From assembly GCA_017446045.1 (NCBI GenBank), contig JAFSRP010000061.1, positions 1-64,000 on the forward strand: 64,000 nt of DNA, read 5' to 3'. This DNA is from Lachnospiraceae bacterium (lineage in GTDB: Bacteria > Bacillota > Clostridia > Lachnospirales > Lachnospiraceae). Below, piece after piece: positions 1-64,000 of the stretch. The notes under the pieces are model-generated. The model searched no databases. It was given only the letters and a program-made list of their open reading frames with translations, and was not told where the DNA came from. Position 1 is the first letter of the stretch. Each line of letters starts with the position of its first letter. The position numbers were made by a program, and so were the translations under genes.

Positions 1-2
1 AG

Positions 3-224
3 AGAAGGATAAAAGCGGTCTTCTGGTGGTGCTACATGCACTCACCAGAGCCGCTTTCTGCTAATGAATTATTAAAAGTAATGCCGACAGATAAGAGCAT
101 CACAGATATCTACGACCGGCTATCCCCTCGAAAAAAGATCGATGGTTCAATCCCGACATGGGGTGATGCGATCGTCTGGAATGAGTTCCATAAGTCTGCT
201 CAATACCCTGAATTATGGAACTAG
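3..224 (+). CDS. C-terminal fragment, possibly of a transposase
   Basis: The reading frame is open from the left edge of the window to a TAG stop at 222-224, so only the last 73 residues are visible; an internal ATG at 36 is not necessarily a start. The piece is rich in Trp and Tyr and contains the stretches FWWCYMHS and WGDAIVW. From memory these resemble the tail of a transposase group common in Lachnospiraceae, but I cannot name the IS family and no inverted repeat is visible downstream. It is followed by a strong terminator at 261-290. It could equally be the end of an unrelated host gene. Confidence 0.45.
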   Translation, partial: RRIKAVFWWCYMHSPEPLSANELLKVMPTDKSITDIYDRLSPRKKIDGSIPTWGDAIVWNEFHKSAQYPELWN

Positions 225-260
225 AAAACAACACTTTTTGTCCTATAACCCCCATATAAG

Positions 261-290
261 AAAGAGCCGTGCGCGCACGGCTCTTTTTTG
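261..290 (+). terminator. Intrinsic terminator, probably bidirectional
   Basis: A perfect 22-base palindrome at 263-284 (arm AGAGCCGTGC) is followed by six T on the plus strand. On the minus strand it is followed by TTTCTT. It ends the left-edge gene and probably also the leftward exporter operon that stops at 315. Confidence 0.85.
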
Positions 291-314
291 TATACACGGA
301 ATATATCCATCCGG

Positions 315-770
315 TCAGGAATGCAGGCTTTTGATACTGAATGCGGTCCGTTCCACCAGTGTGGTCAGCACGATGCCTGCAGCCATGGAAGCAGCGAACA
401 GCAGCGCGTAGGTCCCCTGGTGCCTGGCTGTTATCATGTCCTGCCGGAGAAGGGCAAACATGCTTCGATAAAGGCCGGCGCCCGGGATCAGGGGCACGGT
501 CCCGACGACTACATACATGATCGCGGGAGATCGAGTGACTCTGGCCATGATCTCGGCATAAGCCGTGGTCAGGGCAGCAGCGAAAAAGCCGCAAAGGTAT
601 TCGTTCAACCCCAGATGGGCGAGCAGAAGGTAGGATACCCAGGACACAAGTCCGCCCAGAGTGGCTGCCCACAGCTTCCCCGCATGTATATTGAATACGA
701 TCCCGAATCCGGCGGAACCGATAATAGCCGCTGTGATCTGTATGATATCTTTGATCATTTCTTCTTTCAT
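315..770 (-). CDS. Threonine/serine exporter ThrE-type, C-terminal-half subunit (DUF3815)
   Basis: This is a 151-residue, four-to-five-helix membrane protein matching the C-terminal half of ThrE-type amino acid exporters (ThrE_2/DUF3815), with the glycine/proline-rich loop around VVVGTVPLIPGAGLYRSM. The ATG at 770 is preferred over a frame extension to 851 because GGAG lies 7 bases before it and the extension is not hydrophobic. In many Firmicutes the ThrE fold is split into a DUF1212 and a DUF3815 protein. Here the partner lies immediately upstream in the same operon with a 49-base gap, so the two presumably form one transporter. Substrate is inferred from the family only. Confidence 0.85.
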   Translation of the reverse strand: MKEEMIKDIIQITAAIIGSAGFGIVFNIHAGKLWAATLGGLVSWVSYLLLAHLGLNEYLCGFFAAALTTAYAEIMARVTRSPAIMYVVVGTVPLIPGAGLYRSMFALLRQDMITARHQGTYALLFAASMAAGIVLTTLVERTAFSIKSLHS

Positions 771-819
771 TGTCTGCTCCGCGCTCCCTGATGACCGGCT
801 CCGCCCCCCGGCAGCCGCA

Positions 820-1581
820 TCAGAAGAGCAGTCTTGCCGCGGTGAATCCAACGGCGATCGTTATCGCAAGGATCACGGATTCAAAAAACCGGATCAGTCC
901 CGTGATCGTGTCTCCGTAGAAAAGGTCCCGGATGGAATTGGTAAAGGCGATGCCGGGAATGTACAGCATGATATTGCCGATGCTGATCAGGTCGGCATGA
1001 TGTCCGAATCCGGCGAAGGTGCAGAGATTCGCGAGAACGCCTCCGCAGAGGGACCAGAGAAGCGCCATCAGAAGACGGTTGGTGATGCCTTTATTCAATA
1101 ATGTGTCCACACCCTTGAGTACGACGCCGATGCAGGCTGCAGCGACGCAGTCCATGGCGTCTCCGCCGAAGAAGACAGTGAAGGCACCGGACACCAGCGC
1201 ATAGCCGAGGACCTGCATGAGTTCCGATGAGCCGTAGCCGGAAATGATGTCCTGGTATCGCCGGAATGCGTCTTCGGGGTCCATGGGAGGATCCGCGCTG
1301 CAGATATCGCGGGAGAGCTGGTTCAGCATTTCCACCTTGGTCATATCTGTCCGGATATTCTGGATGCGCCGGGTCTGGGTAACTGTTCTGAAATCTCCGA
1401 AATGAGCGGTCACTTCCAGACTGGAAGTGATCGAGAACACATCCTCACGGGTCGAACCATATGCGGTAAGGATCCGGCTCACGGTATCCTCCACACGTCC
1501 GACCTCGGCTCCGTTCTCCAGGAGTCCTTCCCCGATGCTGATGGCAAGATATACAACTTTTTCGGCATCTTCTCTTATCAT
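820..1581 (-). CDS. Threonine/serine exporter ThrE-type, N-terminal-half subunit (DUF1212)
   Basis: A 253-residue protein with a soluble N-terminal region (about residues 1-110, containing SIGEGLLENGAEVGRVEDTV) followed by about five hydrophobic segments, the layout of the DUF1212/ThrE N-terminal domain. It starts 6 bases after the stop of the acetyltransferase gene and precedes the DUF3815 partner, so the three genes look like one leftward operon. The Shine-Dalgarno site is weak, which suggests translational coupling. Export of threonine or serine is the family role; the physiological substrate here is unknown. Confidence 0.87.
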   Translation of the reverse strand: MIREDAEKVVYLAISIGEGLLENGAEVGRVEDTVSRILTAYGSTREDVFSITSSLEVTAHFGDFRTVTQTRRIQNIRTDMTKVEMLNQLSRDICSADPPMDPEDAFRRYQDIISGYGSSELMQVLGYALVSGAFTVFFGGDAMDCVAAACIGVVLKGVDTLLNKGITNRLLMALLWSLCGGVLANLCTFAGFGHHADLISIGNIMLYIPGIAFTNSIRDLFYGDTITGLIRFFESVILAITIAVGFTAARLLF

Positions 1582-1587
1582 GGTATT

Positions 1588-2229
1588 TCATTGAAAGAAA
1601 TGTGCGTATTTTTCCCTGTCTTCCTCCGCGATAAGGCCGCGCATGCTGTGTTCCGCGGTGATCTCATAAAGAGGGCGCGCAGGCGCGCCGGCTGCGACGT
1701 AATTGGCGGGAATATCCCTTGTCACCACGCTTCCCGCGCCGATCACCGCACCCCGTCCGATGGTCACACCGGCGATAACGGTGACATTGCAGGCAATCCA
1801 GACGTCATCTTCGATCCGGATCGGCGGCGCGAATTCCGTAACGACCCTGCGGCCGTCCGCAAGGTGCGTCACCCTTTCGGAGGCGATCAGGGGATGGTTG
1901 GTCGCCATCAGGGAAACGTTCGGGCCAATGGAAACATTATTGCCGATGTAGATGGGTCCGTCATCCATGGCAGTAAAATTAAAGTTTGCGATAAAATTGT
2001 CGCCTACAAACATGTGCTTGCCGTAATTGATCTGCATGGGGCCCTGGAAGCGGAAATTTGCCCCTACGCTGCCCAGGATCCGGCGGATGATCGCCTGCCT
2101 CTCGGGATCATATTCGTCCAACATATTATAACGCTGGCACGCCGCATGCGTCTCATGTTTGATCTTCAGCAGTTCCGGATCAGTCAGATCGAACAGTTTG
2201 CCCGCAAAGATCTTCTCTTCTTCTGTCAT
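1588..2229 (-). CDS. Sugar O-acetyltransferase, maltose/galactoside type
   Basis: A 213-residue hexapeptide-repeat (left-handed beta-helix) acyltransferase of the LacA/Maa family. The N-terminal region (EEEKIFAGKLFDLTDPEL) matches the maltose acetyltransferase domain, and His112 in ATNHPL sits where the catalytic histidine of LacA lies. Isoleucine-patch repeats run over about residues 70-190. The start at 2229 is chosen because GGAGGG lies 9 bases upstream; a frame extension to 2250 has no such site. It would transfer acetyl from acetyl-CoA to a sugar hydroxyl in the cytoplasm. It heads the operon with the two exporter subunits; a functional link is not obvious. Confidence 0.88.
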   Translation of the reverse strand: MTEEEKIFAGKLFDLTDPELLKIKHETHAACQRYNMLDEYDPERQAIIRRILGSVGANFRFQGPMQINYGKHMFVGDNFIANFNFTAMDDGPIYIGNNVSIGPNVSLMATNHPLIASERVTHLADGRRVVTEFAPPIRIEDDVWIACNVTVIAGVTIGRGAVIGAGSVVTRDIPANYVAAGAPARPLYEITAEHSMRGLIAEEDREKYAHFFQ

Positions 2230-2261
2230 GGCAATTATCCCTCCGCGCATTCTTTTCGTTT

Positions 2262-2290
2262 ATTATACTATATCTTTCCCGCGGCGGAAA
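2262..2290 (-). promoter_or_regulatory. Candidate promoter for the acetyltransferase/exporter operon
   Basis: On the minus strand a perfect TATAAT box occupies 2262-2267. The best -35 match at 17-base spacing (TTTCCG, 2285-2290) is poor, so this is a -10-led call. Confidence 0.45.
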
Positions 2291-2387
2291 GAAGGCAGAA
2301 AGGCAGAACGTAAACATACGGTAAGCTCCGATGACTTATTTTTCAATGTTTCGTAAGGAAAATGATACAGCATCCGCGACATTTGTA

Positions 2388-2396
2388 TGATATGAT
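2388..2396 (+). promoter_or_regulatory. Extended -10 promoter of the NlpC/P60 gene
   Basis: TG-A-TATGAT forms an extended -10 with no clear -35, predicting transcription from about 2403. The short leader holds a G+C-rich hairpin at about 2416-2434 (CGGGCG, loop AAA, CGCCCG) before GGAGA at 2448-2452 and the ATG at 2460. Confidence 0.55.
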
Positions 2397-2459
2397 AGCA
2401 AAGTCAGAAGTGCCGCCGGCGGGCGAAACGCCCGGACGGTCGGATCCGGAGAGAATAAT

Positions 2460-3716
2460 ATGAGAAAAACAGCTATCCTTGCAAGCTACATACTGGCAGC
2501 GGCTCTGATGAGTTTCAGTGCTTATGCGGATGTGATCAGCGACGTGCCGGTCGAGATCGGCGCGGCGCCGGCCGGAGAAGCTGTGCCTGCGGATCCCGGT
2601 GTTTCGGCGGCGGATCCGGTCCCTGCGCAAAGCAGTTCAGCCGGATTTATCGATATCGATATCAGCGCATTGAACGACCTTCCGGCGGCGGCATTTTCCG
2701 CTCCGTCGGATAACGGTGCGGTACAGGAGACGGAAAGTTCCGGGATGACGGATGCGCTTTTGGAGTCTGCGGCTCCGGCAGAGGACGGGATCGTGGTATC
2801 GGAAGCTTCCGAAGCGGCGCAGCCGGGAAGCGGATCCGGTTCCGCGCCGGCTGAGGTCAGCACTGCAGCGGACACCGCGGAGGCGGGTACCGCGGACACA
2901 GAATATACGGCACCGGTCCAGTATGTCACTGTCGGGGGCAGCGTGACCGGCAGCCTGACAGGGCCTTCCCAGATCTCTTCGAGCGGCAGTACCGGTGTGA
3001 GTGTACCGGCCGGAGATCCGGGCAGCCGCTATGCGTCGGAGGCGAAGAGCAGCATCGACCTTGGGTATACGCTGGTCTCACCGAATGTGGATTACAACGG
3101 ATTCAAGGTTGCGGAAGGTTCGGCACAGCTGTCTGACGGCAGCTGGGAAGCCGTCGGCAAGAACCAGTATCTGCGCAACCGGTATTATAAGCTGATCAGC
3201 GAGCAGACGGATACATCCGGCACCGGATGGTATGTGGTCGCGGCCGGGGGCAGGCAGGTCGGGAACTACAGGACTTCCGACGGAAGTGTCCTTTCAGAGA
3301 TCTGGCTCAGGAAGTCCGACTGTACAGCCCAGAGCTATATCGAGCTGAACACGTCCAACCCGACTCGTCAGCAGATCGTACGGAACGCGCTCGCCTGCCT
3401 TGGTAAGCGTTATGTATTTGCAGCCAACGGCCCGGATGCTTTTGACTGCTCCGGCTTTGTCTGCTACATTATGAAATCCGTCGGCATCAGCGTTCCGCGC
3501 TCCTCTTCCGAGATCTGCGGGATCGGGACGCAGATCAGTGCCGATGCGCTACGGCCCGGCGATATCGTCGGCAGACCCGGACATGTCGGCATCTACATCG
3601 GCGACGGCTGGTTCGTACATGCATCCGAGTCCTCCACCGGTGTGATCACAGAGAGCCTGGCGATCTACAACCGCACCAACCATTTCTCCAACTATATCAA
3701 TGTCGTCGGGGACTGA
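2460..3716 (+). CDS. Secreted NlpC/P60 cell-wall peptidase
   Basis: This 418-residue protein begins with a signal peptide (residues 1-23, cleavage likely after SAYA). An Ala/Ser/Glu-rich, probably disordered stretch (about 24-190) follows, then a roughly 100-residue SH3-like region, then an NlpC/P60 domain from about residue 300. Catalytic Cys330 lies in DCSGF, His375 in GHVGIYIGDG and the third polar residue is His387. The family cleaves D-gamma-glutamyl-diamino acid bonds in peptidoglycan stem peptides outside the cell. It is a single-gene unit: its own promoter is upstream and a terminator follows 18 bases after the stop. The low-complexity linker probably spans the wall. Confidence 0.92.
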   Translation: MRKTAILASYILAAALMSFSAYADVISDVPVEIGAAPAGEAVPADPGVSAADPVPAQSSSAGFIDIDISALNDLPAAAFSAPSDNGAVQETESSGMTDALLESAAPAEDGIVVSEASEAAQPGSGSGSAPAEVSTAADTAEAGTADTEYTAPVQYVTVGGSVTGSLTGPSQISSSGSTGVSVPAGDPGSRYASEAKSSIDLGYTLVSPNVDYNGFKVAEGSAQLSDGSWEAVGKNQYLRNRYYKLISEQTDTSGTGWYVVAAGGRQVGNYRTSDGSVLSEIWLRKSDCTAQSYIELNTSNPTRQQIVRNALACLGKRYVFAANGPDAFDCSGFVCYIMKSVGISVPRSSSEICGIGTQISADALRPGDIVGRPGHVGIYIGDGWFVHASESSTGVITESLAIYNRTNHFSNYINVVGD

Positions 3717-3734
3717 CCCCGTTTACAGACAGTC

Positions 3735-3776
3735 AAAAAGCGTCCAGACCCTTCCGGGTAAGGACGCTCTTTTTTG
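3735..3776. terminator. Bidirectional terminator between convergent genes
   Basis: AGCGTCC at 3739-3745 pairs with GGACGCT at 3762-3768, with an inner short pairing. A T-rich tract follows on the plus strand and an A-run precedes it, so it also works for the leftward gene ending at 3800. Confidence 0.85.
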
Positions 3777-3799
3777 CCTATGCGGCTGTGCGCGGCCGG

Positions 3800-5242
3800 T
3801 CACTCGCTTTTCTTTTTCTGTTTGGCTGATTCGTTGATCGTCATCATATCCCGAAGGTCGATATACTGCATGGCCTCCCGGGGATTCTTGATGTAGTGCT
3901 CCAGGATCGGGATCAGGATCAGGGCGGTGATCCCTGCGGTAAAGCCGCCGTTATAGAGCATCAGCCCGCCGTGCAGGGCTGAGGTGGCAGTGCACATGGA
4001 GGCGCAGAGAAAGCCTGCCGCGATCCCTGCCCGGATGCCGAAACGCCCGACGATGGGGCAGAGGCCGGTGGCGAACGCAATGCTGTTGATATAGGCCTGG
4101 GTAGAGATGGTCCAGGTCACATGCCCGCCGATCAGAAAGTTGAAAAGGTCCCCGGTCAGCGACAGGAGAGGATAGCCCAGAAAGATCGGCCAGACATTGC
4201 CGGGATGCTGTCCCATGGCAGTAAATGTCAGGGCTGCGAAAATGACTCCGAAGGTCGGTCCGGTAAATCCGGCACCGATCGTGAGAAGGATCGAAAGGTT
4301 GACATAAAGAAGGAACAGGGCTCCGTAGAGACCGATATTGATGAGGCACAGGGGCATGCCGTATTTGCTTGCGAAGTTGCTCTGGTAGCCGGTATCCCGG
4401 ATCAGCATGCCGAGCCCGCGGAAACTCTTCCCGTTCAGCAGGAAGCCTGCAAGGATGCAGCCGGCGAACAGCAGGGAGAAGAAGACATTTCCGAAAAGCC
4501 GGTAGGAGCGGAAGAACTGTTCATAGGTGTCGTTTATGAAAGAGGGGACCGCAGGTGCCGGGACCCCCACTGTGCGGTACATGAGATTGAACAGCAGAAA
4601 ACCAAACATGCCGTATGCCAGGCCACCGTTATACAGGTTGTATCCCTTATGCCAGGCTCTGGCGCCGGGCAGGATCGCCGGCGCGACAAGTCCGAGCACC
4701 AGCATGAATACAAGAGTCAGGAGGATCCCGCAGAAGGAGATCTGGAAAAGCCCGGGGACCCAGTCGGAACCGAAGGTGTAGCGGAACAACAGCTCGCTCA
4801 CGAAGGGGGCAAAGCAGGTGGAAAACATGCAGATATGCAGATTCTCGTTATAGTCGAGCCGGCGGATCCTGAGATACAGGAAAGGCGCGAAGAAGCAGGG
4901 CCACATATTGACGAAATTGAGGCCGTAGAAAGCATGCGCGATGACCAGAAAATAGCCTGCCAGGGTATTGACATGAGACGGCCCGGGGAGGAAATACATA
5001 AAGGCCCACATCGCCAGGCCGCAGAGTCCCGCGTTGAAAAAGGCAGCGGGCATGCTGCCGATGCCGAAATAATCTGTCACGAGCGGCCCGGGCGAGATCA
5101 GGATCTGGCGAAAATCAGACAGAAAAGTGCTCGTGGTGTCCGTATAGACGGCACCGGCAAAGGCTGCAAGAAGCAGGATCAGAGAAAAACAAAACGTGAT
5201 CCCGTCAATGATCCGGCTGTTTTGCTCCGCGGTATAATTCAT
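3800..5242 (-). CDS. DUF1576 polytopic membrane protein
   Basis: A 480-residue integral membrane protein with about eleven to twelve hydrophobic segments. Overall length and conserved runs such as GFTGPTFGVIFAALTFTAMGQHP and GGHVTWTISTQAYINSIAFATGLCPI identify the DUF1576 family, known mainly from Firmicutes and without assigned function. The start at 5242 is preferred because AAGGGA lies about 9 bases upstream, while the frame extends open to 5335 without a ribosome site. It is transcribed divergently from the NUDIX gene. It looks like a transporter by topology, but nothing in the sequence gives a substrate. Confidence 0.8.
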   Translation of the reverse strand: MNYTAEQNSRIIDGITFCFSLILLLAAFAGAVYTDTTSTFLSDFRQILISPGPLVTDYFGIGSMPAAFFNAGLCGLAMWAFMYFLPGPSHVNTLAGYFLVIAHAFYGLNFVNMWPCFFAPFLYLRIRRLDYNENLHICMFSTCFAPFVSELLFRYTFGSDWVPGLFQISFCGILLTLVFMLVLGLVAPAILPGARAWHKGYNLYNGGLAYGMFGFLLFNLMYRTVGVPAPAVPSFINDTYEQFFRSYRLFGNVFFSLLFAGCILAGFLLNGKSFRGLGMLIRDTGYQSNFASKYGMPLCLINIGLYGALFLLYVNLSILLTIGAGFTGPTFGVIFAALTFTAMGQHPGNVWPIFLGYPLLSLTGDLFNFLIGGHVTWTISTQAYINSIAFATGLCPIVGRFGIRAGIAAGFLCASMCTATSALHGGLMLYNGGFTAGITALILIPILEHYIKNPREAMQYIDLRDMMTINESAKQKKKSE

Positions 5243-5306
5243 AGGATATTTCCCTTCGAAAAATAGTGGCAGACAGGTTTCCGAACTGATAAAATCAAAG
5301 CTGAGC

Positions 5307-5333
5307 GCAGCACACAGGATACGATCGTGCTGC
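5307..5333. promoter_or_regulatory. Inverted repeat in the divergent DUF1576/NUDIX intergenic region
   Basis: GCAGCAC (5307-5313) and GTGCTGC (5327-5333) form a perfect 7-bp inverted repeat with a 13-base spacer. The 159-bp region carries no clear consensus promoter in either direction. The repeat could be an operator or a leader hairpin of the leftward gene. Confidence 0.35.
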
Positions 5334-5401
5334 ATAGGTTCATGTTAACAAAAATTTAACGAAATAACAACTACGGAAAGCCAATTCCCGGGGAACAGGA
5401 C

Positions 5402-5929
5402 ATGATCAGACTGACGACGCTTTGTTATCTTGAAAGAAATGAACACTATTTGATGCTGCACCGGATCTCCAGGCATGATGACGTAAATGCCGGGAAATGG
5501 ATCGGGATCGGCGGGAAGCTGGAGGCAGGGGAAGCGCCTGAGGACTGTATGGTCCGGGAGACGAGGGAAGAGACCGGGTTTGACCTGCAAAGCTGCAGGT
5601 ATCGCGGCCTGATCACGTTCATTTACGCGGATAAGGATCCCGAATATATCTTCACTTACACGAGTTCGGACTTTTCAGACCCCGGAGACACCGGTTCCGG
5701 GGATCCGATGCCTGTGCCGGTCTGCGACGAGGGCGTTTTTCGATGGGTCCCGAAGTCAGAACTCTTTTCGCTGGAACTATGGGAGGGAGACCGCTATCTG
5801 CTCGACTACCTGCTCCGGGACCGTACGGAGCCGTTTTCCCTGAAGCTACGTTATGATGAAAATGATGTTCTGACGGAGGCGTGGGAACTCTCCGGAAAGC
5901 CTCATTGCCTGAAGGCACCCGGACGGTAA
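5402..5929 (+). CDS. NUDIX hydrolase (MutT-like)
   Basis: A 175-residue NUDIX protein. The Nudix box is complete: Gly38, Glu44, Arg52-Glu53, Glu56-Glu57 and Gly59 fit the Gx5Ex7REuxEExGu pattern. The N-terminal MIRLTTLCYLERNEHYLMLHR is typical of 8-oxo-dGTP diphosphatase-annotated members, but substrate cannot be read from sequence. Such enzymes hydrolyse nucleoside diphosphate-linked compounds with Mg2+ in the cytoplasm. The stop is 5 bases before the ATG of the radical SAM gene, indicating an operon NUDIX, radical SAM, glnN. Confidence 0.9.
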   Translation: MIRLTTLCYLERNEHYLMLHRISRHDDVNAGKWIGIGGKLEAGEAPEDCMVRETREETGFDLQSCRYRGLITFIYADKDPEYIFTYTSSDFSDPGDTGSGDPMPVPVCDEGVFRWVPKSELFSLELWEGDRYLLDYLLRDRTEPFSLKLRYDENDVLTEAWELSGKPHCLKAPGR

Positions 5930-5934
5930 GCGAT

Positions 5935-6930
5935 ATGGGATATATCGGAGATCACCGCAGCTTCGATGAGGAGATGAAGTCGCTGTTCGGGGGAAAGGTC
6001 TACCGGCTGGCACTCTCCGCAGGCACGACCTGTCCCAACCGGGACGGGCGCTGCGGCACGGGCGGGTGCATTTTCTGCAGTGCCGGCGGCTCCGGCGACT
6101 TCGCCGCTCCCGCGGAGCTGACGGTCACGGAGCAGATCGAACGGGCCAAGGAAAGGGTGAAAGCCAAGCGGAGCAGGAACTTTGCGGGCTATATGGCATA
6201 TTTCCAGTCCTTTACCTCGACCTATTACCGCTCCGGGGCGGAACTGGAGCGGCTGAAGGATATGTTCCGGGAAGCGGTTTCTCACCCGGAGGTGCTGGCT
6301 GTTTCCATCGCGACAAGACCGGACTGCCTTCCCGGGGAGATGATCGGCTTTCTGCAGGAACTGGACCGTGTGAAGCCGATCTGGGTCGAACTGGGCCTGC
6401 AGACGATCCATGAGGACACCGCTGTGTATATCAATCGCGGATACGGCCTGCCGGTCTTTACCGATGCTTTTTTCCGGCTGAAGGCAGCAGGGCTCCGTGT
6501 CGTCGTCCATGTGATCATCGGGCTGCCCGGAGAAGACGCCGCCAGGACTTTAGAGACGGTCCGTTTTCTTTCTTCCCTTCGGGCTCCGGGACCCGTCCCG
6601 TATATCGACGGCATCAAGCTCCAGCTGCTTCAGGTCCTGAAGGGGACCCGGCTGGCTGAGCTGCTGCCGGCGGAGGTTACGCCAGATTTAATGAATCATC
6701 AAATCTTTCTTAAAGACGGCACAGTTCTTCCATGCTATAATATCAATACTTACACAGCATTACTGGAAGCGCTTCTTGAGCTGCTGCCGCCCGAAGTGAC
6801 GGTCCACCGGCTGACAGGTGACCCGCCCCGCAGGCTGCTTCTGTATCCGGCCTGGACGGCAGACAAAAAGAAGACGATGAATCATATACGTAAAGCGCTC
6901 ACAGCGCAGGAGAATGATTATGTTCAATGA
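5935..6930 (+). CDS. Radical SAM protein, TIGR01212/YhcC family
   Basis: A 331-residue radical SAM enzyme. The cluster cysteines are Cys33, Cys45 and Cys48 in the family-specific spacing Cx11Cx2C (CPNRDGRCGTGGCIFC), diagnostic of the YhcC/TIGR01212 group. IATRPDCL and WVELGLQTIHEDT are further family runs. The ATG at 5935 follows the NUDIX stop directly; a GTG at 5881 would overlap that gene. The 3' end overlaps the start of glnN by 11 bases. The reaction is not established for this family; a role in tRNA or sulfur chemistry has been proposed only by analogy. Confidence 0.88.
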   Translation: MGYIGDHRSFDEEMKSLFGGKVYRLALSAGTTCPNRDGRCGTGGCIFCSAGGSGDFAAPAELTVTEQIERAKERVKAKRSRNFAGYMAYFQSFTSTYYRSGAELERLKDMFREAVSHPEVLAVSIATRPDCLPGEMIGFLQELDRVKPIWVELGLQTIHEDTAVYINRGYGLPVFTDAFFRLKAAGLRVVVHVIIGLPGEDAARTLETVRFLSSLRAPGPVPYIDGIKLQLLQVLKGTRLAELLPAEVTPDLMNHQIFLKDGTVLPCYNINTYTALLEALLELLPPEVTVHRLTGDPPRRLLLYPAWTADKKKTMNHIRKALTAQENDYVQ

Positions 6931-8995
6931 GACCTTCGGCTGCATGGTATTCAATGAAAATGTGATGAAAGCACATCTGAGGGATGCTACTTATACCAAG
7001 ATGATGAAGATCCGCAAGGAAGGGATGCCCATGGACCCCGAGATCGCCGATGAGGTGGCGGAGGCAATGAAGGAATGGGCGGTGGAAAAGGGAGCGACCC
7101 ATTATACGCACTGGTTCCAGCCCATGACCGGCATAACGGCAGAAAAGCATACTTCCTTCCTGGAGCGGGGCAGGGATGGTGAGCCGATCCTCAGCTTTTC
7201 CGGCAAGGCACTGATCAAAGGCGAGTCTGACGCGTCGTCATTTCCGTCCGGCGGTATCCGCGCGACCTTTGAGGCACGCGGGTTTACGGTCTGGGATCCG
7301 ACTTCGGACGCGTTCATCAAGGAAAATACGCTCTGCATCCCCACGGCTTTCTGTTCCTTCAACGGTGCTGTTCTCGATAAGAAGACACCGCTCCTTCGGA
7401 GCATTGAGGCACTCAACCGTCAGGCGCTCCGTGTCCTGGACATTCTGGGGGAGCATCCGAACTATGTCTATCCGACCGCGGGACTCGAGCAGGAATACTT
7501 CCTGATCAATAAGTCTGACTACGCGAAGCGCACCGATCTGATCCTGACCGGACGGACCCTGTTCGGTACCGTGACGCCCAAGGGACAGATCCTGGCCGAT
7601 CATTATACCGGAAGCATCCGGCCCAGGGTCAAGAAATTCATGGAGGACCTGGACGAGGAGCTCTGGCAGCTCGGCGTGTATTCCCAGACGGAGCATAACG
7701 AGGCGGCACCCTGTCAGCATGAGATGGCGCCGATCTATGCGCGCGTCAACATTGCCATCGACAACAACCAGATCACGATGGAGACCATGAAAAAAGTAGC
7801 CGACCGTCATGGGTTCGTCTGTCTGCTGCATGAAAAGCCCTTTGCCGGCATCAACGGATCCGGCAAGCATAATAACTGGTCGCTGAGCACAGACGGGGGA
7901 GACAACATTTTCCACCCCGGCAGGCACCCGGAGACCAATGACCGTTTCCTGCTGTTCCTGGCGGCTGTCGTGCGCGCCGTGGATGATTATCAGGATCTTC
8001 TGAGGATCTCTGTGGCTTCCGCCGGCAACGACCACAGACTCGGCGGAAACGAGGCGCCGCCCGCGATCATTTCCATGTACCTCGGCAACCGGCTGACGGT
8101 CCTGGTGGATGCGCTGATCCACGGCACGGACCCGGCGCAGGCGCTGAGTGACGCGGTCGCATCCGTTGGAAGACTGCCGCATGGAGAGCGGGGAGGGGAT
8201 GACCGCAACCGGACTTCGCCCTTCGCGTTTACGGGCAACCGCTTTGAATTCCGCATGCCCGGTTCTTCGGAAAATGTCTCCTGTACCAACTATATCCTCA
8301 ACACCATCGTGGCGGAAAGCCTGCGCGTGTACGCGGACCGGCTGGCGCCCTTTGCCGGCCGCAGGGACCTGCATGACGAGCTGATGAAGCTGGTGACGGA
8401 AGAACTGAAGGCACACGAGCGTATCTTCTTCGACGGCAACGGATACGGCAGCGCCTGGATGGCCGAGGCAAAGGAACGGGGACTCTGCAATTTCCGCTCC
8501 ACACCGGAAGCGTTCATCCATTATGATGACGCCAAAAATGTCGAGCTGTTCAGAACGCATGGGATCCTTTCCGTGGAGGAGATCGAGGCACGCAAGAACA
8601 TCGGCCTGACCGAATACTCCAAGATCGTCAATATCGAGGCCAACACCATGCTGCTGATCACCGATAAGGAGATCATTCCGGCGGCGATCCGCGCAGGCAG
8701 CGAGATGGCACGCGGCATTGAGTCGAAGAGCGCGCTCGGACTGAACGTGGACCATGAACGGAAGATCCTCAACCGGATCAATGAGCATGTCCGTGCCTTG
8801 TGCTTAAACAATGAGAAGATCGCCGACTCGGCATCCATCCGGATCGAAGACCCGGAGCAGGCCGGCATGCATACCTACCGCAACACCATTCCGCTCATGG
8901 AGGAGGAGCGCCGCCTGGTGGATGAGCTTGAAGTCATGATCGACAAGAAATACTGGCCGTATCCGGATTATACCGATCTGCTGTACTATGTATAA
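6920..8995 (+). CDS. glnN: Glutamine synthetase type III
   Basis: This 691-residue protein has the size and motifs of the GlnN-type (GSIII) glutamine synthetase: FPSGGIRATFEARG, AGLEQEYFLI (metal and substrate ligands), HQHEMAP-like CQHEMAPIYA, GSGKHNNWSLST and NRTSPFAFTGNRFEFRMPGS. It makes glutamine from glutamate, ammonia and ATP in the cytoplasm, as a double-ring homododecamer in characterised members. The frame also has an ATG at 6914, but AGGAG at 6908-6912 gives proper 7-base spacing only for 6920. It overlaps the preceding radical SAM gene, so translation is probably coupled. No glnR-type operator is visible because the gene has no own upstream region. Confidence 0.97.
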   Translation: MFNETFGCMVFNENVMKAHLRDATYTKMMKIRKEGMPMDPEIADEVAEAMKEWAVEKGATHYTHWFQPMTGITAEKHTSFLERGRDGEPILSFSGKALIKGESDASSFPSGGIRATFEARGFTVWDPTSDAFIKENTLCIPTAFCSFNGAVLDKKTPLLRSIEALNRQALRVLDILGEHPNYVYPTAGLEQEYFLINKSDYAKRTDLILTGRTLFGTVTPKGQILADHYTGSIRPRVKKFMEDLDEELWQLGVYSQTEHNEAAPCQHEMAPIYARVNIAIDNNQITMETMKKVADRHGFVCLLHEKPFAGINGSGKHNNWSLSTDGGDNIFHPGRHPETNDRFLLFLAAVVRAVDDYQDLLRISVASAGNDHRLGGNEAPPAIISMYLGNRLTVLVDALIHGTDPAQALSDAVASVGRLPHGERGGDDRNRTSPFAFTGNRFEFRMPGSSENVSCTNYILNTIVAESLRVYADRLAPFAGRRDLHDELMKLVTEELKAHERIFFDGNGYGSAWMAEAKERGLCNFRSTPEAFIHYDDAKNVELFRTHGILSVEEIEARKNIGLTEYSKIVNIEANTMLLITDKEIIPAAIRAGSEMARGIESKSALGLNVDHERKILNRINEHVRALCLNNEKIADSASIRIEDPEQAGMHTYRNTIPLMEEERRLVDELEVMIDKKYWPYPDYTDLLYYV

Positions 8996-9049
8996 TACAG
9001 GCAGACGATGATCCGCGTATCATATCATTTTTCAAAGGGAGGTGACAGT

Positions 9050-10192
9050 ATGAAAAAGCATTATGTGAGAGTATTGACCGCGTTCCTTCTGCTGATCCTG
9101 CTTTGCGGCTGCGGCAGCAGGCACGGAAGCTCGGGTTCTTATGTGCAACAGGAGACCTGGGCGGCGGCAGCAATGGATTATGCTGATGATTATGAAATTG
9201 CAGCCGCAGCCCCTGCGCAGATGATGGGCGGAGGCATGTATAACTCCGCCATGGCACCGGCAATGACGATGGCGGCGGAGACAGCCGCGGAAGGGTCGGC
9301 TGTATCGGAAGACGACCTTTCAGGGACTGCGTCGGAGGAAACGCCTGTCGCGCGCAAACTGATCCGCAATGTCAATCTGTCGCTGCAGACGACCGAATAT
9401 GATGCGGTCGTTGAGAACATCCGCAGCAGAGTCGCGGAAGTCAACGGTTATATTGAGCAGTCAGACGCGCATGACAGCGGATATTACGGCAGGGCTGCCC
9501 GCAGTATGAACATGACGGTCCGCGTACCGAACGACAGGCTGGACGCTTTTCTGGAAAACGCGATCAACGGCGCGAAGGTGATCAACCGGTCGGAGAATAC
9601 GCAGGATATCACCCTCCGTTACACGGACCTGGAAGCACGGGTCGCGACGCTCGAAGTCGAGCGTGACCGTCTGATGGAGCTTCTGGCAGAGGCGGAGAAC
9701 ATTGAAAGCATCATTGCGCTGGAAAACCGTCTTTCGGATATCCGGTACGAGCTCGAAAGCATCAAGAGTTCCCTGCGGGTCTATGACAACCAGGTTGCGT
9801 ACAGCACAGTCCGGATCGACCTGCAGGAAGTCCAGGTGCTGACAGAGACAAAGGAAGCGACCTTTACCGAGCGTGTCAGCGCGAAGTTCCGCCAGAACCT
9901 GCTGGATCTGATGGATACCGTGACCGATCTGCTGATCGACGTCATCAGCAACCTGCCCGGCATCATCCTGCTGATCATCGTGATCTGGGCGATCGTCCGT
10001 ATCGTCACGGCGATCCTCGGCAAGGAGAGCCGCGAAGCGCGCAGGGAGAAAAAGCAGAGAAAAAAGGAACTGAAGCAAAAAAAGAAGGAAGAAAAGCTGA
10101 TGCGGAAACAGGCCGGTGAAACGCCTGCTCCGCAGCAGAGTACGGATCAGCCGGGTAACGGCGGAGCGAACCCGCCGGAAGGCCAGGCGTGA
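9050..10192 (+). CDS. DUF4349 lipoprotein with coiled coil and C-terminal membrane anchor
   Basis: A 380-residue protein beginning with a lipoprotein signal (lipobox LLCGC, lipidated Cys about residue 22). A Met/Ala-rich linker leads to the DUF4349 domain (about residues 100-285), which contains a heptad-like coiled coil around VATLEVERDRLMELLAEAENIESIIALE. One strong transmembrane segment (about 295-320) precedes a very basic Lys/Arg-rich tail. The ATG at 9050 has the ideal site GGGAGGTGA; the frame extension to 9008 does not. Function is unknown; members are exported envelope proteins. A strong terminator follows 80 bases downstream. Confidence 0.87.
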   Translation: MKKHYVRVLTAFLLLILLCGCGSRHGSSGSYVQQETWAAAAMDYADDYEIAAAAPAQMMGGGMYNSAMAPAMTMAAETAAEGSAVSEDDLSGTASEETPVARKLIRNVNLSLQTTEYDAVVENIRSRVAEVNGYIEQSDAHDSGYYGRAARSMNMTVRVPNDRLDAFLENAINGAKVINRSENTQDITLRYTDLEARVATLEVERDRLMELLAEAENIESIIALENRLSDIRYELESIKSSLRVYDNQVAYSTVRIDLQEVQVLTETKEATFTERVSAKFRQNLLDLMDTVTDLLIDVISNLPGIILLIIVIWAIVRIVTAILGKESREARREKKQRKKELKQKKKEEKLMRKQAGETPAPQQSTDQPGNGGANPPEGQA

Positions 10193-10271
10193 TCCCCGGG
10201 ACAGATAAAAGAACGGAATAACAGACCTGTATACAGAGTAATCGGGTCACAGGACGAAAAGAGCTGATAAA

Positions 10272-10316
10272 AGGACCGCTGATCATCCGGACATAGGAGG
10301 ATGATCAGCGGTTTTA
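10272..10316. terminator. Strong intrinsic terminator, probably bidirectional
   Basis: A perfect 13-bp stem (10276-10288 with 10299-10311, arm CCGCTGATCATCC) with a 10-base loop is followed by TTTT on plus. The minus-strand continuation is TCCTTTT. It separates the convergent DUF4349 and flavodoxin-like genes. Confidence 0.9.
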
Positions 10317-10342
10317 AACTGTTTCGGGATAAGAAGTCCGGT

Positions 10343-11488
10343 TCAAAGGCGGCGGTACAGGTCGGCAGGACGGATGCCGTTCCTTCTTGCTTCGCCGTTC
10401 CAGCTTTGATTGGCAATGAATACAAATAGCGGGCGGGGAAGGAAGCGGGGGCTGGTATATACTTCCTGTAAAGGAGTGCCGGTGTCGATGGCGCCGGCGA
10501 GTTTTTGCAGCCCCAGCCCGACCGTTTTCAGGGGACCTGCCGTGAAGGGAAGGGTGTTTGCCATGACGCCGATAAATTCACCCGCGCTGAGTCCCAGTCC
10601 TCCGCAGTATTCGAACTGAATGACGCCGCACCACTGCCTGACGGCTTCGAACAGGTTTTCCAGCTGGCCGGCTTCATACAGTCCCATATTGGCAAGGACA
10701 TACACCCGTTTGGAAGGACCATGATATTCATGCCGGGCACATTCCATGAAGCGAATGACCTGCGAGGGAAGGCCGTCCACGTAAAGGGGCATGCAGAGGA
10801 CCAGATCCGAAGCAGCATCCAGGAGGGGAAAAAGATCCTGCAGGCTGCCGGCATACTGTTTGAGCGCAATGCTTTCCGCCTCTTTATTGAGCATTTTCAA
10901 AAGCCTTGCGGCGAGCTTGGCAGAGTTGCCGTTGACAGAGCGTTCACTGCCGTTGAGCAGCAGCACTTTTTTGGCTGTTTCCGGCTGGGGACGGGGAACG
11001 GGCACGAAAGATCCGTCGCATTCCCGGAAAACAAGGTCTTTAATATATCCCCGGATATTGGTGCAGACCGCCCGGACATACCGCGCGGCGCACTGTTTTT
11101 TCTCTTCATCCAGGCCGGTCCCGTAGAAAATGAAGGTAAAGGGCTTTTCTTCTTCATAACGCTTTTTGTGGTGTGTTTCCCCCTTTACGATCTCAAACTG
11201 GGGGAGCACGTATCCGAGGCTCCGGTCAAAGATGTTCTTGACAAAAGCGGAAAAGCCGCCGTAAGTATAACGGCTGATCACAGTCACTTCCTCTGCCCGG
11301 TGGATGAGCGTGCCCATGTGTTCATATCCGTCGCGAAGGATACATTGCCCCGGCGTCTTATGCCAGCAGCAGAAACACCCGGTACAGGGAAGGATCGTTC
11401 CGTTATCGGAAATGACGGTCCATCCGTCATACTCCTCCCTGATCCTGTCAGGAAGTTCCGGTCCGAGATCGTGTATCAGCAGGTTCAT
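10343..11488 (-). CDS. Two-domain flavodoxin/NADPH-dependent FMN reductase-like protein
   Basis: A 381-residue protein that appears to be two flavodoxin-like domains in tandem. The first (about 1-165) carries the Cys-rich run PCTGCFCCWHKTPGQC seen in iron-sulfur flavoproteins and NAD(P)H-dependent oxidoreductases. The second (about 170-330) begins KKVLLLNGSERSVNGNSAKLA, a phosphate-binding loop of the FMN reductase family. ATG 11488 is preceded by GGAGGA with good spacing; the frame extension to 11563 would overlap the upstream EamA gene. It is the last gene of a leftward operon. FMN binding and electron transfer are inferred. Confidence 0.8.
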   Translation of the reverse strand: MNLLIHDLGPELPDRIREEYDGWTVISDNGTILPCTGCFCCWHKTPGQCILRDGYEHMGTLIHRAEEVTVISRYTYGGFSAFVKNIFDRSLGYVLPQFEIVKGETHHKKRYEEEKPFTFIFYGTGLDEEKKQCAARYVRAVCTNIRGYIKDLVFRECDGSFVPVPRPQPETAKKVLLLNGSERSVNGNSAKLAARLLKMLNKEAESIALKQYAGSLQDLFPLLDAASDLVLCMPLYVDGLPSQVIRFMECARHEYHGPSKRVYVLANMGLYEAGQLENLFEAVRQWCGVIQFEYCGGLGLSAGEFIGVMANTLPFTAGPLKTVGLGLQKLAGAIDTGTPLQEVYTSPRFLPRPLFVFIANQSWNGEARRNGIRPADLYRRL

Positions 11489-11531
11489 ACAGTCCTCCTT
11501 TTGCAGATACGCGCACCCGTGTGCGGCAGCT

Positions 11532-12419
11532 TTATTTACGGCCCGTAAGCTGGACGCCCACAACGCCTGCGATGATCATCAGGGCCGACGGGATCGTCAG
11601 TACGGTAAAGGGATCATGAAGGATGAGGATACCGGCAATGATCGACACGACTGTCGTCAGATTGGTAAACACGACAGCCTCCGGTATGGTGAGATAGGTA
11701 ACATAGTAATTCTGGCAGAAAAAGGCCACGACAGACGCCAGGACTCCGAGGAACAAAATAGCGGTAAGGAACGGCGTATGCTGCAGCGGCGCGGCAAGCT
11801 GTGTCAGGGAACCGCGGACATGCATCAGTGCTCCGGTAAAGAAAAAGATAAATCCCAGCGCGAACATGCAGTACGTGCGCTCAAAAGGAGTGAACAGTCC
11901 GGAAATGCTGCGCGCGAGCAGCATATAGGCGGCGGCAGAAACAACGGCACCTGTCATAAGCACTGCGCCGGCCGGCGTTGCGAGACCGCTGCCCGGACCG
12001 ACAGACATCAGGATCACACCGGCAACAGACATGACAGAAAAGAAAGTCTGCAGCACGGTGGGACGTTCCCTGAGGAAAATGGCTCCGGACACGAGGGCGG
12101 CGATCGGGATCAGCGCGATCATGACACCGGAAAAAGTCGCCGTGCTGTACATGACGCCGTAAGATTCACAGAGGAAATAAATGACCGGCTCCAGGATGCC
12201 CAGAAGGATCAGCTTTCCCACAGGCTTGCCGCTGAAGTCAAACCGGATCCGCAGGACCAGGCGAAGCACGTTCATCAGGAAGAAAGCCAGCGCGAAGCGC
12301 CACGCCAGCAGCAGGAAAGGATCCGCGTACCGGAGCGCGATCTTGGATGCCAAAAAGCTGACGCCCCAGATCGTGGTGGTCGTCAGCGCAGCGAGTTTGC
12401 TTTTGATCTTGTTATTCAT
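11532..12419 (-). CDS. EamA/DMT-family transporter
   Basis: A 295-residue integral membrane protein with ten hydrophobic segments built as two EamA repeats, each about 140 residues (LAALTTTTIWGVSFLASKIAL begins repeat 1; AGAVLMTGAVVSAAAYMLLARS begins repeat 2). This is the drug/metabolite transporter superfamily, exporters of amino acids or small metabolites. Its ATG overlaps the stop of the GNAT gene by 4 bases, showing coupling. The substrate is unknown; the acyltransferase neighbours may hint at a modified small molecule but that is speculation. Confidence 0.9.
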   Translation of the reverse strand: MNNKIKSKLAALTTTTIWGVSFLASKIALRYADPFLLLAWRFALAFFLMNVLRLVLRIRFDFSGKPVGKLILLGILEPVIYFLCESYGVMYSTATFSGVMIALIPIAALVSGAIFLRERPTVLQTFFSVMSVAGVILMSVGPGSGLATPAGAVLMTGAVVSAAAYMLLARSISGLFTPFERTYCMFALGFIFFFTGALMHVRGSLTQLAAPLQHTPFLTAILFLGVLASVVAFFCQNYYVTYLTIPEAVVFTNLTTVVSIIAGILILHDPFTVLTIPSALMIIAGVVGVQLTGRK

Positions 12420-12949
12420 GATACGAAGCCGGAAAGGATCCGGTCAGGATATTCCATATGAGAAGCATTCAGCAGCCGGGCACTGGCCTTCGTCAGACCG
12501 TCGTCGGCATACAGAAGCTCCAGCTCCTCCGGCGTCAGGTCCCAGTCATGGATGAAGTGCAGATGCCGGTAGATCTGTCTGTCGACAGCGATGAGGAAAC
12601 ACCAGGGTGCTCCCTCTGACAGCAGGGCGTCGGTGACAAAATGCATCACTTCATCCATGTATCCGCGGTGCCGGTAAGCCGGATCGGTAGCGACACACAT
12701 GAGATAGGTTACGGGAAGCGTCCGCCTGTCTTCGGGGGCGTGATCATATACTGCAGTGACCGGCTTCAGGTGGACCATGGATACGATCTTTCTGTCGACC
12801 TCTTTCACTGCGATACGGCAGTGCAGCACGTCACCGGGAACAGAAGCATCCCCGTAGTAATCACGTATGAACTCCGGGTCCTCACCAAAACAGGCAGTCA
12901 AAAGAGGGATCGTATCGCAGTATTCAGTTTCCGAAAGAAATCTTATCAT
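12416..12949 (-). CDS. GNAT-family N-acetyltransferase
   Basis: A 177-residue acyltransferase of the GNAT fold. The acetyl-CoA loop is visible as ATDPAYRHRGYMDEVM, with the Q/RxxGxG/A-type turn at RHRGY (residues 93-97). The substrate is not readable from sequence. It overlaps the start of the EamA gene by ATGA and the stop of the DUF2156 gene by 4 bases, so DUF2156, GNAT and EamA are translationally coupled. Confidence 0.83.
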   Translation of the reverse strand: MIRFLSETEYCDTIPLLTACFGEDPEFIRDYYGDASVPGDVLHCRIAVKEVDRKIVSMVHLKPVTAVYDHAPEDRRTLPVTYLMCVATDPAYRHRGYMDEVMHFVTDALLSEGAPWCFLIAVDRQIYRHLHFIHDWDLTPEELELLYADDGLTKASARLLNASHMEYPDRILSGFVS

Positions 12950-13944
12950 GGTGTAAAATTCTTCTGTTTTAAAGAATATTTTCTTTCGTAACCGATAGGA
13001 TAGTAGGAAAGTTTGGACTGACGCAGGCCTTCGATCCCTACATCGTCCTCCCGGTTGACCAGCTTGGCATCGGGGTACTCATGAAGCAGGAACTGCTGGT
13101 TGATGGCCTGATAAAGACCGGTGATCTCCGCGTCTGCCTTTTCGACATTGATGATCGCCATCTCCTCGCAGGGATTCCAGTCTCCCAGGGAAAAGGCCTT
13201 CAGCTCTCCGTCAATGAAAATGCCGCCGACCCGCACATATTCGAACAGCAGAGGTGTGCTGATGATCTTGTAGATCCCGCGGTACTCGCCTTCCAGCTCC
13301 TCCATGGTGTCGAAGCTCTGCGCGTCTTCCCCGATCCCGGTACCCGCGCCTTTGGACTCCTTTTCATTCATCCAGCGGCGGAGGAAGGCGGTCACAGCAT
13401 CCACATCGTCCGGTGTGATACGACGGTATTCCCAGCGTCCGCTCCAGGCTTCCTCGAACTTATGAAGGTGATTGCGTTTTTTGCTGTACTTCCGTCCTGC
13501 CAGTGTACGCAGCGCATCACCGTCATAGAGATAATCCTTCAGGTCTTCTGATTCCTGGACTTCATAGACATCCAGTGCGCCGGCGGCCTGCAGATAGGTC
13601 ACTGCTTCCTCATCGGCGGAGTAGATGACGAGGGGGATGCCCAGGACTTCGTTGTAATACTGTTCCTGCAGACGGAAATAATGCGGTAGGTCTTCCTCCC
13701 TGCAATGCGGCGGGAAGCCGAAACAGCCGCCGTCGGGACCGACGAACTGCAGAAGCAGGGCTCTTCCGTCATCCAGACTGCAGAAGCGGACATTGTAGTA
13801 ATCTTTATACAAATAATTGCAGAGCGGGCCGCTGTCGCAGCTCTTGTTGGGGCGGAGGTGGAACATATGACTGAGGCGGACGACGTCCTCCGCCTCAAGG
13901 TCGTGAAAAGAAATGTCCCGTACCGTGTTGAAATAGTCCTGCAT
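12946..13944 (-). CDS. DUF2156 protein (C-terminal domain of lysyl-phosphatidylglycerol synthase type)
   Basis: A 332-residue soluble protein matching DUF2156, the double-GNAT fold found at the C-terminus of MprF-type aminoacyl-phosphatidylglycerol synthases. Visible family features are GRKYSKKRNHLHKFEEAW and the C-terminal INREDDVGIEGLRQSKLSYYPIGYERKY-like run, which in this family ends the domain. There is no membrane flippase domain, so it is the stand-alone form whose function is not settled; aminoacyl transfer from tRNA is a family inference only. It is the first gene of the leftward operon; GGGAG lies 9 bases before the ATG. Confidence 0.85.
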   Translation of the reverse strand: MQDYFNTVRDISFHDLEAEDVVRLSHMFHLRPNKSCDSGPLCNYLYKDYYNVRFCSLDDGRALLLQFVGPDGGCFGFPPHCREEDLPHYFRLQEQYYNEVLGIPLVIYSADEEAVTYLQAAGALDVYEVQESEDLKDYLYDGDALRTLAGRKYSKKRNHLHKFEEAWSGRWEYRRITPDDVDAVTAFLRRWMNEKESKGAGTGIGEDAQSFDTMEELEGEYRGIYKIISTPLLFEYVRVGGIFIDGELKAFSLGDWNPCEEMAIINVEKADAEITGLYQAINQQFLLHEYPDAKLVNREDDVGIEGLRQSKLSYYPIGYERKYSLKQKNFTP

Positions 13945-14064
13945 ATGATCTGGTCTCCCGGCCGTGGTCTCCGGCCTTATATTGCTGAAATGTCACTTTG
14001 CGCAGGCTGCCGGACCTGCCTTTGCCCACGCCGCTATATTATCATAGCACATGTAGTGCGTTTG

Positions 14065-14073
14065 TGGTATAAT
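14065..14073 (+). promoter_or_regulatory. Extended -10 promoter of the DUF5662 gene
   Basis: TG-G-TATAAT is a perfect extended -10 (TATAAT at 14068-14073) with no good -35. The predicted start of transcription, about 14079-14081, falls next to the ATG at 14082. Confidence 0.6.
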
Positions 14074-14081
14074 TGTTCTTC

Positions 14082-14702
14082 ATGGAAAGCTATGCATATC
14101 AGTCAATGAGTTTCTGGCAGCGCCTGCGGGGACATTTCCATACCGTCTGCGTCCACAAGCGGTATGTCGCCGAAGGCTGTTTTAAGCTTGGGCTTTACAG
14201 ACAGGGGATACTGCATGACCTTTCCAAGTTCTCCCCCCTCGAGTTCGGGACAGGCGTCCGGTATTATGACGGGCACCGTTCGCCGAATGCGGTCGAGCGT
14301 ATGGTGAATGACGGGTGTTCCGAGTCCTGGCTTCATCACAAGGGACGCAACCGCCATCACTTTGAGTTCTGGATCGATTATTCCCACATCCCCGGGAAGG
14401 AAGTCTACGGCAATAAAATGCCCATGCGCTACCTGGCTGAGATGGTATGTGACCGCAGGGCGGCATGCATCGCCTACAACGAGAAGGATTACCGGCCTGC
14501 CATGGCGTGGGAGCATTACTGCCGGACGAAGGATTTCAGCGTGATGCATCCGGATACCCGGCTGGTGCTGGAGAAGTGCCTGTGCCTCATGCGGGATGAG
14601 GGAGAGGAGAGCTGTTTTGCCTACCTAAGGGAGCTTCTGAAAAAGACGAAAGGCAGGGATTATACGGCGGAAATGCTCGGGATCCCGGATGATATGCATT
14701 GA
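14082..14702 (+). CDS. DUF5662 family protein
   Basis: A 206-residue protein of the DUF5662 family, recognised by LYRQGILHDLSKFSPLEF, HHKGRNRHHFEFW and PMRYLAEMVCDRRAACIAY. Several conserved His/Asp residues (HDLSKF, HHKGRNRHH, CDR) suggest a metal-binding helical HD-like fold, but function is unknown. No Shine-Dalgarno site precedes the ATG at 14082, and the next in-frame ATG (14106) has none at useful spacing. The promoter position makes a leaderless message possible. A terminator follows the gene. Confidence 0.8.
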   Translation: MESYAYQSMSFWQRLRGHFHTVCVHKRYVAEGCFKLGLYRQGILHDLSKFSPLEFGTGVRYYDGHRSPNAVERMVNDGCSESWLHHKGRNRHHFEFWIDYSHIPGKEVYGNKMPMRYLAEMVCDRRAACIAYNEKDYRPAMAWEHYCRTKDFSVMHPDTRLVLEKCLCLMRDEGEESCFAYLRELLKKTKGRDYTAEMLGIPDDMH

Positions 14703-14750
14703 AAGAGCAGACCTGTACATCCGAAAGACCAAAGAACACGAAAGTACTGA

Positions 14751-14782
14751 AAAAAAGCCATTGCGTTCGCGCAGGGCTTTTG
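14751..14782 (+). terminator. Intrinsic terminator overlapping the rpsF promoter
   Basis: AAAAGCC at 14753-14759 pairs with GGGCTTTT at 14774-14781 (one G bulged) with an inner TTGCG/CGCA pairing around a TTCG loop, followed by TG. It ends the DUF5662 transcript and shares sequence with the next promoter. Confidence 0.75.
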
Positions 14783-14789
14783 TTATAAT
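14761..14789 (+). promoter_or_regulatory. Promoter of the rpsF-ssb-rpsR operon
   Basis: TTGCGT (14761-14766), a 17-base spacer and TATAAT (14784-14789) with an extended TG-T give a strong SigA-type promoter. The -35 lies within the terminator hairpin of the preceding gene. Transcription would begin at about 14796. Confidence 0.75.
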
Positions 14790-14810
14790 ACAAGTCCGTG
14801 ACACATTTTT

Positions 14811-14846
14811 CCTTGCTCCCGTGAGAAGCGGGGGCCGGAGACCAAA
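14811..14846 (+). promoter_or_regulatory. Candidate S6:S18-binding leader of rpsF
   Basis: The leader has a hairpin CTCCCG (14816-14821)/CGGGGG (14829-14834) followed at once by CCGGAG, where CCG (14835-14837) can form a bulge above a lower pairing of TTCC with GGAG. Many bacteria autoregulate rpsF with an S6:S18-binding leader that presents a CCG bulge mimicking the 16S rRNA site. The match is by eye and moderate. Confidence 0.45.
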
Positions 14847-14861
14847 AGGAGGGTAAACGCA

Positions 14862-15149
14862 ATGAATAAGTATGAAGTTACAGTTATTCTTAGTGCGAAA
14901 CTCGAAGAAGAAGCCAGAGCGGAAATGATCGAGAGGATCAAGGGTTACATCGTCCGCTACAACGGCACCGTAGGAGAGATCGAGGAATGGGGCAAGAAGA
15001 GACTCGCTTATGAGATCCAGCGCCAGACCGAGGGTTTCTACTACATCATCAACTTCGAGGGTGACCAGACCACACCGAACGGCCTGGAGTCAGAGCTTCG
15101 CATCATAGAGCCTGTACTCAGATATCTCGTTGTCAGAAAGGCTGACTGA
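14862..15149 (+). CDS. rpsF: 30S ribosomal protein S6
   Basis: A 95-residue ribosomal protein S6, beginning MNKYEVTVILSAKLEEEARAE and containing GEIEEWGKKRLAYEIQ, a family hallmark. It binds the central domain of 16S rRNA as a heterodimer with S18, which is encoded two genes downstream. AAGGAGGG lies 10 bases before the ATG. It opens the conserved rpsF-ssb-rpsR operon. Confidence 0.98.
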   Translation: MNKYEVTVILSAKLEEEARAEMIERIKGYIVRYNGTVGEIEEWGKKRLAYEIQRQTEGFYYIINFEGDQTTPNGLESELRIIEPVLRYLVVRKAD

Positions 15150-15186
15150 TATATCTGATACCATCCCGCTAAGAAAGGGGAATTGA

Positions 15187-15738
15187 ATGAACAAAGTTAT
15201 CTTAATGGGCAGATTGACAAGGGATCCTGACATCAGATACAGCCAGGGTGAGAACAGCAGACCGATCGCAAGGTACACTCTCGCGGTGGACAGACGCCGC
15301 GCCAACGCCGACGGACAGAGGGACGCTGATTTCATTGGCTGTGTAGCATTTGACAGACAGGCTGAATTTGCTGAGAGATACTTGCATCAGGGCACGAAGA
15401 TCGCGATCACCGGACGTATCCAGACAGGCAGCTACACCAACCGTGACGGACAGAAGGTCTACACGACGGATGTGGTCGTAGAGGAGCAGGAGTTTGCAGA
15501 GAGCAAAGCTGCTTCCGAGAACCGCCAGGGCGGTCCATCCTACGGCAGCAGCGGCAGCAGCTATCGCAGCTATAACAATGGCGGCGGCAATGCCGGCGGC
15601 GCGGGTTCCTATCAGGGGAGCAGCGCAAACAGCGGCGAGAGAAGCAGCGGACGTTCCGAAGGATTTGCATCCGAGATCGGTGAGGGATTTATGAACATTC
15701 CCGAAGGTGTGGAGGACGAAGGCCTGCCATTTAACTGA
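15187..15738 (+). CDS. ssb: Single-stranded DNA-binding protein
   Basis: A 183-residue SSB. The OB-fold covers about residues 1-108 (MNKVILMGRLTRDPDIRYSQ at the N-terminus, IGCVAFDRQAEFAERYL, GTKIAITGRIQTGSYTNRDGQKVYTTDVVV). A Gly/Ser/Asn-rich linker follows, and the acidic tip ends EDEGLPFN, which carries the hydrophobic Pro-Phe used to dock partner proteins in SSBs. It protects single-stranded DNA during replication and repair. Its position between rpsF and rpsR is the standard arrangement. Confidence 0.98.
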   Translation: MNKVILMGRLTRDPDIRYSQGENSRPIARYTLAVDRRRANADGQRDADFIGCVAFDRQAEFAERYLHQGTKIAITGRIQTGSYTNRDGQKVYTTDVVVEEQEFAESKAASENRQGGPSYGSSGSSYRSYNNGGGNAGGAGSYQGSSANSGERSSGRSEGFASEIGEGFMNIPEGVEDEGLPFN

Positions 15739-15773
15739 TCACAGCACTTAACGAATAACAAGGAGGCATACCG

Positions 15774-16043
15774 ATGGCATTTCAGAAGGCAGAAGGCAGA
15801 GACGGCGCTCATCCGAAGAAGATGGGCGGATTCCGCAGAAGACGCAAGGTCTGCGTATTCTGCAGCGAGAAGGCGAAGCCGATCGATTATAAGGATGTTG
15901 CAACACTGAAGAAGTATATTTCCGAGAGAGGAAAGATCCTTCCCAGACGTATCACAGGCAACTGTGCAGAGCATCAGAGAGAGCTTACTACTGCGATCAA
16001 GAGAGCAAGACATCTTGCGCTTCTTCCCTACACCGTAGAATAA
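15774..16043 (+). CDS. rpsR: 30S ribosomal protein S18
   Basis: An 89-residue S18 with the typical [21 protein letters not shown] start of the conserved region and [28 protein letters not shown]. The single CxxC-like pair is reduced to VFC, as in many Firmicutes. AAGGAGG lies 7 bases before the ATG. It partners S6 on 16S rRNA and may take part in feedback on the operon leader. A strong terminator follows. Confidence 0.98.
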
Positions 16044-16073
16044 GCCGCAGCCTGAAGACAGACTGAATGAGAC

Positions 16074-16103
16074 CGGGCACCGCGAAAGCGGTGCCTTTTC
16101 TTT
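16074..16103 (+). terminator. Terminator of rpsF-ssb-rpsR
   Basis: A perfect 8-bp stem GGCACCGC/GCGGTGCC (16076-16083 with 16088-16095) with a GAAA tetraloop is followed by TTTTCTTT. Confidence 0.93.
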
Positions 16104-16142
16104 ATCGTGCAAAGCCCGAGCCCGGCCCGGATGATCCCCGAA

Positions 16143-16172
16143 AACAAAAAGCTGCCGCTTATGCGACAGCTT
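16143..16172 (-). terminator. Terminator of the ferredoxin gene
   Basis: Read on the minus strand, AAGCTGTCGC and GCGGCAGCTT (16163-16172, 16149-16158; one non-Watson-Crick position) close a 4-base loop and are followed by TTTTTGTTTT. It also faces the rpsR terminator. Confidence 0.85.
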
Positions 16173-16196
16173 TCGTTTCTTTATGTCCTGTATGGA

Positions 16197-16367
16197 TCAG
16201 CCTTCGGAAATAGCGCCGACCGGGCATGCGCCTGAGCAGGAACCGCAGTCAAGGCATGCGCCCTCGTCGATGACGTACTGGGTCTCGCCCTGGGAAATAG
16301 CGCCTACCGGGCAAGCGTCTGCACAGGTACCGCAGGAAATGCAGGAATCAGAAATCTTATATGCCAT
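16197..16367 (-). CDS. 2[4Fe-4S] ferredoxin, clostridial type
   Basis: A 56-residue protein of the classic clostridial ferredoxin type. The two cluster motifs are Cys9-x2-Cys12-x2-Cys15-x3-Cys19-Pro and Cys38-x2-Cys41-x2-Cys44-x3-Cys48-Pro, with the duplicated PVGAIS following each. It carries low-potential electrons between anaerobic redox enzymes. The start at 16367 is supported by AGGAGG 8 bases upstream. It is monocistronic, with its own strong promoter at 16466-16495 and its own terminator. The leader holds an inverted repeat (GACCG and CGGTC at about 16404-16425). Confidence 0.96.
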   Translation of the reverse strand: MAYKISDSCISCGTCADACPVGAISQGETQYVIDEGACLDCGSCSGACPVGAISEG

Positions 16368-16465
16368 TTTGTTACCTCCTATGAGTGTAGTATGTAACTG
16401 CTATGCAGACCGTTAAAAACCATGCGGTCAGACACGCCGGTTACTGTATATATTCTGCTGTGGAC

Positions 16466-16495
16466 ATCATACAACACGGGATTTTTGTTAGTCAA
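16466..16495 (-). promoter_or_regulatory. Promoter of the ferredoxin gene
   Basis: On the minus strand TTGACT (16490-16495), 18 bases and TATGAT (16466-16471) make a near-consensus promoter, giving a leader of about 90 bases. Confidence 0.75.
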
Positions 16496-16559
16496 GAGTA
16501 ACAAGTATTAACTTTTTCGTACTTTTTCGGGAACTGTTTAGAAACAAATGAGGAAAGTG

Positions 16560-16568
16560 TGTTATAAT
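16560..16568 (+). promoter_or_regulatory. Extended -10 promoter of gdpP-rplI-dnaB
   Basis: TG-T-TATAAT is a perfect extended -10 (TATAAT 16563-16568); no convincing -35 is present. Confidence 0.65.
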
Positions 16569-16639
16569 TAATCTTAATTTTACGGCAGCGGATCTGCCGG
16601 TACCTTCGCAGATCAGTCGAGAGTTTGTTTACAGACATT

Positions 16640-18676
16640 ATGAAAAGCAAAAAATCTTCATTTTCCATAGCACTATACCTGCGCTGGCCGCTGATGATGT
16701 CAGTGCTGCTCATACTTCTGAATCTGGTCCTTTTTACGGCAGATAGGAAAGCAGCGCTGATCATGCTCATTTTCACGGCCATTTTTGTTGCCGCATCCGC
16801 GGGACTGTATCTGTACAGCCGCAAGGGATTGTATACCGGCTTGGTCAGTTTTGCCCAAGGGTTCGGCGCGGCGGAAGCAAGCCTTTTGGATGATATGGCA
16901 GAGGCGGCAGCTCTTTGCGACAAGAGCGGGTACCTGATCTGGATGAACCGTTCTTTTGAAGAGAATTTCTTTGCCGGCCACCGGTTTTCAAATATCCAGT
17001 CGATCTTCCCGGATATCACCAATGAGATCCTGGCAGATCTTGACGGCCGGAGCGTGATCCACAGTTCTTTTGATGACCGGCGTTACCTGATCGGGCTGAG
17101 CCCTTCCACGATGGCGGAGTATGATGAACTGACCGATCCGGTCATGCCCAGGGAGGCGGATCATGCCGTGATCGCTCTCAGCATCACGGATGAGACGGAA
17201 CTGGTACAGTACCGTCAGCTGTATGAGGACGCGCGGTCCTGCAGCGGACTGATCTATCTTGATAACTATGATGAAGCCCTTGCTTCGATCGAGGAGGTCA
17301 GGCGAAGCCTGCTGACTGCACTGGTCGACCGGCGTATCAGCAACTATGTCAATTCCATGAACGGCGTTGTCAAAAAGCTGGAGAAGGATAAGTATTTCTT
17401 CTTCGTCCTGAGCAAGGATATGCGCCGGATGATCGAGGATCGTTTTTCGATCCTTGAAGAGGTCAAAACGATCAACATCGGCAATGAGCTGGCGCTTACC
17501 TTAAGTATCGGTGTCGGCATGGACGGTGAGGATCTCCAGGCGGATTCCGAGGCTGCCCGCGCGGCGATCGACCTGGCGCTCGGACGCGGCGGTGACCAGG
17601 CAGTCATCAAGAGCGGCGACGATGTCCGGTACTTCGGCGGAAAGACAGCGGCCAAGGAGAAGAATGCGCGTGTCAAGGCACGTGTCAAGGCCCAGGCGCT
17701 GCAGGAGATCCTGAACTCTGCCGATAAACTGATCGTGATGGGACACAGGAACGGCGATGTCGACAGCCTTGGCTCCTCGGTCGGTATGTGGAAGATCGCC
17801 ACTTCTTTCGGAAAGAAGGCCTACATCGTCATGAATACGGTGACTCATTCGCTGGAGCCGCTGTACAGGGCGTTCAAGGACAATCCGGATTATCCGGATG
17901 ATATGTTCGTGACGGGAGAGGAAGCCCTGGAGCTTCTGGACAGTCAGACCATTGTGACGGTGGTGGATGTCAACCGTCCCAGCTTTACAGAGGAACCGCG
18001 GCTGATCCAGCGGGCAGACAGGATCGTGCTGATCGACCATCACCGGCGTGGCACGGAGTCCGTGGACCGGGCGACCCTGTCCTATATAGAGCCCTATGCG
18101 TCTTCCGCATGTGAGATGGTAGCGGAGATCATCCAATATATCAATATCAGGATCCGGCTGACACCGCTCGAGGCAGAAGCCATGTACGGCGGTATCGTCA
18201 TCGATACGCAGAATTTCGTAAACCAGACCGGTGTCAGGACCTTCGAGGCAGCTGCCTTCCTGAAGCGACAGGGCGCGTCTGTACAGAAGATCCGCAAGAT
18301 GTTCCGCGACAGCATGCGGGACAGCCGGGCACGTGCCGGGGCTATCGAGCGCGCGGAGATCTACCGCGATCATTTTGCGGTCAGCCGGCTGGATCCCACG
18401 GACGCGGATTCCCCGACAGTCGTGGGGGCACAGGCAGCCAACGGCCTGCTGGATGTGGACGGTATCCGTGCCGAGTTCGTCCTGACCCCGTATAACGGGA
18501 TGATCTATGTATCTGCGCGCAGCATCGACGAGGTCAATGTCCAGCTGATGATGGAAAAGGTCGGCGGCGGCGGTCACATGACGGTCGCGGGCGCGCAGCT
18601 GAAGGATATGACGATAGAAGAGGCGACCGACCGCATCAAGGCGCTGATCGACGATTTACTGGAAGGAGAATCATAA
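16640..18676 (+). CDS. gdpP: Cyclic-di-AMP phosphodiesterase GdpP (YybT)
   Basis: A 678-residue membrane-bound phosphodiesterase. Two N-terminal transmembrane helices (about 12-60) are followed by a PAS-like domain (about 75-145), a degenerate GGDEF domain (about 165-310) and a DHH-DHHA1 module. Active-site residues visible are His369, Asp373 and Asp375 in GHRNGDVDS, the VVDVNRP run, the DHH triad 466-468 and GGGGHMTVAGA near the C-terminus. It hydrolyses c-di-AMP to pApA. ATG 16640 is chosen; a TTG at 16625 is an alternative, and neither has a strong ribosome site. The gene sits directly upstream of rplI and dnaB as in many Firmicutes. Confidence 0.95.
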   Translation: MKSKKSSFSIALYLRWPLMMSVLLILLNLVLFTADRKAALIMLIFTAIFVAASAGLYLYSRKGLYTGLVSFAQGFGAAEASLLDDMAEAAALCDKSGYLIWMNRSFEENFFAGHRFSNIQSIFPDITNEILADLDGRSVIHSSFDDRRYLIGLSPSTMAEYDELTDPVMPREADHAVIALSITDETELVQYRQLYEDARSCSGLIYLDNYDEALASIEEVRRSLLTALVDRRISNYVNSMNGVVKKLEKDKYFFFVLSKDMRRMIEDRFSILEEVKTINIGNELALTLSIGVGMDGEDLQADSEAARAAIDLALGRGGDQAVIKSGDDVRYFGGKTAAKEKNARVKARVKAQALQEILNSADKLIVMGHRNGDVDSLGSSVGMWKIATSFGKKAYIVMNTVTHSLEPLYRAFKDNPDYPDDMFVTGEEALELLDSQTIVTVVDVNRPSFTEEPRLIQRADRIVLIDHHRRGTESVDRATLSYIEPYASSACEMVAEIIQYINIRIRLTPLEAEAMYGGIVIDTQNFVNQTGVRTFEAAAFLKRQGASVQKIRKMFRDSMRDSRARAGAIERAEIYRDHFAVSRLDPTDADSPTVVGAQAANGLLDVDGIRAEFVLTPYNGMIYVSARSIDEVNVQLMMEKVGGGGHMTVAGAQLKDMTIEEATDRIKALIDDLLEGES

Positions 18677-18677
18677 C

Positions 18678-19121
18678 ATGCAGGTTATACTTATAGAAGA
18701 TGTCAAGAGCCTTGGGAAGAAGGGCACGATCGTCAAGGTCAATGACAGTTATGCCAGAAACTACATCATTCCCCGCAAGCTCGGGATCGAGGCGAACAAG
18801 GCGAATCTGAACGATCTGAAGCTGCAGAACGCGAATGCCGAGAAGCTGGAGGCGGCCAAGGTCTCCAACGCGAAGGATATGAAGGCGGCGATCGACGGAA
18901 AGACAGTTCATATTGCCATCCGCACCGGAAAGGACGGCAAGGTCTTCGGATCTGTGACCAGCAAGGAAGTGGCGGAAGCAATCAACAAGGAACTGAAGGT
19001 CGATATCGATAAGAAAAAGATCGTTATGGATCCCATTAAGACGATCGGTGTGACGCCGGTCAGCATCAAGCTGCATAAGGACATTGCGGCTTCTGTCAAC
19101 ATCAGCGTCGGAGAAGCCTGA
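18678..19121 (+). CDS. rplI: 50S ribosomal protein L9
   Basis: A 147-residue L9: an N-terminal RNA-binding domain (MQVILIEDVKSLGKKGTIVKVNDSYARNYIIPR), a long connecting helix (about 40-75) and a C-terminal domain with KDGKVFGSVTSKEVAEAI. It binds domain V of 23S rRNA. It starts one base after the gdpP stop with GGAAGGAG inside the gdpP end, and dnaB begins 2 bases after its own stop, so the three genes are tightly coupled. Confidence 0.98.
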   Translation: MQVILIEDVKSLGKKGTIVKVNDSYARNYIIPRKLGIEANKANLNDLKLQNANAEKLEAAKVSNAKDMKAAIDGKTVHIAIRTGKDGKVFGSVTSKEVAEAINKELKVDIDKKKIVMDPIKTIGVTPVSIKLHKDIAASVNISVGEA

Positions 19122-19123
19122 TC

Positions 19124-20488
19124 ATGGATGGAACCAGACCCAACGACATACTGCAGCGGACCGCGCCGCAGAATATAGAGGCTGAGAAGTCGGTCATCGG
19201 CGCCATGCTGATGGACCGGGACGCCATTGAGAAAGCGCTCGGGGTGCTGACGAAGGATGATTTTTATTCGCGCCAGTACGGGATGATGTTTGAAGCCATC
19301 CGGAAGCTGTACTCCGGCATGTCCAAGGACGCTGTCGTGGATCTGGTCACCGTGCAGGAGCAGCTGGCAAAAGACGGTGCCCCGGCAGAAATGCAGACAG
19401 CCGATTTCGTCCGCAGCCTGTTCGAGGCGGATCCGGTGTCTGTCAATGTCCTCGCGTATGCGGAGATCGTCCGTAACAAGGCGATCCAGCGCCGGCTGAT
19501 CAGGACCTGCGGGGAGATCAGCCAGCTTTGTTATGATGACAATGAGAAGACCGAGGATATCCTGGCGGAAACCGAGAGCAGGGTATTTGATATCCTGAAA
19601 AAAGGAACGTCCGCGGACTTTGTCCCCATGGAAGACATCGTCATCGAGGTCTACAACAAGATCCAGGAAGCCGCCCGGAGCAAGGACCATATCACAGGAC
19701 TGACGACAGGCTTTACAGACCTGGACAATATGACGACCGGATTCCAGCCCTCTGATTTCATTCTGATCGCGGCACGTCCTTCCATGGGCAAGACCGCATT
19801 CGTTCTCAACATTCTGGAGCATGTAGCTGTAAAGAAGAACCGGCCGTGCATCATCTTTTCGCTGGAAATGAGCAAGCAGCAGCTGGTAAACCGTCTGTTC
19901 GCCATGGATTCCGGCATCGATGCCCAGGACTTAAGGTCCGGCAAGATCAGTGAGAGCGACCAGGAACGCCTGCTGGATACTGCGGAAAGGATCGGCGGTG
20001 CCAACATCATTATCGATGACACGCCTGCCATTACCGTCACGGAACTGCGTTCCAAATGCCGCAAAGCCAAGCTGGAGCGCGGACTCGATCTGGTCATCAT
20101 CGACTATCTGCAGCTGATGAGCGGCGGCGGGACACGCCATAATGATAACCGGCAGCAGGAAGTATCCGACATTTCCCGGTCTCTGAAGGCTCTGGCAAGA
20201 GATATCGAGTGTCCGGTAGTGGCGCTCTCCCAGCTCTCCCGTGCCGTGGAGACACGTACAGACAAGCGGCCCATGCTTTCAGACCTGCGTGAGTCCGGTG
20301 CCATCGAGCAGGATGCGGATCTGGTCATGTTCCTGTACCGTGATGAGTATTACCATCCCGACTCCGAGCACAAGGGAGAGGCAGAGGTGATCATCGCCAA
20401 GCAAAGAAACGGCCCAATCGGTACGATCAAGCTCTACTGGCAGGCAGCGATCACAAGATTTGTCAACAAAGAAAAGAGTTACACGTAA
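19124..20488 (+). CDS. dnaB: Replicative DNA helicase DnaB
   Basis: A 454-residue DnaB-family helicase. The N-terminal domain (about 10-115, [24 protein letters not shown]) is followed by a linker and the RecA-like C-terminal ATPase. The Walker A motif is [10 protein letters not shown] with Lys223; the Walker B region is [13 protein letters not shown], and the DnaB hallmark [31 protein letters not shown] is intact. It unwinds DNA at the replication fork as a hexameric ring. The gene name follows the general bacterial usage; in Bacillus the orthologue is called dnaC. A terminator begins right at its stop codon. Confidence 0.98.
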   Translation: [454 protein letters not shown]

Positions 20489-20512
20489 AAAGGCGCCTCC
20501 GGGCGCCTTTTA
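20489..20512 (+). terminator. Terminator of gdpP-rplI-dnaB
   Basis: AAGGCGCC (20490-20497), loop TCCG, GGCGCCTT (20502-20509) and a run of T, directly after the dnaB stop codon. Confidence 0.93.
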
Positions 20513-20535
20513 AAAACCAGTGATGCGATGACCGA

Positions 20536-20739
20536 TCAGCGTGTGGCAAGTATTTCGTTGATCTGGCCGGTCAGAGCATCGCAGTCGATGCCGTGGACCA
20601 TGCAGGCTTCCTCAAGCGTCTCCATCTGTGACGCCGGGCAGCCAAGGCAGTGCATGCCCTGACGGATCAGGATCGGGGCAATGATCTCGTCTACATAGAG
20701 AAGCTCACCGATACGCATATCCTTATTGATCTGTTTCAT
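20536..20739 (-). CDS. DUF1858 protein
   Basis: A 67-residue protein with the DUF1858 fold signature: an N-terminal IGELLYVDEIIAPILIRQGMHCLGCPAS run with Cys31 and Cys34 in CLGCP. The family occurs alone or at the N-terminus of hybrid-cluster and redox proteins and may sense or handle redox or NO-type ligands; its exact role is unknown. AGGAGG lies 10 bases upstream. It follows the MecA-like gene on the same strand after 37 bases and may be its operon partner. Confidence 0.88.
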   Translation of the reverse strand: MKQINKDMRIGELLYVDEIIAPILIRQGMHCLGCPASQMETLEEACMVHGIDCDALTGQINEILATR

Positions 20740-20776
20740 AAATAAAATCCTCCTGAACTCAATTCATTGAAAGCGG

Positions 20777-21535
20777 TCAGATACCGGCAAGCCTGCGGAT
20801 CGCGCTGCCGGCGGTGACGGTCTGGTAGTGCTCGTCATAATAAGCCGGTGTATTGATCACGATGCGCAGCATACGTCCGTACTCTGCCACAATATTACAA
20901 GCCTTGGAAAAATCCTCGGTGGTGGTACCTTCGTTCCGGATCAGAAGCACATAGTGCCCGTCCCGGAGACTCTTGTAAAGTGTGCTGGTGCCGTCGAAGG
21001 AAGAAACTGCCCTGGCGGCGGAAATGACCATGTTGAGATCATCAAAAGCGAAGGCTCTGAACTCCGGGCTTTCTTCCGCAGTCTGTTCTTCCGAAGCCGG
21101 CTCCGCGCCGGGCGTATCGGATATCGTTTCCTTGCCGGCGGAAACAGCCTCGTTCTTCTGCAGCTGCCCGGCCAGACCGCCCGCGCCTTCCAGCAGGGCG
21201 GAGGTGAGCCGCGAGATCCAGTCCTCTGCTTCTTTCTTCGGACCATGCCCCTGGGTGAAGCGGGAGAACCGTGTATCCAGCTCTTCAGGGTCCGAGACCT
21301 TTGAGATGATCAGCTGGATAGAGTCGCTGCTCATCGGGATCGCCTCGATCATGATCGGGGTATTATCAGCATGAAAACCGACCTCTGCGCCGGCCTTGGC
21401 CATCATTTCGTCGAAAAGCTTTCTTGCTTTCTCCGATCCGTAAGCCAGCTCGCGGAGATTCAGATTGCGCACGCTCAGATCAAAACTGGTGAGGGTGCAG
21501 CGTATGGAATTGTCGTTGATTCTTTCGATCCTCAT
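20777..21535 (-). CDS. MecA-like adaptor protein
   Basis: A 252-residue protein of the MecA (negative regulator of competence) family. The N-terminal target-binding domain covers about residues 1-85 (MRIERINDNSIRCTLTSFDLSVRNLNLRELAY). An acidic linker rich in Glu and Ala follows, and the C-terminal ClpC-binding-type domain begins at about residue 170 (FRAFAFDDLNMVISAARAV). In Bacillus MecA delivers substrates to ClpCP; in this organism the target is unknown. ATG 21535 has AGGAT 7 bases before it; the frame extension to 21574 lacks one. A palindrome and promoter lie upstream. Confidence 0.88.
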   Translation of the reverse strand: MRIERINDNSIRCTLTSFDLSVRNLNLRELAYGSEKARKLFDEMMAKAGAEVGFHADNTPIMIEAIPMSSDSIQLIISKVSDPEELDTRFSRFTQGHGPKKEAEDWISRLTSALLEGAGGLAGQLQKNEAVSAGKETISDTPGAEPASEEQTAEESPEFRAFAFDDLNMVISAARAVSSFDGTSTLYKSLRDGHYVLLIRNEGTTTEDFSKACNIVAEYGRMLRIVINTPAYYDEHYQTVTAGSAIRRLAGI

Positions 21536-21574
21536 AACTGATCCTTCTGTATTTGGATAATAATAATACATCAA

Positions 21575-21586
21575 AACACCGGTGTT
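21575..21586. promoter_or_regulatory. Palindromic operator candidate upstream of the MecA-like gene
   Basis: A perfect 12-base palindrome AACACCGGTGTT lies about 11-22 bases downstream of the predicted minus-strand transcription start, a position suited to a repressor roadblock. Confidence 0.45.
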
Positions 21587-21603
21587 CGCAAGAAATAGTT
21601 GGT

Positions 21604-21631
21604 GTAATAAGCGGCATTATAGTTATGTCAA
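21604..21631 (-). promoter_or_regulatory. Promoter of the MecA-like/DUF1858 genes
   Basis: On the minus strand a consensus TTGACA (21626-21631), 16 bases and TATTAC (21604-21609) form a plausible promoter; the -10 is imperfect. Confidence 0.55.
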
Positions 21632-21649
21632 CCTTGGCAAATAAGTATT

Positions 21650-21678
21650 TTGACTTTTTGAAATTTGTGTGAAATAAT
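21650..21678 (+). promoter_or_regulatory. Promoter of a structured leader or small RNA
   Basis: TTGACT (21650-21655), exactly 17 bases and AATAAT (21673-21678) make a good SigA-type promoter pointing right, with predicted start at about 21685. No gene starts until 21948. Confidence 0.6.
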
Positions 21679-21684
21679 GAAATC

Positions 21685-21893
21685 GCGAAGAGGAAGATCC
21701 GGAGATCTCCACCCCTTCGAAAGGCAAATCAGGTCTCATATCTTCAGTCTGTAGACATCGGATCATCATCCGTACAGCGTACAACGTTAAGACGCCTGTA
21801 ATGCATTTCGAATAAAAATCTTAAATCTCTTTAGCACAAAAAGCGGAAAAAGGCCCGGCGAAAGGCGGACCTTGGGGGACTGCGGCTTTTTTT
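21685..21893 (+). ncRNA. Candidate structured RNA: leader or sRNA ending in a T7 tract
   Basis: The roughly 210-base stretch between the promoter and a T7 tract has no convincing ORF but several pairings. A long hairpin over 21685-21721 has CGAAG/CTTCG at the base, GG/CC, and AGATC/GATCT at the tip. CGGAT/ATCCG forms a second at about 21762-21775. The end AAAAAGC (about 21838-21844) pairs with GCTTTTT (21885-21891), enclosing an inner AAGG/CCTT-based stem, followed by more T, like an intrinsic terminator. It could be a stand-alone sRNA or an attenuated leader of the gene at 21948. I recognise no known riboswitch consensus. Confidence 0.4.
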
Positions 21894-21947
21894 GGAAAAA
21901 CAGTGTCACGGCTTGTGCGCAGTTCCGGCCGATGAAAGGAACTTAGA

Positions 21948-22211
21948 ATGTACAATATCACGAACGACCGACCCATATCTGAAGTACAGAGGCGATACAT
22001 CGAGGCTCTTCGCCAGCACAGACAGCAGGGCGTAAAGATCACATTTGACGGAAAGGAGAGACCAGAAAAAGAATGGGAAACCATTTTCAGACTTGCTGAT
22101 TCAGCTGACGGGACTTCATTCTACATGGCGGATTACATCGCAGCGCCGCAGGGAGAGATCGTTGAGATACGACTGGAAAAGGTCAGGGTGCGTGATCTGG
22201 ATACCTACTAA
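21948..22211 (+). CDS. Small hypothetical protein
   Basis: An 87-residue protein I do not recognise. It is hydrophilic, rich in Arg, Glu and Asp, with no signal peptide or membrane segment and no cysteine motif. The N-terminal half is likely helical (VQRRYIEALRQHRQQGV); the C-terminal half has alternating hydrophobics. AAGGAA lies 7 bases before the ATG. It is preceded by a 260-base untranslated region with its own promoter and terminator-like hairpin, and followed by a small GC-rich hairpin (TGCCCG/CGGGCA, 22222-22236). Confidence 0.7.
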   Translation: MYNITNDRPISEVQRRYIEALRQHRQQGVKITFDGKERPEKEWETIFRLADSADGTSFYMADYIAAPQGEIVEIRLEKVRVRDLDTY

Positions 22212-22255
22212 GTTTCTCACCTGCCCGTATCGGGCATGATCACAACTGAATAACG

Positions 22256-22358
22256 ATATAAAAATCAACCTGACAGGATCCCTGAAATCATGAAAGGTAC
22301 CGGGTGTCTGCCCGACACATTCGAATTACGGTACTTTTGTCCAGGTTGATTTTTATAT
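22256..22358. repeat. 103-bp element with perfect 17-bp terminal inverted repeats
   Basis: The left arm 22256-22272 (ATATAAAAATCAACCTG) is the exact reverse complement of the right arm 22342-22358. Inside lie further pairings: AAAGGTACC with GGTACTTT (one mismatch region) and GTGTC/GACAC. It may be a very stable bidirectional terminator, a structured RNA or a MITE-like element; only one copy is present in the window and no clear target-site duplication is seen. The right arm supplies the -35 of the next promoter. Confidence 0.7.
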
Positions 22359-22375
22359 GTGCGAAATGGTATAAT
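22346..22375 (+). promoter_or_regulatory. Promoter of the GH18/SH3-ywlC-nth gene set
   Basis: TTGATT (22346-22351), 18 bases and TATAAT (22370-22375) with an extended TG-G give a strong promoter. The -35 lies inside the right inverted-repeat arm. Confidence 0.7.
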
Positions 22376-22437
22376 AACATAATTATGTAGCATCAGGAAA
22401 AGTCCGGATGTATTGAAGAAGGAGCAGAAAGATCCGT

Positions 22438-24225
22438 ATGGAGAGCAGGAGCAGAAAGAGAGGGATACGGAAGACCGTTTTGGCGGTCCTTTTCCGTATT
22501 GCGATGTTTATCGGACTGCTGTACCTGCTCTGGCAGGCTTTCGGGATCCGCCTTTTCGGACGCTGGCTTCCCTCCGAGGAGCGCAAGGACCTGACAGAGT
22601 GGTTCGAGGTCGAAGGCGACCGGGTCCGGCTCTACCTGGACGGGCAGATGGAAGATGCGCTGACAGGACTGTATCGGTTTGACGAGGTCTACCTTCCCTG
22701 TGAGTATGTTGCGGATCAGGTCAATGCCCGCTTTTTCCTCAACAGCGACAGGACCGTATCCATGACGCTTCCCGGAGAGGAACTGCTCTTCGATGCGCAC
22801 AGCTACAGGGACGGCACACCGGTACTTATCCAGGAGGGAAAGGATACATGGATCCTTCTGGATACAGTGGAAGAGTACAGTAATCTGACTTCGGAAAGGT
22901 TTACGGGAGAAACGGACGGCCCATGCAGGGTCTTCCTGCATACCGGAGGCACAAAGGGGCAGTACGCGCGGCTGAAGAAACAGAGTGCCGTACGGACGCG
23001 GACTTCGCAGACAGCGCCGGTGCTGGACAAGGCTTCGAAGGGGGAACAGGTGATCCTCCTGGAGGAGATGGAAGGCTGGAGCCGGGTGTATACGGATGCC
23101 GGCATTATCGGTTACCTGCCCGCCGGAGATCTTGTGAAGGATGAGGCATTTACCCGGCCGGATACCTGGACGATGCCTGCGGCGGAGCATCAGCGGATGG
23201 AAGAGAAGGTGGTCATGGGATGGCATTCTCTGGTCGGAACCGCTGCCAACGCGTACCTGGAAGACCTCCTTGCGAATACCGGAGGCGCTGTCAATGTGAT
23301 CAGTCCCACCTGGATCCAGATCAGCGATGCCGATGGCAATTATGAGAATTACTCCGGAGAGTCTTATATAGAAAAAGCCCACGAGGCAGGCGTCAGCGTC
23401 TGGGCCTGCGTCGACAACTTCAACCAGCCGGGAGGGGTCTCGGAGTTCTCCACGAAAGAGTATTTCTCTGATCGTAAAAAGCGCGGGGACTTTATCCGGC
23501 GGCTGATGGAAGATGCGGCCCGGTTCGGGTATGACGGCATCAATCTTGATTTTGAAGGCGTTTCCCAGGATGCGGGTCCCGCCTATGTGCAGATGATCAG
23601 GGAACTTTCCAACGCCTGTCGGGATGCCGGCGTGGTGCTCTCGGTCGATAATTACGTTCCTTATACATATAATAAGCACTATGAGCTGGCCGAGCAGGCC
23701 CTCTACGCGGATTACGTGATCATCATGGGGTATGATGAGCATACCGGGAAAGACATCGGCTCGGTCTCCTCGCAGCCATGGCTGGAGGAGGGCATCCGGC
23801 GCGCCCTTGCGGAGGTCCCGGCGGAACAGCTGATCGGTGCGGTCCCATTCTATACCAGGGCCTGGGAGACGGGCAGCACAGGCATTCTTTCCCGGGCGAT
23901 GGGAATGCAGGAAGCGGACCGTTATGTGGCACAGCAGGAGATCCCTTTGAGCTGGGATGAGAGCTGCGGACAGTTCTACGGCAAGCTGGCCGTAGGCGCG
24001 GTCACTCTGGAGATCTGGATGGAGGATATCACCTCCCTGACATTGAAGTCTGATTTTCTGAAAGACTGTGATCTGGGCGGTATTGCGGCATGGCGCCTCG
24101 GATATGAGCCTTCGGAAGTCTGGGAGGTCCTGGACTGGAACGGGCATCGGAGAGAAGCCGCAGCCGCAGAGGAAGCTGCCGCAGAGGAAACTGCCGTGGA
24201 GGAAACATCTGCGGAGCATGACTGA
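22438..24225 (+). CDS. Membrane-anchored SH3 / glycoside hydrolase family 18 protein
   Basis: A 595-residue protein with a basic N-terminus and one transmembrane anchor (about 13-35). A roughly 130-residue region of unknown fold follows, then a bacterial SH3-like domain (about 180-232) and a GH18 TIM-barrel (about 255-570). The GH18 active-site signature DGINLDFE is intact, with catalytic Glu373. Proteins of this type cleave N-acetylglucosamine-containing polymers; SH3 plus GH18 members are usually peptidoglycan or spore-cortex enzymes. The C-terminus is an 18-residue Ala/Glu-rich repeat tail. ywlC begins 2 bases after its stop. An upstream in-frame extension (to 22393 on other frames) was not needed. 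Confidence 0.88.
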   Translation: MESRSRKRGIRKTVLAVLFRIAMFIGLLYLLWQAFGIRLFGRWLPSEERKDLTEWFEVEGDRVRLYLDGQMEDALTGLYRFDEVYLPCEYVADQVNARFFLNSDRTVSMTLPGEELLFDAHSYRDGTPVLIQEGKDTWILLDTVEEYSNLTSERFTGETDGPCRVFLHTGGTKGQYARLKKQSAVRTRTSQTAPVLDKASKGEQVILLEEMEGWSRVYTDAGIIGYLPAGDLVKDEAFTRPDTWTMPAAEHQRMEEKVVMGWHSLVGTAANAYLEDLLANTGGAVNVISPTWIQISDADGNYENYSGESYIEKAHEAGVSVWACVDNFNQPGGVSEFSTKEYFSDRKKRGDFIRRLMEDAARFGYDGINLDFEGVSQDAGPAYVQMIRELSNACRDAGVVLSVDNYVPYTYNKHYELAEQALYADYVIIMGYDEHTGKDIGSVSSQPWLEEGIRRALAEVPAEQLIGAVPFYTRAWETGSTGILSRAMGMQEADRYVAQQEIPLSWDESCGQFYGKLAVGAVTLEIWMEDITSLTLKSDFLKDCDLGGIAAWRLGYEPSEVWEVLDWNGHRREAAAAEEAAAEETAVEETSAEHD

Positions 24226-24227
24226 AT

Positions 24228-25334
24228 ATGGATACAAAAATCATTCGACTGGAAGATTACCTGAGGACGGAGATCCTGAGTGATGCCGACCGTGACAAAC
24301 TGAAGATCGCGGCAAAGATCCTGCGGGACGGCGGACTGGTCGCCTTTCCGACGGAGACAGTATACGGACTGGGAGGCAACGCCCTGCTGCCGGAAGCTTC
24401 CGAGCGGATCTATGCCGCCAAGGGCAGGCCTTCCGACAATCCTTTGATCGTACACATTGCGGATATCACGGAGCTGGAGCCGCTGACCGCGGAGATCCCG
24501 GAAGCGGCGCGCCGCATGGCAGAGCGTTACTGGCCCGGACCGCTGACGATGGTATTTAAGAAGTCCCCGCTCGTGCCGGCACGGACGACCGGCGGACTCG
24601 ATACGGTCGCAGTGCGTTTTCCCGTACATCCTGTGGCCATGGAGCTGATCCGCATGGCAGGCGTACCTGTCGCGGCACCCAGCGCGAACCGTTCTGGACG
24701 GCCCAGCACAACAACGGCCGCACACTGTATCGAAGACCTTACGGGACGTGTCGATGCCATCGTGGACGGAGGAAGCGCCGACATCGGTGTGGAGTCCACG
24801 ATCCTGGATGTCAGCGGAGATGTGCCGCAGCTTCTGCGGCCGGGTGCGGTCACCCGGGAAATGATCGAAGAAACACTGCAGATCTCCGTTCCGGAGGATG
24901 CGGCACTTAAGGGACCGCTGGGCGCAGATGTGCGTCCGAAGGCCCCCGGCATGAAGTATCGTCACTACGCGCCGAAAGCCCCCATGCAGCTGGTGATGGC
25001 GCGCAGAGATCCTGCGGACGCGGCGCCGGAGATCTTGCGCTTCCTGCGGGAAGCGGCAGACCGGGGACAGAAGCCGGCACTGCTTTGTTCCGTGGAATGT
25101 CTGGAAGAGCTGAAAAGGCTTGACAGTTTCTGTGAAAAGGATATCATAATAAGGCTGACCGGCAGCCGGAGCGACCAGACGGTGATGGCACATGACCTTT
25201 TCGAATGTCTCCGGGAGATGGATGAGACTGACGCCGCCTATATCGTTGCGGAAGGCTGCTCCGAGCAGCAGCTCGGATATGCCGTCATGAACCGCCTGAA
25301 GAAGGCCGCTGCCTGGCAGATCCTGTATGTGTAA
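24228..25334 (+). CDS. ywlC: L-threonylcarbamoyladenylate synthase (Sua5/YwlC)
   Basis: A 368-residue protein of the two-domain Sua5/YwlC type. The YrdC domain covers about residues 20-215, with LVAFPTETVYGLGGNALLPEA, KGRPSDNPLIVHI, ERYWPGPLT, APSANRSGRPSTTTA and STILDVSG. A Sua5 C-terminal domain follows from about residue 235 (PGMKYRHYAPKAPMQLV). It makes threonylcarbamoyl-AMP from threonine, bicarbonate and ATP for the t6A37 modification of ANN-decoding tRNAs. GGAG lies 11 bases before the ATG. Confidence 0.95.
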   Translation: MDTKIIRLEDYLRTEILSDADRDKLKIAAKILRDGGLVAFPTETVYGLGGNALLPEASERIYAAKGRPSDNPLIVHIADITELEPLTAEIPEAARRMAERYWPGPLTMVFKKSPLVPARTTGGLDTVAVRFPVHPVAMELIRMAGVPVAAPSANRSGRPSTTTAAHCIEDLTGRVDAIVDGGSADIGVESTILDVSGDVPQLLRPGAVTREMIEETLQISVPEDAALKGPLGADVRPKAPGMKYRHYAPKAPMQLVMARRDPADAAPEILRFLREAADRGQKPALLCSVECLEELKRLDSFCEKDIIIRLTGSRSDQTVMAHDLFECLREMDETDAAYIVAEGCSEQQLGYAVMNRLKKAAAWQILYV

Positions 25335-25399
25335 GACGTTATGATCGGAACGCCGGTTGCTTCGACACGGGATCCGGGTGATATGCTTCAGGTAAATAT

Positions 25400-26089
25400 A
25401 TGAAAGAATCAAAGAAAAAACGTGACGAACGTCTGCAGAAGATCCTGGATGCCCTGGACCGCGAATACGGTACAGATCTTCGATGCGCCCTGACGCATGA
25501 GGATGCCTGGGAGCTCCTGGTAGCCACGATCCTGAGTGCGCAGTGTACGGACGCCAGGGTCAACATGGTCACGCCTGCCCTGTTCCGGAAGTATCCGGAG
25601 CCTGCTGATTTTGCACAGGCGGACCAGACGGAGCTGGAGCAGGATATCCGCTCGACGGGTTTTTATCATAATAAGGCAAAAAACATTATCGCCTGTGCGC
25701 GCCAGATCGTGGAAGAACACGGCGGCAGCGTCCCTTCGAACCTTGAGAGCCTGACAAAACTGGCAGGCGTCGGCCGCAAGACAGCCAACGTGATCCGCGG
25801 CAATATATACAACGAGCCGAGCATCGTGGTGGATACGCATGTGAAGCGGATCAGCCGTCTGCTAGGGCTTACGGACACCGATGATCCGACGAAAGCGGAA
25901 TTTGAGCTGATGGAGATCCTTCCGAAGGATCACTGGATCCTGTGGAACATCGACATCATCACACTGGGAAGGACGATCTGCATCGCCAACCGCCCGAAGT
26001 GTGAGAATTGTTTTCTCCGGGAGTACTGCCCGTCCGCGGGCAGGACCCGCGCAGATAAAAAGAGTAAATCAGGGGAAGGAGTGAAGTGA
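25400..26089 (+). CDS. nth: Endonuclease III
   Basis: A 229-residue base-excision repair enzyme of the HhH-GPD family. Lys127 in LAGVGRKTAN and Asp145 in VVDTHVKR match the catalytic Lys120 and Asp138 of Escherichia coli Nth. The C-terminal [4Fe-4S] motif is Cys194-x6-Cys201-x2-Cys204-x5-Cys210. It removes oxidised pyrimidines and cleaves the abasic strand. The small membrane protein gene starts immediately after its stop, and GGAAGGAG for that gene lies inside nth. Confidence 0.97.
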   Translation: MKESKKKRDERLQKILDALDREYGTDLRCALTHEDAWELLVATILSAQCTDARVNMVTPALFRKYPEPADFAQADQTELEQDIRSTGFYHNKAKNIIACARQIVEEHGGSVPSNLESLTKLAGVGRKTANVIRGNIYNEPSIVVDTHVKRISRLLGLTDTDDPTKAEFELMEILPKDHWILWNIDIITLGRTICIANRPKCENCFLREYCPSAGRTRADKKSKSGEGVK

Positions 26090-26185
26090 ATGAGTCCCAA
26101 TACCAGGAAGATCATTGCGGCAGTGATTGCTCTGATCCTTGTGGTGGCGATGGTACTGCCCATGGCATTGTCCGCGCTGCGCTGA
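26090..26185 (+). CDS. 31-residue single-pass membrane protein
   Basis: This short frame encodes 31 residues: a basic start (MSPNTRKII), one hydrophobic segment (about residues 8-29) and a final Arg. It begins on the base after the nth stop, with an excellent GGGGAAGGAG site 4-5 bases before the ATG, which argues that it is translated. Similar-looking short hydrophobic proteins occur in Lachnospiraceae genomes in my recollection, but I know of no function. It could be a regulator of a membrane complex or simply a small membrane peptide. Confidence 0.6.
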   Translation: MSPNTRKIIAAVIALILVVAMVLPMALSALR

Positions 26186-26188
26186 TGG

Positions 26189-26740
26189 ATGGATATTGTA
26201 ATTACCGGGTCTGCCGGACTGGACGGCAGCCGTAAAATATATCAGCATAAGGAATATCGCCGGAAGCTTCTGATGAAATATTCAGAACGCTTTTTTGGCG
26301 TATTTGAAAGCGGAACCGTTTCCGCTCATGAGGAGACTGCCCGGGAAGCGCAAAGAGTGCTGGAGGAATGCTTCCGAAAAGCCCGGGAAGCCGGTCTTGC
26401 CGCGGATGGCGGGGACGGCGGCATACTCGCTGCGCTTTGGCGGGTCCTGAAAGCCCGCAGGTCGGGAGGCTTCTATGACCTCAGGGCCATCCCCGTACTG
26501 CAGCAGACGGTTGAGATCTGTGAGATGTTTGAATTGAATCCGTACAGATTATATGCGCCCTCCTGCAGGGTATGGCTGACGGAACAGCCGGGAGAGATCC
26601 TGCGCGACGCCGCCGGTGCCGGCGTGCCCTCGGCTGTGATAGGATATACAGGCGGGGGCGTCGCGATATGGAGGACCGACACGAATGTGCCGTCATCGCT
26701 CCGGCGGCCCGAAAGGGATGAAATGCCGGACCTGAATTGA
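26189..26740 (+). CDS. AIR synthase/HypE-like protein, C-terminal half only
   Basis: This 183-residue protein resembles the C-terminal domain of AIR synthase-related (PurM/HypE/SelD superfamily) proteins. Start DIVITGSAGLDGSRKI corresponds to the family's DIVMTKxxGLEGT run, and IPVLQQTVEICEMFELNPYRLYAPSC matches the conserved run before the C-terminal lobe; GAGVPSAVIGY follows. Full-length relatives are about 330 residues and carry an N-terminal ATP-binding half that is absent here. The usual HDVTEGG-like run is replaced by AADGGDGG. The start is 3 bases after the small protein stop, without a clear ribosome site. It may be a decayed or specialised family member; function unknown. Confidence 0.6.
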   Translation: MDIVITGSAGLDGSRKIYQHKEYRRKLLMKYSERFFGVFESGTVSAHEETAREAQRVLEECFRKAREAGLAADGGDGGILAALWRVLKARRSGGFYDLRAIPVLQQTVEICEMFELNPYRLYAPSCRVWLTEQPGEILRDAAGAGVPSAVIGYTGGGVAIWRTDTNVPSSLRRPERDEMPDLN

Positions 26741-26764
26741 ATAAAATGAAAGGATTTTACCATT

Positions 26765-27244
26765 ATGACAGAAAAAATACTGACAATTCTTGAAAAAAAC
26801 GCTCGTATTCGTACAGATGACCTTGCGAATATCCTGGGTGAAGATTCATATATGGTCCGCCAGGAAGTGGAACGCCTGGAATCGGAAAAGGTGATCTGCG
26901 GTTACCATACCCTGATCAACTGGGATAAGGTCGGACAGGAAAAGGCGGACGCTTTTATCGAGGTTAAAGTTGCCCCCCAGAGAGGCGTCGGTTTCGACCA
27001 GGTCGCGGAAAGGATCTGGCAGTATCCGGAAGTCAGCAGTATTTTCCTTGTCAGCGGCAACTGTGATTTTATCGTCCTGCTTCAGGGCAAGTCCATGCGT
27101 GAGATCGCAATGTTCGTCTCCGAGAAGCTGGCAACGATCGACGGTGTACTGAGCACCATGACACAGTTTATCCTGAAAAAATACAAGCAGGATGGCTTTG
27201 TCGTTGAGAACCCGCGCAAGGATGAGCGGGAGGCTATATCATGA
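26765..27244 (+). CDS. Lrp/AsnC-family transcriptional regulator
   Basis: A 159-residue Lrp/AsnC protein. The N-terminal winged helix-turn-helix covers about residues 1-55 (KILTILEKNARIRTDDLANILGEDSYMVRQEVERLE) and the C-terminal RAM ligand-binding domain about 65-145 (FIEVKVAPQRGVGFDQVAERI, GNCDFIVLLQG). Family members bind amino acids and regulate amino acid metabolism. Its stop overlaps the aminotransferase ATG by 4 bases, so the two are translated together and the regulator may sense a substrate or product of that enzyme. It heads the long gene string that continues into the polysaccharide locus. Confidence 0.93.
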   Translation: MTEKILTILEKNARIRTDDLANILGEDSYMVRQEVERLESEKVICGYHTLINWDKVGQEKADAFIEVKVAPQRGVGFDQVAERIWQYPEVSSIFLVSGNCDFIVLLQGKSMREIAMFVSEKLATIDGVLSTMTQFILKKYKQDGFVVENPRKDEREAIS

Positions 27245-28407
27245 GAGATCCGTTAAACAGTTTTATTGAGCAGATCCCGCCTTCCGGCATCCGCAGATTT
27301 TTTGATCTGGTCGCGGAAATGAATGATCCGGAAGTGGTGTCTCTCGGCGTCGGCGAGCCGGACTTTGACACGCCCTGGCACATCCGGGAGGAGGGCATTT
27401 ACGCGATCACCAAGGGAAAGACTTTCTACAGCGCGAATGCCGGCCTGATGGAACTCAGGAAGGAGATCTCCCGCTACACCGCCAGACACTACGGCGTGAC
27501 CTATGATCCCGCGACGGAGATCCTGGTCACCATCGGCGGTTCGGAAGCGATCGATGCATGTTTCCGGGCAATGCTGGATCCCGGCGATGAAGTGATCATT
27601 CCGGAACCCTGCTTCGTTTCTTATAAGCCCTGCGCGATCTTCGCAGGCGCAAAGCCGGTCGTGATCGACCTCAAGGCAGAGAACGAATTCCGTCTGCAGC
27701 CGGAGGAGCTGGAAGCAGCCATTACAGAAAAGTCCAAGATCCTCTTCCTTTCCTATCCCAACAATCCTACCGGTGCGGTCATGGGAAAGGCGGATCTGGA
27801 AAAGATCGCGGAGGTCGTGATCCGGCATGACCTGTTTGTGCTGTCCGATGAGATTTATGCAGCGCTGAGCTATACAGATGAACCCTTTACGAGTATCGCT
27901 TCGCTGCCCGGGATGCGGGAACGCACAGTCATCGTGAACGGTTTTTCCAAGGCCTTTGCCATGACCGGATGGCGTCTTGGCTATGCGACCGGTCCGGCAA
28001 GGATCGTAAAACAGATGATGAAGGTCCACCAGTTTGCCATCATGTGCCCGCCGACCATTTCCCAGTATGCCGCGATCGAAGCTCTCAGGAACGGAGACGA
28101 GGACGTGCTGTATATGCGCGGTGAGTATGACCAGCGCCGCCGCTTCCTCCTGAAGCGATTTGAAGAGATGGGGATCGACTGTTTTGAGGCAAAGGGTGCC
28201 TTTTATCTGTTCCCCTGCATCAAAAAGTTCGGCATGAGCTCCGATGAATTCGCGGAGCGGCTGCTGGCTGACCAGAAACTGGCTGTAGTGCCCGGCAGTG
28301 CTTTCGGTACTTCCGGGGAAGGATTTTTACGTATATCCTACGCCTATTCCCTCCGCGACCTCAAACGCGCCGTGGAAAGGATCGAGGCATTTGTATCGAA
28401 ACTGTGA
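27241..28407 (+). CDS. PLP-dependent aminotransferase, class I/II
   Basis: A 388-residue fold-type I aminotransferase. The Schiff-base lysine is Lys237 in VNGFSKAFAMTGWRLGY; SYPNNPTGAV and the LSDEIYAALSY run are also present. Such enzymes in Firmicutes act on aspartate, alanine or aromatic amino acids; the exact substrate cannot be set from sequence. It is coupled by ATGA overlap to the Lrp-type regulator and overlaps the ABC ATPase start, so it may feed an amino acid or amino sugar to the same pathway, although that is inference. Confidence 0.93.
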   Translation: MRDPLNSFIEQIPPSGIRRFFDLVAEMNDPEVVSLGVGEPDFDTPWHIREEGIYAITKGKTFYSANAGLMELRKEISRYTARHYGVTYDPATEILVTIGGSEAIDACFRAMLDPGDEVIIPEPCFVSYKPCAIFAGAKPVVIDLKAENEFRLQPEELEAAITEKSKILFLSYPNNPTGAVMGKADLEKIAEVVIRHDLFVLSDEIYAALSYTDEPFTSIASLPGMRERTVIVNGFSKAFAMTGWRLGYATGPARIVKQMMKVHQFAIMCPPTISQYAAIEALRNGDEDVLYMRGEYDQRRRFLLKRFEEMGIDCFEAKGAFYLFPCIKKFGMSSDEFAERLLADQKLAVVPGSAFGTSGEGFLRISYAYSLRDLKRAVERIEAFVSKL

Positions 28408-29759
28408 GCATGGACAGAGCCATTGACGTACGGAACGTCACCAAAATCTATCGCCTGTACGACCGGCCTGCCGACCGTCTGAAGGAGTCCCTGAGTCTGA
28501 CCAAAAAGAACTATCACAAGGATTTCTATGCGCTGCGGGACGTTTCGTTTGACGTGGAAAAAGGACAGTCTGTCGGCATTATCGGAACGAACGGTTCCGG
28601 TAAGTCGACCATGCTCAAGATCATCACCGGGGTGCTGACGCCAAGCGGCGGAGAGGTGCGGGTCGAGGGCAAGATCTCTGCCCTGCTGGAGCTGGGCGCC
28701 GGATTCAACATGGAGTACACCGGCATCGAGAATATTTATATGAACGGCACCATGATGGGCTTTACCAGGGCGGAGATGGAGCAGAAGATCCCGGAGATCC
28801 TGGAATTTGCCGATATCGGGGAGTTCGTACACCAGCCGGTCAAGTCCTATTCCTCGGGTATGTTCGTACGTCTGGCGTTCGCGCTTGCCATCAACGTCGA
28901 TCCCGAGATCCTGATCGTGGATGAAGCTCTGTCCGTAGGCGATATTTTCTTTCAGGCCAAGTGCTATCACCGGATGGATGAGCTCAGGAAAAAGGGGACC
29001 ACGATCCTGATGGTCACCCATGACATGAGCTCGGTGCTGAAGTACTGTGACAAGTGTATTCTCCTGAATGACGGGGAAAAGGTCGCCGAAGGCCGTCCCG
29101 GAGAGATGGTGGACCTGTACAAGAAGATCCTGGCCGGCCAGTATGACCAGCTCGAGGAAATGATCACCGAACGGGAGGCGGCAAACCGTCCTGACAGCCA
29201 GGCGGCAGGAGATGCGCGGCATTCTGTCCTGTCTTCGGCCATTGCGGGGACTGCAGGCGCTCCGGCAGGGAGCATGCGCGCTTCGATGACCATCAATCCC
29301 AACGTGAATGAATACGGCAACGGCAAAGCAGAAATCTATGATTTCGGCATTCTTGACAAGGATGGCCGCCTGACCAACCTGATCCTGAAGGGCGAACGCT
29401 TTACCATCCGGGAAAGGATCCGTTTCCATGAGCATATCGACGCGCCGATTTTTACCTATACGATCCGGGACAAAAAGGGTACGGACCTGACCGGGACGAA
29501 TACCATGTTCGAAGGCGCGGATGTCGGCAGCGTTGAAGCCGGTGACGAGTATGAAGCGGTATTTACCCAGAACATGGACCTCCAGGGCGGGGAATACCTG
29601 CTGAGCATGAGCTGCACGGGATTCGAGCAGGGCGAGCATGTGGTCTATCACCGGCTGTATGACCTCCTGAACCTGACCGTGATCTCCAATAAAAATACGG
29701 TGGGCGTATATGACATGAATTCCCAGGTCAGAGTCCGCCGGAATCCGCAGGAAGCATGA
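28404..29759 (+). CDS. Wzt-type polysaccharide ABC exporter ATPase with C-terminal substrate-binding domain
   Basis: A 451-residue ATPase of the Wzt/TagH group. Walker A is GTNGSGKST (about 61-69), the signature is SYSSGMFVRLAFAL and Walker B is ILIVDEALSVGD. A beta-rich C-terminal domain (about 295-445) corresponds to Wzt-C, which in ABC-exported O antigens binds the modified end of the glycan. A GTG at 28404 overlaps the aminotransferase stop; an ATG at 28410 is the alternative. Its stop overlaps the next ATG by 4 bases. The matching Wzm/TagG permease is not next to it or anywhere in the window. Confidence 0.93.
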   Translation: MSMDRAIDVRNVTKIYRLYDRPADRLKESLSLTKKNYHKDFYALRDVSFDVEKGQSVGIIGTNGSGKSTMLKIITGVLTPSGGEVRVEGKISALLELGAGFNMEYTGIENIYMNGTMMGFTRAEMEQKIPEILEFADIGEFVHQPVKSYSSGMFVRLAFALAINVDPEILIVDEALSVGDIFFQAKCYHRMDELRKKGTTILMVTHDMSSVLKYCDKCILLNDGEKVAEGRPGEMVDLYKKILAGQYDQLEEMITEREAANRPDSQAAGDARHSVLSSAIAGTAGAPAGSMRASMTINPNVNEYGNGKAEIYDFGILDKDGRLTNLILKGERFTIRERIRFHEHIDAPIFTYTIRDKKGTDLTGTNTMFEGADVGSVEAGDEYEAVFTQNMDLQGGEYLLSMSCTGFEQGEHVVYHRLYDLLNLTVISNKNTVGVYDMNSQVRVRRNPQEA

Positions 29760-32700
29760 ACGATTTCACCTATGATCTGATCGAAAAATATGAATCACTG
29801 CCCGACAGGGAGGCTGCCGACACAAAGATCCTGAGCGGAACAGACGACAGCCGGGTCTACTATGCCCTGAGTCCGGACAGGATCAACGCGGCAGAGGCCT
29901 TCCCCTGGAAGGATGATATGAGGGTCCTTCAGCTCGGTGCCTGCTGCGGTGCGCTTGTTCCTCTCTGCGACAGGGTGGCCCGCTGGGATATCCTGGACCC
30001 GGCTGAGGAAGAGCTAGCGCTGGTGCGGGCACGTTATCCCGAGTATGCCGGTGCCGCATCCCCGAAGCTCGGCCTGCGAACAGAAGCGGACAGCGCGGCA
30101 TATGACGCGGCAGTTCTTATGCTGTCAGCAGATAACAGTTATGTACGCCGGTATGGGTCGGAAGGTGAGGATGCGGCGGCACTGGCCAAAAGGGCCGTAT
30201 CTTTCCTCAGACCCGGCGGAGCGCTCATCCTGATCGCTGACAATGCCGGCGCGCTGAAGCTGGCTGCGGGTGAACTCCCGGACCCGGACACCCTGTATAT
30301 GGATGAAGCGACGGCGGTGAGCCTGCGGAAGGAACTTCCGTTCCGTTCATCGCAGCTCCTTTTCCCTTTGCCGGATGCCGCCTTTGCCGTCAATATTTAT
30401 TCGGAAGACCGGCTCCCGGCAGCGGGGGACTTCAAAGGCGTCTCCGAAAGCTTTCTCACGGAGCGCTGCACGCTCTGCAATGAAGAAGCTCTCTACGGGG
30501 CCCTGAGCCAGGCGGGCGTTTTCCCGCGTTTTGCGCCTTCCTATCTGCTGGTCTTCAGCGGAAAGCGGGAGGATGGGGAGATCTCCGCAGATCTTGACGC
30601 CAAAGCGTCTTCGGCTCCGGAGAAAGACAGGATGCCGCTGTATATCCGTTACAACCGCCGGCGGGCTGCTTCCCTGCAGCTGAAGACGGAGATCTTCGTC
30701 AGTGCGGCGGGAGAAAAATCAGTGAGGAAGACCGCCCTGACAAGGGCAGCCAATGGCCATGTGGAGGGTTTTCGGGAACGCTATACCCTGCTGGAAAGGA
30801 CGATGGACAAGAGGATCCGGATCCTTCCGCCTTCCTGCGGGTATACTCCCGACGGGCGCGCATACGCGGAGTTTCCGTTTGTCAGGGGCAAAGATCTCGG
30901 ACGTGTGCTTGCGGGACGTATTACAGAAGGAAAGGCACCCGCGGAGGAAATCCGGGAGATACTGGACCTGCTGCTTGGCGACAGCGGACAGCCCTGTCAC
31001 GATCTTGACGCGCTGTTTGAAAACATCATGGTGCAGGAAACGAAAGACGGCCTGCAGTATGTGCTGCTGGATTATGAATGGGTGTCTCCGGAACCGTATG
31101 AACGGCGTTTTGTCCTATGGCGGATCTTAAGCTACTGGTATGACGCGTACCGGCAGCAGCTTTATGCCTATGCGGACCGGCAGGCGTTCCTGTCGGAATT
31201 CGGCATCCAGCCGGAGGAAACGGATGCCATGGAAGCAAAAGAAGCCGCGTTTCAGGCTGAGGTCCGGGGCAGCGAAGCGGATCTCGCGGACCGCTTCCGC
31301 AAGCCGCACAAAACACCGGCGGATGTCCGTGCACAGGAAGCACGGCTGGAGGAATTCACGCAGTGGAATCTCCGTCTGCAGGATGAGATAGAAGAACATA
31401 AGGCAGCGCTCCGCAAGGAACGCGAAGTAGAGCGCCTGAGCCAGAACCATATCCGCAACATTGAAAAGATCAATGCTGCCCGGGAAGCTGAGATCGCGCA
31501 GCTTTCCGCGGAGGCAGACTATCTCCGGAAGCACCAGGGCATCGTCAGCCGTATCGTACACCGCTGCGTCGGCGCGCTGGACCGCTGGGCGCCGGCGGAA
31601 TCACGAAAGCGCAAGCTCATCAGGCTCACGAAGAACACAGTGCTGCACCCGTTCCGGCAGTGCCGGCTGTATCTGACCAAAGAAGGCAGAGACTATATCG
31701 CGGGCGATTTCAATGTCGGCGGCGAGTTTGCGGAAGGCGGTATCCTGACGCTTCCGGAAGCTTCGGACCCGCTCGTCTCTGTCATTATCCCTGCCTACAA
31801 CCAGGTAGCCTATACCTATGCCTGTGTACGTTCGATCCTTCAGAACACGGACTTTGGCGAGACTCCTTACGAGGTGATCCTGGCAGACGACGTTTCCACC
31901 GATGCCACTGCGGAGATCTCGCGCTATATCCACGGCATGGTGATCAGCCGGAACAGCTCGAATATGGGCTTTCTGAAGAACTGCAACCAGGCAGCGGCAA
32001 AAGCAAGAGGCAGATATCTTTTCTTCCTGAATAATGACACAAAGGTACATCCGGGATGGCTGAAAAGCCTCACGGACCTTATGGCTTCCGATCCTTCCAT
32101 CGGAATGACCGGTTCCAAACTGGTCTATCCGGACGGCCGCCTGCAGGAGGCGGGCGGGATCATATGGTCCGATGCCTCCGGCTGGAATTACGGCCGCCTG
32201 GATGATCCCGACAAGCCCGAATACAACTACGTCAAGGACGTGGATTATATTTCCGGCGCGGCGATCATGCTCTCCAGGGAACTGTGGGAGGAGATCGGGG
32301 GATTTGACGAACGTTATGCGCCCGCATACTGCGAGGATTCGGATCTGGCGTTTGAAGTGCGCAGGCACGGCAGGCGTGTGGTATATCAACCGGCTTCCGT
32401 CGTGACACACTTCGAGGGTATCTCCAACGGTACAGATGTGACCGGCACCGGACTGAAACGCTATCAGGTCGTCAACCAGCAGACCTTCCGCGAAAAGTGG
32501 GCGGAGGAACTGAAGAAACAGTCGGTCAACACCGGCGATCCCGATCCCTTCTGTGCGCGGGACCGCTCACAGAACAAGCCCTGTGTCGTGATCGTCGACC
32601 ACTATGTACCTACCTGGGACAGAGATGCGGGATCCCGTACGACATATCAGTACATCCGCATGTTCCTCAGGAAAGGCTTCAACGTCAAATTCGTCGGAGA

Positions 32701-33736
32701 CAATTTCCTTCATGAAGAACCGTATGCGGGCACGCTCCAGCAAATGGGCGTGGAGATCCTGTACGGGCCGGACTACCAGAACAACATTTTCGAATGGTTC
32801 CGGAAAAACAGTGCCAATATTGATTTCTGCTATCTGAACCGGCCGCACATTGCGGTAAAATATATCGATTTCCTCAAGGAAAACACGGATATCCGCTGCA
32901 TCTTCTACGGACATGACCTTCATTATCTGCGGCTCCTCAGAGAGTACGAGCTCAGCGGCGAGATCCGTAAAAAGAGGGAGTCGGATTACTGGAAGAGCGT
33001 CGAGTTCTCAGTCATGCAAAAGGCGGACATGATCTACTATCCTTCTCAGACCGAGATCGATGCGATCCATCATTTCCACCCGGAGTTCCCTGCCCGGGCC
33101 ATTACAGCTTACGTCTGGGACAGTTTTCCGGACAGGCAGCTTTCGGCGGAAGGATTTGAAAAACGGCATGATCTCCTGTTTGTGGGAGGCTTCAAACATC
33201 CGCCCAATGCCGACGGTGTGAAATGGTTCGCGGAGCGGATCTGGCCGAAGGTACATGCCGCCATACCGGACTGCCGTTTCCTTGTTGCAGGCTCGGGTGC
33301 CGGAGAGGATATCCTTTCCCTGGCATCAGAGGGCAGCGGGATCGAGGTATTGGGTTTCGTATCGGACGAACGCCTGCGGCAGCTTTATGAAGATTCCCGT
33401 CTGGTGGTGGTACCGCTGCGATACGGCGCCGGCGTCAAGGGGAAGGTCGTGGAGGCGGTCTATAACGGCTGTGTGATCGTAACGACTTCGGTCGGTGCCG
33501 AAGGCATTCCGGAAGCGGAAACGGTGATGAGCGTCACGGACCGGGATCCCGGACGGCTTTACGAACGGGAGCAGGAGGTGGCGGAATGCTTTGCGGATGA
33601 GGTCATCGCATTGTATACTTCGCCGGAGCGCTGCGCGGCGCTGAGCGCAGCCTGCTCGGACTATATCCGGACACATTACAGTGTGGATGCGGCTTGGAAC
33701 GTGATCGCTGCGGACTGGCAGACAAAGAAGGACTGA
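29756..33736 (+). CDS. Giant methyltransferase-like/kinase-like/coiled-coil/GT2/GT4 protein
   Basis: A 1326-residue cytoplasmic protein with five parts. A class I methyltransferase-like domain (about 1-235) has VLQLGACCGALVP and DILDP but is otherwise divergent. A kinase-like region (about 300-505) has LFENIMV and LLDYEWV in the places of catalytic-loop Asn and the DFG-type Asp. A coiled coil covers about 524-595. A GT2 domain (about 670-960) has SVIIPAYNQ, NNDTKVHPGW and YCEDSDLAFE. A GT4-like domain (about 985-1320) has DLLFVGGFKHPPN and GAGVKGKVVEAVYNG. The first three parts follow the order of WbdD, which caps polymannose O antigen by phosphorylation and methylation. It is coupled to the Wzt-like ATPase by ATGA overlap. 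Methyltransferase activity is doubtful. Confidence 0.85.
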   Translation: MNDFTYDLIEKYESLPDREAADTKILSGTDDSRVYYALSPDRINAAEAFPWKDDMRVLQLGACCGALVPLCDRVARWDILDPAEEELALVRARYPEYAGAASPKLGLRTEADSAAYDAAVLMLSADNSYVRRYGSEGEDAAALAKRAVSFLRPGGALILIADNAGALKLAAGELPDPDTLYMDEATAVSLRKELPFRSSQLLFPLPDAAFAVNIYSEDRLPAAGDFKGVSESFLTERCTLCNEEALYGALSQAGVFPRFAPSYLLVFSGKREDGEISADLDAKASSAPEKDRMPLYIRYNRRRAASLQLKTEIFVSAAGEKSVRKTALTRAANGHVEGFRERYTLLERTMDKRIRILPPSCGYTPDGRAYAEFPFVRGKDLGRVLAGRITEGKAPAEEIREILDLLLGDSGQPCHDLDALFENIMVQETKDGLQYVLLDYEWVSPEPYERRFVLWRILSYWYDAYRQQLYAYADRQAFLSEFGIQPEETDAMEAKEAAFQAEVRGSEADLADRFRKPHKTPADVRAQEARLEEFTQWNLRLQDEIEEHKAALRKEREVERLSQNHIRNIEKINAAREAEIAQLSAEADYLRKHQGIVSRIVHRCVGALDRWAPAESRKRKLIRLTKNTVLHPFRQCRLYLTKEGRDYIAGDFNVGGEFAEGGILTLPEASDPLVSVIIPAYNQVAYTYACVRSILQNTDFGETPYEVILADDVSTDATAEISRYIHGMVISRNSSNMGFLKNCNQAAAKARGRYLFFLNNDTKVHPGWLKSLTDLMASDPSIGMTGSKLVYPDGRLQEAGGIIWSDASGWNYGRLDDPDKPEYNYVKDVDYISGAAIMLSRELWEEIGGFDERYAPAYCEDSDLAFEVRRHGRRVVYQPASVVTHFEGISNGTDVTGTGLKRYQVVNQQTFREKWAEELKKQSVNTGDPDPFCARDRSQNKPCVVIVDHYVPTWDRDAGSRTTYQYIRMFLRKGFNVKFVGDNFLHEEPYAGTLQQMGVEILYGPDYQNNIFEWFRKNSANIDFCYLNRPHIAVKYIDFLKENTDIRCIFYGHDLHYLRLLREYELSGEIRKKRESDYWKSVEFSVMQKADMIYYPSQTEIDAIHHFHPEFPARAITAYVWDSFPDRQLSAEGFEKRHDLLFVGGFKHPPNADGVKWFAERIWPKVHAAIPDCRFLVAGSGAGEDILSLASEGSGIEVLGFVSDERLRQLYEDSRLVVVPLRYGAGVKGKVVEAVYNGCVIVTTSVGAEGIPEAETVMSVTDRDPGRLYEREQEVAECFADEVIALYTSPERCAALSAACSDYIRTHYSVDAAWNVIAADWQTKKD

Positions 33737-33746
33737 GGGACGGCTT

Positions 33747-34511
33747 TTGGATGCGAAGGAGCTGGTCAGGGCCAGGCTTGCGGAGCTGGACCGGCTGGCA
33801 TATGAACGGAATATCCTCAAATGCAGCGGCTTTTTAAGTTACTCTGAACAGCAGGCATTTCACCTGCTGGAGGCCGGCGGCTGTTTTATGACACAGACAC
33901 ATTTCCTGGACGGGGGATTCCCGGACGCGGAGCGCGCAGCGGCTTTTTTCCTGCCGGATTATATGGGGCGGGAAGAGGCTGTGGCAGCGGAGATCGCGGT
34001 GATCAGGGCATGTGCCGTCAGTGACAGATATGCCGGGGAGCTCACGCACAGGGATTACCTGGGCGCCCTGATGAATCTCGGTATCGAACGGGACTGCATC
34101 GGGGATATCCTCCTGGATGGGAGCAGCTGCACCATTTTCTGTACGCGGGAGCTCGCCGGATATATTGCGGAGAACCTTCTGAGGGTAAAGCATACTTCCG
34201 TACGGTGTGAGATCACTGAGGCTGCGGCACTTGACCTTAAGCCGCGTCTGGAAGAATGCCGTGTGAATGTGGCGTCGGAACGCGTTGATGCCGTGATCGC
34301 GGCGCTTTATAAGATGTCCCGCCAGAAGGCTGCCGGTCTTGTGGACGCAGAGCAGGTCTTTCTGAACGGCCTGACAGTCAGTGCTGCCGGGCGGCAGATG
34401 AAGGAAGGCGACCGGGTCTCGGTCCGCGGCTTCGGAAAGTTTATTTATGACGGCATTGACGGCAGCAGCAGGAAAGGCAGGCTGTTCGTCACAGTGCGGA
34501 AGTATACATAA
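33747..34511 (+). CDS. ylmH: YlmH-type S4 RNA-binding protein
   Basis: A 254-residue protein of the YlmH family. The N-terminal domain contains the family hallmark HRDYLGALMNLGIERDCIGDILL (about residues 98-120) and a C-terminal S4 RNA-binding domain starts at about residue 175 (SERVDAVIAALYKMSRQKAAGLV). In Bacillus it acts in ribosome quality control and is usually found in the sepF-ylmH-divIVA division cluster. Here it lies inside a polysaccharide operon. The likely start is a TTG at 33747, 7-8 bases after GAGGGA and 10 bases after the giant protein's stop; no in-frame ATG is available nearby. Confidence 0.88.
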   Translation: MDAKELVRARLAELDRLAYERNILKCSGFLSYSEQQAFHLLEAGGCFMTQTHFLDGGFPDAERAAAFFLPDYMGREEAVAAEIAVIRACAVSDRYAGELTHRDYLGALMNLGIERDCIGDILLDGSSCTIFCTRELAGYIAENLLRVKHTSVRCEITEAAALDLKPRLEECRVNVASERVDAVIAALYKMSRQKAAGLVDAEQVFLNGLTVSAAGRQMKEGDRVSVRGFGKFIYDGIDGSSRKGRLFVTVRKYT

Positions 34512-34552
34512 GGACGTCAAACCCCGGAATTATCAAAGAACAGGTGAAGATC

Positions 34553-35200
34553 ATGAATGAAAAGGTAAGGGCGATACTGGAGGAGCTGGTCACACGTTAT
34601 CCGTCTCTCGCCGGTCAGAAAGCAGAGATCGCGAAGGCCTATGAGATCCTGAAAAATTGCTACGACCGTGGCGGAAAGCTTCTGATCGCCGGCAACGGAG
34701 GGTCCTGTGCCGACAGCGAACATATCGTCGGGGAGCTGATGAAGGGATTCTGTAAAAAGCGTCCTCTGCCGGCCGACCTGCTTGCGCGTATTGCCGCAGC
34801 AGACCCCGACCCCGATGAAAGGCTTGCTTCAAAGCTGCAGCAGGGACTTCCGGCGATCGCGCTCACGGGACATAACGCGCTGAGTACGGCGTTCGTAAAC
34901 GATGTGGATGCGGAATATGCCTTTGCGCAGCAGATCGTAGGGTACGGAAGGCAGGGAGATGTATTTTTGGGGATCACCACCTCCGGAAACAGCAGGAACG
35001 TGCTGCGCGCCGCGGCAGTGGCAAAAGCCATGGAGCTGCAGGTGATCGCCCTGACCGGCCGGGACGGGGGACGCATCCGCGGACTGGCGGACTGTGCCGT
35101 TATCGTTCCGGAACAGGAGACCTTCAAGATCCAGGAGCTGCACCTTCCGGTCTATCACGCGCTTTGCCTGATGCTCGAGGAGACCTATTTCAGTAATTAA
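34553..35200 (+). CDS. gmhA: SIS-domain phosphosugar isomerase, GmhA-like
   Basis: A 215-residue SIS-domain protein close to sedoheptulose-7-phosphate isomerase (GmhA). AGNGGSCADSEHIVGELMKGF is the substrate loop, and HNALSTAFVNDV and GITTSGNSRNVLRAA complete the fold. The family converts sedoheptulose 7-phosphate to D-glycero-D-manno-heptose 7-phosphate, the first step to nucleotide heptose. No heptose kinase, phosphatase or nucleotidyltransferase is in the window, so the pathway would be completed elsewhere or the substrate differs. ATG 34553 has AGGTGA 6 bases upstream; a GTG at 34544 is less likely. Confidence 0.85.
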   Translation: MNEKVRAILEELVTRYPSLAGQKAEIAKAYEILKNCYDRGGKLLIAGNGGSCADSEHIVGELMKGFCKKRPLPADLLARIAAADPDPDERLASKLQQGLPAIALTGHNALSTAFVNDVDAEYAFAQQIVGYGRQGDVFLGITTSGNSRNVLRAAAVAKAMELQVIALTGRDGGRIRGLADCAVIVPEQETFKIQELHLPVYHALCLMLEETYFSN

Positions 35201-35201
35201 G

Positions 35202-36020
35202 ATGAAACACTGCTATGCGATAAGTGCATATGGCGCGTCTCCCTATCTGGAGACCTGTATTGAGTCCCTGACGCAGCAGTCGGTCCGCTCCGCGGTGATC
35301 CTCTGTACCTCCACGCCCAATGACCTGATCCGGGAAATGGCGGCGCGGTACGCGATCCCGCTCTATATCCGGGACGGGGCCAGTTCCCTTCATGCGGACT
35401 GGAATTTCGCCGTAGAGACCGCGGTGCGGGAAACGGGCGCGGAGCTGGTGACAGTCGCCCATCAGGATGATGTTTATCACCGTGATTACGGGAAAGCCCT
35501 GCGCGCTGCCTGGCATATGTATCCGGATCTTTCCGTGTTCTGCACCAGGTACCGGACGATCGATGCCGGGGGAGAGCCGGTCACCGGCCGTGCGGAACGT
35601 GTGAAGCGGCTCCTGCGGCTGCCGCTGCGCATGCGTGAACTGGCAGACAGGACCTTTGTCAAGCGTTCCGTGCTGCAGTTCGGAAACGCCATCGGCTGTC
35701 CGACCTGTACCTATGCTGTCGAAAAGACCGGTCTGCCGCTTTTCCAAAATGACTATCATTTCGTGATCGACTGGGATACGCTGCTGCGTATCAGCCGCCT
35801 GCCGGGCCGCTTTGTATGTCTGGAAAGGGAGCTCCTCGATTACCGGGTCCATGACGGGGCAGAGACCCTGAAGAACATCGAGAACCACGTGAGGGAAAAG
35901 GAGGAGCAGCTTATGTTTGAAAAAATGTGGCCGCAGCCTTTCCCCCGGATCCTCATGCATTTTTACAGACGCGCCTGCGGAGCTTATACATCCGAGAAGA
36001 AAACAGACGGACCGGCGTAA
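35202..36020 (+). CDS. Glycosyltransferase family 2
   Basis: A 272-residue GT-A fold glycosyltransferase. It begins KHCYAISAYGASPYLETCIESL, a GT2-type start, and has AHQDDVYH as the metal-binding DxD-like motif at about residue 87. Donor and acceptor cannot be read. There is no membrane segment, so it would act at the inner face of the membrane on a lipid-linked glycan. It starts 1 base after the isomerase stop. Confidence 0.87.
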   Translation: MKHCYAISAYGASPYLETCIESLTQQSVRSAVILCTSTPNDLIREMAARYAIPLYIRDGASSLHADWNFAVETAVRETGAELVTVAHQDDVYHRDYGKALRAAWHMYPDLSVFCTRYRTIDAGGEPVTGRAERVKRLLRLPLRMRELADRTFVKRSVLQFGNAIGCPTCTYAVEKTGLPLFQNDYHFVIDWDTLLRISRLPGRFVCLERELLDYRVHDGAETLKNIENHVREKEEQLMFEKMWPQPFPRILMHFYRRACGAYTSEKKTDGPA

Positions 36021-36049
36021 ATGCTGCTTGTCCGTAAAAGGGAAGACCC

Positions 36050-38254
36050 ATGCGGGAACTGATCGGTATACTGACAAGAGAAGAGAATGTCCGGATGCAG
36101 TACGAGATCCTCGTGATGCTGCTGGTCTTTTCCGTTCCCGCCCTGCGGCTCAAAGACCGGAAGAAACTGGCGGCCGTATGGTCTGCGTCTGCGGCTGTTT
36201 TCTGCTATCTCCACCGCATACTGCTTCCGGTGCTGCTCTCCGGACTCTATGTTTACTGCATTGCCGGTGTGATATGCGTCCTTCTTGATGCGGATATCCG
36301 GGCTTTTGTACGTCCTGGAAAGGCGCTTCTTAAAAGGCTCCGGCCTTATGCCGGACGACAGAGGCTTCCGTATACCGTGGTCATGGTGGTGATCCTCATG
36401 ATCCAGCTGTGCCGGATCAACATTGCGGTCGATTATGATTCCCTGCGCTACGGTCTCCGGTCAGACGTTCTGCTGACCGGCGGGCACGGACTGCGCGGTT
36501 TTTTTGAAAATACGGGACTGGTCAACCTGGTCTATACCTATCCGAAGGGTTTCGAGGTGCTGACCCGGCCCTTATATTTCGGGCATACCTGGGGTTATGT
36601 GCTCTGTGTGAATATATGGATCCTGCTGCTGATCCTGCTCCTTGGCGGCGCCATCGCGCGGGAACTGACCGGCTCTGCCGATGCGGAAGTCCTGGCGGCG
36701 AGCGGCCTGTCCCTGGTGCCCGGCATCACGAATATGGCAGTGACCGCCAAAAGCGACCTGATCACCCTGCTCTGCCAGCTGGCTTTTCTGTACTGCACGG
36801 TCTGTTATGTAAACCTTTCGCCTCCGCTGTGCCGGGATGCACAAGGTGGTGCAGCGTGCCTTTCAGAAGGGAGCGCAGAGGAAGAGAGGCGAAGACTTAC
36901 CGGCTGCGGCCTGGCAGCGCTGGTTCTGAGCTATGCCTTCAAGCCTACGGCCCTGGTGTTTTCTTCCCTGATCGGTGTGGCCGCACTGGTCTGCATCCTC
37001 CTATACGGGAAAAAGAGGAACATACATCTCGGTATCGGTGCCCGCGGGCTCCGGGTCCTGCTTCCGGCAGTTTTGTTTGCCGGGATTATGACAGCAAGGA
37101 CCTGGATCATAAGCGGGATGCCGTTTACCAGTGTTTTTTCCGGCCTGTTCCAAAGGCTTGGCATGTCACTGAACTATCCCTTCCGCATCCAGGCGGTGAA
37201 CAGCATGGAGCCGCGGACACTGACGCAGAGCATTCGCTTTGTCCTGACCCGGCTGGGAGGTCTCCTGCTGTGTCCGGTGGGCGAAGATATGCTGCATGTG
37301 CAGATGGCATGGGGCGGCCTGGTCTTTACACTGATGCTCGTCACTGTCTGTGCGGGGATCCGGCGCGCGCCCGGGTATATGAAAGAACTGAACCGGCTGC
37401 GGGAGGTCGGTCTTGCACAGCACTACGTCCTGCCCGAAGGCCGGGACGGGCGGTTTTCCGTCGAAGGACTGAAGCTGATCACATCTGCTGCCGCGGTGAC
37501 CGGGATCATGTCCCTTTTATCCGTCGGCCTGCTGTACCAGCTGGACGGCAATTACTACATGCTCCTGTATGCGCTGGCAGTGATCCTGGGCAGTACGGTC
37601 CTCTATACCTGCGCTGCATATGAGACGTCCCCGCTCGGGAAAAACCTCCCTGTGATCTTCAGTGCCCGCAGCAACCGGGCAGTGATCCTGCTGGCAGCAG
37701 TGATGATCTGGTTCACGGCCTGCAGCGGCTGGGCCGGACCGGTGGGTTTTACGCCGGTGGACCCTGTCAACCGGGGTTATTATAATCATGAAGCGGAGTA
37801 CGGCATTACAGATCCGCTGCATTGGGATAAACATACACGTGTGATCGCCTTTGCCGAAGAGCCTGACTGTTATCTTCTGAAGGGAAGAGTCGAGAGCTGG
37901 GTAGATATCGACGGCAGCGGCGGCAACGTATACCTGACCGATACCAAGCTCAACATCTTCAAGGAATACTGCACCTTTGCAAAGACAGACTATATCTATG
38001 CCGACCTGCGATTCCTCCATGATCCGGAGGATCCGCGCCGGCAGAGAGCGGATACGCTCTTTGTCTATATGCTGGAGGACGGAGATTTCGAAAGCGTCGT
38101 CCTGGCAGAAAACAGCTCTTCAAAGATCTTCGCGAAGATCGACAAGGAACGGATGGCGGAGCCGTGGGAGGTACCGCTGTCCGAAGAAAAACTGGAGAGG
38201 ACAGCAGAGCAGTGCGCCTGGTATGAGAGCATCGGGGGCTACGATACACAGTGA
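36050..38254 (+). CDS. Large polytopic membrane protein, probable GT-C-type glycosyltransferase
   Basis: A 734-residue protein with at least ten hydrophobic segments and a C-terminal soluble part (about 590-734). An extracellular-type loop after the third helix has VDYDSLRYGLRSDVLLTGGHG, where acidic residues could serve as the GT-C catalytic motif. I do not recognise the family. Its place among glycosyltransferases suggests use of a polyprenyl-linked sugar outside the membrane, but polymerase or flippase roles cannot be excluded. It is not an ABC-2 permease by size or topology. Confidence 0.65.
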   Translation: MRELIGILTREENVRMQYEILVMLLVFSVPALRLKDRKKLAAVWSASAAVFCYLHRILLPVLLSGLYVYCIAGVICVLLDADIRAFVRPGKALLKRLRPYAGRQRLPYTVVMVVILMIQLCRINIAVDYDSLRYGLRSDVLLTGGHGLRGFFENTGLVNLVYTYPKGFEVLTRPLYFGHTWGYVLCVNIWILLLILLLGGAIARELTGSADAEVLAASGLSLVPGITNMAVTAKSDLITLLCQLAFLYCTVCYVNLSPPLCRDAQGGAACLSEGSAEEERRRLTGCGLAALVLSYAFKPTALVFSSLIGVAALVCILLYGKKRNIHLGIGARGLRVLLPAVLFAGIMTARTWIISGMPFTSVFSGLFQRLGMSLNYPFRIQAVNSMEPRTLTQSIRFVLTRLGGLLLCPVGEDMLHVQMAWGGLVFTLMLVTVCAGIRRAPGYMKELNRLREVGLAQHYVLPEGRDGRFSVEGLKLITSAAAVTGIMSLLSVGLLYQLDGNYYMLLYALAVILGSTVLYTCAAYETSPLGKNLPVIFSARSNRAVILLAAVMIWFTACSGWAGPVGFTPVDPVNRGYYNHEAEYGITDPLHWDKHTRVIAFAEEPDCYLLKGRVESWVDIDGSGGNVYLTDTKLNIFKEYCTFAKTDYIYADLRFLHDPEDPRRQRADTLFVYMLEDGDFESVVLAENSSSKIFAKIDKERMAEPWEVPLSEEKLERTAEQCAWYESIGGYDTQ

Positions 38255-38337
38255 GTGCAGATCCTTTATGGTGTAGACCGCGATCGTCCGCGTCCTGTTC
38301 CGGAACGGACGACATAGAACAAAACTGACCGCCAGAC

Positions 38338-39990
38338 ATGTCAAAAGATCCTGAGAGCCGAAAACTGAATATCGCAGCGGATCTCCTCCTGATGCTCCTG
38401 ATTGCCGGCTTCGCCTTCTGGGTGAACCGGGACATCCGCATCAAGGGCCTGTACATGGACGACCTGTATATGTGGTCCTGCTACGGCGAGCAGAGCATCT
38501 GGGAGTTTGCCTTCCCGATCGGGACATCAACAAGGTTCCGGCCGGTCTACTGGCTGGCGACCTACCTGCAGATGATGATCGTCGGTACTCATATCACACG
38601 TTTTGTGACCTTCAATATCGTCTGTAATATCCTCGTGGCATGGCTGGTCTTTCTGCTGGCAAAACGCCTGTCCGGCTGCCGTTATGCGGGTGCAGCGTCT
38701 GCTGTCTGTTATCTGGCGTCGCGTTTTGCCTATTACCAGATCGGGCAGGCCCTCGGCCTGATGGAGACGATGGCACTGCTGATGGCAATCGTGATCCTCT
38801 ATCTGCTGTTTTTATACATCCGTGCCGGGCGGGACAAACCGGAGAACGGAGCGGATACAGACTTTACCGGGGGGTCTCTCAGCCGGCATGAGAGCCGCAG
38901 CCGTCACAGACGGGAAGACAGTTCCGGCAGGACCTGTTTCCTGCCGGCGGTGGTGCTCTACTTTCTGCTGGCGTTCACACATGAACGTTACATCAGCCTG
39001 TTCCCGCTGTTCTATTATGCGCTGACCATCCGGGCTTTAACGGAGCCGAAGGGAATGCGGATGCGCAGTATACGAGACAGGGCGCTCCTTTGGGCGGCGC
39101 CGGCGGTTGCCCTGGCGCTGATCGTGCTGATCAGGAGCTTTGCCATCGGCAAGGCGCTTCCGGCGGGAACCGGGGGCACCGAAGTCACGGAGACATTCCA
39201 TATCGGGGAGTGCCTGCGTTACTGTATCAGCCAGGTCTTCTATATATTCGGAGTCAACGACGGACCTGAACATCTGAACGGGCTTCCCTGGGACCAGACG
39301 CCGCCGGAGATCAAAAGGATGACGAAGTTCAGCGTACTGGCCATCGGCCTGATCTGCATCGCCTTTGCGCTGAAAGTAATCCGGGAACTTGTTACGGAAC
39401 ACAGGGAAGAGGCGGGGAAACATGTGGCGGAAAGCCTGCTGTTCGGCGGTTTCATTGCCCTTTGCATCGGCTGTTCCTCCGTGACGATCCGTGTGGAGAT
39501 GCGCTGGATCTATGTGTCTTATACGGCAGCGCTGCTGTTTGCCGCGTACATGATCGGAGAGCTTTCCGGAACCGGCGGGCTCACGGTACGAAGATCTCTC
39601 GTGACGGCTCTGTTCCTGGTCTATGCGGTACTGTCGGTCCGCTGCAACCTGTTTTACCGCGGGTATTATTCCCGCCTGTATTTCTGGCCCAACCAGCTCC
39701 GCATGAATTCCCTTGCCGAGCAGACAGTGGAAAAATACGGGACGGACGGGATCTTCGGGAAAGATATCTATATCCTGGAAAACACTTATGAAATGACGGA
39801 TTTCTACGCCCGTACCTTTTTCAAGACCTATGATCCGGAAAAGAAAGCGGAAGGGACCAGGGTGCTGTTTGCAGACAGCATCGCATCGATCCCGCCGGAG
39901 GATCTTAAGGAAGGACGGGTGCTGGTGCTGGAGGAAGTGCCGGAGGAAAATGCGTACCGGGACATCACGGATTCGGTGATACCGGAATGA
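38338..39990 (+). CDS. Polytopic membrane protein, probable GT-C-type glycosyltransferase
   Basis: A 550-residue integral membrane protein with about ten hydrophobic segments and a C-terminal globular tail (from about residue 440). After the first helix comes KGLYMDDLYMWSCYGEQS, an acidic DD pair typical of GT-C enzymes that use polyprenyl-phosphate sugars. A basic, low-complexity loop lies at about residues 165-200. It resembles GtrII-type glucosyltransferases in outline, not clearly in sequence. The 83-base gap before it carries a 10-bp hairpin (about 38291-38311) without a T-run, the largest spacing in the operon. Confidence 0.65.
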   Translation: MSKDPESRKLNIAADLLLMLLIAGFAFWVNRDIRIKGLYMDDLYMWSCYGEQSIWEFAFPIGTSTRFRPVYWLATYLQMMIVGTHITRFVTFNIVCNILVAWLVFLLAKRLSGCRYAGAASAVCYLASRFAYYQIGQALGLMETMALLMAIVILYLLFLYIRAGRDKPENGADTDFTGGSLSRHESRSRHRREDSSGRTCFLPAVVLYFLLAFTHERYISLFPLFYYALTIRALTEPKGMRMRSIRDRALLWAAPAVALALIVLIRSFAIGKALPAGTGGTEVTETFHIGECLRYCISQVFYIFGVNDGPEHLNGLPWDQTPPEIKRMTKFSVLAIGLICIAFALKVIRELVTEHREEAGKHVAESLLFGGFIALCIGCSSVTIRVEMRWIYVSYTAALLFAAYMIGELSGTGGLTVRRSLVTALFLVYAVLSVRCNLFYRGYYSRLYFWPNQLRMNSLAEQTVEKYGTDGIFGKDIYILENTYEMTDFYARTFFKTYDPEKKAEGTRVLFADSIASIPPEDLKEGRVLVLEEVPEENAYRDITDSVIPE

Positions 39991-40024
39991 GACCGGCAAC
40001 GTGCCGGAAACGGGAGTGTATGCC

Positions 40025-41476
40025 ATGAGGCAGCGAGAACGCATTCACAAAATCAAATACGCCCTGATCCCGCTCCTCGGGATCCTGTTCTGGCTGTGGT
40101 ATGTGAAGACCGCTGCTGCCGATGTCGTCTATTCCGACTATATCCGCCTGGTGCATGATTACCTGCCTGATGTGACGGACCCGTCGAAGTTTCTGGTACC
40201 GGATGTACTGACGCGGATCCCTGCGGCTTTCCTGGCCAGACTGATCAATGTACAGCGGTTCGGGTACTCGGTGACGTTTGACAGGATGCTCACCATTGCC
40301 GGAATGGGCCTCGTCGCCCTGGTCCTTGCCATTTACATGTATCGCCAGAATATCGGGATCCGCTGGCAGCTGGCGGTGGGCATCGTACTGTTTTCTTTGA
40401 ATAAATGGGAGATCCTGCTCAACGGGACAGCCTGGACGCATGTATTCAGCTTCGGATTATTTTATGTAAACTATATGCTCCTTGACCTGCTCTGGACGGG
40501 TGAATCGGATGCCAAGCAGGAACTGATGCTGTGCCTCATGCCGTTTGTCTGGTTGCTGTTTGCAGGGGAATACATCGCTTCCTATGCCGCAACGATGCTC
40601 CTGGTAAGCTTCCTGGGCTATCTTGCCGGCGGTGACGGCAGCTGGCAGAGCAGGAGCAAAAAGAGCATGTTCCGCGGTATCATGGTCATGACAGCAGCGG
40701 CGCTTGCCCTGTACCTGCTGAGCCGTCATTTTGCCGTATGGGAACATGCGGGAAGTACGGATATGAGTCTTGCGGAGGTCATGAGATCCAGCCCCTGGTT
40801 TTTGCCGCGCTTCTTTATCAAGAGTTTTGCCGGCACGGTGGTCGGACAGGAAACGGCTGCTTCTTTCGCCGGAGGCGCCCCGCTTCCGGATGCGGCGATC
40901 CTGCTGACGGGGCTGATCGTGCTGGCTGCTTATCTATTTGCATTGATCCTGTATTTCAGCGGTGATCTGATGGACCGGACGGTCTTTCCGCTCATCCTGC
41001 TGATCTCCGGGATGATCAACCATGTGCTGGTGACAGCCGGCCGGTGGATCTTTCTCAGCGAAAGTTATGCGATGAGCTCCCGCTACGGCGGGCAGTTTAT
41101 GATCGGGATCACGGGGATCCTGCTGGTGTTCGCGCTGTACGGAAGCAGCCGGAAACGGGGGGAAAGACGTGCGGCTCAGCGGCGCAGGACCCGTATCATG
41201 GCGGCAGCGGCGGCGGTTTCGGTTTTCATTGCTGCGGGAAACTGCTATACTACCTATCAGGAGATCCGGAAAGCGCCCTACCGCGAACAGAACTACGAAC
41301 GTATGGCGGCGGCTGTACTGCAGTATGAAACATACCCGGAGGAGGAACTTCTCGGGATCATGGAGTGGCACAAGGACCCGGCGGTACTGTACGATGCGCT
41401 GGGGATCCTGAAGGAGAACCGGCTGAATGTATTCCGCACGCCGGTGCTGCAGGCGGAACCGGAAGCACAGAATTAG
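40025..41476 (+). CDS. Polytopic membrane protein of the polysaccharide locus
   Basis: A 483-residue membrane protein with about ten hydrophobic segments. Like its neighbour it has an acidic pair-containing loop after the first helix (AADVVYSDYIRLVHDYLPDV). I do not recognise the family; it may be a third GT-C-type enzyme. ATG 40025 is chosen because GGGAG lies 8 bases upstream; the frame extends to 40001 without a site. The three consecutive large membrane proteins probably complete or decorate the glycan on the outer face of the membrane. Confidence 0.6.
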   Translation: MRQRERIHKIKYALIPLLGILFWLWYVKTAAADVVYSDYIRLVHDYLPDVTDPSKFLVPDVLTRIPAAFLARLINVQRFGYSVTFDRMLTIAGMGLVALVLAIYMYRQNIGIRWQLAVGIVLFSLNKWEILLNGTAWTHVFSFGLFYVNYMLLDLLWTGESDAKQELMLCLMPFVWLLFAGEYIASYAATMLLVSFLGYLAGGDGSWQSRSKKSMFRGIMVMTAAALALYLLSRHFAVWEHAGSTDMSLAEVMRSSPWFLPRFFIKSFAGTVVGQETAASFAGGAPLPDAAILLTGLIVLAAYLFALILYFSGDLMDRTVFPLILLISGMINHVLVTAGRWIFLSESYAMSSRYGGQFMIGITGILLVFALYGSSRKRGERRAAQRRRTRIMAAAAAVSVFIAAGNCYTTYQEIRKAPYREQNYERMAAAVLQYETYPEEELLGIMEWHKDPAVLYDALGILKENRLNVFRTPVLQAEPEAQN

Positions 41477-41501
41477 GAAACAGGCTACGGAGGAACAGAA
41501 A

Positions 41502-42272
41502 ATGAAGGTAGTGATTCTGGCAGGCGGGCTGGGGACCCGTATCAGTGAAGAGAGCCATCTCAGGCCGAAGCCCATGATAGAGATCGGCGACCAGCCGATC
41601 CTGTGGCATATCATGAAGTATTATGCCTCCTACGGGTTCGACGAGTTTATTATCTGTGCCGGTTACAAGCAGTATGTGATCAAGGAATATTTTGCCGAGT
41701 ATTTTCTGCACAATTCCGACGTCACCTTCGATCTGGCCAACAACGGGATCACGATCCACAACAACAATTCCGAGCAGTGGAAGGTCAGCGTCATCGATAC
41801 CGGACTGCATACGATGACCGGAGGGCGTATACGCCGTATCCGTCCGTATGTAGGCGACGAGCCGTTCATGCTGACCTATGGTGACGGGCTCTGCACCGTG
41901 GACCTCAAAGCACTGGAGGAATTCCACCGCTCTCACGGAAAGACCGCAACCATTACGACCGTCAATATTTCCGAAATGAAGGGCGTGCTGGAGGTGAATG
42001 ACGGCGGTCAGGTGACTTCCTTCCGGGAAAAGGAGGACCGTGACGCGTCGCTGATCAACGGCGGTTTTATGGTATTCAACAAGGAGATCTTTGATTATCT
42101 GGAAAATGACGAGACGATCCTGGAGCGGGAGCCTTTAAGCCGCCTGAGTGCGGAAGGGCAGCTGATGAGCTATTATCATCCCGGATTCTGGCAGTGCATG
42201 GATACCCAGCGTGAGAAGCAGAAGCTGGAAGAATATTGGGCTTCCGGAAAAGCTCCCTGGAAGAGGTGGTAA
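41502..42272 (+). CDS. rfbF: Glucose-1-phosphate cytidylyltransferase
   Basis: A 256-residue nucleotidyltransferase. AGGLGTRISEESHLRPKPMIEIG is the signature of RfbF, and MLTYGDGL holds the metal-binding Asp. It makes CDP-glucose from CTP and glucose 1-phosphate, the entry step to CDP-3,6-dideoxyhexoses. ATG 41502 has GGAGGA upstream at good spacing, while the frame extension to 41427 overlaps the previous gene. rfbG and rfbH follow in order. Confidence 0.96.
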   Translation: MKVVILAGGLGTRISEESHLRPKPMIEIGDQPILWHIMKYYASYGFDEFIICAGYKQYVIKEYFAEYFLHNSDVTFDLANNGITIHNNNSEQWKVSVIDTGLHTMTGGRIRRIRPYVGDEPFMLTYGDGLCTVDLKALEEFHRSHGKTATITTVNISEMKGVLEVNDGGQVTSFREKEDRDASLINGGFMVFNKEIFDYLENDETILEREPLSRLSAEGQLMSYYHPGFWQCMDTQREKQKLEEYWASGKAPWKRW

Positions 42273-42323
42273 GCATCTGCCGGCGGGAGAAGTACGGCAC
42301 CTGCCGCGAACGAGGTATCGGAT

Positions 42324-43460
42324 ATGGTGAACTTTGAAGAACTGAAGGCATTTTACAGCGGAAAAAAGGTACTGATGACCGGACATACCGGCTTTAAGGG
42401 CAGCTGGCTGACCGTGATCCTGTCTCTTTTGGGCGCGAAGGTCTACGGATATGCCCTGAAGGCGAACACGGATCCCTGCCTGTTTGATATCCTGTACGGC
42501 AGCGGTATGTCTTCAAGATCGGAGACGGAGCTCCATGTACGTCTCCCGGGCAGTGCCCGCATGCCGGAAAGCATGACGGAGAGCCATATTGCGGATATCC
42601 GCGATATGGATGAGCTGGAGTCCTACTATAACCGTGTTGAGCCGGATATCGTGCTCCATCTGGCGGCGCAGCCGCTGGTCCGTGAAAGTTACCGTATTCC
42701 CAGGGAGACCTATGAGATCAATGTCATGGGTACGGTGAACGTGCTGGAGTGCGTGCGCCGGCATCCGTGCTGCGGTTCCTTCCTGAATGTCACGACAGAC
42801 AAGGTGTATCTCAATGAGGAACGTCCGGATTATAAATACCGCGAGGACGACAAGCTAGACGGGTATGATCCTTACGCCAATTCCAAATCATGTTCGGAAC
42901 TCGTGACCCACAGCTATGCGGATGCCTTCCTGAAAGCAGCCGGAGTGGCGGTATCCACTGCGAGGGCCGGCAATGTGATCGGCGGCGGTGATTTCAGCCA
43001 GGACAGGATCATACCGGACTGCGTCCGCGCCGCGGTCAGCCATCGCAGGATCGTAGTGAGAAATCCCCATAGCATACGTCCTTATCAGCATGTTTTCGAG
43101 CCGCTTTTTGTCTATCTGACCATAGCCATGCGGCAGGCACAGGATCCGTCATTAGCCGGATGGTACAACGTCGGACCGGACGATGCCGACTGTGTCACGA
43201 CCGGGCAGTTGTGCGATCTCTTTACAGCTGCGTACGGTGAAGGGATCGGGTGGGAGTCTCCGGAGATCCCTTCCGGACCGCATGAAGCCGGACTCCTGAA
43301 GCTGGACAATCACAAGATCCGCACAGTTTTCGGATGGGAGCCGGTATGGAATATCGATCGGGCGGTCGGCGCAGTCGCGGACTGGACGAAAGCCTGGGTC
43401 CGCAGCAACGAGGCTGCCAATGAGGAAATGCTCCGGCAGATCCGTGAGTACACTCAATAA
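42324..43460 (+). CDS. rfbG: CDP-glucose 4,6-dehydratase
   Basis: A 378-residue extended SDR enzyme. The NAD-binding loop is TGHTGFKGSW, and VTTDKVY with YDPYANSK supplies the Tyr-x3-Lys catalytic pair. It converts CDP-glucose to CDP-4-keto-6-deoxyglucose. A longer-than-usual loop lies at about residues 60-85. It sits between rfbF and rfbH as in Salmonella and Yersinia O-antigen loci. Confidence 0.95.
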   Translation: MVNFEELKAFYSGKKVLMTGHTGFKGSWLTVILSLLGAKVYGYALKANTDPCLFDILYGSGMSSRSETELHVRLPGSARMPESMTESHIADIRDMDELESYYNRVEPDIVLHLAAQPLVRESYRIPRETYEINVMGTVNVLECVRRHPCCGSFLNVTTDKVYLNEERPDYKYREDDKLDGYDPYANSKSCSELVTHSYADAFLKAAGVAVSTARAGNVIGGGDFSQDRIIPDCVRAAVSHRRIVVRNPHSIRPYQHVFEPLFVYLTIAMRQAQDPSLAGWYNVGPDDADCVTTGQLCDLFTAAYGEGIGWESPEIPSGPHEAGLLKLDNHKIRTVFGWEPVWNIDRAVGAVADWTKAWVRSNEAANEEMLRQIREYTQ

Positions 43461-43472
43461 CAGGAGCAGAAC

Positions 43473-44828
43473 ATGAGCTTTTTTGATAATATGAACGAGA
43501 ATGAGGCGCGTCAGAAGATCCTCGGTCTCGTAAGTGAATATTGTGATCTTTATCATAACAAAGGCAGGGATCTGCCGTACCGCGAAGGCGATCGGATCCC
43601 CTATGCGGCACGGGTGTATGACCATGAAGAAATGGTCAGCCTTGTGGACAGCGCACTGGAATTCTGGCTGACCATGGGCCGCTATACCGCTGAATTCGAG
43701 GCGGGACTGGCAAGGTATATCGGCCTGCCTTTTGCCAATGTGGTGAATTCCGGATCATCCGCGAACCTGCTGGCGTTTATGGCCCTGACTGCGCCGCAGC
43801 TCGGAGAGCGCGCTGTTCAAAGGGGCGACGAGATCATTACCGTTGCCGCAGGCTTTCCGACGACGGTGACGCCGGCACTGAATTATGGCGCCGTACCTGT
43901 TTTCGTGGATGTGGAAATCCCCTCTTACAACGTGGATGTCAGCCGTCTGGAAGCTGCCCTCTCCGAAAAAACAAAGGCAGTCATGCTTGCGCATACCCTT
44001 GGCAATCCCTTCGATCTGCAGGCGGTGACCGCATTCTGCAAAGAGCATGGTCTGTGGCTGGTGGAAGACAACTGTGACGCTTTGGGCAGCCGGTATGAGC
44101 TGGACGGAAAATGGATCATGACAGGATCCGCCGGAGACATCGGCACGTCTTCTTTCTATCCTCCCCACCATATGACGATGGGAGAAGGCGGCGCCACCTA
44201 CACCGCCGATCCCCTGCTGCAGAAGATCATGCTGAGTTTGCGCGACTGGGGCAGGGACTGCATCTGCCGGTCCGGACAGGACAACCGCTGCGGACACCGG
44301 TATGACGGACAGTACGGAGAGCTTCCGAAAGGCTACGACCATAAATATGTATATTCGACCTTCGGCTACAACCTGGGTATCAGTGATATGCAGGCGGCTG
44401 TCGGCTGCGCCCAGCTGAAGAAATTCCCGGGATTTGTGGAACGGCGCAAGGAAAACTGGGCATTTCTGCGGGAAGCGCTTGCCGATACGGCAGACAGGAT
44501 CATCCTGCCCGAAGCACAGGCACATTCGGATCCGAGCTGGTTTGGTTTCTGCATGACCCTTGCGGAAGGCCTGGACCGGACGAAGGCGCTGCGTTACATT
44601 GAGGATCACGGCGTTCAGACCCGCCTGCTCTTTGCGGGAAATCTCACAAAGCAGCCCTGCTTTGACAAGGTTCGCGGTGATGAGACCGTTTACCGCATTG
44701 CCGGGGATCTGACCAATACGGATATCATCACCGAGCGCACCTTCTGGATCGGCGTATATCCCGGCATGACGAAGGACCGCCTGGCTTACATGGCGAAGAC
44801 GGTACGCGACGCAGTGATGCAGCAATAA
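43473..44828 (+). CDS. rfbH: CDP-4-keto-6-deoxyglucose 3-dehydrase (E1)
   Basis: A 451-residue member of the aminotransferase fold that uses PMP and a [2Fe-2S] cluster. The normal lysine is replaced by histidine in PPHHMTMGEGG (His232/His233), the hallmark of E1. Cluster cysteines are in DWGRDCICRSGQDNRC. It dehydrates C3 to give the CDP-4-keto-3,6-dideoxyglucose precursor together with a reductase partner (RfbI/E3). No such reductase is in the window, and neither are the final epimerase or reductase genes that decide which dideoxyhexose is made. Confidence 0.95.
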   Translation: MSFFDNMNENEARQKILGLVSEYCDLYHNKGRDLPYREGDRIPYAARVYDHEEMVSLVDSALEFWLTMGRYTAEFEAGLARYIGLPFANVVNSGSSANLLAFMALTAPQLGERAVQRGDEIITVAAGFPTTVTPALNYGAVPVFVDVEIPSYNVDVSRLEAALSEKTKAVMLAHTLGNPFDLQAVTAFCKEHGLWLVEDNCDALGSRYELDGKWIMTGSAGDIGTSSFYPPHHMTMGEGGATYTADPLLQKIMLSLRDWGRDCICRSGQDNRCGHRYDGQYGELPKGYDHKYVYSTFGYNLGISDMQAAVGCAQLKKFPGFVERRKENWAFLREALADTADRIILPEAQAHSDPSWFGFCMTLAEGLDRTKALRYIEDHGVQTRLLFAGNLTKQPCFDKVRGDETVYRIAGDLTNTDIITERTFWIGVYPGMTKDRLAYMAKTVRDAVMQQ

Positions 44829-44871
44829 ATGTTCTGTTTTCGGGTGCATAGAGTATTAACAGGAGTATGAG

Positions 44872-45774
44872 ATGAGCGCAATCAAAGTCTACAACACAGT
44901 TCGGCTGAAAGAAGCACAGGACGCAAGCCTGGAGATCCTGCTGGAGATCGACCGGATCTGCCGCGCGAACGGGATCAGCTACCTGATGGATTCGGGAACG
45001 CTGCTGGGGGCTGTACGTCACAAGGGCTTCATTCCCTGGGATGACGATGCGGATATTGCCATGACCCGGGCTGATTTCGACCGCTTTTATACGGTCGTAC
45101 GGGGCGGGGGCGAAGGCGAAGGCCTTCCCGATACGATGGAGCTCGTGATGCCGGATGAATACCGGGACGGCGAGGCTTTTTATGACTTTACGCCGCGCAT
45201 CATCTACCTTAATTCCCGCCGCCGTGAAGAAACGCCGGAGATGGATTTTTATGAAGGCAAGCTCAATCATCTCTGGGTGGATATCTTCATTCTCGATAAC
45301 ATTACCGACAGTTCCTTCGGGGACAAGCTTACACGTATCCGGCAGAAAATGCTGTACGGTTACGCGATGGGGAAGCGGTATCAGATAGATTACGACAAAT
45401 ATTCTTCTTCTGACAGAAAAAAAGTGGAAACGCTCGTAAAAATGGGCCGGAAGAAGAGCCTGAAGGAGATATTCAGGGCACAGGATGAGCTTTCCCGCAA
45501 GTATAACGGACAGAAGACCAAACGGCTGTATTATTCCAATTACCAGCCGGATTATATGCAGGATACCCTTGACCGGGAGTGGAGTGAGAATACCACAGAG
45601 CTGGAATTTGAAGGCCATATGCTGATGGCACCGGCTGGATACGACAAGGTCCTCCGTGTGATCTACGGCGATTATATGCAGCTTCCTCCGGAAGAGGAAA
45701 GGGTACCTTCACACTCCGACGATATTGAAGTTTATAAGGACGGAAAGCCGCAGGGGCCGATCTACCGGAGCTGA
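44872..45774 (+). CDS. LicD-family protein
   Basis: A 300-residue LicD-type protein. The family motif is complete: YLMDSGTLLGAVRHKGFIPWDDDADI (about residues 42-66), with the DDD metal-binding residues of this nucleotidyltransferase-like fold. LicD proteins attach phosphocholine, or other phospho-linked groups, to surface glycans. No licA, licB or licC is in the window, so the group transferred may differ. It lies inside the polysaccharide operon. Confidence 0.93.
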   Translation: MSAIKVYNTVRLKEAQDASLEILLEIDRICRANGISYLMDSGTLLGAVRHKGFIPWDDDADIAMTRADFDRFYTVVRGGGEGEGLPDTMELVMPDEYRDGEAFYDFTPRIIYLNSRRREETPEMDFYEGKLNHLWVDIFILDNITDSSFGDKLTRIRQKMLYGYAMGKRYQIDYDKYSSSDRKKVETLVKMGRKKSLKEIFRAQDELSRKYNGQKTKRLYYSNYQPDYMQDTLDREWSENTTELEFEGHMLMAPAGYDKVLRVIYGDYMQLPPEEERVPSHSDDIEVYKDGKPQGPIYRS

Positions 45775-45820
45775 ACAGGCGGCACCTGCAGTATTATCCA
45801 TTTAAGAAATCAGGCACCTC

Positions 45821-46795
45821 ATGAGCAGATGTATCAGCGTGATCGTTTCAGTCTATAACGAAGAAAACGCTCTGGAACGATTCTATGAGACGACCAACAG
45901 AATACTGAAAGAGACAGCCGCGGCGTACACACAGGGACCTTGCGGATACCAGCTGCTGTTTGTGAACGACGGCAGCACCGACCGCAGCGCGGAGATCCTG
46001 GATAAGCTTCGTGAGGCGGATCCGGATCATGTTTCGGTCATCCGTTTTTCCCGTAATTTCGGCCATGAAGCGGCCATGACCGCCGGGCTCGATTATGCCT
46101 GCGGAGACTGGCTGATCTTTATGGATGCGGACCTGCAGCATCCGCCTGCCATGATCCCGGCGATCATGGATCGTTTTGCCGAAGGCTATAATATCATCAA
46201 TATGGTCCGCACCAGAAATGAAACGGCCGGCACGCTCAAAAATATCACATCCGGTCTGTACTATCGCCTGATCAACCGGATCTCCGATGTGAAAATGGAG
46301 CCGGCGGCGTCCGACTTTTTTGCGATGGACAGGGCGGCGGCGGAGGTACTCCGGCATAATTACAGGGAAAAGGTACGTTTCCTCCGGGGATTTGTCCAGA
46401 ACATCGGATTCAGGAAAACGACGCTGTCTTATGAAGCGGCTGCCCGTGTGGCGGGGCAGAGCCATTACAGTTTCAAAAAGCTCTGGAAGCTTTCCATGGA
46501 TTCGATCATCTGCTTTTCCAATATGCCGCTGAAGCTGGGGATCTATGCCGGTTTTTTGTCCGGGCTTCTGGGCGTACTGCTGATCGTCTATACCTTATTC
46601 ACGAGAGAAGGCGCGCCCAGCGGATATGCCACGATCGTGATCGCCCTGTGCTTCATGTTCGCGGTACTGTTCATGCTGCTGGGTATCATGGGCGGCTATA
46701 TCGCGATCCTTTTCCGGGAAATGCAGGACCGGCCGATCTATATCATTGAGGATATCCGTGACGAAGCCGGGACAGGCAGCAAAGAAGCCGGATGA
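45821..46795 (+). CDS. Polyprenyl-phosphate glycosyltransferase, GtrB/DPM1-like
   Basis: A 324-residue GT2 enzyme with a C-terminal pair of transmembrane helices (about 238-300). The catalytic domain has SVIVSVYNEENALERF, LLFVNDGSTDRS and FMDADLQHPP, with the family-specific RNFGHEAAMTAGLDYA. GtrB-type enzymes load a sugar on undecaprenyl phosphate for GT-C enzymes acting outside, which fits the GT-C-like proteins upstream. It is the last gene of the operon. Confidence 0.93.
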   Translation: MSRCISVIVSVYNEENALERFYETTNRILKETAAAYTQGPCGYQLLFVNDGSTDRSAEILDKLREADPDHVSVIRFSRNFGHEAAMTAGLDYACGDWLIFMDADLQHPPAMIPAIMDRFAEGYNIINMVRTRNETAGTLKNITSGLYYRLINRISDVKMEPAASDFFAMDRAAAEVLRHNYREKVRFLRGFVQNIGFRKTTLSYEAAARVAGQSHYSFKKLWKLSMDSIICFSNMPLKLGIYAGFLSGLLGVLLIVYTLFTREGAPSGYATIVIALCFMFAVLFMLLGIMGGYIAILFREMQDRPIYIIEDIRDEAGTGSKEAG

Positions 46796-46810
46796 ATGAC
46801 TGAAGATGCC

Positions 46811-46846
46811 AGAAGCAGCAGCGCTGAAAATGCCTGCTGCTTTTTC
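46811..46846 (+). terminator. Terminator of the polysaccharide operon
   Basis: A perfect 9-bp stem AAGCAGCAG/CTGCTGCTT (46813-46821 with 46834-46842) followed by TTTTT. Confidence 0.9.
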
Positions 46847-46895
46847 GTTGGAGTCAGGCAACTTTTTTATTGCGTATTCAGCATAAAAGAAGTAA

Positions 46896-46921
46896 AATGC
46901 CTTTGGCATTATTGTTATAAT
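46896..46921 (+). promoter_or_regulatory. carB promoter with spacer inverted repeat
   Basis: TG-T-TATAAT (TATAAT 46916-46921) is a perfect extended -10. Directly upstream, AATGCC-TTT-GGCATT (46896-46910) is a perfect inverted repeat in the spacer zone, a possible operator. Confidence 0.6.
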
Positions 46922-46949
46922 TTATGAATAAATATACAGGAGCATAATA

Positions 46950-49900
46950 ATGGGAAAACGTCAGGATATCCATAAAGTAATGATCATCGGTTCCGGACCG
47001 ATCGTCATCGGACAGGCCTGCGAGTTCGACTATTCCGGTACACAGGCGTGTAAGGCGCTGCGTTCGCTGGGATACGAGATCGTACTCGTCAATTCCAATC
47101 CGGCTACGATTATGACGGACCCGGAGATGGCGGACCGTACGTATATCGAGCCCCTGAATGTGGAGCGGGTGACGGCTGTGATCGAAAAGGAACGTCCGGA
47201 TGCCCTGCTGCCCAATCTGGGCGGCCAGTCCGGGCTGAATCTCTGTTCCGAGCTGTACAAGGCCGGTGTGCTGGATAAATATAATGTGAAGGTCATCGGT
47301 GTGCAGGTCGACGCGATCGAGCGCGGTGAGGACCGGATCGAGTTCAAGAACACGATGAACATGCTGGGGATCGAGATGGCGCGCAGCCAGGTCGCGTACA
47401 GTGTGGAGGAAGCCCTTGAGATCGCGGACAGGCTCGGCTATCCTGTCGTGCTTCGTCCTGCCTATACCATGGGCGGTGCCGGCGGCGGCCTCGTGCATAA
47501 CCGCGACGAGCTCAAGGTGGTCTGCGCGCGCGGACTGCAGGCGTCCCTGATCGGGCAGGTCCTGGTAGAGGAGTCTATCCTTGGCTGGGAGGAGCTTGAG
47601 CTGGAAGTCGTCCGGGACAAGGACAACAACATGATCACGGTCTGCTTTATCGAGAACGTGGATCCGGTGGGCGTGCATACGGGCGATTCCTTCTGTACGG
47701 CACCGATGCTCACGATCTCCGAAGAGCTGCAGAAAGAACTGCAGGAACAGGCTTACCGCATCGTCGAGCACATCGGCGTCATCGGCGGCACCAATGTGCA
47801 GTTCGCCCATGACCCGGTCAGCGGCAGAGTGATCGTGATCGAGATCAATCCGCGTACCTCCCGTTCTTCCGCCCTCGCCTCGAAGGCGACCGGTTTTCCG
47901 ATCGCGCTCGTATCGGCCAAGCTGGCTTCCGGTCTGACATTGGCGGAGCTTCCGGACAGCAAGTTCGGCACCTTGGATAAATATGTCCCGAACGGTGATT
48001 TCATCGTTGTGAAGTTCGCCCGCTGGGCATTCGAAAAGTTTAAAGGCGTGGATGACATCCTCGGCACGCAGATGCGCGCTGTCGGCGAAGTCATGAGTAT
48101 CGGCAAAAACTTCAAGGAAGCATTCCAGAAAGCCATCCGTTCCCTGGAGAAGGACCGTTACGGTCTGGGCCACGTCAAAAACTTCCATGAGCTGGATAAG
48201 GAAGACCTGCTCCGTCTTCTGGTCAATGCTTCTTCAGAGCGCTATTTCATCATTTATGAGGCGCTCAGGAAGGGTGCGACTGTGGACGAGATCTTCAATA
48301 TCACCAAGGTCAAGCACTATTTCCTGGAGCAGATGAGAGAGCTGGTCGAGGAAGAAGAAGCACTGGTGGCAGCTTTTGACGGCTTTGATCCCGCCGGCGC
48401 TTCCGCGGCGGATGGAGCCGCATTCGATGAGGCGCTGATCCGGGCCAAGAAGGACGGCTTCTCCGATATGTACCTGCATCAGGTCCTGCACGTCAAACAG
48501 GACTTTATCCGTGCCCGCAGGGAGTCTCTCGGTGTGACGGAAGCCTGGGACGGCGTCCATGTCAGCGGTACGGAAGGCAGCTGCTATTATTATTCGACCT
48601 ACAACGCCCCGGACAATGATCCCGTCAATGAGGACAGACCCAAGATCATGATCCTCGGCGGAGGACCGAACCGTATCGGCCAGGGCATTGAGTTTGACTA
48701 CTGCTGCGTGCATGCGGCCCAGTCCCTTAAGAAACTCGGTTTTGAAACGATCATCGTCAACTGCAATCCGGAAACTGTTTCGACAGACTACGATACCTCC
48801 GACAAGCTGTACTTTGAGCCTCTGACGCTGGAAGATGTCCTCGCGATCTACCGCAAGGAGAAGCCGCTCGGTGTGATCGCCCAGTTCGGCGGACAGACTC
48901 CGCTGAACCTGGCGGCCAAGCTGAAGAAGGAAGGTGTGAACATCCTGGGCACCACGCCCGAAGTGATCGACCTTGCCGAAGACCGCGACCAGTTCCGTAT
49001 GGTCATGGATAAGCTCGGTATTCCGATGCCGGAGTCGGGCATGGCTACGACGGTGGAAGAAGCCATCTCTCTTGCGAACACGATCGGATATCCGGTCATG
49101 GTGCGCCCGTCCTATGTGCTGGGCGGACGCGGCATGGAAGTGGTCAGCGATAACGAAAGCATGGCGGACTATATGCGGGCCGCTGTCGGTGTAACGCCGG
49201 ACCGCCCGATCCTGATCGACCGTTTCCTGCACAATGCCCTTGAGTGCGAGGCAGATGCGATCTCCGACGGAAATGATGCCTTCGTACCTGCGGTGATGGA
49301 GCATATCGAGCGTGCCGGCATCCATTCCGGTGACAGTGCGTGCATTATTCCGTCTCAAAACATATCAGAAGAGAATTTAAAGACGATTTACGAGTATACC
49401 AGAAAGATTGCGGTAGAAATGCATGTCGTCGGACTGATGAACATGCAGTACGCCATCGAGGACGGCGTGGTCTTCGTGCTGGAAGCCAACCCGCGCGCAT
49501 CCCGTACAGTCCCGCTGGTATCCAAGGTCTGCGGGATCCGCATGGTCCCGATCGCGACGGATATCATCACGTCGGAACTGACCGGGCGTCCTTCGCCTGT
49601 TCCGGCTCTGAAAGAAAGGGATATTCCGTATTACGGCGTCAAGGAGGCCGTCTTCCCGTTCAACATGTTCCCGGAAGTCGACCCGCTCCTTGGTCCGGAG
49701 ATGCGTTCCACCGGTGAGGTCCTGGGTATTGCCGGGACTACGGGAGAAGCATTTGTAAAGGCGGAAGAAGCAGCCAAAGCGGAACTCCCCATGTCCGGCA
49801 CCGTCCTGATCTCCCTCAACAGGCAGGATAAAGCGGGCGCGGCGGAACTTGCGAAGAGCTTTGCGGCAGACGGCTTCCATATCATGGCGACCGGCGAGAC

Positions 49901-50222
49901 CTGCCGCCTGATCTCCGAAGCGGGCATCGAGGTAGAGAAGGTCAATAAGCTGTACGAAGGCCGTCCCAACATTACGGACCACATCACCAACGGCAGGATC
50001 CAGCTGATCATCAACTCTCCGAGCGGCAAACAGAGCATCCATGACGACAGTTATATCCGCAAGGCAGCGATCAAAGGCAGGATCCCGTACATTACAACAC
50101 TTGCGGCTGCATTTGCCGCGGCGGACGGCATCCATGAGCTGCAGGCACACGGCAGCGGCCAGATCCATTCCCTGCAGGAATGGCACAGCCTGATCAGGGA
50201 TAAGGCGCAGACCGCAGAATAA
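46950..50222 (+). CDS. carB: Carbamoyl-phosphate synthase large subunit
   Basis: A 1090-residue protein with the full two-half layout of CarB: two ATP-grasp synthetase halves (about 1-400 and 555-940), an oligomerisation domain between them and a C-terminal MGS-like allosteric domain (about 945-1085). Visible motifs are KVMIIGSGPIVIGQACEFDYSG, NPRTSRSSALASKATGFPIA, and the second-half PKIMILGGGPNRIGQGIEFDYCCVHA and EANPRASRTVPLVSK. It makes carbamoyl phosphate from glutamine-derived ammonia, bicarbonate and two ATP for pyrimidine and arginine synthesis. The small subunit gene carA is not adjacent. ACAGGAG precedes the ATG. Confidence 0.98.
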   Translation: MGKRQDIHKVMIIGSGPIVIGQACEFDYSGTQACKALRSLGYEIVLVNSNPATIMTDPEMADRTYIEPLNVERVTAVIEKERPDALLPNLGGQSGLNLCSELYKAGVLDKYNVKVIGVQVDAIERGEDRIEFKNTMNMLGIEMARSQVAYSVEEALEIADRLGYPVVLRPAYTMGGAGGGLVHNRDELKVVCARGLQASLIGQVLVEESILGWEELELEVVRDKDNNMITVCFIENVDPVGVHTGDSFCTAPMLTISEELQKELQEQAYRIVEHIGVIGGTNVQFAHDPVSGRVIVIEINPRTSRSSALASKATGFPIALVSAKLASGLTLAELPDSKFGTLDKYVPNGDFIVVKFARWAFEKFKGVDDILGTQMRAVGEVMSIGKNFKEAFQKAIRSLEKDRYGLGHVKNFHELDKEDLLRLLVNASSERYFIIYEALRKGATVDEIFNITKVKHYFLEQMRELVEEEEALVAAFDGFDPAGASAADGAAFDEALIRAKKDGFSDMYLHQVLHVKQDFIRARRESLGVTEAWDGVHVSGTEGSCYYYSTYNAPDNDPVNEDRPKIMILGGGPNRIGQGIEFDYCCVHAAQSLKKLGFETIIVNCNPETVSTDYDTSDKLYFEPLTLEDVLAIYRKEKPLGVIAQFGGQTPLNLAAKLKKEGVNILGTTPEVIDLAEDRDQFRMVMDKLGIPMPESGMATTVEEAISLANTIGYPVMVRPSYVLGGRGMEVVSDNESMADYMRAAVGVTPDRPILIDRFLHNALECEADAISDGNDAFVPAVMEHIERAGIHSGDSACIIPSQNISEENLKTIYEYTRKIAVEMHVVGLMNMQYAIEDGVVFVLEANPRASRTVPLVSKVCGIRMVPIATDIITSELTGRPSPVPALKERDIPYYGVKEAVFPFNMFPEVDPLLGPEMRSTGEVLGIAGTTGEAFVKAEEAAKAELPMSGTVLISLNRQDKAGAAELAKSFAADGFHIMATGETCRLISEAGIEVEKVNKLYEGRPNITDHITNGRIQLIINSPSGKQSIHDDSYIRKAAIKGRIPYITTLAAAFAAADGIHELQAHGSGQIHSLQEWHSLIRDKAQTAE

Positions 50223-50240
50223 GGCATGAGCTGAACGTAA

Positions 50241-50278
50241 AAACCCCGGAAGGTCTTTCTCTTCCGGGGTCTTTCTTT
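50241..50278. terminator. Terminator of carB, probably bidirectional
   Basis: A perfect 10-bp stem ACCCCGGAAG/CTTCCGGGGT (50243-50252, 50261-50270) followed by CTTTCTTT; on the minus strand TTTTTAC follows. Confidence 0.92.
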
Positions 50279-50290
50279 GGGCGGGGGCCC

Positions 50291-51085
50291 TTAGTATTTC
50301 GGCTGCAGGCTGCCGTAGTACGCGGCATGTTCCAGGATCGTGGTGCTGTCATTGTTGAGCGACCCGGCAAGTGCCAGCTCTTCAGGGGTGAGCGCAGAGC
50401 GCTGGTCGTAGAAGAGCGCAGCGGAAGAGGCGCCGCTGGTGACGTACCAGCGGTCACTGCCTTCAAAACGGCTCAGGGTGATGTTCGCCTGGCTGCCGCC
50501 TGCATTGCTCCTGACCCAGTAAACGATATTCAGCCGTCCCAGGGCCTCCAGCGACTGGGCATTGATCGTCTCGGTATTGGTCTTGTTGTAGTAAAGATCC
50601 AGCGTCAGGGGACGGGAAGGACAAAAACCGTTCCCGGCGGCTGCGCCGTTGAAGTACGCACGCGGAAGCCAGCGATAGTCCGCGCTCTTCAGGCGTTCGT
50701 TGAAGTAGGTATCCCAGCCGGCTTTGCCTGAAAGGCCGCCTTCCACAAATCCGCGGTCATAGGGCTCGAGATCGGCGAACAGGTATTTCATCATGGCCAT
50801 GCCGTCCTCATAGTTGTCGGTCAGTCGTTCCACAGACCATACCCAGTAAGCGGCCACGCTGCGGGGATCATGTATATCGACGACCTTTTTCAGTTCCTCC
50901 AGAGTCCAGGGCGCCGGGTCAGCCAGCGTGAAGCTCTGGTCCTGTTTCCACTCTGTTTTCAATTCTTTTGCATCTGTCATAGCAATACTCCAATCTGTCT
51001 GAACACTTGCCGCCGATGCGGAAAATGAGAATGCCAGCGCCAGGCCAGCGGCCAATGCCAGTATCCTTCCGGGTCTTCTTCTCAT
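50291..51085 (-). CDS. Secreted protein of unknown function
   Basis: A 264-residue protein with a signal peptide (residues 1-25, cleavage likely after SASA). The mature part has DPRSVAAYWVWSVERLTDNYEDGMAMMKYLFADLEPYDRGFVE-type helical sequence and a C-terminal beta-rich part. It may belong to a DUF (DUF6935-like) family in Firmicutes, but I am not sure. ATG 51085 has GGAGG at ideal spacing; the frame extension to 51190 overlaps the aminopeptidase gene. It follows the aminopeptidase after 26 bases in the same operon, but the two act in different compartments. Confidence 0.72.
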   Translation of the reverse strand: MRRRPGRILALAAGLALAFSFSASAASVQTDWSIAMTDAKELKTEWKQDQSFTLADPAPWTLEELKKVVDIHDPRSVAAYWVWSVERLTDNYEDGMAMMKYLFADLEPYDRGFVEGGLSGKAGWDTYFNERLKSADYRWLPRAYFNGAAAGNGFCPSRPLTLDLYYNKTNTETINAQSLEALGRLNIVYWVRSNAGGSQANITLSRFEGSDRWYVTSGASSAALFYDQRSALTPEELALAGSLNNDSTTILEHAAYYGSLQPKY

Positions 51086-51111
51086 GGTGTGGTCCTCCTT
51101 ATCATGGGTGT

Positions 51112-52467
51112 TTATTCTTTGATACTGTCCGGAAGCAGCAGGCTGTAGCAGCCGTCTCCCCTGGATTCGACTGAGGAAGCATAAAACCATCCTGATGCCC
51201 TGACAAGATATTCCATATCACGTGCGCCCGCGGTCTCATAGGCAGAATGCATGGAAAGCTGTGCCAGACCGATGTCCGCGGTAAGCAGCGGCACCTGGAT
51301 CGTGGAAATGTTACCGAGGGTCGATCCTCCGATCTGGTCGGAGCGGTTTTGGAAGGTCTGTACAGGCACGTTGGCAGCTGTGCAGATCTTTCGGAACAGA
51401 GCGCCGGAAACCGCGTCCGTCGTGTACTTCTGGTTTGCGCTGTATTTGATGACGATCCCGCCGTTTAAAGCGGGTCGGTTTGTCGGATCGCTCTTGTCCG
51501 TGTGGTTGGGATGGACCCCGTGCGCATTGTCGGCACTAAGCATGAAGCTCTTCAGGAGCCGGCAGTGATAGTCCTCCTCACTCCCGCCGCAGGCGGCATT
51601 GATCCGGTGCAGCACGTCCGAAAGAAAGGTGGAGGCTGCTCCCTGTCTGGAACCGCTGCCGACTTCTTCATTATCATAGACACAGTGAACAGCAATGCTG
51701 CGTCCGGGTCCCGCTGAAAGAAATGCTTTCAGCGATGCAAAAGCACAGGTCAGGTCATCCAGCCTGCCGGCAGCAATAAACTCGTTGTTGAGACCGAACA
51801 GGGTCCCTTTCGTGCGGTTATACAGGTTGAGCTCGGTGTCAAGGATGTCTTCCGGCGCCACCCCGGCTTCCGCTGCGATCAGACCTATGAAGCCCCCGCC
51901 TGTGCCGCTTTCTTCCGGGCCGGCGGTCTTTTCCGCGAACAGCGGCAGCATGTCCTTCTGCAGGTTGATCTTGTAGCCGTCGTTGACATTGCGGTTCATA
52001 TGGATCGCAAGATGCGGAATGATCAGAAGATCCCGGTCAATGCAGATTAGCCGGGTCTCCACTCCTTCCGGTGTCTGTACCACGACCCGGCCGGCTACGG
52101 AGAGGGGACGGTCAAACCAGGATTCGCAGATCATGCCGCCATATTTTTCAACATTAAGCTTGACCAGGCGGTTTTCGACCGTGATCTCCGCGTTGGTCTT
52201 GATACGGAAAGCGGGGGAATCACAGTGGGATGCGATGATCTGGAATCCGGACGACCATACGGCAGGGATCCGGAAAGAGATCAGTGAGGAATCGTTTCTT
52301 GTCGTGTAATAAGTTGTACCGGGCGTAAGCTCCCAGCGTTCGCCTTCATATAGTCTGACGGCGCCGCTCCGGTCCAGTTCGTCCGCCATATTGCGGATGG
52401 CAAAGAAACTGACAGGACTTCTGTCCACGTAATCAAGCAGTTCCCGGTTGATAGCAGCTGTATCCAT
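51112..52467 (-). CDS. M18-family aminopeptidase
   Basis: A 451-residue zinc aminopeptidase of the M18 (aspartyl aminopeptidase-like) family. Metal and catalytic residues are visible in ASHCDSPAF (His-x-Asp), DNEEVGS (Glu-Glu), RLDDL, SADNAHGVHPN and the C-terminal MHSAYE. The family removes N-terminal acidic or neutral residues from peptides in the cytoplasm and forms a dodecameric tetrahedron. AGAGGT precedes the ATG. A near-consensus promoter lies 40 bases upstream. Confidence 0.95.
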   Translation of the reverse strand: MDTAAINRELLDYVDRSPVSFFAIRNMADELDRSGAVRLYEGERWELTPGTTYYTTRNDSSLISFRIPAVWSSGFQIIASHCDSPAFRIKTNAEITVENRLVKLNVEKYGGMICESWFDRPLSVAGRVVVQTPEGVETRLICIDRDLLIIPHLAIHMNRNVNDGYKINLQKDMLPLFAEKTAGPEESGTGGGFIGLIAAEAGVAPEDILDTELNLYNRTKGTLFGLNNEFIAAGRLDDLTCAFASLKAFLSAGPGRSIAVHCVYDNEEVGSGSRQGAASTFLSDVLHRINAACGGSEEDYHCRLLKSFMLSADNAHGVHPNHTDKSDPTNRPALNGGIVIKYSANQKYTTDAVSGALFRKICTAANVPVQTFQNRSDQIGGSTLGNISTIQVPLLTADIGLAQLSMHSAYETAGARDMEYLVRASGWFYASSVESRGDGCYSLLLPDSIKE

Positions 52468-52506
52468 AGCAGTTTACCTCTGATGATCGTATTCCGTACA
52501 CCTTCC

Positions 52507-52535
52507 ATTATAGGTTGCCGGAACGCGGCTGTCCA
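52507..52535 (-). promoter_or_regulatory. Promoter of the M18 aminopeptidase gene
   Basis: On the minus strand TGGACA (52530-52535), 17 bases and a perfect TATAAT (52507-52512) make a strong promoter. Confidence 0.75.
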
Positions 52536-52578
52536 TGCGTGATCCGCGTATTTTTTATCAAATAAGGGGAAAGATCCG

Positions 52579-52587
52579 TGATATAAT
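52579..52587 (+). promoter_or_regulatory. Extended -10 promoter of the DUF4298 gene
   Basis: TG-A-TATAAT is a perfect extended -10 (TATAAT 52582-52587), no good -35. Confidence 0.6.
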
Positions 52588-52675
52588 CATGATTGACAGG
52601 ATGATCCTGACAGCACTCCCTGCCGGAGAATAGGACAGAGGAGCAGAGGCCGGGACCGAGGATAGGAGCCAGGCG

Positions 52676-53005
52676 ATGACAGACAGGAAAAGGACCGGAC
52701 AGGTCGAACGCATCTCGGAAATGGAGGAAAGACTGAACAGGGCTGCAGCAGCGGCTGAAGCTCTTTCGGAGGCACTGGACAGATTCATGGAGGTGCAGGA
52801 AGACATCCGGACCCTGGAAGCGTATTATCAGAGTCCCGCGTGGCGCAGGGACTTTGAAGATGACGAAGCGGGGCGGATCCCGAAGGACCTGCCCCGCGGT
52901 GTATTGTCGGAAGATGCGGTCTATGATCTCATGACAGACGAACTGGCGCTGCGTGCCCGTATGAGGGAGCTGGCAGAAGCATCCGGTGACGGATGCGGAG
53001 AGTGA
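52676..53005 (+). CDS. DUF4298 protein
   Basis: A 109-residue, acidic helical protein of the DUF4298 family, recognised by RISEMEERLNRA, LEAYYQSPAWRRDFEDDEAGRIPKDLPRGVLSEDAVYDL. The N-terminal half is probably coiled coil. Function is unknown. GGAGCC precedes the ATG. Its stop lies 4 bases from the stop of the convergent thiE with no terminator between. Confidence 0.87.
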   Translation: MTDRKRTGQVERISEMEERLNRAAAAAEALSEALDRFMEVQEDIRTLEAYYQSPAWRRDFEDDEAGRIPKDLPRGVLSEDAVYDLMTDELALRARMRELAEASGDGCGE

Positions 53006-53009
53006 GATC

Positions 53010-53633
53010 TTATTTTCTGAAGAGGCTGCGGAGCTCCCGGGCGGCGGCTTCGATATCCGGTTTCGCGATGATGGCGGAAACGACCGCGAGGCCGTCCACA
53101 CCGGTGCCGTTGAACTGTGTACAGTTCGTTTCATTGACGCCGCCGATGACAACGATCGGGAGGTCCACGCTGCGGCGGATCTGTGCAAGGCGTTCCATGG
53201 TGACAGGACGGGTATGCTTCTTGGTGCCTGTTGCGAACATGGCGCCGACGCCGATATAATCGGCACCGTCTGCCTTGGCCTTCAGGGCCTCTTCCGGTGT
53301 GGCGGTGGATACCCCGATGATCCTGTCGGGCCCCAGGATGGCGCGCGCCTTGTCAGCAGGCAGGTCGCTCTGCCCTACGTGCACCCCGGCAGCATCTACC
53401 GCAAGCGCGATATCCAGACGGTCGTTGATGATCAGCGGAACCTGATGGCGGTCGCAGATGGCCTTGATGCTGACGGCAGTATCATAGAATTCCCGGGATG
53501 AACAGTTCTTTTCCCTTAATTGGACGATCGTCACGCCGCCGCGGATCGCTGCTTCAACAGCTTCTTCCAGCGTCGGTGTGCTCATCAGGTCGCGGTCGGT
53601 GCAGAGATAGAGCGTGTAGTCGGTCATATTCAT
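53010..53633 (-). CDS. thiE: Thiamine-phosphate synthase
   Basis: A 207-residue TIM-barrel ThiE. The substrate residues are intact: GGVTIVQLREK, LIINDRLDIALAVDAAGVHVGQSDLP (diphosphate and Mg2+ site), GVSTATPEEA, YIGVGAMFATGTK and VVIGGVNETN. It joins HMP-PP and HET-P to thiamine monophosphate. ATG 53633 has AAGGAAG 7 bases upstream. It is monocistronic, leftward, and divergent from a TenI-like paralogue. Confidence 0.95.
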   Translation of the reverse strand: MNMTDYTLYLCTDRDLMSTPTLEEAVEAAIRGGVTIVQLREKNCSSREFYDTAVSIKAICDRHQVPLIINDRLDIALAVDAAGVHVGQSDLPADKARAILGPDRIIGVSTATPEEALKAKADGADYIGVGAMFATGTKKHTRPVTMERLAQIRRSVDLPIVVIGGVNETNCTQFNGTGVDGLAVVSAIIAKPDIEAAARELRSLFRK

Positions 53634-53683
53634 GGAAATGCTTCCTTTCGGGAGTACATATAATTGATGTTTAGCTGAAAATA

Positions 53684-53715
53684 GCACAGACTGCCTGAAA
53701 AAACAAGTCCTGTGC
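53684..53715. promoter_or_regulatory. Inverted repeat between divergent thiE and TenI-like genes
   Basis: GCACAG-ACT (53684-53692) and AGT-C-CTGTGC (53706-53715) pair over 9 bp with one bulged base. It lies midway between the two start codons. No consensus promoter is convincing in either direction here, so the repeat may be an operator or a leader hairpin. Confidence 0.3.
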
Positions 53716-53745
53716 GGCAGATGATAAAACGCAGGGAGTGAAAGA

Positions 53746-54336
53746 ATGTCTGATTACAGCCGTATGATCGCGGTCACGGACCGCCATGTTTTCGATAATG
53801 CCGGGGATCCGGGTGCCGCATTCCTGCGCCAGCTTAAGAAGATCGCTATGCTTGGTCCGAAGGCGGTCGTCCTCAGGGAAAAAGACCTGGATCCGGCCGG
53901 TTACCTTGCGCTGTCACAGGAGGTCCTTGCATGTCTGCCGGATCCAAAGCTCCTGATCCTTCATTCTTTCTGGGAAACAGCGCTGGAGCTTGGCGTTCCG
54001 AAGATCCATCTTCCGCTGCATCTGCTGAAGGAGCTTTATGAGACAAAGCCGGATCTATTGCGGGAATTCGAGGTGATCGGGACATCGGTACATTCTGTCG
54101 GGGATGCTGCCGATGCGGTCCGATTCGGCGCCTCGTATCTATTTGCGGGAAATGTATACGAAACGACCTGCAAGCCGGGCCTGGAAGGAAGGGGACTTGC
54201 CTATCTCCGGGACGTAGCCCGCAGCGTCTCCGTTCCTGTGTACGGTATAGGCGGCATTACGGCAGAAAAAATGCCGGACCTCCTTGCAGCAGGCGCGGCG
54301 GGAGGATGTATGATGTCAGGCTTCATGGCATTATAA
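53746..54336 (+). CDS. TenI-like ThiE paralogue
   Basis: A 196-residue TIM-barrel protein of the thiamine-phosphate synthase superfamily. VVLREKDLDPAGY, TSVHSVGDAADAV, YLFAGNVYETTCKPGLEGRGL and YGIGGITAEK match ThiE/TenI. However, the ND pair and the GQSD run that bind diphosphate and Mg2+ in ThiE are replaced by HSFW and LPLH. This suggests a TenI-type thiazole tautomerase or another role, rather than a second synthase. GGGAG precedes the ATG. Confidence 0.8.
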   Translation: MSDYSRMIAVTDRHVFDNAGDPGAAFLRQLKKIAMLGPKAVVLREKDLDPAGYLALSQEVLACLPDPKLLILHSFWETALELGVPKIHLPLHLLKELYETKPDLLREFEVIGTSVHSVGDAADAVRFGASYLFAGNVYETTCKPGLEGRGLAYLRDVARSVSVPVYGIGGITAEKMPDLLAAGAAGGCMMSGFMAL

Positions 54337-54365
54337 GATCCGATCTCTTTAATACAGTTCAGACA

Positions 54366-54407
54366 ATAAAAAGCTGCAGGGCACCCCGGAAGGGGACCTG
54401 CAGCTTT
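54366..54407 (-). terminator. Terminator of thiW-thiM
   Basis: A perfect 11-bp stem AAAGCTGCAGG/CCTGCAGCTTT (54370-54380, 54397-54407) with an inner CCCC/GGGG pairing is followed on the minus strand by TTATTGT after the TTT of the stem. It also lies behind the TenI-like gene on plus, with a weaker T-run. Confidence 0.85.
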
Positions 54408-54448
54408 GCTGCAGACGGCATAAAGGCCGGTGCATCATGTCAATGGAC

Positions 54449-55339
54449 TCAGAGAAGGCCGATCCTGGCCCGTTTTGCAAACTCCTTGGCGCCGGTCAGG
54501 GAAAGCGCGTCGATCAGGCCGACATGGAAACTTCCCAGTCCGGCAAAGCTCTCCCGCGCGGATGCGGACAGTCCGTCAGCAGCGTCCCGCGGCCCGGTGC
54601 AGGCTTCTTCCGCCAGCTCCCCAGCAATCCCGAGCAGCGCGGTAGCATACAGGACAGCGTCTGAAGGGGCTGAGGCGACCGAAAGGTACGCGGCGGTCAT
54701 ACAGCTCAGGATACAGCCGGTCCCGGTGACCAGACCCATGCGGGGCGTGCCGTTTTCAACGGTCCAGACATGCTTTCCGTCACTTACCATATCGATCACT
54801 CCGGAAGCAAGTACGACGGCACCGCTGTGTTTTGAAAAGTCCAGGAGGATCCCCGCCATGGCTTCCACGGATCCGGGATTATCCCGGCTCACACGGTCCG
54901 AGACGGCGGTATCGATCCCGGTAACGCCGCAGGCGGCACCGGCGATCGCCCGGATCTCGGAGGCATTGCCTTTGATGACAGCCGGACGGCATTCCTGTAT
55001 ATAGCGCCGGGCCAGATCCATCCGGAGCGGACTGCAGTTGACACCGACGCAGTCGATGCATGACCGCTTTCCGTCTTCATGCGCCTTCGCGCCTGCGGTC
55101 ATGACAGATTCGATCCTGGCATCGGTGATATTTGCGAGGCTGACACTTAAAGCCGCCGAGATCGCCGTGATCCCCGCCACTTCCAAAGGGTGCTCGGCCA
55201 TGATCGGACGGGCGCCAAGAGCCAGCAGGACGTTCGCGCAGTCATTGATGGCGATCGGGCTGGTGATGCAGTGGATCAGCGGATCGGCGTTCCGCAGCGC
55301 GGCGCCGCAGGAAATGATATTGTCAAATGCAGTACTCAT
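54449..55339 (-). CDS. thiM: Hydroxyethylthiazole kinase
   Basis: A 296-residue ThiM of the ribokinase-like fold. Family runs are PLIHCITSPIAINDCANVLLALGARPIMAEHP at the N-terminus, VIKGNASEI and GLVTGTGCILSCMTAAYL with the active-site Cys. It phosphorylates hydroxyethylthiazole (HET) for salvage into thiamine. It begins 19 bases after thiW, in the same transcript controlled by the thiW leader. Confidence 0.96.
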   Translation of the reverse strand: MSTAFDNIISCGAALRNADPLIHCITSPIAINDCANVLLALGARPIMAEHPLEVAGITAISAALSVSLANITDARIESVMTAGAKAHEDGKRSCIDCVGVNCSPLRMDLARRYIQECRPAVIKGNASEIRAIAGAACGVTGIDTAVSDRVSRDNPGSVEAMAGILLDFSKHSGAVVLASGVIDMVSDGKHVWTVENGTPRMGLVTGTGCILSCMTAAYLSVASAPSDAVLYATALLGIAGELAEEACTGPRDAADGLSASARESFAGLGSFHVGLIDALSLTGAKEFAKRARIGLL

Positions 55340-55358
55340 AGGATATTCCGAAAGGGCC

Positions 55359-56072
55359 TCAGGCCTTTGATTTGTTCATATTCCAGTATACCACACCCGC
55401 TGCGATAAAGGCAGCAAGGACGATATATTTGATGCTGTTGATGAAAGGCGTCGGCTCCGGGACAAAATTATGCACGAGGACGACAGTAGCCAGATATCCG
55501 ATAAAGCCCAGAACGCCGATGCCGATCGCGTCGTTCAGGACTTCATTGCCGCCGGTATAAACGTTGGATCCGAGGGCTGACTGGATCTTGCTGACGAGGC
55601 CGGCTTTCTGCATACGGGTCAGCATAATAAAGGCCAGGCTGCCGCCGATCAGGGTGCCCGCGATAAAGGAAGGCACGTAGAAGAGCCATGTCAGGCCGGT
55701 ACGCCCCCATATATAGGTCATGACAGGATAGGAGATGATCGCGCCGATGATGCCCGTACCGATGACTTCTCCGAGGAAAGCCCAGATGAGTTTGCCGCGG
55801 GACAGTCTGTACAGCATTCCGGAAAGGAAGGCGCCGAAGACCGCGCCGGTCAGCGCAAGGGGCGGGATCCCCATGAAGATCATCCGAAGGATGCCGATGA
55901 TCAGGGCGCAGATAAAAGCATAGACCGGACCGATAAAGACCGCGCAGGTAATGTTGATCAGATGCGCCATGGGGCACATGCCTTCCACACGAAGGATGGG
56001 ACTGATAATGACGCCGAGGGCGATCATCATGCCCATAAAGGTCAGACGGAGCAGGCTCTTGTTGTCTTTCAT
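55359..56072 (-). CDS. thiW: ThiW, thiazole/thiamine-precursor transporter subunit (ECF S-component type)
   Basis: A 237-residue membrane protein. The first about 165 residues match ThiW (LTFMGMMIALGVIISPILRVEGMCPMAHLINITCAVFIGPVYAF, about five to six helices). ThiW is regarded as the S-component of an ECF importer for the thiazole moiety. The protein is about 70 residues longer than usual: a C-terminal extension from about residue 165 carries two further hydrophobic segments. ATG 56072 has AGGAGG 5-6 bases upstream; the frame extension to 56300 runs through the untranslated leader. ECF energising subunits are not in the window. Confidence 0.93.
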   Translation of the reverse strand: MKDNKSLLRLTFMGMMIALGVIISPILRVEGMCPMAHLINITCAVFIGPVYAFICALIIGILRMIFMGIPPLALTGAVFGAFLSGMLYRLSRGKLIWAFLGEVIGTGIIGAIISYPVMTYIWGRTGLTWLFYVPSFIAGTLIGGSLAFIMLTRMQKAGLVSKIQSALGSNVYTGGNEVLNDAIGIGVLGFIGYLATVVLVHNFVPEPTPFINSIKYIVLAAFIAAGVVYWNMNKSKA

Positions 56073-56083
56073 ATTAACCTCCT

Positions 56084-56115
56084 GAAAAAAGTGCATGTCC
56101 GGCGGACATGCACTT
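56084..56115 (-). terminator. Attenuator terminator in the thiW leader
   Basis: On the minus strand a perfect 12-bp stem AAGTGCATGTCC/GGACATGCACTT with a 3-base loop is followed by TTTT (run of six including the stem end) just before the thiW ribosome site. Its place before the first codon marks it as an attenuator. Confidence 0.9.
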
Positions 56116-56126
56116 GAATGGTCTTC

Positions 56127-56205
56127 GCGATGCCGCCAAACAAAAAAGAATGGCGGTCGATACTGCAATTGTATCCTCTCAACCCGAAACACGGGCTCCC
56201 ATCGC
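56127..56205 (-). ncRNA. Four-way-junction RNA in the thiW leader, TPP-riboswitch-like in part
   Basis: The minus-strand RNA folds by eye as a compact junction. P1 is GCGAUG/CAUCGC (56200-56205 with 56127-56132). P2 is CCCG/CGGG, P3 GAUAC/GUAUC and P4 CCGCCA/UGGCGG with a U-rich 12-base loop. The joining strands are GGAG and UUGAGAG. GGGAGC, hairpin, UUGAGAGG recalls the pyrimidine-sensor half of TPP riboswitches (GGGGnGC ... CUGAGA). The pyrophosphate-sensor half of TPP aptamers is not recognisable. It lies 11 bases before the attenuator, as expected for a riboswitch controlling thiW-thiM. A further 110-base 5' leader has alternative pairings (GCAUCC/GGAUGU against GCACAGC/GCUGUGC). Confidence 0.55.
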
Positions 56206-56321
56206 CTGCTTCTGCGCGCCATGCCAGGGCGCTCCCCCTCGCACAGCTTCTTCTTACAGGAATGACATCCGCCCGGCTGTGCCGCCGGATGCCAACGCAA
56301 AAGTAATATGAAACTGTGTCT

Positions 56322-56349
56322 ATTATAGCCGTTCTGCCCGGAATGTCAA
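56322..56349 (-). promoter_or_regulatory. Promoter of thiW-thiM
   Basis: On the minus strand consensus TTGACA (56344-56349), 16 bases and consensus TATAAT (56322-56327). Transcription would start about 240 bases before the thiW ATG. Confidence 0.85.
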
Positions 56350-56360
56350 GAACTCGCGGC

Positions 56361-56389
56361 TTGCGGAATGCAGGCCAAAAGACTACAAT
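56361..56389 (+). promoter_or_regulatory. Promoter of thiN
   Basis: TTGCGG (56361-56366), 17 bases and TACAAT (56384-56389), divergent from the thiW promoter with the two -35 boxes 11 bases apart. Confidence 0.6.
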
Positions 56390-56443
56390 GGTCAGGGAAG
56401 GCTCCCGGCGAAGATGGGAGTCATGGAAAGAAGGCGTGTAAAC

Positions 56444-57085
56444 ATGGAAAAAACTACAAGAAGATGTCTGATCATCGGCGGTGCGCCGATCGAAGACTAT
56501 GAAAGGATCCGGCATTACATCCGCCGGGATGATTATGTGATCTGCTGTGACAGCGGACTGAAGCACCGGGAAGGCCTGGGTGTGGAAGCGGACCTGATCA
56601 CCGGAGACTTCGACTCTCATGAGAAGCCAGAGACCGAGGTGGAGACCATCGTCCTGCCCAAGGAAAAGGATGATACCGACACGGTATATGCCGTCAGCGA
56701 GGCGCTTGAACGCGGTTTTGAGGAATTTCTGCTCGTAGGCATGACCGGACGCCGTCTGGACCACACGCTGGGCAATGTCTACATCCTTGAGCGACTTGCG
56801 GAACTGAAGAAGAAGGCAATGATCGTGGACGACTACTCTGAGATCGAATACATCCCGGAGGGCGGGACCTGGGAGATCGATGACTCCTATGCGTACTTTT
56901 CCCTGCTTGCGATCGACGGAAAGGCTTCGGGCATCACCATACGGGATGCGAAGTATGAACTGAATGATGCCGAGATCCTGCCGTACTATCAGTATGCTAT
57001 CAGCAATGAGGTGATCCCCGGAAAGACGGCTTCGGTCAGCGTAAAGAAAGGGTCGCTTCTTCTCGTACGGGATGCCGTCGGCTGA
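56444..57085 (+). CDS. thiN: Thiamine pyrophosphokinase
   Basis: A 213-residue TPK. Motifs are CCDSGLKH, LITGDFDSHEKP, PKEKDDTDTVYA and GMTGRRLDHTLGNV, which bind Mg2+, ATP and thiamine. The C-terminal beta domain (about 135-213) binds thiamine. It converts thiamine to TPP directly. ATG 56444 has GAAGG 10 bases upstream; ATGs at 56414 and 56423 are alternatives. It is divergent from thiW. A long inverted repeat CTGAACG/CGTTCAG (57082-57088, 57115-57121) spans its stop and that of the convergent radical SAM gene. Confidence 0.94.
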   Translation: MEKTTRRCLIIGGAPIEDYERIRHYIRRDDYVICCDSGLKHREGLGVEADLITGDFDSHEKPETEVETIVLPKEKDDTDTVYAVSEALERGFEEFLLVGMTGRRLDHTLGNVYILERLAELKKKAMIVDDYSEIEYIPEGGTWEIDDSYAYFSLLAIDGKASGITIRDAKYELNDAEILPYYQYAISNEVIPGKTASVSVKKGSLLLVRDAVG

Positions 57086-57117
57086 ACGGGATCATGTAAA
57101 TAGACCCATCCGGGCGT

Positions 57118-58038
57118 TCAGAAGACACCCTCCAGGTCGAAGGAAGGCGTATACTCCTCCTTCGCGCTGCTTTTCTCCTGCATATAGCCTTTAAGTCCGA
57201 GGGCCAGGGCTTCCCTCACCACAGAATCGTACTCGAAGCTGGTGAGGCGGCGGTTCAGACTGTGGAATTTCGGATCGGCCGCTGCTTTGTAATACGGAGT
57301 GTACTGGCTCAGAAGACTGATCAGGAACGATTCCGGAGCAAAAGAAGACGCCAGGTGACGGAGGACTTCGATGGAATCCTGTCTGTGACCGGGCAGGACC
57401 ATATGCCGGATGATGACACCCTTTTTCAGCAGCTGGTCTTCGGAGAATACAGGCTGACCTGCCTGCCGGAGCATTTCCCGGATGGCCTCCGTTGCTATGG
57501 CCCGGTAATCCGGGGCGGCGGAGAGCGCGAGTGCCAGGTTGTCGTCATGGTATTTCATGTCCGGCAGCCAGATATCCACGTAACCGTTCAGCATGCGGAC
57601 GGTCTCCGGGTTTTCATATCCCCCGCAGTTGTAGACGACCGGGATGCCGAGCTTCGGTCTGGCGAGATCCAGGGCGCGGAGGACGGACGGCAGGTAATGG
57701 GAAGCGGTCACAAGGTTGAGGTTGTGGGCCCCTTCATCCTGCAGGCGCAGGAAAATATCAGCCAGCGATCCGACAGTGATCTCCCTTCCAAAGCCGCCGG
57801 CGCTGATCTCATGGTTCTGACAGAAGATACACCGCAGGGTGCAGTGGGAAAAGAAGATCGCACCGGAGCCTTTGTTTCCGCTGATACACGGTTCTTCCCA
57901 CATGTGAAGTGCTGCGCGCGCAAGTTTCGGAAGTGTGCCGGCACCGCAAAAGCCGCTTCTCTCGAAGCGGTCTGCATGACATCTGCGCGGGCATAGGGTG
58001 CAGTCCTTATAAAGCTGGTCGATATCCTGCGTCTTCAT
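57118..58038 (-). CDS. Radical SAM protein, PflA-like
   Basis: A 306-residue radical SAM protein. The cluster motif is Cys66-x3-Cys70-x2-Cys73 (CTLRCIFC), and an additional N-terminal Cys set (Cys13, Cys16, Cys20, Cys31 in CTLCPRRCHADR...GFCG) suggests a second metal or iron-sulfur site. This layout is that of the PflA-related group of unknown function often found alone in anaerobes (YGGNPE-like run is YNCGGYENPETV). AGGAT precedes the ATG. It is transcribed divergently from trmL. Confidence 0.88.
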   Translation of the reverse strand: MKTQDIDQLYKDCTLCPRRCHADRFERSGFCGAGTLPKLARAALHMWEEPCISGNKGSGAIFFSHCTLRCIFCQNHEISAGGFGREITVGSLADIFLRLQDEGAHNLNLVTASHYLPSVLRALDLARPKLGIPVVYNCGGYENPETVRMLNGYVDIWLPDMKYHDDNLALALSAAPDYRAIATEAIREMLRQAGQPVFSEDQLLKKGVIIRHMVLPGHRQDSIEVLRHLASSFAPESFLISLLSQYTPYYKAAADPKFHSLNRRLTSFEYDSVVREALALGLKGYMQEKSSAKEEYTPSFDLEGVF

Positions 58039-58115
58039 AGGCTGTATCCTATCTTAGCACAGACCGCAGAGATTGACAGCAGTTTCACTTCGTTTTCGGG
58101 AGCATTTGCAATTAT

Positions 58116-58628
58116 ATGAAGATCGTACTGCATGAGCCGGGCATCGCCCTCAATACAGGCAACATAGGCCGCACCTGCGTGGCAACGGATACGGAGCTCC
58201 ATCTGATCCGTCCCTATGGATTTGTGATCAGTCAGAAAGAGATCAAAAGGGCAGGCATGGATTACTGGGAGAAGGTAAAACTCTTTCAATACGTGGACTA
58301 TGAAGATTTTCTGGAGAAAAACGCTGCGGCTTTCGAGGGCGGAGCGCGGCTCTGGTATGCCACGACCAAGGCACGGCAGGCCTATACGGACGTCACTTTC
58401 GGACCGGAGGACTACATCATGCTGGGCAACGAATCCCGCGGCATTCCGGAGGAAATCCTGGCAGAACACCCCGAAAGCTGCATCCGTATTCCGATGTGGG
58501 GAGACATCCGCTCCCTCAACCTGGCCAATTCCGCCGCCGTTATCCTCTACGAAGCGCTCCGCCAGAACGGGTTCCCCGAGCTATCGAAGCAGGGAGAACT
58601 GCACAGGCTGCAGTGGAAAGATCAATAA
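58116..58628 (+). CDS. trmL: tRNA (cytidine(34)-2'-O)-methyltransferase
   Basis: A 170-residue SPOUT methyltransferase. It begins MKIVLHEPGIALNTGNIGRTCVAT and has the knot motifs YIMLGNESRGIPEEIL and CIRIPMWGDIRSLNLANSAAVILYEALRQ, all typical of TrmL/YibK. It methylates the wobble 2'-OH of leucine tRNAs. GGGAG lies 13 bases upstream of the ATG. Confidence 0.95.
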   Translation: MKIVLHEPGIALNTGNIGRTCVATDTELHLIRPYGFVISQKEIKRAGMDYWEKVKLFQYVDYEDFLEKNAAAFEGGARLWYATTKARQAYTDVTFGPEDYIMLGNESRGIPEEILAEHPESCIRIPMWGDIRSLNLANSAAVILYEALRQNGFPELSKQGELHRLQWKDQ

Positions 58629-58727
58629 GAAACGAGATCATTAAGCAGAGAGATCTTTAAAGTGGCTCAAAAACATAGCGGGCTTGTTTCGACCTGTATT
58701 AAAAGCACTGGTATCCGGGACACGGGT

Positions 58728-58745
58728 CTGTTATAGTAATAACAG
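58728..58745 (+). promoter_or_regulatory. Extended -10 inside an inverted repeat upstream of the CxxC small protein
   Basis: TG-T-TATAGT (TATAGT 58732-58737) lies within CTGTTAT-N4-ATAACAG (58728-58745), a perfect 7-4-7 inverted repeat. A factor binding the repeat would cover the -10. Confidence 0.55.
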
Positions 58746-58788
58746 ATCTCCATACAACTGTCTCCATGAATGAGAGGAGGATATACTT

Positions 58789-59139
58789 ATGGCAAATGAA
58801 ATGATCATCGCAAAGGTAAAGGAAGTGATCGCGGCACCAAGCTGCTGCGCGGAACTGAAGGAAGCTGCAGAGAAATATCTGGGTGCAGTCGGTACCGACG
58901 CACAGCGGAAGGCGGCGGAAGATCTGATCGCGGAGCTGAAGGACGATATATGCCAGTTGGCGGATGTCCGAGAGTTTTTCGCTTCGGAGATGGGAGCGAA
59001 GGTGTTCGGTCCGGAGAAGGCAGCAGAAATGACTGCGATCGCCGACGCGAAGCTCGCAGCAGGAGAGACGATCTGCTTCTGCCCGGCATGCCAGGCGGGC
59101 AACGCGGTCCTTGAAAATCAGGCAGCGCTTTTTGAATAA
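58789..59139 (+). CDS. Small protein with C-terminal CxCxxC motif
   Basis: A 116-residue protein, mostly helical and Ala/Glu/Lys-rich, starting MANEMIIAKVKEVIAAPSCCAELKEAAEKYL and ending with CFCPACQAGNAVLENQAALF. Related Lachnospiraceae proteins are sometimes labelled Hsp90 chaperone, which I consider an unsupported label: there is no GHKL ATPase motif and the protein is far too small. The Cys cluster could bind zinc or be redox-active. AGAGGAGG precedes the ATG. It is a single-gene unit with its own operator-like promoter and terminator. Confidence 0.75.
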   Translation: MANEMIIAKVKEVIAAPSCCAELKEAAEKYLGAVGTDAQRKAAEDLIAELKDDICQLADVREFFASEMGAKVFGPEKAAEMTAIADAKLAAGETICFCPACQAGNAVLENQAALFE

Positions 59140-59199
59140 GGCGGACGCTTCTGCAGTATTTCATGCAGCAGGAGTATAAATTTTATAGTATATCAGAAA

Positions 59200-59246
59200 T
59201 AAACGGCATACATTACGATTGCATCGGGTGTATGCCGTTGTTTTTG
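59200..59246 (+). terminator. Terminator after the CxCxxC protein
   Basis: A perfect 11-bp stem AACGGCATACA/TGTATGCCGTT (59202-59212, 59229-59239) followed by GTTTTT. Confidence 0.9.
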
Positions 59247-59296
59247 CTGAAAATAGGAAGTGTGCCGGCGATTTCATTACATTTTATATAAAATGC

Positions 59297-59325
59297 TTGA
59301 CAGAATAAAAGGAAATGTGTAGAAT
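59297..59325 (+). promoter_or_regulatory. Promoter of the BCCT transporter
   Basis: Consensus TTGACA (59297-59302), 17 bases and TAGAAT (59320-59325). An inverted repeat AATGTTCA/TGAACATT (59323-59330, 59355-59362) starts in the -10 and covers the transcription start, a possible operator. Confidence 0.7.
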
Positions 59326-59425
59326 GTTCAAAATTTGCAGAAATATTTCAAAAATGAACATTTCTTATAGATAAACACACCCGGACATAAGATCCGTCAA
59401 TACTTTGAAAGAAACGAGGCACGCC

Positions 59426-60991
59426 ATGAAACGTTGGAACCACATAGATCCGGCTACGACACTGATCCCCTTTGTGATCATTTTTCTGCTCTGTCTCAGT
59501 TTTGTCGTCAATCCGACAGGATCCACCGCAGCCCTTGGGGTGATCCGCAATTTCCTCGGAGATGAACTCGGTGTCTATTACCTGGCAGTAGGTCTTGCGA
59601 TCTTCGGCGTTTCCCTGTACATTGCCTTTTCCCGATACGGGCAGATCGTCCTCGGCAAGCCGGGCGACAAGCCGCAGTACAATTTCTTTACCTGGGGTTC
59701 GATGATGTTCACTTCCGGCCTCGCGGCGGATATCCTATTCTATTCTTTCTGTGAATGGATCCTCTATGCCAACGAGCCGCATATCGCAGAGCTCGGTTCC
59801 GTACAGGACTGGTCTTCCACCTATCCCCTGTTCCACTGGGGTCCGATCGTATGGAGCTTCTATGCGACCCTGGCGGCGTGTTTTGGCTTTATGCTGCATG
59901 TACGCGGATGCCATAAGCAGAAGTATTCGGAAGCCTGCCGCGCTATCCTCGGTGACAGGACCGACCGGCTTCCCGGCAAACTGATCGATATCCTGGCCGT
60001 GATCGCGCTGATCGCAGGCACCGCCACGACCTTTTCCCTGGCGACACCGCTTCTGAGCCGTGCCATCAGCACCTTGCTGGGATTTGCGGATTCCAAATGG
60101 CTCACGATCGCGATCCTGCTGATCATCTGCCTGATCTATACGGTCTCGGTGATGCGCGGTATGCGCGGCGTAAAGTTCCTGGCGGAGATCTGTATGTATG
60201 TGTTTTTCGCCCTGCTGATCTATGTCTTTGTGCTGGGCGGAGAAGCGCGTTATATCGTGGAGACCGGATTTACCGCCATCGGAAATCTCATGCAGAACTT
60301 TATCGGACTGAGCACTTGGACAGATGCGCTGCGTACTTCGTCTTTCCCGCAGAACTGGACGATCTTCTACTGGGCATATTGGCTGGTCTGGTGTGTGGCG
60401 GCGCCATTCTTCATGGGCGGCATCAGCCGCGGCCGTACGGTAAAACAGGTCATTCTCGGCGCCTATATCTTCGGCCTCGGCTCGACCTTCATTTCCTTTA
60501 TTACACTCGGCAACTATTCCCTGGGACTGCAGGTGTTCGGACGCCTGGATATCATGGGTATCTATGCTGCCGGCGGCAATCTCTATGAGACCATCATGGA
60601 GATCATTGCTACCCTGCCGATGCCGCAGATCGTTCTTGTTCTTCTGATCACTTCCATGGTGGCATTCTACGCGACATCTTTTGATTCGATCACACTGGTC
60701 GCATCCGCGTATTCCTATCGGAAGCTTGCCGGGCGCGTCGGTACGGACGAGAATGACAGCGATGCTCCGGAAGAGGAGGGCGAACAGGCAGAAGCTTCGA
60801 ACGGGATGAAGCTTTTCTGGGCGATCCTGCTGATCATGCTGCCGATCGCGTTGCTGTTCTCGGAAAGCAGCATGAACAATCTCCAGACGGTATCCATCAT
60901 TGCGGCCTTCCCGGTAGGGATCGTGATCCTGCTGATCATTGCCAGCTTCCTGAAGGATGCGAAGCGGCACCTGGACGGACAGGACAGCTGA
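59426..60991 (+). CDS. BCCT-family transporter
   Basis: A 521-residue transporter with twelve hydrophobic segments, of the betaine/carnitine/choline transporter family. Identifying runs are DPATTLIPFVIIFLLCLSFVVNP at the N-terminus, FTSGLAADILFYSFCEWI and the substrate-region signature WTIFYWAYWLVWCVAAPFFMGGISRGRT. The C-terminal tail from about residue 437 is acidic then hydrophobic. The TTG at 59405 is rejected in favour of ATG 59426, which has GAGG 7 bases upstream. It may import a quaternary ammonium compound, either as osmoprotectant or as a substrate for fermentation; the sequence does not say which. Confidence 0.92.
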   Translation: MKRWNHIDPATTLIPFVIIFLLCLSFVVNPTGSTAALGVIRNFLGDELGVYYLAVGLAIFGVSLYIAFSRYGQIVLGKPGDKPQYNFFTWGSMMFTSGLAADILFYSFCEWILYANEPHIAELGSVQDWSSTYPLFHWGPIVWSFYATLAACFGFMLHVRGCHKQKYSEACRAILGDRTDRLPGKLIDILAVIALIAGTATTFSLATPLLSRAISTLLGFADSKWLTIAILLIICLIYTVSVMRGMRGVKFLAEICMYVFFALLIYVFVLGGEARYIVETGFTAIGNLMQNFIGLSTWTDALRTSSFPQNWTIFYWAYWLVWCVAAPFFMGGISRGRTVKQVILGAYIFGLGSTFISFITLGNYSLGLQVFGRLDIMGIYAAGGNLYETIMEIIATLPMPQIVLVLLITSMVAFYATSFDSITLVASAYSYRKLAGRVGTDENDSDAPEEEGEQAEASNGMKLFWAILLIMLPIALLFSESSMNNLQTVSIIAAFPVGIVILLIIASFLKDAKRHLDGQDS

Positions 60992-61012
60992 AATATAAAA
61001 AATATATGAAAA

Positions 61013-61039
61013 TTAGCACTCGATACTTGAAAGTGCTAA
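61013..61039. promoter_or_regulatory. CIRCE element (HrcA operator) upstream of ftsH
   Basis: TTAGCACTC-N9-AAGTGCTAA matches the CIRCE consensus TTAGCACTC-N9-GAGTGCTAA at 17 of 18 arm positions. The -35 box of the ftsH promoter begins inside its spacer, so HrcA bound here would block RNA polymerase. Confidence 0.9.
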
Positions 61040-61055
61040 TAGCATGAGATATAGT
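61027..61055 (+). promoter_or_regulatory. Promoter of ftsH
   Basis: TTGAAA (61027-61032), 17 bases and TATAGT (61050-61055). The -35 overlaps CIRCE and the -10 overlaps the second palindrome. Confidence 0.75.
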
Positions 61056-61074
61056 GGTGTATATTTACACCACT
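61053..61074. promoter_or_regulatory. Second palindrome at the ftsH transcription start
   Basis: AGTGGTGTA-N4-TACACCACT is a perfect 9-4-9 inverted repeat starting in the -10 and covering the predicted transcription start. It may be an operator for a second repressor, or a 5' stem of the message. Confidence 0.55.
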
Positions 61075-61124
61075 AATTTTATTTATAGATACAGATTTGA
61101 AAGAATTGGAAGAAACGGAGTATT

Positions 61125-63062
61125 ATGGCAAACTTAGGCAATATATTTGATTTTATGAACGATCCGGATAAGGACAAATATGACGGAAGCCAGAAAGGGC
61201 CGCAGATCAAGCCGCCGAGAAAGCCTCTGATCCTGTACTATCTGATTGTACTGATCGTGATGGCTTTGATCAATACGGTACTGCTGCCCTCACTGAAGCA
61301 GCGGAGTATCGAAAAGGCCAGCTACGATACTTTCCTGCAGGAATTGGAAAATACCAATGTCAATGAGGTCGAGCTTAATGAGGACACCATCCGCTTTACC
61401 TTAAAGAGTGGGGATACGGTCTATGAGACCGGCCGTATCAACTATACCGGCGAAGTCGACAAAATGTACGAAGCCGGCGCGACCTTTACGCAGGAGATCC
61501 CCACCAAGATCTCCCCGATCTGGGCGTTGCTGTACAACATTCTGCCCTTTGCGGTCATGATCTGGCTCGGCATGCGCCTGAGCAAGCGCATGACGGAATC
61601 CATGGGCGGCGGCGGAATGTTCGGCGGTTTCGGCAAGGCGAACGCCAAGGTGTATGAGAAGGACAAGACCGGCGTTACCTTCAGGGATGTGGCCGGTGAG
61701 GATGAAGCCAAGGAACTGCTGCAGGAGATCGTGGATTTCCTTCATGAACCTCAGAAGTACAAGTCCATCGGAGCAAAGATCCCCAAGGGCGCATTGCTGG
61801 TGGGCCCGCCCGGTACCGGTAAGACCCTGCTTGCAAAGGCGGTCGCCGGTGAGGCGGATGTGCCTTTCTTCAGCATTTCAGGCTCCGAGTTCGTTGAGAT
61901 GTTTGTCGGCATGGGTGCGGCAAAGGTCCGTGATCTTTTTAAACAGGCCGAAGGCAAGGCACCCTGTATCATATTTATCGATGAGATCGATGCGATCGGC
62001 AAAAAAAGAGGTACTGGCGGGTTAGGCGGCAATGATGAGCGCGAACAGACCCTGAACCAGCTGCTCACGGAGATGGACGGCTTTGACGGAAGCAAGGGTA
62101 TCATCGTCCTGGCTGCCACCAACCAGCCGGATACCCTGGATCCCGCGCTCTTAAGGCCGGGCCGTTTTGACCGCCGCGTACCGGTCGAATTGCCCGATAT
62201 GCAGGGCCGTGTGGAGATCCTGAAAGTACATGCCGAGGACGTGAAGATGGCGGGCAATATCGACTGGGAGTCTATCGCGAAAGCCTGCCCGGGCGCATCG
62301 GGTGCCGAGCTTGCCAATATGATCAACGAAGCCGCGATCCGTGCCGTCAAGGACGGACGTGAAAGGGTCAACCAGCAGGATCTCGAGGAAAGCATCGAAG
62401 TCGTCATGGCGGGCTATAAGAAGAAGAATAAGGTCCTGACCAACAAGGAAAAGCTGATCGTGGCCTACCACGAAGTGGGACATGCCATGGTCGCGGCCAA
62501 GCAGGACAATTCTGCCCCGGTCCATAAGATCACGATCATACCGCGTACTTCCGGAGCACTTGGCTATACCATGCAGGTAGATGAGGACGGCAACCATTAT
62601 CTTATGAACCGGGAGGAACTGGCAAATAAGATCGCGACCCTGACCGGCGGCCGCGCTGCCGAGGAACTGATCTTCCACAGCATCACGACGGGTGCTGCCA
62701 ATGATATCGAACAGGCAACGAAGCTGGCCCGCGCCATGATCACACAGTACGGCATGAGCGAGCAGTTCGATATGGTAGCCATGCAGTCAAGGAATAATGC
62801 CTATCTGGGAGGCGATATGTCCATCACCTGCTCGGAGGAGACGCAGAAGGCCATCGATGACGAAGTGGTCGCGCTTGTAAAGGCGCAGCATGAGAAGGCA
62901 TATAAGATACTGGAAGACAACATCATGAAGCTCCATGAGATCGTCAAGTACCTCTATGAGCGGGAGACGATCACCGGTGAGGAGTTCATGACGATCCTGA
63001 ACGCCAAGGAAAATGCCATCGAAGAGCAGGCGAAGGCCAATGAAAAAGGGACGGAGGCTTAA
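61125..63062 (+). CDS. ftsH: ATP-dependent zinc metalloprotease FtsH
   Basis: A 645-residue membrane protease. Two transmembrane helices (about 37-57 and 130-147) flank a small extracytoplasmic domain. The AAA+ domain has Walker A GPPGTGKT (about 227-234), Walker B IIFIDEID and the arginine-finger region RPGRFDRR. The zinc site is HEVGH (449-453), with a later acidic ligand in the NDIEQAT run. It degrades unassembled membrane proteins and some soluble regulators. GGAG precedes the ATG. Heat-shock control is indicated by the CIRCE element; it is monocistronic. Confidence 0.98.
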
Positions 63063-63089
63063 AAAGCGCTTCAGACTTCATCATAAAAC

Positions 63090-63131
63090 ACAAAAGATCC
63101 CGGACATCGGTCGATGTCCGGGATCTTATTT
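63090..63131. terminator. Terminator of ftsH, probably bidirectional
   Basis: A perfect 15-bp stem (63094-63108 with 63113-63127, arm AAGATCCCGGACATC) with a 4-base loop; T-rich flanks on both strands. Confidence 0.9.
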
Positions 63132-63176
63132 GATAAAGGTTCAGCCGCATGCCTTCAGCCGGATCGGCCCGGCCGG

Positions 63177-63971
63177 TCAGACACCTTCAGGGTCATCACC
63201 CATCACATAGTAGTAATCTTCACCGGGATCCCCTGCACTGGGATCCACCATCGGATCTTCGTCCACAGGCGCAGCGGTAGTCTCATAGTCGCCGTTGCCT
63301 GACCCTGCCCCGGCCAGATCTGCAGCTGAGGTTTCCGGAACGGGAGTTTTTATTTCGGGAGCATACGTTTCCGGCTGCGTCCTGTCGGACGGTTCATCAT
63401 CATCCGGATCTGTCTCGTCTTCCTCATCCTCCAGTTCGCTGTTGAGGAAGGCGTCGATCTCATCGTCGCTGTATTCTTCAGGCGGGTTGGCACTGTCCTG
63501 TGCAGACTGGTCTGTCTGGCCGTCGATGACGGTATAGGAACCTTCCGGAAGGGAACCCTGTGCCGCGGGCACCGCGTCCGCTACAGCAGAAGCCACATCT
63601 GCTGCTGAGGTGTTCTGTGCCGCGTCAGGTACAGCATTGAGAGCCCCGGTGTTTTCATTGGTGACTGCTGCTGTGGTGCCGGCGCTGTCCGTATTGGTCC
63701 CTGCTGCGGGCTCTGTCAGGCGGTCTCCGCCCGGACGATTCGGGTCGTTGTCTTCCGGACTTTCCGCCGCATATCTGCGGGCAAGTTCCATCCAAAGCTC
63801 TTCCGGATGATCGGGATCGAGGCGAAGGATATTTTCCGGGACCCAGGCATCCTGTGCCCGGACATAATAAATGTTGTTGTAAACGTCAGTGATACGGTAG
63901 GCAATGATGGCCTCACCTTCTCCGAGAATAACATAATCTCCGGCGAACATGACGAGCGTGCCGGGCTTCAT
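63177..63971 (-). CDS. Acidic low-complexity protein with N-terminal SH3-like region, possibly partial
   Basis: A 264-residue frame I do not recognise. Residues 1-55 (GTLVMFAGDYVILGEGEAIIAYRITDVYNNIYYV) look like a small beta domain. The rest is Ala/Thr/Ser- then Asp/Glu-rich and almost certainly disordered, with a strongly acidic stretch at about 175-205. The ATG at 63971 has no good ribosome site, and the frame stays open to the right edge of the window. The true start may therefore lie beyond it. Confidence 0.6.
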   Translation of the reverse strand: MKPGTLVMFAGDYVILGEGEAIIAYRITDVYNNIYYVRAQDAWVPENILRLDPDHPEELWMELARRYAAESPEDNDPNRPGGDRLTEPAAGTNTDSAGTTAAVTNENTGALNAVPDAAQNTSAADVASAVADAVPAAQGSLPEGSYTVIDGQTDQSAQDSANPPEEYSDDEIDAFLNSELEDEEDETDPDDDEPSDRTQPETYAPEIKTPVPETSAADLAGAGSGNGDYETTAAPVDEDPMVDPSAGDPGEDYYYVMGDDPEGV

Positions 63972-64000
63972 ATGCTGGAACGGAGCGCGGCAGCGCCCTG

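What the first reader, a model, noticed from the sequence alone, without database searches (positions are those of the whole stretch)
29756..33736. WbdD-like capping module fused to two glycosyltransferases, coupled to a Wzt with a substrate-binding domain
Seen: one 1326-residue frame with methyltransferase-like, kinase-like, coiled-coil, GT2 and GT4 regions, whose ATG overlaps the stop of a Wzt-type ATPase that has a C-terminal extra domain. Known: in ABC-exported O antigens such as E. coli O8/O9a, WbdD (methyltransferase, kinase, coiled coil) caps the chain and Wzt-C recognises the cap. Inference: this Firmicute may couple chain synthesis, length control by the coiled coil and export in one protein. 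The methyltransferase motif is degenerate, so the cap may be phosphate or the domain may be structural. Related methyltransferase/kinase-like/GT proteins occur in other Firmicutes, so the parts are not unique; the capping-export idea is the untested part.
Basis: partly seen in the sequence, partly recalled or inferred. Interest (0 to 1): 0.75.

Follow-up and report, generated by a model that had tools for sequence, protein, structure and literature searches.

The report
Gram-positive sugar-chain building and capping protein
A gut-type Gram-positive bacterium carries one large protein that probably both builds a surface sugar chain and stops it with a phosphate tag which the neighbouring exporter recognises; a close counterpart is already known from a Klebsiella O antigen, so this looks like a new Gram-positive variant, not a new kind of machine.

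Summary
In detail: a 1326-residue frame (29756-33736) starts in the stop codon of a Wzt ATPase with a genuine Wzt_C domain (E 2e-44). Domain order: methyltransferase-like, kinase-like, coiled coil, GT2, GT4. Half of 100 sampled genera of the family carry a relative; among the best 80 of 221 relatives in named genomes, 79 lie beside a Wzt_C ATPase (the 80th is cut by its contig end). The kinase catalytic Asp, Asn and metal Asp are invariant in 81 of 81 rows. The nearest characterised system is not WbdD but K. pneumoniae O7 ORF6, which caps its chain with methylphosphate and is fused to a coiled coil and two GTs; the link runs through a Pseudomonas protein that matches the published O7 SAM-site numbering six of six. 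Gram-positive Geobacillus WsaE (methyltransferase plus two GTs beside wzm-wzt) is a second precedent. New here: this kinase type in Gram-positives, a GT2+GT4 polymerase, a permease gene unlinked from Wzt, and a clade whose SAM motif erodes under an invariant kinase, predicting a phosphate-only cap. Structure prediction was off, so folds rest on profiles. Verdict: new variant of a known kind.

The parts
28404..29759 (+). Wzt-type ABC ATPase (451 aa) of a polysaccharide exporter
   Evidence: ABC_tran E 1e-22 and Wzt_C E 2.4e-44; ATPase half matches PDB 8dku and TarH/TagH chains
29304..29717 (+). Wzt_C carbohydrate-binding domain, the proposed reader of the cap
   Evidence: PF14524 positions 2-143; residues 291-451 match 2r5o_A (named there 'Putative ATP binding component of ABC-transporter'; recalled as E. 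coli O9a Wzt-C) E 3.4e-6 and 8dku_A (recalled as Aquifex Wzt) E 5e-4
29756..33736 (+). 1326-aa terminator-polymerase fusion protein
   Evidence: open frame; same fusion in relatives such as L062-L071
29756..30580 (+). methyltransferase-like domain, residues about 1-275
   Evidence: aligned with relatives' class I methyltransferase domains
29924..29953 (+). divergent SAM motif I (VLQLGACCGA, residues 57-66)
   Evidence: consensus VLEVGSGCGA in the canonical relatives; variable in the window's clade
30635..31273 (+). kinase-like domain, residues 294-506
   Evidence: profile A4 matches kinases in the PDB; profile A1 matches the Pseudomonas O7-type protein
30728..30730 (+). K325, putative beta-3 lysine
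   Evidence: K in 80 of 81 rows, one gap
31007..31024 (+). D418..N423, putative catalytic Asp and Asn
   Evidence: 81 of 81 rows each; corresponds to O7 ORF6 D441 by way of Pseudomonas D443
31070..31081 (+). D439-Y-E-W442, putative metal-binding Asp motif
   Evidence: D, E and W in 81 of 81 rows
31298..31585 (+). coiled coil, residues about 515-610, putative length ruler
   Evidence: period 3.50, 0 of 2000 shuffles, computed on residues 520-610; spacing between flanking motifs 112-117 residues in the 63 of 80 loci measured
31586..31750 (+). conserved basic linker (RKRK...HP...LY...EGR), residues about 611-665
   Evidence: conserved columns
31766..32425 (+). GT2 glycosyltransferase domain
   Evidence: PF00535 E 1.3e-22; best match among 8 test GT sequences is the second GT2 module of the Pseudomonas O7-type protein, 91 bits against 34 for the first
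32576..33733 (+). GT4-type glycosyltransferase domain
   Evidence: PF13692 E 3.6e-22 at residues 1138-1270; none of the 8 test GT sequences matched it

Best explanation
The protein is a Gram-positive, O7-ORF6-type terminator-polymerase. Its GT2 and GT4 domains extend a lipid-linked surface polysaccharide (probably rhamnose-rich) on the cytoplasmic side. A coiled coil of nearly fixed length holds the kinase domain at a distance from them. When the chain end reaches the kinase it is phosphorylated, which stops growth. The Wzt_C domain of the ATPase encoded by the overlapping gene recognises the tagged end, and Wzm-Wzt exports the chain. In the window's clade the methyltransferase domain is kept but has lost the usual SAM motif, so the cap is more likely phosphate than methylphosphate. 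Shown here: architecture, homology, conservation, gene linkage. Inferred from characterised homologues: capping, ruler function, Wzt recognition. Inferred with less support: rhamnose, and a phosphate-only cap.
For: Homology to O7 ORF6: a canonical methyltransferase-kinase of the same family (L053) matches a Pseudomonas asturiensis plasmid protein (1457 aa, two C-terminal GT2 domains, next to Wzm and Wzt_C genes) at 27.6%, E 2e-40, over 85% of the query. The kinase-coiled-coil profile A1, built without any proteobacterial row, finds it independently (E 2.1e-7; hhalign 93%, E 3.2e-7). Its Y28, Y66, G91, G93, E112, Y158 coincide 6 of 6 with the published O7 SAM-site numbering, and D443 lines up with O7 D441, whose Ala mutant is inactive. 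Kinase residues: D418, N423, D439, E441, W442 in 81 of 81 rows. Linkage: Wzt_C in 79 of 80 loci; 48 of 50 genomes with the module have Wzt_C against 13 of 50 without, and in 46 of the 48 the two matches are under 6 kb apart. Erosion: in the window's 17-row group, 10 of 10 inspected kinase columns are invariant, while motif I position 59 shows 7 residue types among 15 aligned rows, 2 rows have a gap there and 2 gave no methyltransferase match. In 12 of 12 pairwise comparisons the methyltransferase domain is less conserved than the kinase domain (59 against 60% with L062, 51 against 60% with L063, down to 26 against 33% with L136). Phosphorylation alone suffices to end O9a chains (PMC3482155 discussion passage). 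Rhamnose: an RmlC match lies 39-428 bp before the Wzm match in 34 of the 42 loci with Wzm, and RmlC is directly upstream of Wzm in the window's genome.
Against: No structure was predicted (tool off). The O7 ORF6 sequence itself was not available; the link goes through the Pseudomonas protein and published residue numbers. The A1 profile did not match the second plasmid record, Citrobacter (1 of 2 matched). I saw neither WbdD nor 7pd7 (CgnL) among the 60 of 82 PDB rows shown for the methyltransferase profile. The window's own methyltransferase and kinase domains match no Pfam family. 2 of 50 module-bearing genomes lack a Wzt_C match and 2 more have it on another contig. In the phylum sample 2 of 7 loci fetched (L154, L158) show no Wzt_C ATPase within the 20 kb, and a third (L155) shows an ATPase without a detected Wzt_C. 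Departures from GxGxG at position 63 are common in the whole family (D in 39 of 78 rows), so a changed motif need not mean a dead enzyme. The GT donor sugars are unknown.
Confidence: 0.7

Rival explanations
1. The same machine (a sub-case of the 0.7 above, and its odds are a share of that), but the methyltransferase is still active despite its altered motif, and the cap is methylphosphate as in K. pneumoniae O7.
For: The domain is retained in full length. D81 (D or E in 15 of 15), D117 and N163 (15 of 15) are conserved in the window's clade. Motif variants are common in the family, and some relatives keep VLEIGSGYG-type motifs.
Against: The second glycine is C, A, D or H in 9 of 15 aligned clade rows; 2 further rows have a gap at motif I and 2 gave no methyltransferase match. 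The domain is less conserved than the kinase in 12 of 12 comparisons.
Confidence: 0.3
2. The N-terminal half is only a scaffold that positions the polymerase near Wzt; there is no capping.
For: Neither N-terminal domain of the window protein is recognised by Pfam; the SAM motif is eroded.
Against: Kinase catalytic residues are invariant in 81 of 81 rows; the Wzt_C reader domain is kept beside the module in 79 of 80 loci.
Confidence: 0.1
3. The kinase phosphorylates something other than the chain end, such as an internal sugar or the lipid-linked primer.
For: The acceptor is unknown; I found no end-group data for this family in the searches made.
Against: Homology to O7 ORF6, which acts on the terminal rhamnose; linkage to Wzt_C.
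Confidence: 0.12
4. A WbdD orthologue.
For: Same order: methyltransferase, kinase, coiled coil, beside Wzt_C.
Against: The O7-type kinase is described as quite different from WbdD's in sequence and structure (PMC11231755); I saw no WbdD in the 60 PDB rows shown for either domain profile; WbdD has three domains and none is a GT (PMC3482155 passage).
Confidence: 0.05

Closest known systems
Klebsiella pneumoniae O7 ORF6 (PMC11231755: sections 8 and 10 whole, part 1 of sections 11 and 13)
   Same: Methyltransferase, kinase not recognisable by sequence with essential Asp, coiled coil, two C-terminal GTs in one protein (GT modules run to residue 1414); wzm-wzt in the same cluster; rhamnose donors.
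   Different: O7 has a CBM between kinase and coiled coil and two GT2 modules; here the aligned frame runs from kinase to coiled coil and the pair is GT2 plus GT4. The SAM motif is divergent here. Gram-positive host. The paper calls the termination strategy widespread in bacteria and lists orthologues from alpha- and gammaproteobacteria, cyanobacteria and a Methanoculleus; its main text holds no Firmicutes, Bacillota, Clostridi- or Gram-positive.
Pseudomonas asturiensis plasmid pCC1524 WP_024686765.1 (L142)
   Same: Methyltransferase and kinase homologous to modules of the window's family; Wzm-Wzt_C immediately upstream; GTs at the C-terminus.
   Different: Two GT2 modules; intact SAM motif; Gram-negative; annotated only as glycosyltransferase.
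E. coli O9a WbdD (PMC3482155, passages read)
   Same: Methyltransferase plus kinase plus coiled coil that ends the chain and feeds a Wzt with carbohydrate-binding domain.
   Different: Eukaryotic-type kinase; no GT domains, the mannosyltransferase is a separate protein (WbdA).
Geobacillus stearothermophilus WsaE (PMC2943079 and PMC3898925, passages read)
   Same: Gram-positive; methyltransferase fused to two rhamnosyltransferases; wzm, wzt and wsaE genes overlap; cap proposed to be read by Wzt.
   Different: No kinase is described in the passages read; 2-O-methyl cap; its sequence was not compared here.
Klebsiella O12 WbbB (described in the passages of PMC11231755 read; Kdo recalled)
   Same: Single protein with polymerase GTs, coiled-coil ruler and terminator.
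   Different: Terminator is a GT of its own family (Kdo transferase, recalled), not a kinase.

Membership tests
O7 ORF6-type methyltransferase-kinase terminator-polymerase | N-terminal methyltransferase homologous to O7 ORF6-N | tested here: met
   Through relatives: L053 against Pseudomonas E 2e-40; Pseudomonas residues match O7 numbering 6 of 6. O7 sequence itself not available.
O7 ORF6-type methyltransferase-kinase terminator-polymerase | SAM-binding motif E/DxGxGxG | tested here: not met
   Window has QLGACCG; canonical relatives have EVGSGCG.
O7 ORF6-type methyltransferase-kinase terminator-polymerase | Pfam-negative kinase domain with catalytic Asp equivalent to D441 | tested here: met
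   D418 aligned to Pseudomonas D443; 81 of 81 rows; kinase hits in the PDB.
O7 ORF6-type methyltransferase-kinase terminator-polymerase | CBM between kinase and coiled coil | tested here: inconclusive
   The window's kinase runs straight into the coiled coil in the alignments; no structure available.
O7 ORF6-type methyltransferase-kinase terminator-polymerase | Coiled coil between terminator and GT modules | tested here: met
   Period 3.50, 0 of 2000 shuffles.
O7 ORF6-type methyltransferase-kinase terminator-polymerase | Two C-terminal GT2 modules | tested here: not met
   One GT2 and one GT4-type domain.
O7 ORF6-type methyltransferase-kinase terminator-polymerase | Wzt ATPase gene in the same cluster | tested here: met
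   Overlapping Wzt gene with Wzt_C. That O7 Wzt has a Wzt_C domain was not checked; the Pseudomonas one has.
O7 ORF6-type methyltransferase-kinase terminator-polymerase | Wzm permease gene in the same cluster | tested here: not met
   The Wzm orthologue lies 120 kb away on the same contig; beside Wzt in 42 of 80 relatives.
O7 ORF6-type methyltransferase-kinase terminator-polymerase | Phosphorylates and methylates the chain end | not testable with these tools
   Needs biochemistry.
WbdD (O8/O9a) | Eukaryotic-type kinase domain related to WbdD's | tested here: inconclusive
   Profile hits are various kinases, WbdD not seen among the 60 shown; structure comparison not possible.
WbdD (O8/O9a) | Separate polymerase, no GT domains in the protein | tested here: not met
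   GT2 and GT4 fused.
Wzt with carbohydrate-binding domain | C-terminal Wzt_C domain above the curated cut-off | tested here: met
   151.2 bits against 30.4.
WsaE-type methyltransferase-GT-GT | Methyltransferase fused to two rhamnosyltransferases, no kinase | tested here: not met
   A kinase domain and coiled coil lie between. That WsaE has no kinase is read from its described three domains.

The most novel reading that the evidence does not exclude
In one clade of Lachnospiraceae the methylphosphate terminator has become a kinase-only terminator: the methyltransferase fold is kept as a scaffold, the cap is a bare phosphate read by Wzt_C, and the functional unit that evolution holds together is Wzt plus terminator-polymerase, while the permease gene has moved away.
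Probability: 0.4. Interest if true: 0.6.

Novelty: new variant of a known kind. Interest (0 to 1): 0.45.

Why it matters
It would extend a chain-length and export checkpoint worked out for Gram-negative O antigens to a common family of Gram-positives (Lachnospiraceae by the titles of the nearest relatives), where 50 of 100 sampled genera carry the module. It gives a natural series, intact to eroded SAM motif under an invariant kinase, for asking whether methylation of the cap is needed for recognition by Wzt. It also names the pair to purify first: Wzt_C with its own terminator, encoded by overlapping genes.

Tried and rejected

Rejected: an assembly artefact (same fusion in relatives); a chance coiled coil; the idea that the separate permease only reflects a broken MAG contig: of 17 genomes chosen from the 38 loci without Wzm in their flanks, 15 have a Wzm-like gene outside the fetched stretch, among them that of L074, whose title calls its record a complete chromosome. 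A second ABC-2 permease of the window's genome (L005) was compared and is not the Wzm orthologue: no meaningful match to Wzm or to four relatives' Wzm. A profile including the coiled coil matched unrelated coiled-coil proteins best in the PDB, at E 0.04. phmmer of the GT4 domain gave nothing under E 0.06.

Not in print, as far as searched: the ten paper searches returned listings in which I saw no description of this Lachnospiraceae family; subscription papers are mostly missing from that library. Papers: PMC11231755 sections 8 and 10 whole, first part of sections 11 and 13, passages by search; PMC3482155, PMC9445017, PMC10112845, PMC2943079, PMC3898925 passages only; others listing only. Clarke 2004/2011 and other works cited in these were not seen.

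Full report
WHAT IS THERE. The frame at 29756-33736 is open for 1326 codons and starts inside the stop codon of a 451-aa Wzt ATPase (ATGA overlap). The ATPase has a strong Wzt_C domain, related by sequence to PDB 2r5o and 8dku. Pfam recognises GT2 and GT4-type domains in the C-terminal half of the long protein and nothing in residues 1-660.

RELATIVES. In 100 genomes of the same family, one per genus by the tally and the window's own included, 50 encode a relative of residues 1-660 and 61 have a Wzt_C protein. 48 of the 50 have both, against 13 of the 50 without the module; in 46 of the 48 the two matches lie under 6 kb apart on one contig. The genomes are related, so the Fisher value (5e-14) overstates independence. 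I fetched 20 loci, mostly the stronger of the 49 other genomes with a match; all 20 show Wzm, Wzt_C, methyltransferase-like and kinase-like frames together (in L058 the kinase is seen in the alignment, not by BLAST). The arrangement varies: methyltransferase and kinase may be separate genes or fused, with or without the coiled-coil-GT2-GT4 part. A scan of named genomes found 221 relatives and returned the best 80. By title 55 of the 80 are Lachnospiraceae, 11 Clostridiaceae, 1 Fusobacteriaceae and 13 have no family; the three nearest (L062-L064) are Lachnospiraceae. Wzt_C is present in 79 of 80, the other being cut by its contig end. In a sample of 299 genomes of the phylum, 8 match the kinase profile at E 1e-5, the own genome included, 4 of them outside the family. 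Of the 7 other loci fetched, 4 have Wzt_C nearby, one an ATPase without detected Wzt_C, two neither.

DOMAINS. On 81 rows the kinase keeps D418, N423, D439, E441 and W442 without exception, K325 in 80 with one gap. A 19-row profile of this domain, which includes two proteobacterial rows, gives 133 PDB matches up to E 10; 58 of the 60 shown are kinases, phosphotransferases or titin/twitchin, 2 are Cry6Aa; 14 have E below 0.01, best JAK1 chains E 1.5e-4, a choline kinase E 0.0017. In the two alignments printed the catalytic Asp and Asn positions coincide. The methyltransferase domain matches Methyltransf_11 in 39 of 87 rows, but not in the window. The coiled coil has period 3.50, and the distance from the kinase-end motif to the RKRK motif is 112-117 residues in the 63 of 80 loci where both were found, most often 113: a ruler of nearly fixed length, if it is one.

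PRECEDENT. K. pneumoniae O7 ORF6 (PMC11231755) has a methyltransferase, a kinase not recognisable by sequence, a CBM, a coiled coil and two GT2 modules; it adds phosphate, and then methyl in part, to the terminal rhamnose, and D441A is inactive. Its sequence was not in my collections. A Pseudomonas plasmid protein bridges the gap. It is found by tblastn with a canonical module of the window's family (L053; 27.6%, E 2e-40) and independently by the kinase-coiled-coil profile that contains no proteobacterial row (E 2.1e-7; hhalign 93%); that profile did not match the second plasmid record, Citrobacter. The Pseudomonas protein carries Y28, Y66, G91, G93, E112 and Y158 at the very positions published for O7, and D443 where O7 has D441. 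Window D418 aligns there. So the N-terminal half is homologous to the O7 terminator. A Gram-positive precedent for the general idea is Geobacillus WsaE, a methyltransferase with two rhamnosyltransferase domains next to wzm-wzt (PMC2943079 passages).

WHAT DIFFERS. First, the SAM motif. Canonical relatives read VLEVGSGCG; among 78 methyltransferase rows position 59 is Q in 48 and E in 23, and position 63 is D in 39 and G in 31, so some departure is common in the whole family. In the 17-row group that holds the window (SH-aLRT 85, not starred), position 59 takes 7 residue types in 15 rows and position 63 five plus gaps; 2 of those 15 have a gap at motif I and 2 more rows gave no methyltransferase match, while ten inspected kinase columns are invariant in 17 of 17. 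The columns were chosen from the published SAM and kinase residues and from conserved positions, so this contrasts catalytic sites. Over whole domains the methyltransferase is less conserved than the kinase in 12 of 12 pairs, by 1 point with L062 (59 against 60%) and 4-13 points with the others, and both far less than GT2 (92% with L062). WbdD work states that phosphorylation is sufficient to terminate chains, so a phosphate-only cap could function. Second, the polymerase is GT2 plus GT4; the GT2 is nearer to the second GT2 module of the Pseudomonas protein (91 bits) than to the first (34). Third, the permease. Wzm lies beside Wzt in 42 of 80 loci. In the window's genome it is 120 kb away, directly behind RmlC; the other ABC-2 permease of that genome is unrelated to Wzm. 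Of 17 genomes chosen from the 38 loci without a neighbouring Wzm, 15 have a Wzm-like gene elsewhere at 59-80% identity. The adjacency that stays is Wzt with the terminator. On the tree the presence of Wzm changes at least 8 times and fused against split at least 5 times.

PRODUCT. An RmlC match sits 39-428 bp before the Wzm match in 34 of 42 loci, and in none of the 38 without Wzm, which points to dTDP-rhamnose. Ruminococcus gnavus, recalled to be of the same family, has a glucorhamnan with 1,2- and 1,3-linked rhamnose (PMC10112845 passage); I did not test whether its locus is of this kind. Rhamnose is an inference.

VERDICT. The finding is real and the capping-export reading is the best one, but the machine is a known kind. 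What is new is its Gram-positive branch with an atypical kinase, a different polymerase pair, an unlinked permease and an eroding methyltransferase.

Noticed in passing
41427-44828: Glucose-1-phosphate cytidylyltransferase (TIGR02623, over its cut-off), an NAD-dependent sugar dehydratase and a DegT-type aminotransferase/dehydrase in a row: looks like a CDP-dideoxyhexose pathway.
   Followed up: no
44872-45774: LicD-family protein, possible phosphocholine or phosphosugar transfer to the surface polymer.
   Followed up: no
36050-38254, 38338-39990, 40001-41476: Three multi-span membrane proteins (11, 7 and 8 hydrophobic segments); no Pfam match for the first and third, a weak PMT_2 match for the second; possible GT-C transferases or polymerases.
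   Followed up: partly
33747-34511: YlmH-like RNA-binding S4 protein directly after the fusion gene in a polysaccharide cluster.
   Followed up: no
34544-35200: SIS-domain protein of the sedoheptulose-7-phosphate isomerase type, below the curated NCBIfam cut-offs.
   Followed up: no
L011 5403-6796 (outside the window, same contig): RmlC directly followed by the Wzm orthologue, about 120 kb from Wzt; UDP-galactopyranose mutase and a DUF2142 membrane protein lie upstream.
   Followed up: partly
L155 5807-11955: Outside the family: a 1382-aa methyltransferase-kinase protein near an ATPase of 258 aa without detected Wzt_C; the stretch between was not annotated.
   Followed up: no
29756-33736 against L062-L064: GT2 is 90-92% identical while the methyltransferase and kinase domains are 47-60% identical: the cap-making half diverges several times faster than the GT2.
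   Followed up: partly
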